A DNA stretch of 37,675 bases from a virus: positions 1-37,675 of the IMG/VR virus record IMGVR_UViG_3300034407_000066; one strand, written 5' to 3'. The position numbers and the translations under genes are program-made. The notes under the pieces were generated by a model. That model had not been told where the DNA came from and ran no database searches. It saw only the letters and a list, made by a program, of their open reading frames with translations. Below are positions 1 to 37,675 of this stretch, piece after piece (position 1 is the first letter of the stretch; each line of letters starts with the position of its first letter).

Positions 1-77
1 TGCTGCATTAGCAAAAACTGAAGCAGAAATGAAAGCTAATGGTTTAATTTATCGTGACCAATTAACTGACGCAGAAA
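1..77. repeat. Left copy of 77-bp terminal direct repeat
   Basis: Bases 1-77 are identical to 37522-37598. The protein frame is continuous across the join, so the repeat is the overlap of a circular or terminally redundant genome read linearly, not an internal duplication. An exact 77-base overlap is what a de Bruijn assembler with k=77 leaves on a circular contig (inference). It should be counted once, giving a 37,521-bp unit. Confidence 0.93.
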
Positions 78-3000
78 GAAAAGTACACGCCCGTAATGGT
101 AAAAAACCTATTAGGGATGGTGTTGCTATGACAGTAATTAACAGACCAACGGAAAATGAAAAATTACCAGTAATTAACACAGTAGTTACAACTGGGCCAT
201 CAACTATGTTGGTTCTTAATTCTTTAAAAAATACGCAAAATTTAGAAGATGATGACTTAGCTACTATAAACGAATTTGTGTCATTTATAGCTGCTATGGA
301 ATCTAGCAATAAAAATATACAAAATGAGGCAGGTACTAAAGGCGGTGTATTTCAAATAAAAAACGATGAAATAGTAGAATTAATCAATTATTACGGAAAC
401 ATAGCAAAAGCAGCTAATCCTGAATTTGTTATGCCTAAGTTTTTTGAAGCTGCATACGAACACAAAGATGCAACTAAATTATCATTAGACGCACAAAGAG
501 CATTAGCATTAGTAAAAATATTAATGAACCCTGATGCACAAGCATATGTACTGCAAGGTGCTAGAGGTGATAAAGATGCTCTTACAGAGTTATATACAAA
601 ATATTACAACCCTGCAGTAACAGTAGATAATTCTGCACGAATAGCTGAAATAGAAGCTAGACGTTTAGAAATAGAAGAAGCAATGAAAAATATAGATGTT
701 GGCATACAAGATTTTAGTGCTGATACTACAGGTGTAGTTAATCTTGATTTTGAAAATAGATCAATGGACATGTTTTTAAATGAATTAGATGACCTAAACG
801 CAGAAATGGATTTGTTGACACAAGGCACTAGAGATCAAGCTGCTTTTAATGAACGTGTTAATCAACACATGGGGTCATGGAATACACTAAACTATGAATA
901 TGAACTACCAATGCTAGCAACATGGGGTAGTGACATATTAAAGCCTGATGAAGACGATTGGGCTATAACTAAATTTATGAAGGATAGTTGGGCAGGCCGT
1001 AAGTTTGTTAAATATACAGGCGGTGCAGGTGACAAAAACGTATTTGGCGCAGGATATTCTATGTCCACAATGGGTCTTATACAAGCATATCACACTGCTA
1101 TTACCGAAGATGGCATAGACCCACAATTAGCATATGAACAAATATTTATGCACCAAGCACAAAACTTTCCGCAAGAAATAGTGCAAAGTGCTATTACTCT
1201 AACTGCTGATCTACCAATGATGGGTCTAGGATTTGTAACAGGTGCAGGTACAGGAATAGGATTAACAGCAGTTACAGGAGGTGCAGCAGCGCCTGCTACG
1301 CCATTTATAGCGTTAGGTTTTAGTTTTGGATTACCTGAAACAGTACGTGATGTGTATATGCGTGCTTTGTTAAATGGTGATGTAAACAACTTTGATGAAT
1401 TGCTAGATGAAATTATGCGTGTTCAATCGCTAAAAACATTTGGTAAATATACAACAGTTGGTGCAGCTACATACGGTACAGGTAAAGCTATTAAAGGTAT
1501 GGGTGGTAATCGTTACACACAAATGGCAGGTGAAGTAGGTACACTTGTTACATTGTCATCTGTTATGGAAGGCCAAGTACCTACTAGAAAAGATTTTGCA
1601 CATGCTGCTGTATTAATATTTGGATTGCACGGTGCAGCAAGTGGTATTAACAAACTTTACCATGTTTACAAAAAATATGGCGTACATCCGCGTGATATGG
1701 AAACATTGTCACAAAGACGTGAAGATGTAAAAACTGATCTATTAGACCCAGATATTGTAGAACCTAGGGCGCTAGCAGAACTTAACGAAGTATTTATTAC
1801 AGGTCTTGAAGAAAAGGCAGGTATTAAAATTGTTGAGCCATCTAAAGTAAAACCTAATGAAAAAGTAGCTATTGAGCCAACTGGTTCAAAAGAAGGTACT
1901 GTATTAAACAGGCAGGAAGTAAATGGTGAGGTAATATTAGAAGTAAAACTTGATAATGGTGATGTAGTACATGTCAAAGAGATTGATGTGCGTGTACCTA
2001 TGGAATCAGTTAATGAAGTAGTTACGGTTAAAAAAGATGGCAAAATAGAAATTACTGAAAAAATAGAAACTAATTTTGCTGAAAAACAAACTAAAGGTGA
2101 ATTTAATACAGATATTGTTGAGGTAAACGCAAGAAAAGCTGAAATAGCTAAAGATAAATTAAGTATAAAAATACCTGAAAAAATAGCTAATGACATTAGA
2201 CTTGTATCTAAAACAGAAACAGTAATTAAATCTAATGAAACTATTGGTACGCCTGATGTATTTGTAAATGTCAAAGCAATGCCTGATATTGCAAACACTA
2301 TACAAACAAATCTTACAAAACCAAAAGTACAACTTAAAAATACTAGCGAAGTAATTACACAAAACTTTAAAGAAGTTACTAAACAAGATGCTATTACTAA
2401 GGTGCAAGAGGTGTTTCATGTGAAACAAAATGGGCCTAGTAAAGTAAAAGTTGATAGTATTGTATATCGTACTAACAAAGGTCAAAACATTGTATTTCCT
2501 AGAAGTGTTGTAGAAAATTTAACAACATACAAATACAAAACAAAAGATGGAAAAATAGAAACAGGACAAACTAAATTTGGTGTTATTGATAACATTTTAG
2601 TTGTTTTAGAAAAAGATTTACAAGTTTACAAAGGCAAAATACTTGCAGCAGTTAGAGGTGAAAAAGCTACAGGCGCGTTAGATCATCAAGCTAATAGCTA
2701 CTACAGAACACACATATCTAAAAAAGACCGTGTATTTCCTGATACAGACAACACATTCCGTACAGATGAAAGAGTATACAGCAGTAAAGGTGATGACACT
2801 TGGGGTGTACCTAATGAACCACCACCAGAAATGCCTGTAAACGCATCATACAAAAAACTTTATAACAATGCTAAAGGGCTAGACACCTTTGATCTTGTAG
2901 AATTAGTAGAGGTGCTAATTAACAAATTGCCTGTTACAGAGCGTATGAACAAAGCAGGTTTGCGTGGTTACTTTCAATACGGCAAAGTAGTTAACGGCAT

Positions 3001-6000
3001 ACCACAAAAAATGTCTAAACAAGAGTTAACTGTAGCTGTAAATAAAGCATTACAAGAAAACCCTAAAGATTTTACTATGACACTTGCTCACGAAATAGGG
3101 CATTTGATTGATTACCTGCCTGCAGAAACTATGAAAAAAGGTAATATTCTAGGTTCTATGGCTGCCCTAAAAGGGTACATGAATAAATGGATTGACGGTA
3201 AAGCTGACGGTGCAAAACCATTAAGCCAACCAGAAATTAATGCGCTTAAAAAGGCTGCTGAAAAAGAAGCACAAGTAAAAGAACCTAAGATTGACAAAGA
3301 AATTAAAGAAGACCTAGCAATTACGCCAGAAAAAATCTTAGACATATTCCGTGACCCAGACATTAGAAATAAAATAGACAAAGAGTTTTATGATGCGTTT
3401 GTTAAATTAGATGGCAAACTTAAAAAACTAATTACTAAAAGTGCTATGCGTGGAATGATTGACCCGCATATTAAATCTTTAGTTGACCGTATAAATGGTA
3501 AAAAACCAACATCTGAAGCTGAAGCTAAAATGGGTGAGCAAGCTGCAGAAATATTTAAACGTAAGTTTGAAGCAGAAATTAGAGAAAGAGGGCTAGTAAG
3601 TAGGCAAGAAATTACACAAGAATTAGTTAAATTATCAGCATTGTGGAAACCATTTAACAGACAGGCTGACCCTAACTATACAGCATACAGAGATAATCCG
3701 CGTGAATTAATGGCTGACTTTATGATGGCCTATCTATTACGCCCAAAATGGACAATGCTTAATGCACCTAAATCATGGCAGTTGTTTAACTACCATATGT
3801 ACAAGCGTCCTGAAGTCAAAGCACAATACGAAAAAGTACAAAACGAAATAAACCAAGGTTCAGATGCACGTTATTCATCAATGGTAACGCGTATATCTAA
3901 CAAGTTTGTAGACAGTAAAATTAAAATATTTGATGGCATGGAACGAGCATGGCAACCAAATAAATTTGACGGTATACAACTAGACTTTTTAGATACAATG
4001 GCTTGGTTTTATAGACGTTTTGGTGGCCAGAACGGTATGTGGGGTAAAAACAAAACTGGTAACAGCCGTTGGATGGACAAAGAAACTATGAACCTAAATG
4101 CCCGTATGGAAAACTACAGGTATAGACATGCAGGTATGCAAAGGTATGTAGAAACAATAGATGCCCAAGTTATTAGACCAGTAGAAGCAGCAGGTTACAA
4201 TTCTAGTATGTTGTCTACATTGTTGTTGTTAAGAAACTTAGCTGTATCACAACAACGTATGGGTAAAGCAAATCCTATGGGTCTGTGGGCGCAAATTAAA
4301 GCCATGGGCAAAGAAGGTGAAGCTATTGCTAATGAATTTATAGGTGAGCGTACACCGCTACAAGCCTATGAGTTTATGGCTAAAGAACATCCTATCCTAG
4401 ATCAAGCTGCTACTAAATTTTATGAATTACGTAAAACATATGTGCATCCATTGATTAAAGAAAGTAAAGCGTTTGACAAAGAAACTTTAGATAAAATTAT
4501 TAACAATGAAGAATACATAACATTTAACGTTCTTGAATTTGCACTAAAAAGATTAGACAGATCAGGTGGTGCTAATATTTCATCAGCATCATTTAGCAAA
4601 CAAACTACAGGTACAATGGCAGACATTGTAGACCCATTGTTAGCAACTATACAAAAAGATTCACTGTTAATGAGTGAGTTAAAACGTAACCGTATGATAC
4701 ATGATTCAATTTTGTGGATGCAAAAAAACAAAGATTGGATTGAAACGTTTGATGAAGGCCGTATGGTCAAAGCAGGCTATGTTAAGTATGGAACATGGAA
4801 AGATGTAACAGTACAAAAAGCTAAATACATTGACAAAGGTAAAGTAGAACCGCCACCTGCAGGCATGGAAACTATAGCATTTATGCTTAATGGTAAGTAC
4901 CGATATTACCATGTAAACAAATTTGCAGCAGCAGCATTTAAAAGAAATCCACACGAATTTGTAGGTGCTATGACGTATATGGCATCAACAAATAATTTCT
5001 TTAGAACAATATTTACAGAATACAATCCGTATTTCTGGGCTAAAAACCATTTTAGAGATACAGGCAGGTCTGTAAGAAATTTACCTAAAGCTAGATATTT
5101 TGATTTTGCAGGAGGTGGTAAACATTCAATTGTTAAATATTGGTTTAAGGCTCTAAAACCTACTTGGAAATCTATTATGGGTAATAGAAAGGGTACAGAG
5201 TTAACTAATTGGATGGAAAACCAAGGCTTTCTAATATCGCAAATGGAAGGCTACAGAGGTAAAGCAGGTGAAGCTGCAATACAAGAAATGTTTAAAAAGG
5301 GTATTCTTACACCCGATCAATTTGTTGTAGAAAAAATGTTGCAACGTATGTCACCTAAAGAATACGCAACATTCTATGACAAAACTATGGGTAGATTTTT
5401 TCAAGCAATTAGTGATTTTGCTAAATTTCAAGAACGTTCACATAAAGTTGCAGGTACTATGTATCTTAAAGATATGATTGAACGTGGTGAAATAAGCATG
5501 TCTACACAAGAAATGATGCTTAAAATACAAAGTGATGTAGGTTCACCAAGTTTCTTACGTACAGCAAAATATCACCAAGTAACAAACAATCTATTTATTT
5601 TTTCTAATGCTATGAAAGAAGGTATTAGAGGTGACTATGTTAGATTACGTGAAGACCCTTTATCTGTAACATCTAAATTTGTAGCATATAACGTAGCGCC
5701 TAAATTAATACAGAAAGCTATGAAATATGGTATATTTGGTACAGCACTAGCTACATTCTATGCAGGTGTAAACGATTATGATGAGCAAAATTATATTGTC
5801 ATACCATTAGGTTATACCAAATCAGGTAAACCTATTTACTTTCGTATACCGCAAGATGAATCAGCTAGAGTTATGAACGGCTTTATTGGTCTTGTTGCAG
5901 AAAAAGCATTTGGTAATGGTGAGATAGGAGTACAAAATTTTATGAAAGCATTAGAAAGTGATGTAATGCCAAGCCTAAACCCTATTATTCCATTAATTGC

Positions 6001-6598
6001 AGATACTATTGAATTTGCAAGTGGCGGCAATCCTATGGATAAATTTAGAGGTCAATACGCCCTAGATGAAGATGTATGGAAAGCACAAAATAATAAGACA
6101 AAAGTTGAAGCATTGAAATATATGTGGAATACTTACGGTGGGTCAAGCATCTATAGACTAAGATCAGATGACCCAACAGAGATTGTAGATGAATTAGAAG
6201 AAATACTAGGTATACCGCTAGCAGGTCAATTAGCTAACGTGTTTATTAAGGTAGGTGAACACCCTGTAAAAGCGGATATATTTAAAGACTTTAAATTGCT
6301 TGATAGAGAAAAGAGCAGAGAAAGCCTAGTCTTCAAAGATGCAATGAAAAAAATACTAAGTAAGGATGATACGCCATTAACGGAAGATGAAATAAAAGTG
6401 ATTGCAAAACGTAGCGATTATATTAAAAACAATGTAATGTTACGTAACATGATAGGTAAGGTAACAGGTGGTACAGATTTGCTGCAAATGTTAATTAGCG
6501 AGGATGATATAAAGAAGAAAGCATTGATAATTAAAAATATATCAGAGTTTGTTCAAGAGAACCCTGCAGATTTTCCTCTGTTGTTTGTTGAAGAATGA
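2..6598 (+). CDS. Giant internal virion/ejection protein, main part (5' end at right end of window)
   Basis: This is the bulk of a 2359-aa protein whose true start is at 37040; the ATG at 29 is internal (residue 171). By position after two other internal virion proteins and before the tail fibre it is the gp16-like ejection protein, expected to enter the host envelope ahead of DNA. A lysozyme/transglycosylase-like motif is visible: FIAAMESSN with a candidate catalytic Glu (full-length residue 261) followed by GGVFQI. An Ala/Gly-rich hydrophobic stretch lies at about nt 1180-1345. A zinc-peptidase motif HEIGH (residues 1191-1195, nt 3089-3103) is followed about 200 residues later by NPRELMADF, a likely third metal ligand. 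The C-terminal third (NPYFWAKNHFRDTGR; VIPLGYTKSGKPIYFRIP) resembles large polyvalent-protein-associated regions. The 1320-aa T7 gp16 is much shorter. The domain calls are from motifs only. Confidence 0.88.
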   Translation, partial: AALAKTEAEMKANGLIYRDQLTDAERKVHARNGKKPIRDGVAMTVINRPTENEKLPVINTVVTTGPSTMLVLNSLKNTQNLEDDDLATINEFVSFIAAMESSNKNIQNEAGTKGGVFQIKNDEIVELINYYGNIAKAANPEFVMPKFFEAAYEHKDATKLSLDAQRALALVKILMNPDAQAYVLQGARGDKDALTELYTKYYNPAVTVDNSARIAEIEARRLEIEEAMKNIDVGIQDFSADTTGVVNLDFENRSMDMFLNELDDLNAEMDLLTQGTRDQAAFNERVNQHMGSWNTLNYEYELPMLATWGSDILKPDEDDWAITKFMKDSWAGRKFVKYTGGAGDKNVFGAGYSMSTMGLIQAYHTAITEDGIDPQLAYEQIFMHQAQNFPQEIVQSAITLTADLPMMGLGFVTGAGTGIGLTAVTGGAAAPATPFIALGFSFGLPETVRDVYMRALLNGDVNNFDELLDEIMRVQSLKTFGKYTTVGAATYGTGKAIKGMGGNRYTQMAGEVGTLVTLSSVMEGQVPTRKDFAHAAVLIFGLHGAASGINKLYHVYKKYGVHPRDMETLSQRREDVKTDLLDPDIVEPRALAELNEVFITGLEEKAGIKIVEPSKVKPNEKVAIEPTGSKEGTVLNRQEVNGEVILEVKLDNGDVVHVKEIDVRVPMESVNEVVTVKKDGKIEITEKIETNFAEKQTKGEFNTDIVEVNARKAEIAKDKLSIKIPEKIANDIRLVSKTETVIKSNETIGTPDVFVNVKAMPDIANTIQTNLTKPKVQLKNTSEVITQNFKEVTKQDAITKVQEVFHVKQNGPSKVKVDSIVYRTNKGQNIVFPRSVVENLTTYKYKTKDGKIETGQTKFGVIDNILVVLEKDLQVYKGKILAAVRGEKATGALDHQANSYYRTHISKKDRVFPDTDNTFRTDERVYSSKGDDTWGVPNEPPPEMPVNASYKKLYNNAKGLDTFDLVELVEVLINKLPVTERMNKAGLRGYFQYGKVVNGIPQKMSKQELTVAVNKALQENPKDFTMTLAHEIGHLIDYLPAETMKKGNILGSMAALKGYMNKWIDGKADGAKPLSQPEINALKKAAEKEAQVKEPKIDKEIKEDLAITPEKILDIFRDPDIRNKIDKEFYDAFVKLDGKLKKLITKSAMRGMIDPHIKSLVDRINGKKPTSEAEAKMGEQAAEIFKRKFEAEIRERGLVSRQEITQELVKLSALWKPFNRQADPNYTAYRDNPRELMADFMMAYLLRPKWTMLNAPKSWQLFNYHMYKRPEVKAQYEKVQNEINQGSDARYSSMVTRISNKFVDSKIKIFDGMERAWQPNKFDGIQLDFLDTMAWFYRRFGGQNGMWGKNKTGNSRWMDKETMNLNARMENYRYRHAGMQRYVETIDAQVIRPVEAAGYNSSMLSTLLLLRNLAVSQQRMGKANPMGLWAQIKAMGKEGEAIANEFIGERTPLQAYEFMAKEHPILDQAATKFYELRKTYVHPLIKESKAFDKETLDKIINNEEYITFNVLEFALKRLDRSGGANISSASFSKQTTGTMADIVDPLLATIQKDSLLMSELKRNRMIHDSILWMQKNKDWIETFDEGRMVKAGYVKYGTWKDVTVQKAKYIDKGKVEPPPAGMETIAFMLNGKYRYYHVNKFAAAAFKRNPHEFVGAMTYMASTNNFFRTIFTEYNPYFWAKNHFRDTGRSVRNLPKARYFDFAGGGKHSIVKYWFKALKPTWKSIMGNRKGTELTNWMENQGFLISQMEGYRGKAGEAAIQEMFKKGILTPDQFVVEKMLQRMSPKEYATFYDKTMGRFFQAISDFAKFQERSHKVAGTMYLKDMIERGEISMSTQEMMLKIQSDVGSPSFLRTAKYHQVTNNLFIFSNAMKEGIRGDYVRLREDPLSVTSKFVAYNVAPKLIQKAMKYGIFGTALATFYAGVNDYDEQNYIVIPLGYTKSGKPIYFRIPQDESARVMNGFIGLVAEKAFGNGEIGVQNFMKALESDVMPSLNPIIPLIADTIEFASGGNPMDKFRGQYALDEDVWKAQNNKTKVEALKYMWNTYGGSSIYRLRSDDPTEIVDELEEILGIPLAGQLANVFIKVGEHPVKADIFKDFKLLDREKSRESLVFKDAMKKILSKDDTPLTEDEIKVIAKRSDYIKNNVMLRNMIGKVTGGTDLLQMLISEDDIKKKALIIKNISEFVQENPADFPLLFVEE

Positions 6599-6619
6599 TG
6601 ATATGATAGGAGTAAAGAA

Positions 6620-9600
6620 ATGACTATATCAACTACAAATATAAAAAACAGTTACAGTGGTAACGGTAGTCAAACTGTCTTTGCATATACGTTCAAAATA
6701 TTGGCAGATGCCGATATACAGGTAATTATCAGAGCAGCTACAGGTACTGAAACTGTCAAAAGTTTGACAACACACTACACTGTTAGTGGTGCAGGTTCAG
6801 CATCTGGTGGTAACGTAACTTTTACATCAGGCAATGTACCAACAAATACAGAAACAGTAGTTATACGAAGAACAACAACTAAGACACAAGCAGTTGATCT
6901 TGTTGAAAATGACCCATTTACGGCAGAAACAGTAGAAGGTGCATTTGACAGATCAGTAATGATTGGCCAAGAGATTGATGAAGAAGTAGGCCGATCAATT
7001 AAATTATCACGTACAAATACAATGACATCTACAGAGTTTACAGTAGATGCAACAACCCGTGCAAATAAAATTCTAGCTTTTGATGGTAATGGTGAGATTG
7101 CTGTTACACAGGAATTAGGTACTTACAAAGGAAACTGGGGTGCTTCAACCGATTACAAAGCACGTGATTTAGTAAAAGATACTTCAACAAATAATATTTT
7201 TATAGCTAACACAGCACATACATCATCAGGTTCAGAACCGCTTACTACAAACACAGACAGTGCTAAATGGGATTTAATTGTAGACGCAGCATCAGCATCT
7301 ACTTCAGCCACAGCAGCAGCTACAAGTGCCACAGCATCGGCTACAAGCGCTACAGCATCTGCAAGCAGCGCAACAGCAGCAGCCGCATCAGAAACAGCAG
7401 CAGCGTCTAGCGAAACAGCAGCAGCATCAAGTCAAACTGCAGCCGCAAGTAGTCAGACAGCAGCCGCCTCAAGTGCAACTGCAGCAGCAGGAAGTGCTAG
7501 TGCAGCAGCAGCAACGTTTGATCTATTTGATGATGCGTACCTTGGTGCAAAGTCTAGCAACCCTTCAGTAGATAATGATGGTAACGCATTAGCAGATGGT
7601 GCATTGTATTTTGATACAACAAATGATGTTATGAAAGTTTACAATCTTTCTAACACTACATGGTTACAACTAACACCTACAGTTACAAACCAGACCAATA
7701 TCAATACCGTTGCAGCCCGTGACGCTGATATAGGTACAGTAGCCTTACGAGATGCGGATATAGGAACAGTAGCAGCGCGTGATGCAGATATAGGTGCATT
7801 GGCTGATATTGAAGATGGCACAACAGCAACTAACGCAGTATCGAATGCAGGTAACAACACTACCAACATCACAACAGTTGCAGGACAGATTTCACCAACT
7901 AACAATATTGCAACCGTAGCAGCAGCAGATACAAATATTTCAAACGTTGCAGGTCAAATATCGCCAACAAATAATATTGCGACAGTAGCAGGGGCAAATG
8001 CCAACATTACTACCGTTGCAAATAATTTAACTGGTTCTAACACAATTGGCACAGTAGCGGGTCTAAACACAGAGATTGCTGCACTTGGCCCAATATCGGC
8101 TGATATTACAACAGCAGCAACTAATGTTACTGATATTACTAACTTTGCAGATGTGTATATTGGAGCATCAGCAACAGCACCTACAGCAAGAGCAGATTCA
8201 TCAGCCCTTCAAGTAGGTGATTTGTACTTTGATACAGCCACAGACACGATGAAAGTTTACTCATCTGGCGGGTGGGTATCTACAGGGTCTAGCGTTAATG
8301 GCACTGCAGATCGTTTTCATTACAGCGTATCTTCTAGCACAACAACAATTACTGGTGCAGATGATAGCGGTGATGTGTTGGCCTACGATGCGGGATATGT
8401 CGATGTGTACCTTAACGGTGTGCGTATGTCTGAAGGCGACATCACAGCAACATCAGGTACAAGCATTGTATTTTCTAGTGCAATTGGTGCATCAGGAACA
8501 GATGAAGTTGATATTGTAGCCTACGGTACATTTGCACTATCTAACTTTAGTATTAACGATGCTAACGATGTATCAACTACAGGCGTAACAAACGGACAAG
8601 TATTAGCCTATAACAGTACAAGCACAAATTTTGAACCATCAACAATCAGCACAGATGTGGTTAGTGACACGACTCCACAGTTAGGCGGCGATCTTGATGG
8701 TAATGGAAACACTATTGACCTAACTGGCAACACTGAATCATTTGGTCTACCAGTAGGTACTACTGCACAAGCACCAACAGCATCTGCATCTAAAGGCCAT
8801 ATTCGTTTTAATGATGATGATGATATTATTTATTATTCTGATGGTGTAGATTGGAAAAAAGTATCTGCAGTTATTCCTGCTTTAACATCAGTTAGCGGAA
8901 CACTTTATTCAGGATATACAACAAGCATTTCTCTTGTTGGTACAGGATTTTTATCAAGTAATTTAGTTGTTACATTTACTCATTTAGGAACGGATTACAA
9001 TACAACGGTAACTCCTGCGTCAGATACAAGCGCAACTGCAACTACTCCTGCGGGATTAGTAAGCGCAATATCATCTGGGGATACTGTAACAATAAAAGTT
9101 ACAAACAGTGATGGCGGAATATCTGGAACGCAATCAATAACAGTTACAGCACTTCCAACTGGAGGAACAATATCAAACTCTGGTGGTTATCGTATTCACA
9201 CATTTACATCATCTGGAACATTTACTAATGCAGCAACATTATCAAATGTTGAATATTTAGTAGTAGCAGGCGGTGGCGGTGGCGGTGGTCACGCAGCAGG
9301 TGCAGGCGGAGGGGCAGGCGGTTATCGTTGTTCTGTTACTGGCGAAAATTCTGGAGGCGGTAATAGCGCAGAATCTAAATTAACTTTATCTGCATCATCG
9401 CACACTGTAACTATTGGCGCAGGTGGTAACGGTGGCGATTCCAATAACAATTCAAGAACCAATGGTTCTAATTCAGTATTTGCTTCTATTGCGTCAACTG
9501 GTGGTGGATACGGTGGAGGTGGAACAGGTACTACGGCAGGCGCGTCTGGCGGTTCAGGCGGTGGCGGTAGCGCACAAAACACAGCAGGTTCATCAGGAAC

Positions 9601-9982
9601 ATCTGGTCAAGGATATGCAGGCGGTAATGGTAACGCAAACCCGCCATTAGCAGGCGGTGGTGGAGGAGCAGGAGCAGCAGGTTCAGCGGCAACTGGTTCA
9701 AACTCAGGCGCAGGCGGTATTGGTGTTGCTTCATCAATTACAGGCTCATCTGTGTACAGAGCAGGTGGTGGTGGTGGTGGCTCACATGCTAATTATCCTG
9801 CAGGAGCAGGTGGTAATGGAGGCGGTGGCGCAGGTTCATCATTTGTTTGTAATAACACAGCACCCGCAGGCACAGCAAATACTGGCGGTGGCGGTGGAGG
9901 AGCAGGCGGTCAAAATGGCGTTTGTCCTGCTTCTGGCGGTAACGGAGGTTCTGGTATTGTAATTGTCAGATACCAATTGTAA
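6620..9982 (+). CDS. Tail fibre/adhesin with T7-fibre N-terminus and glycine-rich tip
   Basis: This 1120-aa protein is the likely receptor-binding fibre. Residues 1-160 match the T7 tail-fibre N-terminal domain pattern (ISTTNIKNSYSGNGSQTVF, then VENDPFTAETVEGAFDR), which docks on the tail. Residues 220-300 are an Ala/Ser/Thr low-complexity linker with AASSQTAA-type repeats. Residues 363-392 are three tandem copies of TVA(A/L)RDADIG. Two copies of a module ending in LYFDTxxDxMKVY occur near residues 300-350 and 510-555. Residues 750-850 look like an IPT/TIG immunoglobulin-like domain. Residues 850-1120 are a polyglycine-rich domain ending GSGIVIVRYQL, a signature of glycine-rich phage adhesin tips. 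An RBS (ATAGGAG) precedes the ATG. The codon mix appears to shift after about nt 8880, suggesting a swapped tip module (by eye only). Confidence 0.88.
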   Translation: MTISTTNIKNSYSGNGSQTVFAYTFKILADADIQVIIRAATGTETVKSLTTHYTVSGAGSASGGNVTFTSGNVPTNTETVVIRRTTTKTQAVDLVENDPFTAETVEGAFDRSVMIGQEIDEEVGRSIKLSRTNTMTSTEFTVDATTRANKILAFDGNGEIAVTQELGTYKGNWGASTDYKARDLVKDTSTNNIFIANTAHTSSGSEPLTTNTDSAKWDLIVDAASASTSATAAATSATASATSATASASSATAAAASETAAASSETAAASSQTAAASSQTAAASSATAAAGSASAAAATFDLFDDAYLGAKSSNPSVDNDGNALADGALYFDTTNDVMKVYNLSNTTWLQLTPTVTNQTNINTVAARDADIGTVALRDADIGTVAARDADIGALADIEDGTTATNAVSNAGNNTTNITTVAGQISPTNNIATVAAADTNISNVAGQISPTNNIATVAGANANITTVANNLTGSNTIGTVAGLNTEIAALGPISADITTAATNVTDITNFADVYIGASATAPTARADSSALQVGDLYFDTATDTMKVYSSGGWVSTGSSVNGTADRFHYSVSSSTTTITGADDSGDVLAYDAGYVDVYLNGVRMSEGDITATSGTSIVFSSAIGASGTDEVDIVAYGTFALSNFSINDANDVSTTGVTNGQVLAYNSTSTNFEPSTISTDVVSDTTPQLGGDLDGNGNTIDLTGNTESFGLPVGTTAQAPTASASKGHIRFNDDDDIIYYSDGVDWKKVSAVIPALTSVSGTLYSGYTTSISLVGTGFLSSNLVVTFTHLGTDYNTTVTPASDTSATATTPAGLVSAISSGDTVTIKVTNSDGGISGTQSITVTALPTGGTISNSGGYRIHTFTSSGTFTNAATLSNVEYLVVAGGGGGGGHAAGAGGGAGGYRCSVTGENSGGGNSAESKLTLSASSHTVTIGAGGNGGDSNNNSRTNGSNSVFASIASTGGGYGGGGTGTTAGASGGSGGGGSAQNTAGSSGTSGQGYAGGNGNANPPLAGGGGGAGAAGSAATGSNSGAGGIGVASSITGSSVYRAGGGGGGSHANYPAGAGGNGGGGAGSSFVCNNTAPAGTANTGGGGGGAGGQNGVCPASGGNGGSGIVIVRYQL
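7706..7795 (+). repeat. Three tandem 30-bp repeats within the tail fibre gene
   Basis: Three in-frame 30-bp units (7706-7735, 7736-7765, 7766-7795) encode TVAARDADIG, TVALRDADIG and TVAARDADIG. The amino acids are nearly identical while many third bases differ, so the protein repeat is old or under selection rather than a fresh slippage event. It probably forms a fibrous shaft segment. Confidence 0.85.
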
Positions 9983-9995
9983 GGAGGATATGTAA

Positions 9996-10382
9996 ATGGC
10001 TCATTATGCAAAAGTAAAAAACGGAATAGTGACACAAGTAATTGTTGCTGAACCAGAATTTTTTGTTGGTTTAGTAGAAACCGAAGCAGGTGAATGGGTA
10101 CAAACTTCTTATAACACTACTGGTGGCGTACATGTTGACCCTGAAACTGGATTAAATAGCGCAGATCAATCTAAAGCGTTACGAAAAAATTATGCAGGCG
10201 TAGGTTACCATTATGATGGAATAGGGTTTTATGCTCCGCAACCATTTAATAGTTGGACGCTAAATGAAACAACATATCTTTGGGAAGCGCCATTAGCATA
10301 TCCTACTGATGGTCTAGTTTATGTATGGGATGAAGATGCGTACCAAGCAGACAACACAACAGGATGGGTGGAGGTAACATAA
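9996..10382 (+). CDS. Conserved phage structural/fibre-associated protein, function unknown
   Basis: This 128-aa protein starts MAHYAKVKNGIVTQVIVAE and has a strong SD (AAGGAGG) before its ATG. The N-terminal YAKV(K/D)NGIVxxVIVAE pattern and the later G.GYxYD...FYAPQPF.SW.L segment are familiar from small proteins encoded beside tail-fibre genes in marine phages. It contains many aromatic residues and no transmembrane segment. It lies between the fibre gene (13 bp upstream) and a second adhesin-like gene, separated from the latter by a single base, so it is probably co-translated with the tail-tip proteins. A fibre accessory or virion protein is the best guess. No catalytic motif is visible. 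Confidence 0.7.
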   Translation: MAHYAKVKNGIVTQVIVAEPEFFVGLVETEAGEWVQTSYNTTGGVHVDPETGLNSADQSKALRKNYAGVGYHYDGIGFYAPQPFNSWTLNETTYLWEAPLAYPTDGLVYVWDEDAYQADNTTGWVEVT

Positions 10383-10383
10383 T

Positions 10384-11520
10384 ATGACTAAAGCAAGAGA
10401 TATAGCAGATTTTAAATTTGAAAACATAGTAGATACTGGTACTGAAGGTACTAAAGTAGCTTCTGGTACTACAGCACAACGAGGTTCTACAGCAGGTCAA
10501 TGGAGATTTAATTCTACAATAGGATTTTATGAGGGCTACAATGGTATTGATTTTGTAGCATTAGCACCTACACCAACTATATCTTCAGTATCTCCTAACA
10601 GTATAGAAAGTGCAAGTGGTGGTAATGTAGATATTGTAATTCAAGGAACAAATTTTGATAGTGGAACAACAGTAAATTTTATTGGTAATGATGGAACAAA
10701 TTTTAATGCAAGTTCTGTCACTTTAAATTCTTCTATTCAAATTACTGCTACTGTTGCAAAAAGTAGTTTTGTAAATTCTAAAGAACCTTATGATGTAAAA
10801 GTAACATCTAATGCAGGTATAGCTACTACTGGTGATGATTTAATTAATGTAGATAATAATCCAACATGGACAACTGCAAGTGGTTCGTTAGGAAATGTTT
10901 ATGAAACACAAAACGATAGTTTTCAAGTGACTGCAACTGATGCTGATGGAGATACAATAACTTATTCTGTTTTATCTGGTAGTTTGCCTAGTGGATATTC
11001 TTTAAATACTTCAACTGGTGCTATAACTGGAACTGCGCCTTCTGTTTCTGGCGACACAACATCAAGTTTTACTATTAGAGCAACAGCAAATTCTGTAAAT
11101 GCTGATAGAGCATTTAGTATTACTGTTAAGAATTTAGCTTACACTAATATTGATATAGTAACTTACGCGTCTGATAACTGTTCAGATAGTGGTTCAACTT
11201 CGCCGAGCACAGTTACTCACGATTTTGGAACTCCAAGGTATGTAGGAAGAACTTACTTTTATTCTGTGTTTGCTGGTGGTGCAAGGTCAGCAAATGTAAG
11301 TGTTCAGTATAGTGATAATAATTCTTCTTGGACTACAGCATTTTCTGGTGTTCACGATAACCAAAGTTCTTGTGGAATTAAATATGATACAAGCAGTCAG
11401 CGTTCATTTACAACTGTATTAGGTTATGGAGCTCACAGATATTGGAGATTTGTTGAAGGTAGTGCTATTGTTAGTCATTATCCAAGAGCAGGAAGAATAG
11501 GTTTTGAGGTTATTGCATAA
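10384..11520 (+). CDS. Adhesin-like protein with Ig-like (TIG, He-PIG) and discoidin-like regions
   Basis: This is a 378-aa protein. Residues 1-60 contain an ARDIADFKFENIVDTGTEGTKVASG start and QWRFNST, typical of the conserved attachment end of marine phage tail proteins. Residues 60-155 look like an IPT/TIG domain (PTISSVSPNSIESASGG). Residues 160-250 match a putative Ig/cadherin-like fold (VTATDADGDTITYSVLSGSLPSG, GAITGTAP). The last 120 residues, with SVQYSDNNSSWTTAF and HRYWRF, are like an F5/8 type C (discoidin) carbohydrate-binding domain. It probably assembles on the tail and binds a surface glycan (inference). A TIG-like domain also occurs in the fibre upstream, so the two genes share a module. 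Confidence 0.75.
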   Translation: MTKARDIADFKFENIVDTGTEGTKVASGTTAQRGSTAGQWRFNSTIGFYEGYNGIDFVALAPTPTISSVSPNSIESASGGNVDIVIQGTNFDSGTTVNFIGNDGTNFNASSVTLNSSIQITATVAKSSFVNSKEPYDVKVTSNAGIATTGDDLINVDNNPTWTTASGSLGNVYETQNDSFQVTATDADGDTITYSVLSGSLPSGYSLNTSTGAITGTAPSVSGDTTSSFTIRATANSVNADRAFSITVKNLAYTNIDIVTYASDNCSDSGSTSPSTVTHDFGTPRYVGRTYFYSVFAGGARSANVSVQYSDNNSSWTTAFSGVHDNQSSCGIKYDTSSQRSFTTVLGYGAHRYWRFVEGSAIVSHYPRAGRIGFEVIA

Positions 11521-11654
11521 TGAATAATAGATATGAAATTTGTAAACAATGTAATGACTTTAATATGATACTTAAACTTTGCAAAGTGTGTGGTTGTTTT
11601 ATGCCAATTAAAACAAAAATTGAAAATGAAAGTTGTCCAAAAGGTAAATGGTAA
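11520..11654 (+). CDS. Small Cys-rich (zinc-ribbon-like) protein, 44 aa
   Basis: This short ORF starts at an ATG overlapping the upstream stop (TAATG). It encodes a 44-aa protein with CKQC, CKVCGC and a final SCPKGKW segment. The two CxxC knuckles and the trailing Cys suggest a small metal-binding ribbon. The translational coupling and the cysteine pattern, which is common in small phage proteins, support it as a real gene. Its function is unknown. Confidence 0.65.
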   Translation: MNNRYEICKQCNDFNMILKLCKVCGCFMPIKTKIENESCPKGKW

Positions 11655-11673
11655 TGCCTAGAAAAAAGATTAC

Positions 11674-11913
11674 ATGGATATGATGGTTTGGAATATATTG
11701 TTGACAGTAACCCTTGCATTAGGAGGGTGGATTGCATCTAACATGTATAGAGAGCAGCAAAGATTATCTATATTATTAAACAGAACACGTGAAGAAGTAG
11801 CAAAAGAATATGTAACAAAGACCGAAGTACACCATGATATGAACAGAATAATAGAACGACTTGATCATCTTGATGGAAAGATAGACAGGTTCTTTGAAGG
11901 GATTAAAAAGTGA
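11674..11913 (+). CDS. Small membrane-anchored coiled-coil protein
   Basis: This is a 79-aa protein. Residues 1-25 (MVWNILLTVTLALGGWIASNMY) form one N-terminal membrane helix. The rest is a charged helix ending in a heptad-like IIERLDHLDGKIDRFF. This layout resembles small phage holin-like, XhlA-like or i-spanin-like membrane proteins. It opens the envelope-protein block before the holin and endolysin, and its stop overlaps the GTG of the next gene (GTGA). The start is uncertain: three ATGs lie within 12 bases (11674, 11680, 11683) and no strong SD is present. A lysis role is an inference from topology and neighbourhood. Confidence 0.65.
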   Translation: MDMMVWNILLTVTLALGGWIASNMYREQQRLSILLNRTREEVAKEYVTKTEVHHDMNRIIERLDHLDGKIDRFFEGIKK

Positions 11914-12500
11914 ATGGATGGACAAAGGTATTTATATTATTTGCAGTATTTTTTATAACATCCTGCACCTGCACATTAGCTAGGGCAGATACAAACACCG
12001 TGTCTTCTACAGTAACAGGTACAACCACAGTAGATAAGACACCACCTACAGCATCAGCACCCTCTATAGTAATAAACAATCAAGACGTATGTACAACAGG
12101 TACATCAGTAGCCGTACAAACCCAGATACTAGGTTTTGCTACAGGCCAAACAATCACAGATGAAAATTGTGAACGACTAAAACTAGCACGTTCTTTATAC
12201 GGTATGGGTATGAAGGTAGCTGCTGTGTCTGTGCTATGCCAAGATCAAAGGGTCTGGGATGGTATGTGGATGGCAGGTACACCATGTCCGTTCTTAGGTA
12301 GCATAGGTAAGGAAGCTAAAGAAAAGTGGGAAACTAACATGACTATGATACCTGACGGTACAACAATGTTTAGTACAATGACCCAAAATGAACAGGTTAA
12401 AGAACAAAAAAAGGACAAACCAAAAACAAAAGGTGAATCAAATGAGAAAAGTGGGCTTGCTATATTTGGCGGTCTTGCTGCTTTGTTGTTCTTACTCTAA
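11910..12500 (+). CDS. Secreted or lipid-anchored protein with C-terminal hydrophobic tail
   Basis: This 196-aa protein starts at a GTG that overlaps the previous stop. The N-terminus MNGWTKVFILFAVFFITSC is a signal sequence; ITSC19 fits a lipobox, while LARA25 would allow ordinary cleavage. The mature part is Thr/Ser-rich and then has a Cys-containing core (DENCERLKLARSLYGMGMKVAAVSVLCQDQRVWDGMWMAGTPCPF). After a Lys-rich linker it ends in a hydrophobic helix (GLAIFGGLAALLFLL). This core pattern is familiar from uncharacterised proteins of marine phages. It probably sits in the cell envelope. Its last 59 bases overlap the signal-peptide coding region of the next gene in another frame. Confidence 0.68.
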   Translation: MNGWTKVFILFAVFFITSCTCTLARADTNTVSSTVTGTTTVDKTPPTASAPSIVINNQDVCTTGTSVAVQTQILGFATGQTITDENCERLKLARSLYGMGMKVAAVSVLCQDQRVWDGMWMAGTPCPFLGSIGKEAKEKWETNMTMIPDGTTMFSTMTQNEQVKEQKKDKPKTKGESNEKSGLAIFGGLAALLFLL

Positions 12501-13926
12501 CGCATACGAAGCACAATATCAGGTTGGTAGCACTGGGCCAAATGGAGGTACAGTAACATCAGTAACAGTAGTGCCTACGTTAATAGATACACAATCAGAA
12601 ATGGTTGGTGATTATTTAGAATATACTTACACATATGAATACGAAGAAACTGTACAGGAAACAGTACAACAAACAACAACTACAACAGCTATTGTTATTA
12701 CAGAAAAAACAGATCAACTTATAGATACAGCTACACAGACAAACGTTAATATATCTACTAACTGTTCATGGGCAGGCAATGTAGATTTTTGTACAGCAGG
12801 TGAAAATGTAGGTGGTGGTAGTAAGACTTATACCTTTGATGTGTCAGATTACACTAATAAAAAAGAATTAGACTATGGCAGCAGCGTAACATCACATGCT
12901 TCTAATGCCAATGTACCTTTGTGTTCAGCTACTAACAATGATTGTAAAGATGAATTTAAGTTAACTGTAAAACTACTTAATAATGGTGTAGTATCACAAA
13001 CGTATACACATAACTATGCAAGTATGAATTGGACAGGAACACAAAACTATACTTTTAATCAGGACGTATCAGCACTAACTTTTGATACTGCAAAGTTAGA
13101 ATTGTATGGTATGGATGCAGGATATTATAGCGGGTACTTTGGCCCTGCATTTAGCAACACATATTTTAATTTAACATACGATCATTTAACTGAAGTTATT
13201 AATACAATAATTAATAATGTTACAATGACATCAATATTTAATACGCAAGAGTATGCGTATGATTCAGAATACATCCCACCCCCACCACCTATAGAAGTAG
13301 ATTATACAGATTATACTGTAGATGCAGGTGTTACATTTGAAATGGAACTAGAAACATTTGATGGTGGTATGGGTACATTTGAAGTTGAGATAAGCGAAAC
13401 AAGTACAGGTGAGTTTGATATAGCTATCAACGAAGTAGAGCCTATGGAAATAGAAGTACAAACAGATATGGCAGAACCAATTGAAGTAGCACAAGCAGAG
13501 CCTGAACCCGAAACACAGGAAGTAGAAACTGTAGAAGCAGAGGGCGAAAGCAATGAACCAGAACAAACAGAAGTTTCAGAAAGTGAATCTAATACAAACA
13601 GCGAAGAAGTTAAAGATGAAACAGGGGGAAATGATAGAGATACCCCCAAGAAACCTAAATCCGATAATAAAAAGAAATCAGATAGAGGAAGTACAGCTAT
13701 TGCTTACAGTACAATACTTGAAACAACGAGGCTTATCGTAATGCAACAATCGCAAGCTGTAAAATTATTTGATACCTATACGCAGGTATCATTACCAACA
13801 ATGGAATTCTATCCTGTTTATGAGATTGATGGTGGTGACAACTACGACAATCCATATGGCATGTGGTGGATGGGTGCATCAGATGTACTAATGAACGATA
13901 TGGTGGAAATGCAATGGCAGAATTAG
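12442..13926 (+). CDS. Large secreted protein with acidic, proline-rich C-terminal region, function unknown
   Basis: The chosen ATG at 12442 has an SD (AGGTGA) and opens a clear signal peptide (MRKVGLLYLAVLLLCCSYSNA); the frame is open further upstream to 12388 but without a signal sequence. The 494-aa product begins EAQYQVGSTGPNGGTVTSV and has a Thr-rich strand region with two Cys pairs (NCSWAGNVDFC, LCSATNNDC). A PPPPPIE hinge follows at about residue 275, then an acidic Glu-rich segment, a basic Lys/Asp segment (about residue 415) and an aromatic-rich tail (NPYGMWWMG). It is probably exported to the periplasm or outer surface. It could be an adhesin, a superinfection-exclusion protein or a lysis accessory; nothing visible decides between these. 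Confidence 0.7.
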   Translation: MRKVGLLYLAVLLLCCSYSNAYEAQYQVGSTGPNGGTVTSVTVVPTLIDTQSEMVGDYLEYTYTYEYEETVQETVQQTTTTTAIVITEKTDQLIDTATQTNVNISTNCSWAGNVDFCTAGENVGGGSKTYTFDVSDYTNKKELDYGSSVTSHASNANVPLCSATNNDCKDEFKLTVKLLNNGVVSQTYTHNYASMNWTGTQNYTFNQDVSALTFDTAKLELYGMDAGYYSGYFGPAFSNTYFNLTYDHLTEVINTIINNVTMTSIFNTQEYAYDSEYIPPPPPIEVDYTDYTVDAGVTFEMELETFDGGMGTFEVEISETSTGEFDIAINEVEPMEIEVQTDMAEPIEVAQAEPEPETQEVETVEAEGESNEPEQTEVSESESNTNSEEVKDETGGNDRDTPKKPKSDNKKKSDRGSTAIAYSTILETTRLIVMQQSQAVKLFDTYTQVSLPTMEFYPVYEIDGGDNYDNPYGMWWMGASDVLMNDMVEMQWQN

Positions 13927-14372
13927 ATGTAGGTGGCGTTAAAGTCAAAGGAGGCAAAGGTCTTGGTTTACTAATGGCTGCAGCTACTTTGATAGGTGCG
14001 CTGTATGGTGGCTTTGAAGTGTATAAGGATTATACAGACATGAAGGAAAAGCTAGCTAACCTTGATATTGGTGCAATTGAGGCTAAAAATGCTGTGCTTG
14101 AAACTAAACTAGAGGAGGCAATAGACTATGTTCAAGATATTAAAGATGATCTACGGTCAGATGTTATCGCTGTTGAAAAGGCTTTGGGTGATGTTGAGCA
14201 ACGTATTCGCTTGGTTGAAGGCGAAAATCGTACAAGCATACAAGAAGCTAAAAAATGGTTTGATGAGCGTACTGCCAAAGTAGATGAGAAACTAAACGCA
14301 TTGGAAGAAAGACTTAATAAAAGGCTACGTGATGCGTTACAAAACCCATTGTTAAAGGATATGAGCAAATGA
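13914..14372 (+). CDS. Membrane-anchored coiled-coil protein
   Basis: The ATG at 13914 is preferred because of GGTGGA upstream and because it starts just inside the end of the previous gene; the frame is open to 13863. The product is 152 aa. Residues 1-20 are Gly/Lys-rich, residues 20-42 (LGLLMAAATLIGALYGGFEVY) form one membrane helix, and the remaining 110 residues are a long charged helix with heptad character (ETKLEEAIDYVQDIKDDL, VEKALGDVEQRIRLV, KVDEKLNALEERLNKRL). It may bridge the periplasm or cytoplasm as a spanin-like or scaffold-like rod. The function is not recognised. Its stop overlaps the next ATG. Confidence 0.65.
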   Translation: MAELDVGGVKVKGGKGLGLLMAAATLIGALYGGFEVYKDYTDMKEKLANLDIGAIEAKNAVLETKLEEAIDYVQDIKDDLRSDVIAVEKALGDVEQRIRLVEGENRTSIQEAKKWFDERTAKVDEKLNALEERLNKRLRDALQNPLLKDMSK

Positions 14373-14641
14373 GTACAACAACAGTATTAGGTAATAAACT
14401 TAAATCCGTAGGTGTAAGTGGGGTAGATAAACCTAAACGTACACCTAACCACCCTACTAAATCACATGTAGTAGTAACTAAGGTTGATGGTAATTTAAAG
14501 ACTATTAGGTTTGGTGAACAAGGTGCAAAGACTAATCAAAATGAAAAACAAAAAAAAGCATTTAAGTCAAGGCATGCTAAGAACATTGCAAAAGGTAAGA
14601 GCAGTGCTGCATGGTGGGCTAACAAGGTTAAATGGGCATGA
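14369..14641 (+). CDS. Small basic conserved phage protein
   Basis: This 90-aa Lys-rich protein starts with an ATGA overlap. Its C-terminus (NEKQKKAFKSRHAKNIAKGKSSAAWWANKVKW) matches a pattern seen in many marine phage proteins of unknown role (KARHAKNIAKGKxSAAYWANKxKW). It has no membrane segment and no cysteines. The basic charge suggests nucleic-acid or capsid binding. It sits within the membrane-protein block, coupled on both sides by stop/start overlaps. Confidence 0.65.
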   Translation: MSTTTVLGNKLKSVGVSGVDKPKRTPNHPTKSHVVVTKVDGNLKTIRFGEQGAKTNQNEKQKKAFKSRHAKNIAKGKSSAAWWANKVKWA

Positions 14642-14979
14642 GTAAGAAACTGGAAAAGGGTAGTGTGTACGAAAAACTTGATACAAATGGTGATGGCATA
14701 GTGTCAGACAAAGAGTTTGAAATGAAACAAAAGCTAGTGCTGCTTGAAAACGAAGACAAAAAACAAGATCAGCAGCGTTATCTAGTTTGGTTTTCTGCAT
14801 TGTCTGTTACTGCATTTATTATTGTATTGATGACACCATTGATTCCTATGGAACGGATAGATCACCTGTCAGGTATTGCTGAAATATGGGTGCTATCTAA
14901 CATGGGTGTTATTGGTTCTTTTATAGGATTTAATCAAATAGCTAAAAGGAGGTCTAAACATGATGAACCTATTGGGTAG
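14638..14979 (+). CDS. Two-helix membrane protein with EF-hand motif; possible holin partner
   Basis: The start at 14638 makes an ATGA overlap with the upstream stop; an alternative ATG lies at 14632. The 113-aa product begins with an EF-hand loop (DTNGDGIVSDKEFE), a charged linker, then two hydrophobic segments (WFSALSVTAFIIVLMTPLI and IAEIWVLSNMGVIGSFIGF) and a basic tail. EF-hand plus two membrane helices immediately before a recognisable holin suggests a second holin or holin regulator responsive to calcium (inference). The EF-hand has Asp at positions 1, 3 and 5 and Glu at position 12 of the loop, so it is intact. Confidence 0.68.
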   Translation: MSKKLEKGSVYEKLDTNGDGIVSDKEFEMKQKLVLLENEDKKQDQQRYLVWFSALSVTAFIIVLMTPLIPMERIDHLSGIAEIWVLSNMGVIGSFIGFNQIAKRRSKHDEPIG

Positions 14980-15364
14980 TTTAGTAGGGCCAGTAACAGG
15001 TCTACTAGATAAGTTTATTGAGGACAAAGATACTAAGAATAAGCTAGCGCATGAGATTGCTACTATGGCAGAGAAGCAAGCGCATGAAGCTGCAATGGCA
15101 CAAGTGTCTGTTAATCAAGCAGAAGCAAAACATAGAAGTTTGTTTGTTGCAGGTTGGAGGCCATTTGTAGGATGGATTTGCGCTGTTGCATTATTGTACC
15201 ATTTTGTACTTAATCCAATTATTTTATTTGGAGCAGGGTGGGCTAACGTAGAAATACCAGAGTTGCCTGCATTTGACATGGATAGTCTTATGACTGTTCT
15301 GTTAGGTATGCTTGGCCTTGGTGGTTTACGTAGCTACGAAAAAAGCAAAGGATTAACTAAATGA
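14960..15364 (+). CDS. Holin, GTA-type three-transmembrane family
   Basis: This 134-aa protein has a perfect AGGAGG seven bases before its ATG. The N-terminal part is amphipathic and charged (LLDKFIEDKDTKNKLAHEIATMAEKQAHEAAMAQVSVNQAEAKH). It is followed by RSLFVAGWRPFVGWICAVALLYHFVLNPI, the hallmark of the GTA_holin_3TM family, and a last hydrophobic helix (MTVLLGMLGLGGLRSYEKSKG). It should permeabilise the inner membrane and release the endolysin. It overlaps the upstream gene by 20 bp and the endolysin start by 4 bp, a standard holin/endolysin cassette. Confidence 0.87.
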   Translation: MMNLLGSLVGPVTGLLDKFIEDKDTKNKLAHEIATMAEKQAHEAAMAQVSVNQAEAKHRSLFVAGWRPFVGWICAVALLYHFVLNPIILFGAGWANVEIPELPAFDMDSLMTVLLGMLGLGGLRSYEKSKGLTK

Positions 15365-15813
15365 CATTTAAACTATCAGAACGATCTTTAAGTAGACTAG
15401 AACCTGTCAAGCCAGAATTGTTTGATGTGGTTATGGAAGCAATAGAACTAACTAAAGTAGACTTTGGTGTTATCTGTGGGCTACGTACCGAAGAAGAACA
15501 GAAGCTACTTGTTGAAAAAGGTGTAAGCCAAACAATGAAGTCAAAACATCTTACGGGCGATGCTGTAGATTTGATGGCTTACATTGGCAGCAGAGGTACA
15601 TGGGAACTAAACGTGTATGATGATGTAGCAGAAGCTATGCGTGAAGCTGCTAAAAATCAAGGTGTACGAATTAGATGGGGTGCAGCATGGACAGTGCCAA
15701 ACATAGCAGATTGGAATTTGTCTATGGAAGATGCAATGAATAGTTACATAGATCAAAGACGTTCAGAAAGACGTAGACCATTTATAGATGCACCGCATTT
15801 TGAATTGAATTAA
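15361..15813 (+). CDS. Endolysin, M15-family L-Ala-D-Glu/D,D-peptidase
   Basis: This 150-aa protein shows the M15/VanY zinc peptidase pattern: SKHLTGDAVDL with ligands His63 and Asp70, and DAPHFEL with His146, plus CGLRTEEEQKLL upstream. It should cleave peptide cross-links of peptidoglycan. No signal peptide is present, as expected for a holin-released enzyme. Its ATGA overlap with the holin stop couples translation. The length is typical for a stand-alone phage M15 endolysin. Confidence 0.92.
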   Translation: MTFKLSERSLSRLEPVKPELFDVVMEAIELTKVDFGVICGLRTEEEQKLLVEKGVSQTMKSKHLTGDAVDLMAYIGSRGTWELNVYDDVAEAMREAAKNQGVRIRWGAAWTVPNIADWNLSMEDAMNSYIDQRRSERRRPFIDAPHFELN

Positions 15814-15896
15814 TGAAGACAATCCAAGGGTGGATTATATTACTGGTGTTGGGTTGGTTAATATTAAACTGGATAGTCAGTTGTATTAGCGCATAA
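15813..15896 (+). CDS. 27-aa single-span membrane peptide after the endolysin
   Basis: The ATG overlaps the endolysin stop (TAATG). The peptide MKTIQGWIILLVLGWLILNW is followed by IVSCISA and is almost entirely one membrane helix, rich in Trp and Leu. Translational coupling to endolysin suggests a lysis accessory (small holin or spanin-like). It is the last rightward gene and converges with the leftward gene at 15886, overlapping it by 11 bases. It is short, so it could be fortuitous. Confidence 0.5.
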   Translation: MKTIQGWIILLVLGWLILNWIVSCISA

Positions 15897-16095
15897 TACA
15901 CCCATAAAACAAACCGCTACCATCTTTCATATGATGTTCGTTTATAGGATAGTCATGGTATTCTGTAAGATGTAAGCGCAACACATCACATAAATCAATA
16001 AAATTAAATTCATCTACAAGACTAATAGACCCTATTAAATCCTGCGTTACTGGCACTAACTGGTACATGCCATCAGCAAATATAATTAAATCCAT
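15886..16095 (-). CDS. Hypothetical early protein, 69 aa
   Basis: This is the last gene of the leftward early operon. The 69-aa product is acidic (SLVDEFNFIDLCDVLRLHLTEYHDYP) and has no membrane segment or recognised motif. Its ATG overlaps the stop of the upstream gene by one base, which supports translation. Position at the distal end of a replication or recombination operon suggests a small regulatory or host-takeover protein, with no direct evidence. Confidence 0.55.
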   Translation of the reverse strand: MDLIIFADGMYQLVPVTQDLIGSISLVDEFNFIDLCDVLRLHLTEYHDYPINEHHMKDGSGLFYGCIMR

Positions 16096-16298
16096 TACTT
16101 AGGTAAGATACTCTTTATCTTTTCAAGATACACAATCAAATCCCATGCTTCTTCCTGTGCATCATCAATCCAACTGTGTAACCCTTTTTCTGCATCCGCT
16201 ATTGTAGTGCCAAATTTCTCAATGCCTGCGTTTGAACGATCATTAGCACGCTTGATTATGGCAGCTACAATAGGGTCTTTTGTTAATTTAAAAGCCAT
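16095..16298 (-). CDS. Small MazG-like all-helical protein
   Basis: This 67-aa protein ends with GLHSWIDDAQEEAWDLIVYLEKIKSILPK. The WIDxAxEEAxDxxxYLEK pattern resembles the acidic metal-binding helix of MazG-type NTP pyrophosphohydrolases, common as short phage proteins. If active it would hydrolyse NTPs or (p)ppGpp-like alarmones. The length is well below a full MazG domain, so a single half-site that dimerises, or a non-catalytic homologue, is possible. It shares overlapping stop/start bases with both neighbours. Confidence 0.55.
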   Translation of the reverse strand: MAFKLTKDPIVAAIIKRANDRSNAGIEKFGTTIADAEKGLHSWIDDAQEEAWDLIVYLEKIKSILPK

Positions 16299-17194
16299 CA
16301 GAACTTCACATTATTCCAATGACTACAGTATTTATTAACACTGCAATAGTGGGCGCATCTAGTATCTTCACCTTTACGCAATACAATGTGGCAGCCTTTG
16401 CCTTCTTTCATATTGTTATCAGCTAGATACTTCAGTGCTTCATTACGTGTAGGTAGCAAACGTAATGCAGACTTACGGCCATCTTTCATCACAGCATATT
16501 CATCCATTTTATGCCAACGTTCTTCAGGTGTGCATATAGGTGGTTCATCCATATCCTGTGATTTTTGGTGTAGTTGTATACGTTCACTAACATAAACATC
16601 CTGTACTTCAGGTGACCAACGTTCAATTGGTATAACAACAGCCTGATGTTTAGGATAATTAACCGATGTTAATGCTTTCTTCTTAGACCAATCACGAAGT
16701 ATGGCTACAATAGCTAAAGACTTAACTTTGATACCATCATTTTCTTTAAACAAAGAGTGACGTATCAACCAATCAAGTATATTTAGTTGTGCTGTCCATT
16801 CATGTTTGCCGTTTGTAGCTGCATCCATGGCTGACCATGCAGATGTAGTCTTAAAATCAAGCAATTCACCATCACGTGATAGATAGTCAAACGTACCAGA
16901 TAGTGTCCATCCATGTGTCTTGCTATTCTTTACAAATATCCTACGCTCTGTAAGGTCTTCTGTGCCTTCTGCAGCACGTTCTATGACATGGTGGGTAGAT
17001 TGGCCTAGCAAAGACCATATACGATCAGATACATCTTCTTCTATATCATCATAATGGCGCTTTGTTAACGCTGTTATGCGTGGTGGTTGCAACAAACGTG
17101 TTGCAGAAATGTCACTACCTGTTGCATCATATGGGTCATTAGTTACCGCACGTTCAATAGCAGCAGGCAGGTTAGCATTGTTAGTTATCTTCAT
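16298..17194 (-). CDS. PD-(D/E)XK nuclease (RecB/Cas4-like exonuclease) with C-terminal Cys cluster
   Basis: This is a 298-aa protein. The nuclease motifs are visible: GQSTHHVIERA (motif-I His at 68/69), SGTFDYL with Asp103, and ELLDFKTTSAW with Asp113 and Lys115 (the D...D/E-x-K active site). The C-terminus holds Cys268, Cys280, Cys284 and Cys290, compatible with an iron-sulfur or zinc site as in Cas4/AddB-type enzymes. It lies 9 bp downstream of the SSB-like gene in the same operon, pointing to a phage recombination exonuclease role. No annealing protein is recognised beside it. The fourth canonical Cys of Cas4 lies far N-terminal; here all four are clustered. Confidence 0.8.
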   Translation of the reverse strand: MKITNNANLPAAIERAVTNDPYDATGSDISATRLLQPPRITALTKRHYDDIEEDVSDRIWSLLGQSTHHVIERAAEGTEDLTERRIFVKNSKTHGWTLSGTFDYLSRDGELLDFKTTSAWSAMDAATNGKHEWTAQLNILDWLIRHSLFKENDGIKVKSLAIVAILRDWSKKKALTSVNYPKHQAVVIPIERWSPEVQDVYVSERIQLHQKSQDMDEPPICTPEERWHKMDEYAVMKDGRKSALRLLPTRNEALKYLADNNMKEGKGCHIVLRKGEDTRCAHYCSVNKYCSHWNNVKF

Positions 17195-17203
17195 AATTAC
17201 CCC

Positions 17204-17818
17204 CTAAAATGGTATGTCTTCATCAGATGATAAGTTAGGCATATCTGCACCATTGTTCTCATCACCCATGTCTTGCGTGTCTTGTAACTCTTTTGACCGC
17301 AAAATAATGTTACGTATACCATCAGCTAACTTGTTAAATTCTTCCCTGTTACCTTTTTGGTATTCATCAATAGAAAACACTACAGATTCATGGTACTGAT
17401 CTTTGATGTCATCATCTTTGGGTAGCGGCATGATAGAACTAACACGTGGTCTACCGTTCTTACCTTCCATTACATTGATAAAACAAGTTACACCACATAA
17501 CTTAGATATATCAAAACCCTTCTTTTCCATTTCAGTAAATGGACGGCCACGCCATGCAGATAAATCCTGACCAAGTGTAGCTTTCTCATGCAACGATAGC
17601 GTATAAAATTTACTGATTGTTAGAGGTTCACCGTTGTTGTTTACTTCAGATGGTACTTCCCAGATAACCATGCACTGTCGTTTCCATGTTACCTGTCCAT
17701 CATAGTTGTTTTCTTGTGTGCCTAGATCAATGACCTTTACACATCTAGCCTTGTGTACGCCTGTACTTACTTCAGGGTACTTACTTTCATTGTCTACTGT
17801 TTTCGCAATAATACTCAT
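17204..17818 (-). CDS. DUF669-like single-stranded DNA-binding protein
   Basis: This 204-aa protein has a predicted OB-type beta core (STGVHKARCVKVIDLGTQENNYDGQ, RQCMVIWEVPSE, SKFYTLSLHEKATLGQDLSAWRGRPF) typical of phage DUF669 proteins. The acidic tail ends DEDIPF, the SSB-type tip that binds host repair proteins. It is the first gene of the leftward operon, with an AAGGAG SD and a near-consensus promoter upstream (17856-17884). It should coat ssDNA during phage replication or recombination, working with the adjacent nuclease. Confidence 0.8.
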   Translation of the reverse strand: MSIIAKTVDNESKYPEVSTGVHKARCVKVIDLGTQENNYDGQVTWKRQCMVIWEVPSEVNNNGEPLTISKFYTLSLHEKATLGQDLSAWRGRPFTEMEKKGFDISKLCGVTCFINVMEGKNGRPRVSSIMPLPKDDDIKDQYHESVVFSIDEYQKGNREEFNKLADGIRNIILRSKELQDTQDMGDENNGADMPNLSSDEDIPF

Positions 17819-17855
17819 GTCTACTCCTTTTTTAATATTTACTATTGGAACTCAT

Positions 17856-17884
17856 ATTATATTAACTAAAGTTACCAAAGTCAA
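17856..17884 (-). promoter_or_regulatory. Sigma70-type promoter for leftward early operon
   Basis: On the minus strand TTGACT (17884-17879) is followed by exactly 17 bases and TATAAT (17861-17856), then the AAGGAG-preceded ATG of the SSB-like gene at 17818. It lies back to back with a rightward promoter, like lambda pL/pR. Confidence 0.82.
17861..17876. promoter_or_regulatory. Candidate operator (dyad) in leftward early promoter
   Basis: The dyad TAACT-AA-AGTTA (17863-17874) lies between the -10 and -35 of the leftward promoter. The surrounding 16 bases match 13/16 with 24551-24566 near the late promoter. It is a plausible Cro binding site (inference). Confidence 0.55.
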
Positions 17885-17892
17885 GCTATATG

Positions 17893-17921
17893 TTGACATT
17901 TGTTAATCTTACAAGTATGAT
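17893..17921 (+). promoter_or_regulatory. Sigma70-type promoter for Cro-like gene
   Basis: TTGACA (17893-17898), a 17-base spacer and TATGAT (17916-17921) lie 25 bases before the ATG at 17947. This is a near-perfect consensus and the strongest-looking rightward promoter in the window. Confidence 0.85.
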
Positions 17922-17934
17922 GTACTTAGATTAA
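17903..17934. promoter_or_regulatory. Candidate operator: long interrupted dyad over the rightward -10
   Basis: Outer arms TTAATCT (17903-17909) and AGATTAA (17928-17934) are perfect inverses. Inner arms AAGTA (17913-17917) and TACTT (17923-17927) are also perfect, with three extra bases on the left. The dyad covers the -10 box and probable start site, so a bound repressor would block the promoter. Confidence 0.6.
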
Positions 17935-17946
17935 TAAGGGATTATT

Positions 17947-18186
17947 ATGATGAATTTATATGAACTTGCAAAAGAACGTAAGAAAGAGGTGGTAACTAAG
18001 TATGGTGGTAGAAACCTATCACGTATGCTTAATATTAGCCATCCTGCTGTATCTAAATGGCAAGTAATACCGCCTTTGCGTGCGTATCAAATAGCAGATA
18101 TTGGTGATTTTGAATTAGACTATTTACGTCCTGATCTTAAACACGCAGATGAAATTGCACCGCAGCCGCAGGGTGTAGGTCAATAA
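17947..18186 (+). CDS. Cro-like transcriptional repressor (P22 Cro-type HTH)
   Basis: This 79-aa protein contains a helix-turn-helix (GGRNLSRMLNISHPAVSKWQ) followed by IPPLRAYQIADIG and YLRPDL, the arrangement of P22-type Cro proteins (AVSxW...IPxxRAYQIE). It is expected to bind the dyads in the divergent promoter region just upstream and repress early transcription. The SD is AAGGGA. No CI-like partner or integrase is present in the window, which is unusual for a gene of this type. An alternative start is the second ATG at 17950. Confidence 0.83.
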   Translation: MMNLYELAKERKKEVVTKYGGRNLSRMLNISHPAVSKWQVIPPLRAYQIADIGDFELDYLRPDLKHADEIAPQPQGVGQ

Positions 18187-18211
18187 TCTTAGGCTAAAAA
18201 TACTACGGCAC

Positions 18212-18249
18212 GGGGGGTATGTATTTTATCTCATTGTTGCATATCCCCC
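18212..18249 (+). terminator. Strong hairpin downstream of Cro-like gene (terminator or attenuator candidate)
   Basis: Arm GGGGGGTATG (18212-18221) pairs with CATATCCCCC (18240-18249) over 10 bp with one G-U pair and an 18-base loop. It begins 26 bases after the Cro-like stop. There is no U-run afterwards, so it is not a classical intrinsic terminator; it could be an attenuator, a Rho-linked stop or an origin structure. Confidence 0.45.
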
Positions 18250-18265
18250 ATTATCATCTTACATT

Positions 18266-18316
18266 ATGGCAAAGCTATGGCATATCTATAAGTGTGCCAT
18301 CAGTTTGTTAATGGCA
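18266..18316. repeat. Iteron-like ATGGCA repeats
   Basis: ATGGCA occurs at 18266-18271, 18277-18282 and 18311-18316, and inverted (TGCCAT) at 18295-18300. Four copies in 51 bases upstream of replication genes suggest initiator binding sites. Confidence 0.5.
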
Positions 18317-18325
18317 AATTAATCC

Positions 18326-18361
18326 CCTTCATCTTCACCTTCATCTTCACCTTCACCTTCA
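18326..18361. repeat. Tandem hexamer repeats (CCTTCA/TCTTCA)
   Basis: Six consecutive hexamers, CCTTCA or TCTTCA, form a strongly strand-asymmetric pyrimidine tract. They follow the ATGGCA copies and precede the replication-operon promoter. Confidence 0.75.
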
Positions 18362-18407
18362 ACTCCAACCAAGATAGAGCAAACACACACAACCATATTT
18401 GGGGGGG

Positions 18408-18436
18408 TTGACATAGGTTAACATATTCTGTATATT
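18408..18436 (+). promoter_or_regulatory. Sigma70-type promoter for replication operon
   Basis: TTGACA (18408-18413), 17 bases and TATATT (18431-18436) lie 29 bases before the ATG at 18466. A GTTAAC palindrome lies in the spacer, and seven G residues sit directly before the -35. Confidence 0.78.
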
Positions 18437-18465
18437 AAATCATTAACGAAAATTAACAGGTAACA

Positions 18466-18849
18466 ATGAGAAAAAAATCTACAGATGAACAATCGCCTGC
18501 GTTTCAATTTTACGCTAATGATTGGATAAGCGAACCTAGCAGATTAAAAATGTCACTTGAAGAACAAGGTGCATACATACTGTTGTATTGCCATTGTTGG
18601 CGTGGTTTTAAGATACCAAAAGATTTTGAAATATTATCAAAGATGTGTAACTGCACTTTGGATAAGATTAAATACATGTGGCCATCTATAAAACATATGT
18701 TCAAAGAAGTTGATGATGGGCAAAACTTAGTGTGTTTACAGGCAGAAGAAGAACGTAAAGAGCAGGCATTGAACCGTAAAAAACGACAGATTGCAGGCAA
18801 AAAAGGCGCTGATAAACGATGGGGTAAGGATGAAGTACAATCCAAATAG
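18466..18849 (+). CDS. DUF1376 replication-associated protein
   Basis: This 127-aa protein opens SPAFQFYANDWISEPSRLKMSLEEQGAYILLYCHCW, the DUF1376 signature found in phage replication initiators (YdaU-like). The domain resembles a winged-helix DNA-binding module. A basic C-terminal helix follows (EEERKEQALNRKKRQIAGKKGADKRWG). It is first in the replication operon directly after the origin-like repeats, so origin recognition is plausible. It is shorter than many DUF1376 fusion proteins; the rest of the initiator may be supplied by the next gene, which overlaps its end by 20 bases. Confidence 0.78.
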   Translation: MRKKSTDEQSPAFQFYANDWISEPSRLKMSLEEQGAYILLYCHCWRGFKIPKDFEILSKMCNCTLDKIKYMWPSIKHMFKEVDDGQNLVCLQAEEERKEQALNRKKRQIAGKKGADKRWGKDEVQSK

Positions 18850-19654
18850 TCACCATGGCATATTTATACAAGCATTTGGTACACATCACAGTTTCCAAAC
18901 GTTTTGTGACAAAGGTAAGAACAGGAAAATAATTAGACAGTTACATGGCACATTGGAAGAACACATAGATGAACTGTGGTCACTTAACAAACAGGGTGCA
19001 GGTGTATTTTTTACAGTAAATCAGACAGATTTACAGGGCAGAACAACAAAAAATATTACAAAAGTTAGGGCTGTGTTTATAGATTTAGATGGTACACCAT
19101 TGCCCGATCACTTTGATCTTAAACCTAATTTTATTTTAAACACATCGCCTGATAAATACCATTGTTATTGGTTAGTAAGTGATATGCCATTAGAATCATT
19201 TACATTGTATCAGCAAGCACTAGCTGCAAAGTTTAATTCAGACCCAGTTGTCAAAGACTTGCCAAGAGTAATGCGACTTGCAGGTTTTTATCATAACAAA
19301 ACAAAGCCATATCCAATCAAAGTAATTGGTGCGCAGGGCATTGATACACCATACACAATGGCAGAGATACGTGATGGTCTTGAATTACAAAGACCACAGC
19401 AAGCTACAATTAAAACAGATTATCAACCATCAATGTATCAAGGCAAGTATTCAGGTACATTACGATACGGTGTAGGCAAAGGTGACAGGCATGCTGCATT
19501 GGTAAAGATGTTGATAGCAATTAGAAAACGTGGCGAAAGCATGGAATATGCAAATGAAGAAGCATTAAAATTTGCAAACGCTTGTAACCCACCTGAAAAC
19601 CACAACGAAGTATTGTTTCAGGTAAAAGATATATGGAATAGATATGCACCTTAG
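18830..19654 (+). CDS. RepB-type DNA primase-like replication protein
   Basis: The ATG at 18830 (GGGGTAAGG upstream) gives 274 aa; the frame extends to a TTG at 18791. The core RAVFIDLDGTPLP, FILNTSPDKYHCYWLVSD and LPRVMRLAGFYHNK matches the RepB/AEP-like primase domain: the DLD acidic pair, the HCYW His and the RLAGFxHxK strand. The C-terminal half is helical (VGKGDRHAALVKMLIAIRKRGESMEYANEEALKFAN), like the PriCT-type helper domain. It should make primers for phage DNA synthesis beside the SF2 helicase, whose gene it overlaps by 11 bases. Confidence 0.8.
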   Translation: MKYNPNSHHGIFIQAFGTHHSFQTFCDKGKNRKIIRQLHGTLEEHIDELWSLNKQGAGVFFTVNQTDLQGRTTKNITKVRAVFIDLDGTPLPDHFDLKPNFILNTSPDKYHCYWLVSDMPLESFTLYQQALAAKFNSDPVVKDLPRVMRLAGFYHNKTKPYPIKVIGAQGIDTPYTMAEIRDGLELQRPQQATIKTDYQPSMYQGKYSGTLRYGVGKGDRHAALVKMLIAIRKRGESMEYANEEALKFANACNPPENHNEVLFQVKDIWNRYAP

Positions 19655-21137
19655 AGATTACCAACAAACAGCACTTGATAATTTACGTGAATCAATGAGG
19701 GCAGGTAATAAAAAACTGTTGCTTGTTGCTCCAACTGGTAGCGGTAAGACAGTAATAGCTAGTGCAATGATCAAAGCTGCTGTTGAAAAAAGTAATGATT
19801 GTTTGTTTGTAGCACATAGACGTGAATTGATTGATCAATGCAGCGATAAATTAAGGCACTTTGATGTAAACCATGGCGTTATTATGGCAGGTAGATCAGC
19901 TAACATTGGTGCAAGAACACAGGTTGCAAGCATACAAACTTACACAATTAGAAAAGATAATAAATATTTTAACAAGCCATATGCAGATGTAATTATATTA
20001 GATGAAGCACACCGTAGTGTAAGTAAATCATTTAGAGAACTTATCAATGATTACCCAGATGCGTTTGTCATTGGTTTAACTGCAACACCTGTACGTAACG
20101 ATGGCAAAGGTTTGGGCGGTATTTATGATGACCTGATAGAATGTGGCAGCATACGAAAACTTACAGAACAGGGTTACCTTGTGCCTAATCGTGTTGTTGC
20201 ACCTACATTGCCAGACTTAAAAGGTTTAAAGATTATGGCAGGTGATTACGAAAAACGTGGCCTAAACAAACGTATGAACACACCTAAATTAGTAGGTGAT
20301 CTTGTTACCCATTGGTTACGATATGCAGAGGATAGGCCAACTGTTGTGTTTGCTACATCAATTGCACACAGTAAATACATATCTAAAATATTTAATGATA
20401 ACGGCATAGCTGCAGGTCATGTTGATGGTGACATGGATGAACTAGAGCGTGAACAAGTGCTGCATGATTTACACCATGGTAAGATTAAAGTTTTATCTAA
20501 CTGCCAAGTGTTGACCGAAGGATGGGATGAACCAAAAGTTTCATGTGTTGTACTTGCACGACCTACAAAGTCATACGGCATGTACTTGCAGATGGTTGGT
20601 AGATCATTGAGGCCATTTGAAGGCAAGAAAGATACATTGATTATTGACCATGCAGGCTGTGTTTATGAACACGGTTTCCCTGAAGATGTGCCTGATTGGG
20701 AACTGACAACAGATAAAATTACACGACAGAAAAACAAAGAACGAAAAGAAATAGATAAGCAGCCGTTTACTTGCACTAAATGTAACGCTGTATATGAGCC
20801 AACAAGAATATTGAGAACTTGCCCTGTGTGTGGTCATGCACCAACGGAAGCAGACAAGAAAGTTTTGATTAAACAAGGACGTTTGGTTGAACTACCAAAA
20901 GCAGATGTTAATGCACAGGACAAGCAAGATTTTTACGCACAACTTTTGTTTCATAGCAGACAAAAAGGTTACAAGTCAGGTTGGGCTGATTGGACATTTA
21001 AAGAAAAGTTTGGGCATTTTCCACACAGTAAACGTGTAATGCCAAAACCTGTGGGCGATGAGGTCAAAGGCTACCTGCGCCACTTGCAAATAAAAAAAGC
21101 CAAATCAAATGGGGGTGCTTATGTCAGAGGACGCTAA
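19644..21137 (+). CDS. SF2 DEAD/DEAH-box helicase with zinc ribbon
   Basis: This is a 497-aa helicase. The motifs are clear: Q-like LRDYQQTAL, Walker A APTGSGKT (29-36), DEAH (120-123), motif III GLTATPVR (144-151), motif V-type LTEGWDEP, and motif VI QMVGRSLRP. After the helicase core a CxxC...CxxC zinc ribbon (TCTKCNAVYEPTRILRTCPVCG, about 376-398) is followed by a C-terminal segment with SGWADWTFKEKFGHFP, known from phage SF2 helicases. It unwinds duplex DNA for replication or recombination and acts with the primase-like protein encoded just upstream. Confidence 0.93.
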   Translation: MHLRDYQQTALDNLRESMRAGNKKLLLVAPTGSGKTVIASAMIKAAVEKSNDCLFVAHRRELIDQCSDKLRHFDVNHGVIMAGRSANIGARTQVASIQTYTIRKDNKYFNKPYADVIILDEAHRSVSKSFRELINDYPDAFVIGLTATPVRNDGKGLGGIYDDLIECGSIRKLTEQGYLVPNRVVAPTLPDLKGLKIMAGDYEKRGLNKRMNTPKLVGDLVTHWLRYAEDRPTVVFATSIAHSKYISKIFNDNGIAAGHVDGDMDELEREQVLHDLHHGKIKVLSNCQVLTEGWDEPKVSCVVLARPTKSYGMYLQMVGRSLRPFEGKKDTLIIDHAGCVYEHGFPEDVPDWELTTDKITRQKNKERKEIDKQPFTCTKCNAVYEPTRILRTCPVCGHAPTEADKKVLIKQGRLVELPKADVNAQDKQDFYAQLLFHSRQKGYKSGWADWTFKEKFGHFPHSKRVMPKPVGDEVKGYLRHLQIKKAKSNGGAYVRGR

Positions 21138-21459
21138 AGAACAACAAATGCACACGTTGCGTGAGGTAGGCAAGAAACATGCTGCCGCAAAACGTAATCT
21201 TACTGTGCTTGAACATGGTAGACAGATAATGCTGTCCGATCTTATGAAAGAATACATGCTTAAAGGTGAGAAAACTGCTGCAGGTCAAGAACGTGAGGCC
21301 AGAGCAGACCCACGTTACAAAGAACACATTGAAGGGCTTGGTCAAGCTGTTGAGGAAGAACTAAAATGGGCTTGGGAAAAAAAGATTGTTGATATAAACT
21401 TTGAGAAATGGAAGACCAACATGATTAACCAAACCATTGAGCGTAAAAAATATGGCTAA
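21121..21459 (+). CDS. Hypothetical helical early protein
   Basis: The ATG at 21121 is preferred because GGGGG lies just upstream; an ATG at 21109 is also in frame. The 112-aa product is highly charged and helical (AKEQQMHTLREVGKKHAAAKRNLTVLE, EERELKWAWEKKI-type C-terminus) with no cysteine or membrane segment. It overlaps the helicase end by 17 bases and the next start by 8 bases, so it belongs to the replication operon. A DNA-binding or helicase-loading helper is possible, but no family is recognised. Confidence 0.6.
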   Translation: MSEDAKEQQMHTLREVGKKHAAAKRNLTVLEHGRQIMLSDLMKEYMLKGEKTAAGQEREARADPRYKEHIEGLGQAVEEELKWAWEKKIVDINFEKWKTNMINQTIERKKYG

Positions 21460-21811
21460 AAAGAAACAAGCAACGATTGAAGAAAAGAAACACATGTCAC
21501 GCGTTGCTGCGTTGGGCTGCGTTGCCTGTGCTACGTTAGGCCATTACGATTCACCTGCTGAGATACACCACATAAAAAATCATACAGGCATGGGCAGGCG
21601 GTCTAGTCATTTTGAAGTTATACCGCTTTGTTATTTGCATCACCGTGGGACATATGGCTATCACACAAGCCCTTCAGAGTTTACAGGTAACTATGGAACG
21701 CAAACAGAACTGCTGCAGATTGTGAAAGATTGGTTAGCGTATGAAGATAAAAAAACGGGTCAGATAAATCCATCCAACCCGTTTACAAGGAACAATTTAT
21801 TCTACGAATAA
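21452..21811 (+). CDS. Ref-like HNH nuclease
   Basis: The ATG at 21452 gives 119 aa (the frame opens at a TTG, 21437). The central region reads GCVACATLGH...AEIHHIKNHTGMGRRSSHFEVIPLCYLHHRG, the HNH-like arrangement of P1 Ref (RecA-dependent nuclease) family proteins. Two Cys, two His pairs and the final LHHRG would bind metal ions. Such enzymes cut at RecA-made displacement loops. It is the last gene of the rightward replication operon and ends immediately against the converging leftward operon, with no spacer. Confidence 0.8.
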   Translation: MAKKKQATIEEKKHMSRVAALGCVACATLGHYDSPAEIHHIKNHTGMGRRSSHFEVIPLCYLHHRGTYGYHTSPSEFTGNYGTQTELLQIVKDWLAYEDKKTGQINPSNPFTRNNLFYE

Positions 21812-22147
21812 TTATAACTGTTCATGTTTTAGTTTGTAACCATCATTAAATAATACATGGCCAAGATTGTGTATAACACTAAAGCCCATATCCATGCCGC
21901 AACCAGATACACCCATGCAACCTGTTTTGTCTATGAACCTGTAGCCAACAGCATCACACATCATGCTTGTTAACCACACTTTTTGCACTCTGTCTTCACC
22001 TTCTTTAAATTCATCTTTAACGTTGAACTTATAAAAGTCTATATGCCTGTACATGCCAGAGTTTGATACACGTTTGACAATGAAGTAAATTGTGTCATCT
22101 TCATTGATTAGTTTTTTAAGATTTTTTATTGCTTCTTCTTTCTTCAT
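21812..22147 (-). CDS. Conserved phage protein, function unknown
   Basis: This 111-aa protein has a recognisable but uncharacterised phage pattern: VKRVSNSGMYRHIDFY followed by VSGCGMDMGFSVIHNLG. The conserved Ser-Gly-Met and GCGMDMGF segments suggest a catalytic or ligand site rather than a pure structural protein. Its ATG has an AAGGA SD and lies 32 bases inside the previous gene. It is the distal gene of the second leftward operon. Confidence 0.62.
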   Translation of the reverse strand: MKKEEAIKNLKKLINEDDTIYFIVKRVSNSGMYRHIDFYKFNVKDEFKEGEDRVQKVWLTSMMCDAVGYRFIDKTGCMGVSGCGMDMGFSVIHNLGHVLFNDGYKLKHEQL

Positions 22148-22301
22148 AATGTTGTGTCCTTCTGTTTTCTTCTATTGCATGCCATATGTTTATGACACCC
22201 CAAAGCGCAACAATAGACGCATCCAATGTGTTCCTGTCTACTACAACAAGATAAATTGAAAGCGTCCACAGCACGCCACTAATACCAAAACGCCAAATCA
22301 C
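22116..22301 (-). CDS. Small two-helix membrane protein
   Basis: The GTG at 22301 overlaps the upstream stop (GTGA), giving 61 aa; a TTG at 22334 would extend it. Two hydrophobic segments are seen (ISGVLWTLSIYLVVV and IVALWGVINIWHAI), followed by a charged Arg/Glu-rich tail. It is probably an inner-membrane protein, perhaps for superinfection exclusion or host control. No family is recognised. Confidence 0.55.
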   Translation of the reverse strand: MIWRFGISGVLWTLSIYLVVVDRNTLDASIVALWGVINIWHAIEENRRTQHYEERRSNKKS

Positions 22302-22504
22302 GGTGTTAACTTTTTGTTTTGTTTGATTACCCAATCATCCAAGATAGCACGCAAGCCATCATCAAAGCCGATATGCAATTCCTGTTTGTTGTTGATTAGA
22401 TAATCAATTGCTTGTTGCTGTTGTGTGGGCGATAAGCCTTTTAGATGATCTCTAACAACGCTTTCAACCCACACCTTGCCAACACTAAAGAACGGGTTAT
22501 CCAT
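22298..22504 (-). CDS. Hypothetical small early protein
   Basis: The ATG at 22504 follows GGAG in the end of the upstream gene and overlaps its stop. The 68-aa product contains VGKVWVESVVRDHLKGLSPTQQQQAIDYLINNKQELHIGFDDGLRAILDDWV and is mainly helical and acidic. There is no membrane segment. It may be an adaptor or inhibitor of a host protein, judged only by size and context. Confidence 0.55.
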   Translation of the reverse strand: MDNPFFSVGKVWVESVVRDHLKGLSPTQQQQAIDYLINNKQELHIGFDDGLRAILDDWVIKQNKKLTP

Positions 22505-23084
22505 TCTTTTCTGCTCCAAGTTTCATGTCTAGCAACTCTTTTAGGCTATAGTAAGCACTCATGCCATGCGCACCGACATTCCATTCTGTCATGTCTTCAA
22601 CATCCTCACCATGTGTGCCGCAATATGCTTTGCCATTTTTCCAGTTGTACACAGTAAACACACGACCATCGGGAAATTCAAACGCCCATTGAACGTCTAT
22701 CTTATCCTCTGCACCTGCACGCGGTATGTAACGGAAATGCGGATCACCAAACACGCTGACAAGCTGATCATATGTTCTGTTTAAATGTCCGTGTAAGTGT
22801 GTACCACCAGTGTTGCTTGACTTTGTGATGTTAGACAAATCGCTGACGTGTTTGTCCTGTATCGCAAACGACAAAGACGAGGCCAATGATTCTGCTTTGC
22901 TTTGGTCACATTCAATCAATTCCTCTGCAAGCCATTGCAATTCATTGCCAGAAAGATTATCAACTATCTGCCCTGCAATTGTAGCTGCTTGCGCTTTGCC
23001 TTCTGCCACTGCTGCCTGCGCACTGTCATCATTGTGGCTGTTGTTTTCAATGTCATCCCAGTATTCATTCTTTGTTTTACTCAT
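22497..23084 (-). CDS. Conserved phage protein with C-terminal YNWK domain, function unknown
   Basis: The ATG at 23084 has AGGAG eight bases upstream, so it is chosen over earlier non-ATG starts. The 195-aa product has an Ala-rich, acidic N-terminal helix region (AAVAEGKAQAATIAGQIVDNLSGNE). A globular C-terminal half follows with LHGHLNRTYDQLVSVFGDPHF, DVQWAFEFPDGRVFTVYNWKNGKAYCG and WNVGAHG. This half is familiar from small uncharacterised proteins of many phages. Its function is unknown. It is the largest protein of the second leftward operon. Confidence 0.62.
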   Translation of the reverse strand: MSKTKNEYWDDIENNSHNDDSAQAAVAEGKAQAATIAGQIVDNLSGNELQWLAEELIECDQSKAESLASSLSFAIQDKHVSDLSNITKSSNTGGTHLHGHLNRTYDQLVSVFGDPHFRYIPRAGAEDKIDVQWAFEFPDGRVFTVYNWKNGKAYCGTHGEDVEDMTEWNVGAHGMSAYYSLKELLDMKLGAEKNG

Positions 23085-23094
23085 GTTGTTGCTC

Positions 23095-23292
23095 CTATAG
23101 TTTGTTAGCGGTGTACAAACATGCACCACCGCCAAGCATTGATATTAGGCCGTAACCGACCACCATTAACATTGTGGGCAAATCGTTAGCATACTCCATG
23201 CACTTGCCATCACAATCATTGGCACTGCCTGCAATGGCCATCAATCCGACAGCCAAAGCAATTGCACCAAATACGTTTAAAAATGTTTTCAT
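23095..23292 (-). CDS. Small secreted/membrane protein with two Cys
   Basis: The ATG at 23292 has GGAG eight bases upstream and gives 65 aa. The N-terminus MKTFLNVFGAIALAVGLMAIAGSA is a membrane helix or signal peptide. A short loop follows with NDCDGKCMEYANDLP, then a second hydrophobic segment (MLMVVGYGLISMLGGGACLY). The loop DCDGKC could form a disulfide in the periplasm. It may act as an exclusion or envelope-modifying protein (inference). Confidence 0.58.
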   Translation of the reverse strand: MKTFLNVFGAIALAVGLMAIAGSANDCDGKCMEYANDLPTMLMVVGYGLISMLGGGACLYTANKL

Positions 23293-23293
23293 G

Positions 23294-23722
23294 TTATTTA
23301 CTCCAATAACCATAAACACAACGCGTACCATTACGCGAAGGGTCATAGGTGTCATTGATTACGCCATCAATAACTGCTGTTACATGCTTACTGCAAGACA
23401 CAGCAATTGTACCCAATGGCAATTCATCTGCTTTCAAATGCACCTTGCAACCTTGACCAATAAACATTGTTGGTGTCCATTTAAGTCCAAGCATAGCTGC
23501 AAGACGTTTGGTTGTAGGTTTGTAAACACCAGACCGCGCTGTTGACTTACCTCTACGCTTTTTGGTTTTACGTTCCTTAGAACCAAGTTGATTGATTAAC
23601 GCTGCAACCTCTGCATAAGGTTTGCCGCTAACGATAGCAAATGATCTGCATACACAATCACCTGCTTTGACAGTGTAACCTGCATCTGCTGCACCACCAT
23701 CATTGTATGTCCATGTACTCAT
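23294..23722 (-). CDS. Probable papain-like cysteine peptidase
   Basis: The ATG at 23722 has an AAGGAG SD and gives 142 aa. The pattern AGDCVCRSFAIVSGKPYAEVAALIN (candidate nucleophile Cys23), SCSKHVTAVIDG (His113) and INDTYDPSRNGTRCVYGYW (Asp124 or Asp127) has the Cys-His-Asp order of papain-like or C39-like peptidases seen in many phages (DCVTRA...HV.A..DG...DT.D). A Lys/Arg-rich insertion (SKERKTKKRRGKSTARSG) lies between Cys and His. It heads the second leftward operon. It might process a host or phage protein early in infection. Confidence 0.68.
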   Translation of the reverse strand: MSTWTYNDGGAADAGYTVKAGDCVCRSFAIVSGKPYAEVAALINQLGSKERKTKKRRGKSTARSGVYKPTTKRLAAMLGLKWTPTMFIGQGCKVHLKADELPLGTIAVSCSKHVTAVIDGVINDTYDPSRNGTRCVYGYWSK

Positions 23723-23752
23723 TGTTACTCCTTTATTTATTAACACAGGTTA

Positions 23753-23781
23753 AGTTTAAACTAATTTAAAAATATACGCAA
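23753..23781 (-). promoter_or_regulatory. Promoter for second leftward operon with overlapping palindrome
   Basis: On the minus strand TTGCGT (23781-23776), 17 bases and TAAACT (23758-23753) precede the peptidase gene. The perfect palindrome AGTTTAAACT (23753-23762) covers the -10 box and is a candidate operator. The match to consensus is moderate. Confidence 0.5.
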
Positions 23782-23802
23782 GAATTAATTTTACCTTATT
23801 TA

Positions 23803-23830
23803 TTGCATTGTAAGTACTTTAGGTTATAAT
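23803..23830 (+). promoter_or_regulatory. Promoter for small terminase gene
   Basis: TTGCAT (23803-23808), a 16-base spacer and TATAAT (23825-23830) lie just before the ATG at 23838. The 7-base distance from -10 to ATG implies an almost leaderless mRNA, and no SD is seen before this ATG. Confidence 0.55.
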
Positions 23831-23837
23831 AACTAAT

Positions 23838-24251
23838 ATGAGCGCAAAAACGTTGACAGATAAGCAAAAGGCATTCGTTGACTACTTTAGTCAGTTAGGC
23901 AATGCAACACATGCTGCAATCAAGGCGGGCTACTCAAAAGCCACAGCCGAACAACAGGGCTACGAGTTAAAACGTAAGCTAGTTAATGAGATTGATTTAG
24001 CTACACGGGCTGCATTGGGCGGCGCTGTACCTATGGCCGTTGAGAAACTACAAAGCCTGATCACAGACGACAAAGTAGCGGCATCAGTCAAGTTAGGCGC
24101 AATCAACAGCATCCTTGACCGTACAGGCTACCAGACAGTCCACAAGGTAGAAGACGTAACCAAGCAACGTACAGACGAAGAACTACAAACAGAACTAGAA
24201 CACTTGCTGCAATCCATAAACGCGGGGTCTAGTAAAAGCACAGAGCATTAG
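23838..24251 (+). CDS. terS: Terminase small subunit
   Basis: This 137-aa protein begins SAKTLTDKQKAFVDYFSQLGNATHAAIKAGYSKATAEQQGYEL, the Terminase_2 DNA-recognition domain (helix-turn-helix; LTxKQxxFV...NATxAAxxAGYS). The middle helix region (AVEKLQSLITDDKVAASVKLGAINSILDRTGYQ) is the usual oligomerisation part. It recognises the packaging site and loads the large subunit. It stands alone under its own promoter, 366 bp from the large-terminase operon. Confidence 0.88.
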   Translation: MSAKTLTDKQKAFVDYFSQLGNATHAAIKAGYSKATAEQQGYELKRKLVNEIDLATRAALGGAVPMAVEKLQSLITDDKVAASVKLGAINSILDRTGYQTVHKVEDVTKQRTDEELQTELEHLLQSINAGSSKSTEH

Positions 24252-24550
24252 CACAGTATACTGCTCACTACTCCTATACCTATATAGGGGAAGACACATT
24301 GGTAAGCCTTGCCATACCTCCCAGAAAAAAGGTTCATCGCACACACACACACGCATTTGCCCGCTAGGTCACATGTCTGCGCGGTCTTGCTAAAGATACC
24401 CTACGCATAATGCTTCACATATACATACACAGGGGAACACGGCATCACATATCACAGGCACACGCGCGCAACAGACCCCCCCACCCCCCAAAGTGCCTCC
24501 GCGTGATATATATAATGCTTTCATCCGCACAGTGGAGGGCATATTTAGAT

Positions 24551-24566
24551 ATTAACCTAAGTTAAC
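24551..24566. promoter_or_regulatory. Operator-like dyad upstream of late promoter
   Basis: TTAAC-CTAA-GTTAA is a perfect inverted repeat. The 16-mer matches 13/16 bases with 17861-17876 in the leftward early promoter, suggesting the same regulator binds both. It lies 17 bases before the -35 box. Confidence 0.55.
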
Positions 24567-24582
24567 AGCTATCACATGGGAG

Positions 24583-24611
24583 TTGCGTTAAGTTAATGTT
24601 GTGTGTATTAT
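24583..24611 (+). promoter_or_regulatory. Putative late-operon promoter
   Basis: TTGCGT (24583-24588), exactly 17 bases and TATTAT (24606-24611). The expected start site is at about 24618, the ATG of the nuclease gene, so the transcript may be leaderless. No SD is present before that ATG. Confidence 0.6.
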
Positions 24612-24617
24612 GTCACT

Positions 24618-24905
24618 ATGGGCGATAAAGCATGGAAACAACGAGAACGAAACGTGGCTAAATTTTTTGGGGGGGTTCGTACACCGCTATCAGGTGGCAA
24701 CGGTAAAATAACCCGTGCAGATGTTATACATGAAAGCCTATTTATTGAATGTAAACTACGTGCCAAACACACAGCAATAACCTTATGGGATGAAACTAAA
24801 AAAATAGCTGATACAGAAAATAAAACACCAGTTATTGCATTATGTGAAAAGAACCGTAAAGGGTTTTGGATAATGGTACACAGCGATGATTTGTATAAAC
24901 TATGA
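24618..24905 (+). CDS. Small PD-(D/E)XK nuclease (Holliday-junction-resolvase-like)
   Basis: The ATG at 24618 gives 95 aa (the frame opens at a GTG, 24603). The segment RADVIHESLFIECKLR carries Asp, Glu and Lys in the D-x(n)-E-x-K order of PD-(D/E)XK enzymes, after an N-terminal helix with WKQRERNVAKFFGGVRTP. Phage resolvase-type proteins of this size trim branches before packaging. It is coupled to the large terminase by an ATGA overlap, which fits that role. A run of T6 followed by G7 lies inside the gene (24663-24675). Confidence 0.75.
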   Translation: MGDKAWKQRERNVAKFFGGVRTPLSGGNGKITRADVIHESLFIECKLRAKHTAITLWDETKKIADTENKTPVIALCEKNRKGFWIMVHSDDLYKL

Positions 24906-26323
24906 CAGCACAAGCATTAGCAAGAGCGGTAGAAATCGCCAAGGAACTAGAATACAGAAAAGCCACAAATACGATGGCTAGGTACGTACCGTACGAATAT
25001 CAAAAAAAATTTCATAATAAAGTTGCACAACAACGCCTACTTATGGCAGGTAACCGTATAGGCAAATCATTCTCTGGTGCTATGGAAATGGCCTATCATC
25101 TAACAGGGCTATACCCTGATTGGTGGCAAGGTAAAAAATTTGTTAGACCTATTAGGGCGTGGGCAGGTGGAGCATCTAATGAAACCACACGTGACATCTG
25201 CCAGAAGGAACTGGTTGGGCAGCCAGACGACCCCAGTGCTAGGGGTACGGGGTCTATACCGCTAAAATTAATTGGCGAAACGGTACGTAAAGCAGGCGTG
25301 CCTAATGCAATGAATAGTCTTGTTGTTAAACACGTAACAGGTGGATGGTCACGATTAGCATTTAAAGCATACGAAATGGGTAAAGAAAAATGGATGGGTG
25401 AAAGCCTAGACGTTATATGGTTGGATGAAGAACCACCATCATCTATTTATACTCAATCCCTAACGAGGACAGCCGATAAAGGTGGAATTGTTTACATGAC
25501 ATTTACACCAGAAAACGGTATGACTGAAACTGTAGCGCAGTTTGTTAATGATCTTCGGGATGGGCAAGCGCTTATACAAGCGGGGTGGGATGATGCACCA
25601 CATATGACCAAAGAGGTGCGTCAGCAAATATTAGCTGCGCTACCACCGCATGAACGTAAGATGCGTGAGCAAGGTATACCACAACTAGGTTCAGGCTTAG
25701 TGTTTCCTATTGCTGAATCAGATATGGTATGTGACCCGATTAATATGCCTGATCATTGGCCTAGGATTTGTGGTCTTGATTTTGGTTGGGATCACCCGAC
25801 AGCAGCAGCGTGGGCTGCATGGGATAGAGATTCAGATATAATTTATATTTACGATACATATGCAATGTCACAAGAAGCTGTGCCTATACATGCAAGTGCT
25901 GTAAAAGCGCGAGGTCAATGGATTCCTGTTATATGGCCAATGGACGGAAGGCAAGCAGACAAAGGTTCTGGTAAAAGTTTAACAGAACAATATCGTAATG
26001 AAGGCGTAAACATGACACGTGAACATTTTACAAATCCACCACAACAAGGACAAAAAGAAAATACAGGTGGTATCTCTGTAGAAGCAGGGGTACAGGAAAT
26101 GTATACAAGGTTTATGACTAATAGATTGAAAATTTTTAATAATCAGAGTAAGTTGTTAGAGGAATTGCGAATGTACCATCGTAAGGATGGTAAAATCGTA
26201 TTTAAGCATGATGACGTTATTTCGGCTGCACGTTATGCCGTAATGTCTGTCAGAAAAGCGAGAGTAAAAAACTATGAACCAAAGCAATTATATTCAGACA
26301 GTAGTTTTAATGTATTTGCGTAA
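24902..26323 (+). CDS. terL: Terminase large subunit
   Basis: This 473-aa packaging motor has an N-terminal ATPase with Walker A GNRIGKS (50-56), Walker B VIWLDEE (171-177) and coupling motif TFTPENG (200-206). The C-terminal RNase H-like nuclease begins RICGLDFGWDHPTAA with catalytic Asp293 and includes YIYDTYAMSQ and the late DDVISAARYAVMS segment carrying further Asp residues. The length is typical. It cuts and pumps DNA into the procapsid through the portal. Confidence 0.95.
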   Translation: MTAQALARAVEIAKELEYRKATNTMARYVPYEYQKKFHNKVAQQRLLMAGNRIGKSFSGAMEMAYHLTGLYPDWWQGKKFVRPIRAWAGGASNETTRDICQKELVGQPDDPSARGTGSIPLKLIGETVRKAGVPNAMNSLVVKHVTGGWSRLAFKAYEMGKEKWMGESLDVIWLDEEPPSSIYTQSLTRTADKGGIVYMTFTPENGMTETVAQFVNDLRDGQALIQAGWDDAPHMTKEVRQQILAALPPHERKMREQGIPQLGSGLVFPIAESDMVCDPINMPDHWPRICGLDFGWDHPTAAAWAAWDRDSDIIYIYDTYAMSQEAVPIHASAVKARGQWIPVIWPMDGRQADKGSGKSLTEQYRNEGVNMTREHFTNPPQQGQKENTGGISVEAGVQEMYTRFMTNRLKIFNNQSKLLEELRMYHRKDGKIVFKHDDVISAARYAVMSVRKARVKNYEPKQLYSDSSFNVFA

Positions 26324-26341
26324 CAATAAGGAAGGATAATT

Positions 26342-26656
26342 ATGGGCGGATTTGTAAGATTTGTTGCAAGAACTTTGGGTATCGCACCTAAGAAAGCACC
26401 ACCTCCACCACCTCAACCTGCTCCTGCACAAACTGCAGCAGCTACACCTGTTCAGCCTGCAACAACAGCAGCAACAGCACCTGCAAAAGATAGCAAGAAA
26501 ACAGCACTAGGGTCTGGGTATGGTACTGGTGACCAAACTGTAATGACAACTACTGCAGGCGTAGAAGAAGAAGCTAATACACAAAAAACTGTATTAGGTG
26601 GTTCATCTACAGCAGGTAAGAAAAAGAAAACAGGTAAAGCAGTTAATTACGGATAA
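26342..26656 (+). CDS. Small Pro/Ala-rich virion-associated protein with C-terminal KTxLGG motif
   Basis: This 104-aa protein has an SD (GGAAGG) before its ATG. A basic, hydrophobic N-terminus (MGGFVRFVARTLGIAPKK) is followed by a Pro/Gln/Ala linker. A C-terminal motif GVEEEANTQKTVLGG then precedes a Lys-rich tail. The same motif ends the 70-aa protein at 27099-27311, so the two look paralogous at that end. Such short proteins lie near portal genes in many podoviruses. A portal- or core-associated role is an inference. Confidence 0.62.
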   Translation: MGGFVRFVARTLGIAPKKAPPPPPQPAPAQTAAATPVQPATTAATAPAKDSKKTALGSGYGTGDQTVMTTTAGVEEEANTQKTVLGGSSTAGKKKKTGKAVNYG

Positions 26657-26662
26657 TGTAAT

Positions 26663-27097
26663 ATGATTGAAGTCGTAACAGACGACAAATGGCGTGTACC
26701 TATTGGTAAATATCTAAAAGAAAAATGTTATATTTCTGCAGATATAGGCGATAGTTTTTCTTATATTGGTTTTATAGAAGATGAAAAAATACTAGGTGGG
26801 TTTCTTTTTACAGATTGGGATGGACATAACATATACGTACATCTTGCATTAGAAACACCTAGATTATTTAACAAAAAAAATATAAGAACAGTATTTGACT
26901 ATGGTTTTAACCAACTTGGTTGTGGAAGAATGACAGCCGTTTGTCGTAATGGGTACGAAAGAAACGAGCGCATTTTATCTGGTACAGGTTGGACAAAAGA
27001 AGGTATAGTAAGAAAAGTTATGAAAATAAAAAATGAATTCGTTGATGCAGCAGTTTATGGTATGCTCAAAGACGAATGTAAATGGATAAAGGAATAA
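26663..27097 (+). CDS. GNAT-like acetyltransferase
   Basis: This 144-aa protein has the order of a GNAT fold: DSFSYIGFIEDEKILGGFLFTDWDGHNIYVHLALETP (beta 2-4), then a helix NIRTVFDYGFNQLGCGRMTAVCRNGYERNERILSGTGWTKEGIVRKV, which matches the N-E-R-A-x-x-x-L-x-x-x-GF-x-x-E-G signature near the GNAT C-terminus. It would acetylate an amino group of a protein or small molecule. Phages often carry one near the portal gene. It lies between the two small motif-sharing proteins with only 1-6 bases of spacing, as if inserted. Confidence 0.78.
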   Translation: MIEVVTDDKWRVPIGKYLKEKCYISADIGDSFSYIGFIEDEKILGGFLFTDWDGHNIYVHLALETPRLFNKKNIRTVFDYGFNQLGCGRMTAVCRNGYERNERILSGTGWTKEGIVRKVMKIKNEFVDAAVYGMLKDECKWIKE

Positions 27098-27098
27098 C

Positions 27099-27311
27099 AT
27101 GGGCGGAAAATCACAACCACAGATGCCACCACCTGTAGATAATTCGGTTCAAGAAAGAACTGAAGCAAAGGAAGCGGCACTAGAAAAAGAAAAATCAAAA
27201 ATGCTTGCAACTAAGAAAAAAGGCCAATACGGTACTATACTAACATCTGCACAAGGAGTTGACGAAGAAGCAGAAACTAAAAAAACAATGTTAGGCGGAA
27301 CAATAACGTAA
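27099..27311 (+). CDS. Small virion-associated protein with C-terminal KTxLGG motif
   Basis: This 70-aa protein has a Pro-rich start (GGKSQPQMPPPVDNS), a charged helix (RTEAKEAALEKEKSKMLATKK) and an end motif GVDEEAETKKTMLGG that matches the upstream 104-aa protein. Its stop overlaps the portal ATG by one base, so it is translated with the portal. It may be a small adaptor of the portal or core (inference). Confidence 0.62.
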   Translation: MGGKSQPQMPPPVDNSVQERTEAKEAALEKEKSKMLATKKKGQYGTILTSAQGVDEEAETKKTMLGGTIT

Positions 27312-28981
27312 TGGACGATAACATAACACCTTTTGATTATATTAAAAAAAGATTTGCTTCTATGGAATCTAATAGAGGCACATGGGAAGATCATTGGCAA
27401 GAAATACTTGATTACGTTATGCCACGTAAAGCAGACGTTACTACAATAAATTCTAAAGGTTCAAAAAGAACTGAAGTGCTATTTGATAGTACAGCCATTA
27501 CAGCAAACACATTGTTGTCAGCAAGTTTACAAGGCACACTTACATCACCATCACTGCCTTGGTTCTCAATTAAACTTAGAGATAAATCAATAAACGAAGA
27601 TTTTAATACGCAAATGTGGTTGGAAGATACTGCTAGACGTATGTATGACGCGTTTAATGATGCAAATTTTAACACTGAAGTACACGAAATGTACTTAGAC
27701 CTAACATCTATTGGTACTGGATGTTTATTTGTGGAAGAACATAAAGATGGGTTTGGAGTTGGCGGTATACATTTTAAGACATTACACATTAATGAATTTT
27801 ATATACAAGAAAACAATAACGGATTTATTGATACAGTTTACAGAAAATACAAAATGTCTGCTAGACAAGCAGTACAAGAGTTTGGTGAAGATAATCTTGG
27901 TGATAAAGTTTTAGACGCTGCTAAGAATAAACCAGAAAAAGAATTTTCATTTATACATGCAGTAGAACCAACTGCAGATTACGAACGTGCAATGGGTAAA
28001 GCAGCTACAAAATTACCAGTGCATAGTTGTCATGTATGTATTGAAGACAAAATGAAAGTTAGAGCAGGAGGTTACAATGAATTTCCATATTTAGTGCCTA
28101 GATGGGCTAAAGCAACTGGTGAAATTTATGGAAGATCACCTAGCTATAATGCGCTACCTGATATTAAAACTTTGAACAAGGCAGTAGAGATTGGACTTAA
28201 AGCATGGGCAAAAGCAATTGACCCCCCTCTTTTGGTACAGGATGATGGTGTTGTTGGCAGAGTAAGAACTACACCTGCAGGTATTACTGTTATTAGAAAC
28301 GATGGTGCAATCAAACCATTGCAAACAGGCAGTAACTGGCAAATTACAGACATGAAAGAAACGCAGTTAAGAACTGCAATTAGACAAGCATATTATTCAG
28401 ATCAACTACAGTTGCAAGAAGGCCCACAAATGACAGCAACTGAAGTACAAGTTAGATATGAATTAATGCAAAGACTTCTTGGGCCAACGTTAGGAAGATT
28501 CCAAAGTGAATTTCTTAACCCATTAATTGAACGTGTTTTTGGCATTATGTTTAGAGCAGGTGCGTTGCTCCCGATACCTGACGCTATACAAGAAGCCAAG
28601 ATGGATATAGAATACGTAGGGCCATTAGCACGTTCACAACGTATGGAAGAAGCGCAAGCTATTGATAGATTGTATCAACTAGCAGCTAACGTGGCTCAAA
28701 TAGACCCAAGTATTATGGATAACATAAACCATGATGAAGCTATAAGAATGAGAGCAACACTACTTGGTGTACCTAAATCTATTCTTATATCTAGGGATGA
28801 TGTTGCAGAAAAACGTGAAGCGCAACAACAAGCAGCTATGGAACAACAAATGTTAATGGCTCAACAACAACAAGCACAAACAGGCAAAATGCAGGCAGAT
28901 GCAGCTAAAGCAACTGCAGACCCAGATGTACAAGATGTTATGTCTGAAGCTACTGCACAAGCAGAACAGGAGTTAATGTAA
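27311..28981 (+). CDS. Portal (head-to-tail connector) protein
   Basis: This 556-aa protein has the head-tail connector family pattern: FDYIKKRFASMESNRGTWEDHWQEILDYVMPRK at the start, LFDSTAITANTLLSASLQGTLTSPSLPWF, then YGRSPSYNALPDIKTLNKAVEIGLKAWAKAIDPPLLV and TATEVQVRYELMQRLLGPTLGRFQSEFLNPLIERV. It forms the dodecameric ring through which DNA is packed and ejected. The C-terminus is Gln/Ala-rich and coiled (AEKREAQQQAAMEQQMLMAQQQQAQ). The length is close to T7 gp8 (536 aa). Confidence 0.95.
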   Translation: MDDNITPFDYIKKRFASMESNRGTWEDHWQEILDYVMPRKADVTTINSKGSKRTEVLFDSTAITANTLLSASLQGTLTSPSLPWFSIKLRDKSINEDFNTQMWLEDTARRMYDAFNDANFNTEVHEMYLDLTSIGTGCLFVEEHKDGFGVGGIHFKTLHINEFYIQENNNGFIDTVYRKYKMSARQAVQEFGEDNLGDKVLDAAKNKPEKEFSFIHAVEPTADYERAMGKAATKLPVHSCHVCIEDKMKVRAGGYNEFPYLVPRWAKATGEIYGRSPSYNALPDIKTLNKAVEIGLKAWAKAIDPPLLVQDDGVVGRVRTTPAGITVIRNDGAIKPLQTGSNWQITDMKETQLRTAIRQAYYSDQLQLQEGPQMTATEVQVRYELMQRLLGPTLGRFQSEFLNPLIERVFGIMFRAGALLPIPDAIQEAKMDIEYVGPLARSQRMEEAQAIDRLYQLAANVAQIDPSIMDNINHDEAIRMRATLLGVPKSILISRDDVAEKREAQQQAAMEQQMLMAQQQQAQTGKMQADAAKATADPDVQDVMSEATAQAEQELM

Positions 28982-29121
28982 TGGCAAAAAAAGGATTATA
29001 TTACAATATTAATAAACGTAAAAAAGCAGGCACTAGCAGATCAAAGTCTAAATCTACTATAACTGCAAAAAATTATGACAATATGAAAAAAGGTTTTCCT
29101 AAAATTGGCACAAGGAGTTAA
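28981..29121 (+). CDS. 46-aa basic conserved phage protein
   Basis: The ATG overlaps the portal stop. The product begins MAKKGLYYNINKRKKAGTSR and is Lys/Ser-rich, matching a very common tiny phage protein (MAKxGLYANIxxRKxAGTSRSK...) usually found next to the portal. Its function is unknown; the strong charge suggests DNA or capsid binding. It is chained to both neighbours by one-base stop/start overlaps. Confidence 0.75.
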   Translation: MAKKGLYYNINKRKKAGTSRSKSKSTITAKNYDNMKKGFPKIGTRS

Positions 29122-29255
29122 TGGCAAAAGTAAAGGAACGTGTAGAACATGAAAGTATATTTCATAAAACCAATATAGGACGTAACCCTAGTAAATGTAA
29201 AATGAATAAATCAAAAAGAAGAAGTTTTAAAAAATACAGAGGACAAGGTAAATAG
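29121..29255 (+). CDS. 44-aa basic phage protein
   Basis: The ATG overlaps the previous stop. The product ends KMNKSKRRSFKKYRGQGK and is strongly basic. The KRSxKKYRGQG(K/R) ending is familiar in small phage proteins near the portal. No fold can be assigned. The overlap chain (TAATG, TAGTG) supports translation. Confidence 0.65.
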   Translation: MAKVKERVEHESIFHKTNIGRNPSKCKMNKSKRRSFKKYRGQGK

Positions 29256-29494
29256 TGGCAAAAAATAACATAGGGCATTTAGAAGAATTACACAAAGAAC
29301 ACGGTGAGTTAGTTAGTAACTACAAACAGTGTTTTACATCACCTGCGGGTGAACAAGTGTTAAAAGACTTGGATGCAGCATATGGTAATAGAAGTAGTTA
29401 TTCTAGTAATCCATATGATACTGCTTACAAGGAAGGGCAACGTAGTATATTACTACGTATTAAATCAATGATAAAAGAAAGGAAAGAGGATTAA
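29255..29494 (+). CDS. Bbp19-like small virion protein
   Basis: The GTG at 29255 overlaps the upstream TAG (TAGTG). The 79-aa product contains CFTSPAGEQVLKDLDAAYGNRSSY and DTAYKEGQRSILLRIKSMI, the pattern of the small Bbp19-like proteins of Bordetella phage BPP-1 and relatives (F.t..G..VL.dL....eGqR.v...I). It is encoded between portal and scaffold as in those phages. It is probably a structural or assembly helper. Confidence 0.7.
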   Translation: MAKNNIGHLEELHKEHGELVSNYKQCFTSPAGEQVLKDLDAAYGNRSSYSSNPYDTAYKEGQRSILLRIKSMIKERKED

Positions 29495-29495
29495 T

Positions 29496-30317
29496 ATGTC
29501 AGAAAACGCAGAGGCCGTTACCACCGAAGAACAGGTAACCCAAGATAGTACAATCTTAGGGTCTGAGGCAGTGGGCGATAACCTTGATTGGAAATCATCA
29601 CTACCTGACGAATTGAAAAATGACCCAACTTTGTCAAACTTTAAAGATGTTGAAAGTCTAGCAAAGACAGTAGTACATCAACAAAAACAGATGGGTAATC
29701 GTATACCTATCCCAAAAGATGAAGAAGGTTTTAATGAGTTGTATACAAAACTTGGCAGACCAAGTGAACCAACAGCTTATGAAACTAATATTCCTGAAGA
29801 TATGCAAGAGCATTACAGTGAAGATAATTTGAATCAATTTAAAGATGTTGCACATAAAATTGGTTTGAATCAAAAACAAGTAGATGCGCTTATTGAATAT
29901 CAACATGGAGCAATACGTGCTTCAATGGATAATGAACCCGCTATGTTAGCTGCGCAAAAAGAAGAAACAGAGCAAACGCTAAAACAAGATTGGGGTCTTG
30001 ATTACAATAAAAATATTAGAGCAGCACAACGCGCTTTACAAGTTTATGGTGATGAAGAAATTATGGATTTGATGAATACATCAGCAGGTAATCATCCTGC
30101 AGTTGTTAAATTGTTTGCACGTTTAGGTGCTGAAGTAACAGAGGATATGACACAAAATACTCAAAATAATACTTTAGCTACTAATAAATTAGACGCGCAA
30201 GACGAAATTAATGCCATATATTCTAACCCTCAACACGCATATTTTGATCAAAAAAATCCTGATCATAAAACTGCCGTAGAAAGAGTTAGACAACTAATGG
30301 AAAAAGTGCATGGATAA
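29496..30317 (+). CDS. Scaffolding (capsid assembly) protein
   Basis: This 273-aa acidic protein lies directly before the capsid gene. The segment LDWKSSLPDELKNDPTLSNFKDVESLAKTVVHQQKQMG followed by IPIPKDEEGFNELYTKLGRPSEPTAYE is a hallmark of podovirus scaffolds. The remainder is a helical, Gln/Glu-rich region ending with KTAVERVRQLMEKVHG, where a helix-turn-helix capsid-binding end is expected. It guides procapsid shell assembly and is later removed. Confidence 0.88.
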   Translation: MSENAEAVTTEEQVTQDSTILGSEAVGDNLDWKSSLPDELKNDPTLSNFKDVESLAKTVVHQQKQMGNRIPIPKDEEGFNELYTKLGRPSEPTAYETNIPEDMQEHYSEDNLNQFKDVAHKIGLNQKQVDALIEYQHGAIRASMDNEPAMLAAQKEETEQTLKQDWGLDYNKNIRAAQRALQVYGDEEIMDLMNTSAGNHPAVVKLFARLGAEVTEDMTQNTQNNTLATNKLDAQDEINAIYSNPQHAYFDQKNPDHKTAVERVRQLMEKVHG

Positions 30318-30485
30318 TTAGTAACTTATATGGTATATTTAGAACACAACACATAGGCCCAACAGGACAACCTAAGTTGTTCGGTGTGCAACCGTAAATG
30401 CCGTTTGACAGTGCGTATACTGTAAGGTTTCCCTGCAAAGGACAAAAACCGATTATGTTAAACTTAAACTAAGAAGGAGGCACAT
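30318..30485 (+). promoter_or_regulatory. 168-base structured leader before the major capsid gene
   Basis: No ORF is seen. Three local stem-loops can be drawn: 30365-30382 (GGACAAC / GTTGTTC, CTAA loop), 30382-30394 (CGGT / ACCG) and 30408-30423 (ACAGT / ACTGT). A TTGACA at 30405-30410 has no matching -10 at 16-18 bases. The region ends with AAGGAGG, the SD of the capsid gene. It may be an RNA element that stabilises or boosts capsid mRNA. Confidence 0.5.
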
Positions 30486-31346
30486 ATGTCAGTGCAAATA
30501 ACTACAGCTTTTGTTGAACAATACAAAAGCAATGTGTTCCATCTAGCACAACAAAAAGGCTCACGTTTAAGGGATTGCGTAAGATCGGAAACGGTTACAG
30601 GAAAATCGCACTTCTTTGAGCGAATTGGGTCTGTGGCAGCAGAAAAGCGTACATCGCGACACTCTGACACACCTAGAATGGACACACCACATAGTAGACG
30701 AAAAGTTACTATGGACGACTACGACTGGGCAGATTTGATTGATCAGGAAGATAAGGTAAGAATGCTTATTTCTCCTCAATCAGAATATGCTATGGCAGGC
30801 GCTTGGGCGATGGGTAGAGCTATGGATGATTCAATCATTGCTGCTGCTACAGGTACATCATACGGTGGTGTATCAGGCGGCACTTCGGTTGCGTTACCCG
30901 CAGGTCAAAAAATCGCACATGGTTCTGCAGGTCTAACTCTGGACAAACTAATATCAGCAAAAGAACTTCTTGATGCTAATGATGTTGACCCAGATGAAAC
31001 TAGATACATGGTTGTAACAAGCAAACAAATGTCTAACTTGTTAAATTTAGAGAAGGTAACTTCTTCAGATTACGCAAGCATTAAGGCGTTAGTACAAGGC
31101 CAAATTGATACGTACTTAGGATTCAAATTCATAAGAACGGAAAGACTTGGCACTGATGCTAACTCTGACAGACAAGTGTTAGCTTTCTGCCAATCTGGTA
31201 TTGGGCTTGCTGTGGGTTCTGATGTTTCTACAAGAATATCTGAACGAGCAGACAAGAATTATGCAACTCAAGTATTTCTATCTATGACAATCGGCGCTAC
31301 GAGAGTAGAAGACGAAAAAGTAGTAGAAATCGCATGTAACGAATAA
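30486..31346 (+). CDS. Major capsid protein
   Basis: This 286-aa protein follows the scaffold and a strong SD. The N-terminal part (SVQITTAFVEQYKSNVFHLAQQKGSRLRDCVR) and the PRMDTPHSRRKVTMDDYDWADLIDQEDKVRMLISPQSEYAMAGAWAMGRAMDD segment match the compact capsid family of BPP-1-type podoviruses. HK97-fold elements can be inferred: a long helix (YAMAGAWAMGRAMDDSIIAAATG), then LLDANDVDPDETRYMVVTSKQ and FKFIRTERLG. It should build the icosahedral head. A strong terminator after the next gene and the structured leader suggest a high-expression unit. Confidence 0.9.
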   Translation: MSVQITTAFVEQYKSNVFHLAQQKGSRLRDCVRSETVTGKSHFFERIGSVAAEKRTSRHSDTPRMDTPHSRRKVTMDDYDWADLIDQEDKVRMLISPQSEYAMAGAWAMGRAMDDSIIAAATGTSYGGVSGGTSVALPAGQKIAHGSAGLTLDKLISAKELLDANDVDPDETRYMVVTSKQMSNLLNLEKVTSSDYASIKALVQGQIDTYLGFKFIRTERLGTDANSDRQVLAFCQSGIGLAVGSDVSTRISERADKNYATQVFLSMTIGATRVEDEKVVEIACNE

Positions 31347-31360
31347 GGGAGGGTTAAAAC

Positions 31361-31825
31361 ATGGCTACTGTATATTCAGCACAGAAGACCAGTTGGAATC
31401 AAAATAACCCAACTGATAAGATTAAAACAAATGAATTCGCAGGACGTGTTAGAATTGCTTACGCTACTTATGAAGCGTCAAGTCTTTCTGCAGGTGATGT
31501 GATTGAAATGTTTAATCTGCCAAATGGCGCGAGAATCGTAAGTGGTTCTATTGCACACGATGCACTAGGTTCATCTACTACTCTTGCCGTAGGCTACGCA
31601 GCGCATACTAATGCAGCAGGAACAGCAGTTTCAGCTTCAGCAGCAGCGTACAAAGCAGCAGCTTCATCTGCATCAGCAGGTAAAGCGGACGTTTGTGCGA
31701 CTATTGCTTTAGGTCACGGAACTGAAGTTGATGCTAACCAAGATGGTTTGCCTGTGGCAATAACTTTAGCAGGCGCGGCTGCAACGGGTACTATTGTACT
31801 TACGATGCAGTATGTTACTGACTAA
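31361..31825 (+). CDS. Probable capsid decoration/cement protein
   Basis: This 154-aa protein is encoded 14 bp after the capsid gene and before the terminator. It is Ala/Ser/Thr-rich and beta-like (AGRVRIAYATYEASSLSAGDVIEMFNLPNGARIVSGSIAHDALGSSTTLAVGYAAHTNAAG). The beta-rich sequence with a jelly-roll-like strand pattern and the position next to the major capsid protein fit the cement proteins of BPP-1-like phages. No catalytic residues are seen. High expression with the capsid supports a stoichiometric virion protein. Confidence 0.72.
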   Translation: MATVYSAQKTSWNQNNPTDKIKTNEFAGRVRIAYATYEASSLSAGDVIEMFNLPNGARIVSGSIAHDALGSSTTLAVGYAAHTNAAGTAVSASAAAYKAAASSASAGKADVCATIALGHGTEVDANQDGLPVAITLAGAAATGTIVLTMQYVTD

Positions 31826-31839
31826 GTAATAAAATTAGG

Positions 31840-31867
31840 TAGGGGGTACAACACCCCCTATCTTTTT
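31840..31867 (+). terminator. Rho-independent terminator after capsid unit
   Basis: TAGGGGGT (31840-31847), loop ACAAC and ACCCCCTA (31853-31860) form a perfect 8-bp G/C-rich stem, followed by TCTTTTTG. It begins 14 bases after the decoration gene stop and ends 14 bases before the next ATG, so it would reduce tail-gene transcription relative to capsid. Confidence 0.92.
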
Positions 31868-31881
31868 GTAAAGGAATAAAA

Positions 31882-32460
31882 ATGGCAACAGACGTATCTA
31901 TTTGTAGTAACGCTTTAAGACGGTTAGGTGATGCACCTATTACAAGTCTTACAGATGATACAGAAAGAGCGCGTCTATGTAATGCCTTTTTTGCTGATGC
32001 CCGTGATCATGTGTTACGAGCGCATCCATTTAATTTTGCCATCACTAGAGCAACATTAGCACAATTATCAAGTACACCTTCATATGGTTTTAGCTATATG
32101 TACGCATTACCAACAGACCCGTATTGTTTGCGTGTGTTGGAAATGGAACACCCAGATTTTATATTTAAAATAGAAAACGATGCAACAAGCGGAAGGGTCT
32201 TGCTTACAGACGAAGCTACCGCAAAAATTTTGTATATAGCACGTGTAACTGACCCAACTTTATTTGATGCAATGTTTGTAGAAACTTTAACATCTAAGTT
32301 GGCTGTAGATTTAGCGTATGCAATAACAGGAAGCGCACAACTACAGGCGCAGATGGAAAAAATGTATCAAGCCAAGCTATCTGAAGCCCGTAGTGTTGAT
32401 GGTCAAGAAGGATTTATTGATGACCTTGTATCAAACACATTTACGGACTTTAGAAAATAA
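31882..32460 (+). CDS. Tail tubular protein A (adaptor)
   Basis: This 192-aa protein opens ATDVSICSNALRRLGDAPITSLTDDTERARLCNAFFADARDHVLRAHPFNFAITRATL, a clear match to the T7 gp11/tail tubular A family. YMYALPTDPYCLRVLEM is also typical. It forms the ring joining portal to nozzle. Its stop overlaps the next ATG by one base, coupling it to tail tubular B. Confidence 0.94.
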   Translation: MATDVSICSNALRRLGDAPITSLTDDTERARLCNAFFADARDHVLRAHPFNFAITRATLAQLSSTPSYGFSYMYALPTDPYCLRVLEMEHPDFIFKIENDATSGRVLLTDEATAKILYIARVTDPTLFDAMFVETLTSKLAVDLAYAITGSAQLQAQMEKMYQAKLSEARSVDGQEGFIDDLVSNTFTDFRK

Positions 32461-34709
32461 TGGCAAGAGTACACCCTTTTCAATCAAATTTTACAGCAGG
32501 CGAACTTACACCAAAGTTAGCAGGGCAAATTGATTTTAAAAAATATGCTAATGGCCTAGAAACTTTGCAAAACATGACAGTGTTTCCGCAAGGTGGTGCA
32601 GCACGTAGATATGGTACTAGATTTGTAGGGCCAGTTAAAAATCATTCACAAAACGTTAGATTAATACCTTTTGAATTTAATGTTGAGCAAAGTTATTGTT
32701 TAGAATTTGGTCATCAATATCTTAGATTTTACAAAGATAACGGTATTATTACAGAAAATGACAAAACAATTACTGGCATTACACAAGCAAATCCTGCAGT
32801 AGTAACAGCGTCTAGTCATGGGTACAGCAATGGTGATGAAGTCATACTTACTGAAGTAGTAGGCATGACACAAATAAATGGAAAACGTTACAAAGTAGCT
32901 AATAAAACTACTAACACGTTTGAAGTAACAGATTTAGACGGAAACAACATAAATAGCACTGGATATACAGCGTACGCATCTGCGGGTGTAGCTAATAAAA
33001 TTTATGAAATTTCTACTAATATTACAGAAAGTATGTTGTATGAAATACAATTTACGCAATCTGCAGACATTATGTACATTGTACATGAAACAATACCACC
33101 GCAAAAATTATCAAGAACAGGTCACACATCATGGACTATTGGTAATGAAACATTTACTAATGGCCCATTTTTAGATGATGGCACAACTGCAGCTTGGAGT
33201 GGGTCTAACGGTTATCCGCGTACTGTATCATTTTACGAACAACGTTTGGTATTTGGTGGTTCAACTGCATACCCACAAACTATATGGGCATCACAATCAG
33301 GTTCATATACAGATTTTGATGTAGGTAGTGGTAACGCGGCTGATGCTTTTATTTACACAATTGCTGCAAACAAAGTAAACGTAATACGTTGGCTAGCACC
33401 TGCACGTGATCTAATTGTAGGTACAGCAGGCGGTGAATTTAAAGTAGGTAGACCTGCAGGTGAACCTCTAAAGCCTGACAATGTTACAATTACACAACAA
33501 ACTACTTATGGTGGTTGGACAACAGAACCTATACAGGTAGGTAACGTTGTTTTGTTTGTACAAAAAGAAAGAAAAAAAGTTAGAGAATTTGCATATAGAT
33601 TTGAAGATGATGCGTATTCAGCGCCAGATATGTGTCTATTAGCAACACATATTACAGGCACAGGAATTGTAGATGTTACCTATGCGCAAGAACCTGAAAG
33701 TATTTATTGGGCAGTACGTGATGATGGTTTATTGATAGGCATGACGTATCAACGTGAAGAAGACGTTATTGCATGGCATAGACATGTTATTGGTGGACAC
33801 ATTAAACACAGTATAAATACATCTTCACAACTAACATCAGCAACAGCAGACAGCGATAATAATGGGTTTTTTACTATTACTGGGCATGGTTATGTAACAG
33901 GTGACCCTGTTGAATATGATAACAATGGTAATGCTAACATTGGTGGTCTTGTAAATGGAACTATTTATTATGTCATTAAAGTTGATAATAACACTATAGA
34001 ATTAGCTAGAACATACAAACAAGCTGTAGATAGAACTGTACATCAAATAGGTACGGGTTCAGGTACACATATTATTAAAAATCATGCCAAAGTAAAATCT
34101 ATTGCTTCATTCCCAGTAGGTGATACAACAGAAGTTTGGATGGTTGTAGAAAGAATTGTCAACGGTTCAAAAGTAAAATACGTTGAATATTTAGACCCGA
34201 CATTAAATATGGATTCTACATTAAATGGCATAGTAAACGGAGCATCAGGTACATTATCAAACCTAGATCATTTAGAAGGTGAATCTGTACAGGTATTGGT
34301 AGGTGATGCAGTATTTCCAAATCAAACAGTTACTAATGGCGAAATATCAGTTTCGTTACCATCTACAAGCGGTTTTCAAAATGTAGAAATAGGCTTGGGT
34401 TACATAAGCAAAATGGTAACTATGAGTATAGAGGCAGGCGCTAATGCAGGCACAGCGCAAAACAGACCTAAAAGATGGAATGAAGTAGCAGTAAGGTTGT
34501 TTGAAACTGTAGGTGTTACAGTTAACGGTGATCAAATACCATTTAGATCATCTTCTACACCTGTTGGTCAAAACATACCACCTTTTACTGGTGACAAAAG
34601 AGTAACTAATACGGGATGGGATAGACAAGGTAAAATAACAATAGAGCAAACACAGCCGTTACCTATGACGGTTCTTGGTGTAACAGGAACGTTGGTAACA
34701 AGTGATTAA
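32460..34709 (+). CDS. Tail tubular protein B (nozzle)
   Basis: This 749-aa protein begins ARVHPFQSNFTAGELTPKLAGQIDFKKYANGLETLQNMTVFPQGGAARRYGTRFVG, the hallmark of podovirus nozzle proteins. Later segments YPRTVSFYEQRLVFGGSTAYPQTIWASQSG and RVTNTGWDRQGKITIEQTQPLPMTVLGVTG are also family-typical. Two short beta insertions lie near residues 105-175 (ITQANPAVVTASSHGYSNGDEV) and 460-540 (FFTITGHGYVTGDPVEY), which look like similar HGYxxGDxV modules repeated within the protein. It forms the tail tube and nozzle. Confidence 0.95.
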   Translation: MARVHPFQSNFTAGELTPKLAGQIDFKKYANGLETLQNMTVFPQGGAARRYGTRFVGPVKNHSQNVRLIPFEFNVEQSYCLEFGHQYLRFYKDNGIITENDKTITGITQANPAVVTASSHGYSNGDEVILTEVVGMTQINGKRYKVANKTTNTFEVTDLDGNNINSTGYTAYASAGVANKIYEISTNITESMLYEIQFTQSADIMYIVHETIPPQKLSRTGHTSWTIGNETFTNGPFLDDGTTAAWSGSNGYPRTVSFYEQRLVFGGSTAYPQTIWASQSGSYTDFDVGSGNAADAFIYTIAANKVNVIRWLAPARDLIVGTAGGEFKVGRPAGEPLKPDNVTITQQTTYGGWTTEPIQVGNVVLFVQKERKKVREFAYRFEDDAYSAPDMCLLATHITGTGIVDVTYAQEPESIYWAVRDDGLLIGMTYQREEDVIAWHRHVIGGHIKHSINTSSQLTSATADSDNNGFFTITGHGYVTGDPVEYDNNGNANIGGLVNGTIYYVIKVDNNTIELARTYKQAVDRTVHQIGTGSGTHIIKNHAKVKSIASFPVGDTTEVWMVVERIVNGSKVKYVEYLDPTLNMDSTLNGIVNGASGTLSNLDHLEGESVQVLVGDAVFPNQTVTNGEISVSLPSTSGFQNVEIGLGYISKMVTMSIEAGANAGTAQNRPKRWNEVAVRLFETVGVTVNGDQIPFRSSSTPVGQNIPPFTGDKRVTNTGWDRQGKITIEQTQPLPMTVLGVTGTLVTSD

Positions 34710-34721
34710 AGGAGGTTCATA

Positions 34722-35168
34722 ATGGCGTGGTGGGTAATACCTGCAATGGTGGCTTCAACTGCTGTAACTGTAATGGGCATACAGCAGCAAAAGAAAAATA
34801 TGAAAGCCAACCGTGCATGGCAAAATTATGAAAATGAATTAAACTTTCATTATGAAAAACAAAAACGTTTAACAGACGAAACAAAACGTTTAAGTGAAGT
34901 AAGGGCTAGAACTGGTGCATCAGGTACAGCAATGTTTACTGGTAGTAGTTTGCTTGTAGCTAATGCAGATATAGAAGAATTTGAAACAGATATGTGGTAT
35001 TTAGAAAAAGGATTGTGGGCAAAAACCCAAGCACAGGACGCGGCACTAGCAGGTGAAATAGCTAATGCTAACTTTGCTATAGGACAATCTTTGTTTAATA
35101 CGGCAGCAAGTGCAGGTCAATACAAAGCAAGTATGGATAATGCAGCTAAATATGGGAGTACAGGGTGA
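34722..35168 (+). CDS. Internal virion protein, gp14-like
   Basis: This 148-aa protein has an AAGGAGG SD. The N-terminus (MAWWVIPAMVASTAVTVMGIQ) is a membrane-like helix, followed by a coiled charged helix (FHYEKQKRLTDETKRLSEVRARTGASGTAM) and an Ala-rich helix (LAGEIANANFAIGQSLFNTAASAG). Position after the nozzle and before two large ejection proteins matches the small T7 gp14 ejection protein, which forms the outer-membrane pore. Assignment is by layout and topology. Its stop overlaps the next GTG (GTGA). Confidence 0.75.
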   Translation: MAWWVIPAMVASTAVTVMGIQQQKKNMKANRAWQNYENELNFHYEKQKRLTDETKRLSEVRARTGASGTAMFTGSSLLVANADIEEFETDMWYLEKGLWAKTQAQDAALAGEIANANFAIGQSLFNTAASAGQYKASMDNAAKYGSTG

Positions 35169-37036
35169 AGATACCTAGATATACAGGAAATGTTGGAAGC
35201 GCACCTATACAAAGCGGTAGAACGCTTACAACAGGTACAGGCAGCGCACAAGGCATGGTTAATCTAGGCCAAAGCATGCTTGACGCTGTATCTACGTTTG
35301 CAGCACAAAAAGTAGCGCATACAGCAAAAATGCGTGATCAAGAAATACTAGACCTATCAACAATGTCTGAAGGCGAAAGTATGATGGCTGCTAATGATTT
35401 TAATTTTAGTTTAGAAACACGTAAAGATTATAAAAACTTTTTGCCTGAATACGACACACTTTGGGATAAACATACTAAAAAACTTAAAAAAGATAAATTT
35501 ACTAATAATGGTGTATTTGATGAAATAGCATGGAATAGATACTTACCTAACCATCAGAAAACATTTATGGAAGGTAAAGTTAATGTGCAAGCTGCTATAA
35601 GCAAAGCTAGAAACGCACAATCTGTAACAGCATATAATACAAATTTTAATCAGACCGAAGTAAAATTAGAAACTGCTACTTCAACTGCGCAAGTTGTTGG
35701 TAACTGGAATGATTGGAAAAACAATACTTTTACCAATTATAAAGGTCTAGCAACGTTTGACCAAGGTACATTAGATACAGGTTATGATGCGTTGTTTAAA
35801 AAAGCCAACACACAAATGATGCTAATGCAATCTGGTGAAGATGGCAAAACACCTATTTATCAAAATCCAAATGGTAAAACAGCTACTGATTGGTCAAAAG
35901 TAGCAGAACGTGCTGCAGACCCAACAGTAAAAATGGTTGATGTTGAAGGCAATGAACTAACTGTAGATGACCCTGCAAGAAAAGAATTTATTAGTAACGC
36001 TATAACATTGTCTAATGAACAAGAAGGTTTTGATAAAAGCCAACGTACAGAAAACATGCGTACAGATAATAATAATTTTAACAACAGATTAATTGGTATT
36101 TATAGAGGCAATGTAGATGATAACTTTTTAAAAGATTTAGAAGACAACAATACAATTGATGGCCCAACAAAGAAAACACTAGCATCAGCTTATAGTACAG
36201 CAGTAAATGCTAGAAATGAAGGTAAGCCATATTATGACACGATAGAAGGTAAAAAAACAGAAAGTTTAGTTACAGCTATGGTATTGTCTGGAATGATTGA
36301 TACTGAAGAAGAAAAATCAACAATTATTAAATTAGCTGCAGATGGCATGATAAGCCCAGATACAGCAAGATCACTTACAAGTGACATAGAAAAATATCAA
36401 AAAGATAAAAATAATCATAAATTAATTATGTACAGAAATGCTGTAAAAACAGTTATGAAAGCAGCAGGAGCGCCACCAGATGTATTATCACAAATGGATG
36501 CGTTAGAAGGTTTATCAGGTGCTGATCTTATGACACAACTTAACAATATTATGGGTAGTAATATGACACCTAACGCATACAAAGCAGTTAACAATTTAAC
36601 TCTTTTGATAGCTGAAGGTGAGAAAAAAGGTTTAACTATGAACCAAATGTTAATGAACCCTAAAAGCCCTGCATATTTAATGAATGATCTGGTTCAAGTA
36701 TATACTGATAAAGCTAAAGAAGAAAATATTAGAAATTTTGAAATAAAAGCAAAAGGTACAAATGCTTATATTATGGAAGACGCTAAGTTTGGTAATTACA
36801 AAATAGACCCTGTAGGATGGGCAAACTATGTTGAAAGCCAAGGTGGAACTACGCAGAATATACAAGTACCACCTAGAGAAGAAAATGAACCAATAAATAC
36901 TTATCTACTTAGATTGCAAAAATTTAACAACAAACAAGCAGCACAAGAAACAGGTATGCCTACATTCTTACGTAGTGATGTTGTTGGTGGTGAAAATACG
37001 CAAACTATGATAGTAATACCTAATCAGGAGCAATAA
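35165..37036 (+). CDS. Internal virion protein, gp15-like
   Basis: The GTG at 35165 is coupled to the previous stop. The 623-aa product is largely helical and charged, with KIPRYTGNVGSAPIQSGRTL at the start, often seen at the N-terminus of podovirus ejection proteins, then AAQKVAHTAKMRDQEILDL and long Asn/Asp/Lys-rich helices. No enzyme motif is seen. By order it is the periplasmic-tunnel ejection protein corresponding to T7 gp15 (747 aa). Expected partners are the 148-aa protein upstream and the 2359-aa protein downstream. Confidence 0.75.
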   Translation: MKIPRYTGNVGSAPIQSGRTLTTGTGSAQGMVNLGQSMLDAVSTFAAQKVAHTAKMRDQEILDLSTMSEGESMMAANDFNFSLETRKDYKNFLPEYDTLWDKHTKKLKKDKFTNNGVFDEIAWNRYLPNHQKTFMEGKVNVQAAISKARNAQSVTAYNTNFNQTEVKLETATSTAQVVGNWNDWKNNTFTNYKGLATFDQGTLDTGYDALFKKANTQMMLMQSGEDGKTPIYQNPNGKTATDWSKVAERAADPTVKMVDVEGNELTVDDPARKEFISNAITLSNEQEGFDKSQRTENMRTDNNNFNNRLIGIYRGNVDDNFLKDLEDNNTIDGPTKKTLASAYSTAVNARNEGKPYYDTIEGKKTESLVTAMVLSGMIDTEEEKSTIIKLAADGMISPDTARSLTSDIEKYQKDKNNHKLIMYRNAVKTVMKAAGAPPDVLSQMDALEGLSGADLMTQLNNIMGSNMTPNAYKAVNNLTLLIAEGEKKGLTMNQMLMNPKSPAYLMNDLVQVYTDKAKEENIRNFEIKAKGTNAYIMEDAKFGNYKIDPVGWANYVESQGGTTQNIQVPPREENEPINTYLLRLQKFNNKQAAQETGMPTFLRSDVVGGENTQTMIVIPNQEQ

Positions 37037-37039
37037 TTA

Positions 37040-37598
37040 ATGACTGTTGGAATAACAGCATCGCAACTAAAATTAGCAGGTTTTGATGATGAATCAATCA
37101 TTGGTCATATTGAAGACCAAAGACCATTACTTATACAAGCAGGTTTTTCTAACAATCAAATTGATAAATTTTACGGGATAGAACGTACATCACCGCATCC
37201 ATTACATGATAGTGACCTTAATACTCACAATATGCCTGTTAATACAGAAAACACTACGGCATCAAATGAGCAAGATGTTAGCACAACTTGGGCAGAAAAA
37301 AGGGCAAAAGAAGACAGCGCAACAGCAACAAACGATACTAAAGTTAACAATTCAAACACTAAAGAAACTACATCTGCTATAAAACAAGGTGATACTGTTA
37401 ACGTAGATCAATCTAATATAGTTACAATGGTAGATCAGGTTATAGATAATCCTGATTCTATAGCATTTGGTAAGACACCTGATTACAACGAACAACTTTA
37501 TAAAACTATAGCTGATCAAAATGCTGCATTAGCAAAAACTGAAGCAGAAATGAAAGCTAATGGTTTAATTTATCGTGACCAATTAACTGACGCAGAAA
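37040..37598 (+). CDS. Giant ejection protein, true N-terminus (continues at position 1)
   Basis: ATG at 37040 has AGGAG nine bases upstream and opens a frame that continues in register into 1-6598. Bases 37040-37521 joined to 1-6598 give 2359 aa. The N-terminus MTVGITASQLKLAGFDDESI and FSNNQIDKFYGIERTS look like a short helical docking domain with a repeated AGF-D/S pattern. An Asn/Thr/Lys-rich linker follows (about residues 60-125) and then a helix leading to the lysozyme-like motif at residue 261. The product read past 37598 in this window is artefactual. Confidence 0.88.
37522..37598. repeat. Right copy of 77-bp terminal direct repeat
   Basis: This is identical to bases 1-77. The protein frame is continuous through it, proving that the right end joins to the left. 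It should be removed when counting unique phage sequence. Confidence 0.93.
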
Positions 37599-37675
37599 CA
37601 TGGCCTGGACGGCGCCTACGCGATCGCGGCCGTCGACCAGCATCACCGCGACGCCCTCGTGGTTGCCCGGCGCGG
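37599..37675. other. Foreign GC-rich tail (assembly chimera or contamination)
   Basis: 58 of 77 bases are G or C (75%), against the AT-rich phage. The join falls exactly at the end of the terminal repeat. Both strands have an open frame with mostly G or C third positions, as in coding DNA from a high-GC bacterium. Restriction-type palindromes (GGCGCC, GCGATCGC, GTCGAC) occur, so a vector or linker source is not excluded. The tail length equals the 77-base repeat length, which hints at an assembler artefact. Confidence 0.85.

Follow-up and report, generated by a model that had tools for sequence, protein, structure and literature searches.

Two predicted enzymatic domains and a conserved C-terminal module in a giant ejection protein of a marine podovirus

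The window analyzed here is the whole 37,675-nucleotide stretch of IMG/VR record IMGVR_UViG_3300034407_000066, and its start falls inside the gene of a giant ejection protein, which spans the genome ends. Bases 1-77 recur exactly at 37522-37598, which makes the genome either circular or terminally redundant, and the final 77 bases (37599-37675, 75% GC) are foreign to the phage genome. Joining 37040-37521 to 1-6598 gives an ORF of 2359 aa with no interruption, as the first-pass annotation had proposed, and independent contigs cross the join uninterrupted over residues 1-161 (L004, 159/160 identical; L007, 156/161 identical). The features of the gene and its neighbors are as follows:

31882-37036, + strand: upstream neighbors, arranged like the late genes of T7 (tail tubular A-like gene, tail tubular B-like gene, 148-aa and 623-aa ORFs)
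37040-37521, + strand: residues 1-161 of 2359, from the 5' end of the gene (N-terminal motif, then variable linker)
2-6598, + strand: rest of the giant ejection protein ORF, residues 162-2359
161-958, + strand: lysozyme/lytic-transglycosylase-like region, residues 215-480 (from alignment, AlphaFold2 and VIA)
1031-1789, + strand: Gly/Ala-rich domain, likely membrane-active, residues 505-757 (from hhalign; hydrophobic stretch at 567-585)
1790-2773, + strand: charge-rich variable linker, residues 758-1085 (from conservation and dN/dS)
2831-3778, + strand: residues 1105-1420, predicted zincin-like metallopeptidase domain (a helical insert separates the two helices that bear the metal ligands)
3089-3112, + strand: HEIGHLID, comprising HExxH (residues 1191-1195) and Asp1198
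3704-3706, + strand: Glu1396 within YRDNPRELMADF, the putative third ligand of the zinc (on helix 310-323 of the model)
3965-6088, + strand: residues 1483-2190, the C-terminal module, with homology to the C-terminal region in LPD38-type polyvalent/ejection proteins
6620-9982, + strand: downstream tail fibre gene

Flanked by the tail tubular A/B-like genes and the tail fibre gene, the ejection protein gene lies among late virion genes, in an order that recurs in Baldr and HTVC034P; the 148-aa and 623-aa upstream ORFs matched no family. The window phage is a marine podovirus, its hosts are probably SAR11-type ocean bacteria, and the gene would encode a large internal (ejection) protein of the virion in the slot of T7 gene 16. 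The product of that gene, T7 gp16, is similar in its position among the late genes and in carrying a transglycosylase near its N-terminus, but it is about 1,300 aa long and has no HExxH domain. A tblastn search of the window protein against T7-like records gave no match at E 1e-3. No Pfam or PHROGs model reached threshold on the window protein, including the SLT, lysozyme, peptidase and LPD38 models, and PDB sequence searches with the whole protein and with domain profiles returned no relevant significant match.

Residues 1-60 carry the motif QL..AGF...GFS...I...YG, common to other pelagiphage-type ejection proteins, and are followed by the first variable linker. In the first domain, the catalytic-type Glu261 (codon at 299-301) is directly followed by a GxFQ motif (MESS...GGVFQI), and the alignment of relatives has this Glu in all copies covering its position. 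The AlphaFold2 model of the domain adopts a lysozyme/lytic-transglycosylase fold (pLDDT 84) and aligns by VIA with MltE, Slt70, phiKZ gp144 and GH19 chitinases at Z 8.0-8.6. It has the hallmark of the superfamily, a catalytic Glu at the end of a helix followed by a beta hairpin in a lysozyme-like fold, and the predicted transglycosylase fold is thus well supported; because the placement is based on fold, no narrower family is claimed. The putative membrane domain aligns in hhalign with the MW202898 protein (E 4e-27) and with HTVC034P gp44 (E 6e-9), and the linker that follows it is the long stretch evolving fastest in the protein.

The second enzymatic domain is marked by strong conservation. 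Across 44 divergent relatives, HExGHxxD, the N, EL and YR residues and the second Glu are all invariant. In relatives retrieved by patterns outside the motif, and in Baldr, HE[IL]GH[LM][ILV]D occurs in every copy spanning the region, as does the second Glu wherever it is covered. In a wider set of 118 distinct cassette ORFs, HExxHxxD is kept in 115 and the Glu in 114/114 alignable sequences, although this set was partly retrieved by the HExxHxxD/Glu motifs and the count is not unbiased; the motif is altered in only one ORF, to HELGQ (L195). When the entire protein is divided into 30-residue bins, conservation peaks in the three that contain HExxH, GNILG and YRD.PRELMADF (mean entropy 0.57-0.62), and dN/dS over the peptidase region, where estimable, is ~0.02-0.15. 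The motif positions given in the first-pass annotation proved correct: Glu261, HEIGH at 1191-1195, and NPRELMADF at 1393-1401 with Glu1396 inside it.

The AlphaFold2 model of the peptidase region is moderately confident (pLDDT 75, pTM 0.60) and presents a helix, beta strands, the HExxH helix, an insert and the Glu helix, which is the zincin order. The earlier reading would have failed had HEIGH fallen on an ordinary helix lacking any third ligand; in the model this did not occur, and Glu1396, invariant and on a helix of its own, is likely the third ligand of a zincin-like HExxH...Glu domain. A Foldseek search of the model against the PDB gave no significant match. In VIA, counting core-spanning rows only and leaving aside helical bundles matched to the insert (model 148-276), the solved structures that span the whole core (model ~34 to 324-343) are all HExxH...Glu zincins, matched weakly: anthrax lethal factor (Z 4.8), PprI (4.7) and a SprT-type protease (6mdx, 3.9), all below 8. 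No curated Pfam peptidase family lies above threshold; the sub-threshold matches within the family, Peptidase_M78 (E 5.6e-4), SprT-like (2.5e-3), ATLF (0.037) and M48 (0.046), are all zincins, and a PHROG annotated as "metallo-protease" matched 4 of 17 family members at E 1e-4. Conserved motifs and AlphaFold2 folds support the earlier proposal that lysozyme-like and HExxH...Glu domains lie in one polypeptide, a single 2359-aa chain holding a transglycosylase-type fold and an unrelated zincin-like domain.

The peptidase region opens a C-terminal cassette of constant length. Among 73 proteins the distance from HExxH to the C-terminus is near constant (1110+/-100 aa, CV 0.09), whereas the N-terminal parts ahead of the cassette vary from roughly 560 to 3030 aa (CV 0.40), so that the peptidase sits between a variable N-terminal payload and the module. 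The entire cassette is collinear in distant relatives (hhalign E 1e-62 to 1e-129), whose payloads include SLT, MutS-I, RadC, helicase, ART and radical SAM domains, and 218 candidate cassette stretches were found in one scan of uncultured phages. Bacterial genome contigs gave no match to the narrow alignment and two MAG contigs to the wide one; a single plasmid search with a relative's cassette and a search of viral contigs with the MW202898 query gave no match. The polyvalent-type regions reported earlier hold for the C-terminal module, by profile comparison, while no Pfam or PHROGs family could be assigned to them in the window protein. The module aligns with HTVC034P gp44 (hhalign E 4e-17), where the overlapping C-terminal part is LPD38, and hmmsearch finds a related C-terminal stretch in MW202898 and HTVC010P. 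Against the MW202898 protein, E is only 0.05 with the narrow C-terminal profile A4, whereas the wider cassette profile is significant. The Pfam LPD38 model finds no match in the window protein, but LPD38 is optional in the polyvalent class and not a requirement.

Cultured pelagiphages with this gene slot differ in their enzymes. The nearest cultured relative is Baldr (Pelagibacter phage EXVC032P, OQ414636), with recorded host strain HTCC1062, which is distant from the window phage and encodes a full-length orthologue (WDQ27601.1, annotated as a hypothetical protein) with 32% identity, both catalytic motifs and the same gene order. HTVC034P gp44, the 1229-aa LPD38 protein of an HTVC010P-type pelagiphage, occupies the same slot and is homologous in its N-terminal motif, its membrane domain and its C-terminal module; it lacks HExxH, however, and leaves no space for a transglycosylase or peptidase domain. 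Both enzymes are naturally absent from these sister phages; one of the phages with the same slot and no peptidase infects HTCC1062, the SAR11 strain that Baldr infects, so the peptidase is not generally required.

Iyer et al. described zincin-like metallopeptidases (MPTases) in injected phage proteins first in 2017, as the commonest domain in the polyvalent proteins of phages and plasmids, and sorted them into 12 clades (PMC5512222). As fusions of MPTase and lysozyme domains were already among them (PMC5512222), the suggestion of an undescribed activity is not supported. The window protein resembles these polyvalent proteins as a giant late-gene product with a lysozyme-type domain and an LPD38-shared C-terminal module, and resembles their MPTases in the HExxH helix, the second Glu helix, the variable insert and the Asp three residues after HExxH (invariant Asp1198 here). 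In the widespread phage MPTase clade, strand 2 ends in a highly conserved His, upstream of HExxH; alignments of the relatives show no such conserved His, and the window family is therefore not filed in that clade. Together with the relatives' payloads and the HTVC034P slot, the architecture identifies a polyvalent ejection protein in the sense of Iyer et al., and the window protein is a new lineage within these described phage proteins.

For such a protein we consider self-cleavage, at about even chances, as the working mechanism. The lytic-transglycosylase-type domain would open the cell wall and the membrane domain would help to form a channel, while the C-terminal module of 800-900 aa, always kept, would most likely direct the protein's entry into the head and its passage down the tail. 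A gluzincin-type peptidase, with ligands His1191, His1195 and Glu1396 and general base Glu1192, would then cut its own protein in a flexible linker, in the particle or upon entry, so that the delivery module would part from the wall and membrane functions. The linker at 758-1085 is a candidate region for the cut; no such site was identified in the window protein. Metal binding and proteolysis are predicted activities, and their most likely role is self-processing: the peptidase lies precisely at the junction of variable payload and constant module, which makes self-cutting the best guess. Self-processing and cleavage of host proteins were both proposed for MPTases by Iyer et al. (PMC5512222), and the MPTase-bearing polyvalent protein DdrB of P1 is processed before packaging (PMC5512222). 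Coliphage N4 virion RNA polymerase (vRNAP) has a similar layout, with a membrane-spanning N-terminal part and an HExxH domain (C1) followed by a large helical module (C2, ~1100 aa) to the C-terminus, but its payload is an RNA polymerase and not a transglycosylase. Its C-terminal domain is needed for packaging (PMC5512222), yet vRNAP enters the particle uncut (PMC5512222), and self-cleavage ahead of packaging cannot be taken for granted.

The peptidase may instead be active on a host protein met on entry, either an envelope or defence protein, as the first-pass annotation suggested, or a regulatory one; we consider this alternative tentative. Iyer et al. named host targeting as possible (PMC5512222). 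The helicase, RadC, MutS-I and ART payloads of distant relatives match a conflict-effector theme, and the enzyme is present or absent among same-slot pelagiphages as an accessory effector would be; however, very strong conservation and a fixed position at the cassette start look housekeeping or self-directed rather than like an arms race, and no host target is known. Somewhat less likely still is that the HExxH domain binds metal in a mainly structural or regulatory role within the delivery module, without relevant proteolysis, as may be the case in N4 vRNAP. The uncut N4 protein, whose C-terminal domain inhibits the polymerase, speaks for such a role, yet hhalign did not detect homology of the cassette to that domain: an 11-sequence profile gave at best a non-significant E of 0.06, located in the HExxH region. 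Moreover, conservation in the window family extends beyond the ligands to the general base Glu1192 and Asp1198, and the single HELGQ variant is the only change of motif among the cassette ORFs.

Far less probable is an iron/alpha-ketoglutarate enzyme: HExxH enzymes of this kind fused to radical SAM domains are on record, and the chain of the distant relative L101 includes a radical SAM domain, but it is the only scanned relative with one, and the core-spanning structural matches and weak Pfam matches favor zincins. That the HExxH and lysozyme-like motifs arose by chance within a large structural protein is refuted by conservation: HExxH did appear in 145 of 5000 shuffles of the window protein (2.9%), but the predicted folds, purifying selection and invariance among relatives with as little as about 26-31% identity stand against chance.

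This family provides a good test case for MPTase function in injected phage proteins, as it offers a cultured SAR11 phage with the enzyme (Baldr), cultured same-slot SAR11 phages without it, and a near-constant C-terminal length. It is also possible, although we think it rather improbable, that peptidase and C-terminal module form a general "delivery and release" cassette, in which the module would carry any N-terminal payload into both particle and cell and the zincin would free it. If the peptidase does free payloads, the delivery module could be recognizable in hundreds of uncultured phages. Since it is linked to very different payload sizes in 73 proteins and Pfam and PHROGs lack it, such a cassette would, if true, represent a widespread and so far unnamed phage system for protein delivery.

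The window begins in the middle of the gene for the ejection protein. Bases 1-77 are repeated exactly at 37522-37598, and the 77 bases that follow are foreign to the phage (75% GC vs 38% for the window); the gene was therefore joined across the ends, with residues numbered along the joined ORF:

37040-37521, then 1-6598: ejection protein gene, 2359 codons plus stop
37522-37598: end overlap, identical to 1-77
37599-37675: terminal foreign 77 bases

Two related contigs (L004 and L007) cross the join and encode the same protein. Lying directly after an exact end overlap, the terminal bases resemble a chimeric assembly tail. The ejection ORF of two other relatives (L020 and L036) is broken into two by a stop or frameshift, which may be a sequencing error or a real protein split. 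Two further ORFs of the window were noted:

29496-30317: ORF in the usual scaffold position, flanked by the portal-like and major capsid genes; PHROG match to "protease" phrog_458 (E 3.5e-20); possibly a head protease or scaffold fusion
10384-11520: likely an adhesion accessory, encoded downstream of the tail fibre; its domains are a putative Ig (He_PIG, E 1e-11) and a weakly matched F5/8 type C

The first-pass annotation placed the motifs of the ejection protein correctly: Glu261 (MESS...GGVFQI), HEIGH at 1191-1195, and Glu1396 (NPRELMADF). A single HExxH arose in 2.9% of shuffles of this protein, so the motif alone is weak evidence; at the sequence level it is conservation that places the HExxH and Glu motifs beyond chance. 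Using peptide patterns outside the motifs, relatives were fetched from IMG/VR at 44 loci, and tblastn matched one cultured phage, Baldr (Pelagibacter phage EXVC032P), at 32% identity along the length. Every copy spanning the relevant regions retains Glu261, HE[IL]GH[LM][ILV]D and Glu1396. Among the 30-residue bins of an 18-representative alignment, conservation is highest in the three that contain HExxH, GNILG and YRD.PRELMADF, and HExGHxxD, N, EL, YR, E and A show no variation across 44 sequences with identity down to ~26-31%. Where estimable, dN/dS is ~0.02-0.15 in the peptidase region vs 0.09-0.52 in the linker (residues 758-1085).

Scans with peptidase and cassette profiles reached further relatives, the cassette being the stretch from the peptidase through the C-terminus. 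HExxHxxD is retained in 115 of 118 distinct cassette ORFs and the Glu in all 114 alignable ones, in a set that was partly motif-fetched and whose counts are thus not unbiased; 34 of the 111 motifs found depart from the fetching pattern HE[IL]GHLID. In L195 (ORF from 1940), the sole cassette copy with an altered motif, HELGQ replaces HExxH while the Glu helix is retained, and this peptidase may be naturally inactive.

Structure prediction gives residues 215-480 (pLDDT 84) a lysozyme-superfamily fold, with Glu261 modelled at a helix end ahead of a beta hairpin; VIA-align matches MltE, GH19 chitinases, phiKZ gp144 and Slt70 across the full domain (Z 8.0-8.7). Residues 1085-1450 (pLDDT 75) are modelled as a helix and strands leading into the HExxH helix, which a helical insert separates from the Glu1396 helix. 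Foldseek of this model against the PDB gave no significant match. The majority of its VIA rows sit on the insert; those spanning the core (model ~34 to 324-343) all belong to HExxH...Glu zincins, namely lethal factor, PprI and an SprT-type protease (Z 3.9-4.8), and weak Pfam matches include the same group (M78, SprT-like, ATLF, M48). Iyer et al. tied the N4 zincin-like metallopeptidase (MPTase) to lethal-factor endopeptidase through HHpred (PMC5512222). The domain is likely a zincin, for which we infer the metal site.

Cassette-bearing proteins reach 4161 aa. In complete ORFs, ~1110 residues lie between the peptidase's HExxH and the C-terminus (SD 100, n=73, a set in which L020 represents only the downstream half of a broken ORF), and hhalign shows homology and collinearity across the full stretch (E 1e-62 to 1e-129). 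The N-terminal part varies from ~560 to 3030 residues, and in some relatives includes textbook polyvalent domains:

L103: SLT, MutS-I and DprA-WH
L101: radical SAM, RadC and ART-PolyVal
L107: helicase and RadC
L104: RadC and weak ParB

LPD38 polyvalent proteins of HTVC010P-type pelagiphages have a C-terminal part homologous to the C-terminal module (residues 1483-2190), and E. coli phage PTXU04 and a Vibrio phage contain related stretches. In HTVC010P itself (L207, 4819-9636), annotation divides the region matching the LPD38 ejection gene into several shorter ORFs, so that the N-terminal/membrane and C-terminal parts fall in different ones. Cassette relatives on MAG contigs labelled Planctomycetes and Acidobacteria (L137, L138) are possibly prophages or misbinned phage.

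Late-gene position and homologues suggest that the protein is carried in the phage head and ejected along with the DNA. Its transglycosylase would open the cell wall, and membrane entry would fall to its Gly/Ala-rich domain. At the junction of variable payload and constant module lies the peptidase, adjoining the fastest-evolving linker, and the simplest reading is that it cleaves its own chain there. Processing of P1 DdrB agrees with self-cleavage, but N4 vRNAP is packaged uncut (PMC5512222), so cleavage of the window protein may not precede packaging and may not occur at all. Cleavage of a host protein is the main rival. In pelagiphage HTVC034P the slot flanked by internal-virion-protein genes and tail fibre encodes a 1229-aa protein that shares the N-terminal motif, membrane domain and C-terminal module but lacks HExxH, with ~50 residues in place of the transglycosylase and ~100 in place of linker plus peptidase. 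The recorded host of HTVC034P, like that of Baldr, is SAR11 strain HTCC1062; neither domain is therefore strictly required to infect this strain. The Manatee Spring phage (MW202898) has a protein that likewise shares the membrane domain and lacks HExxH.

The proposal of an undescribed activity was not borne out: zincin-like MPTases are the commonest polyvalent-protein domain, and their fusion with lysozyme domains, like the possible functions considered here, has already been described (Iyer et al. 2017, PMC5512222), so that the window protein belongs to a known kind. Its peptidase differs from the widespread phage clade of that survey in missing the strand-2 His. As far as we found, three things are apparently new relative to the literature: the SAR11-type lineage, the constancy of the cassette, and the existence of sister phages that do without both enzymes.
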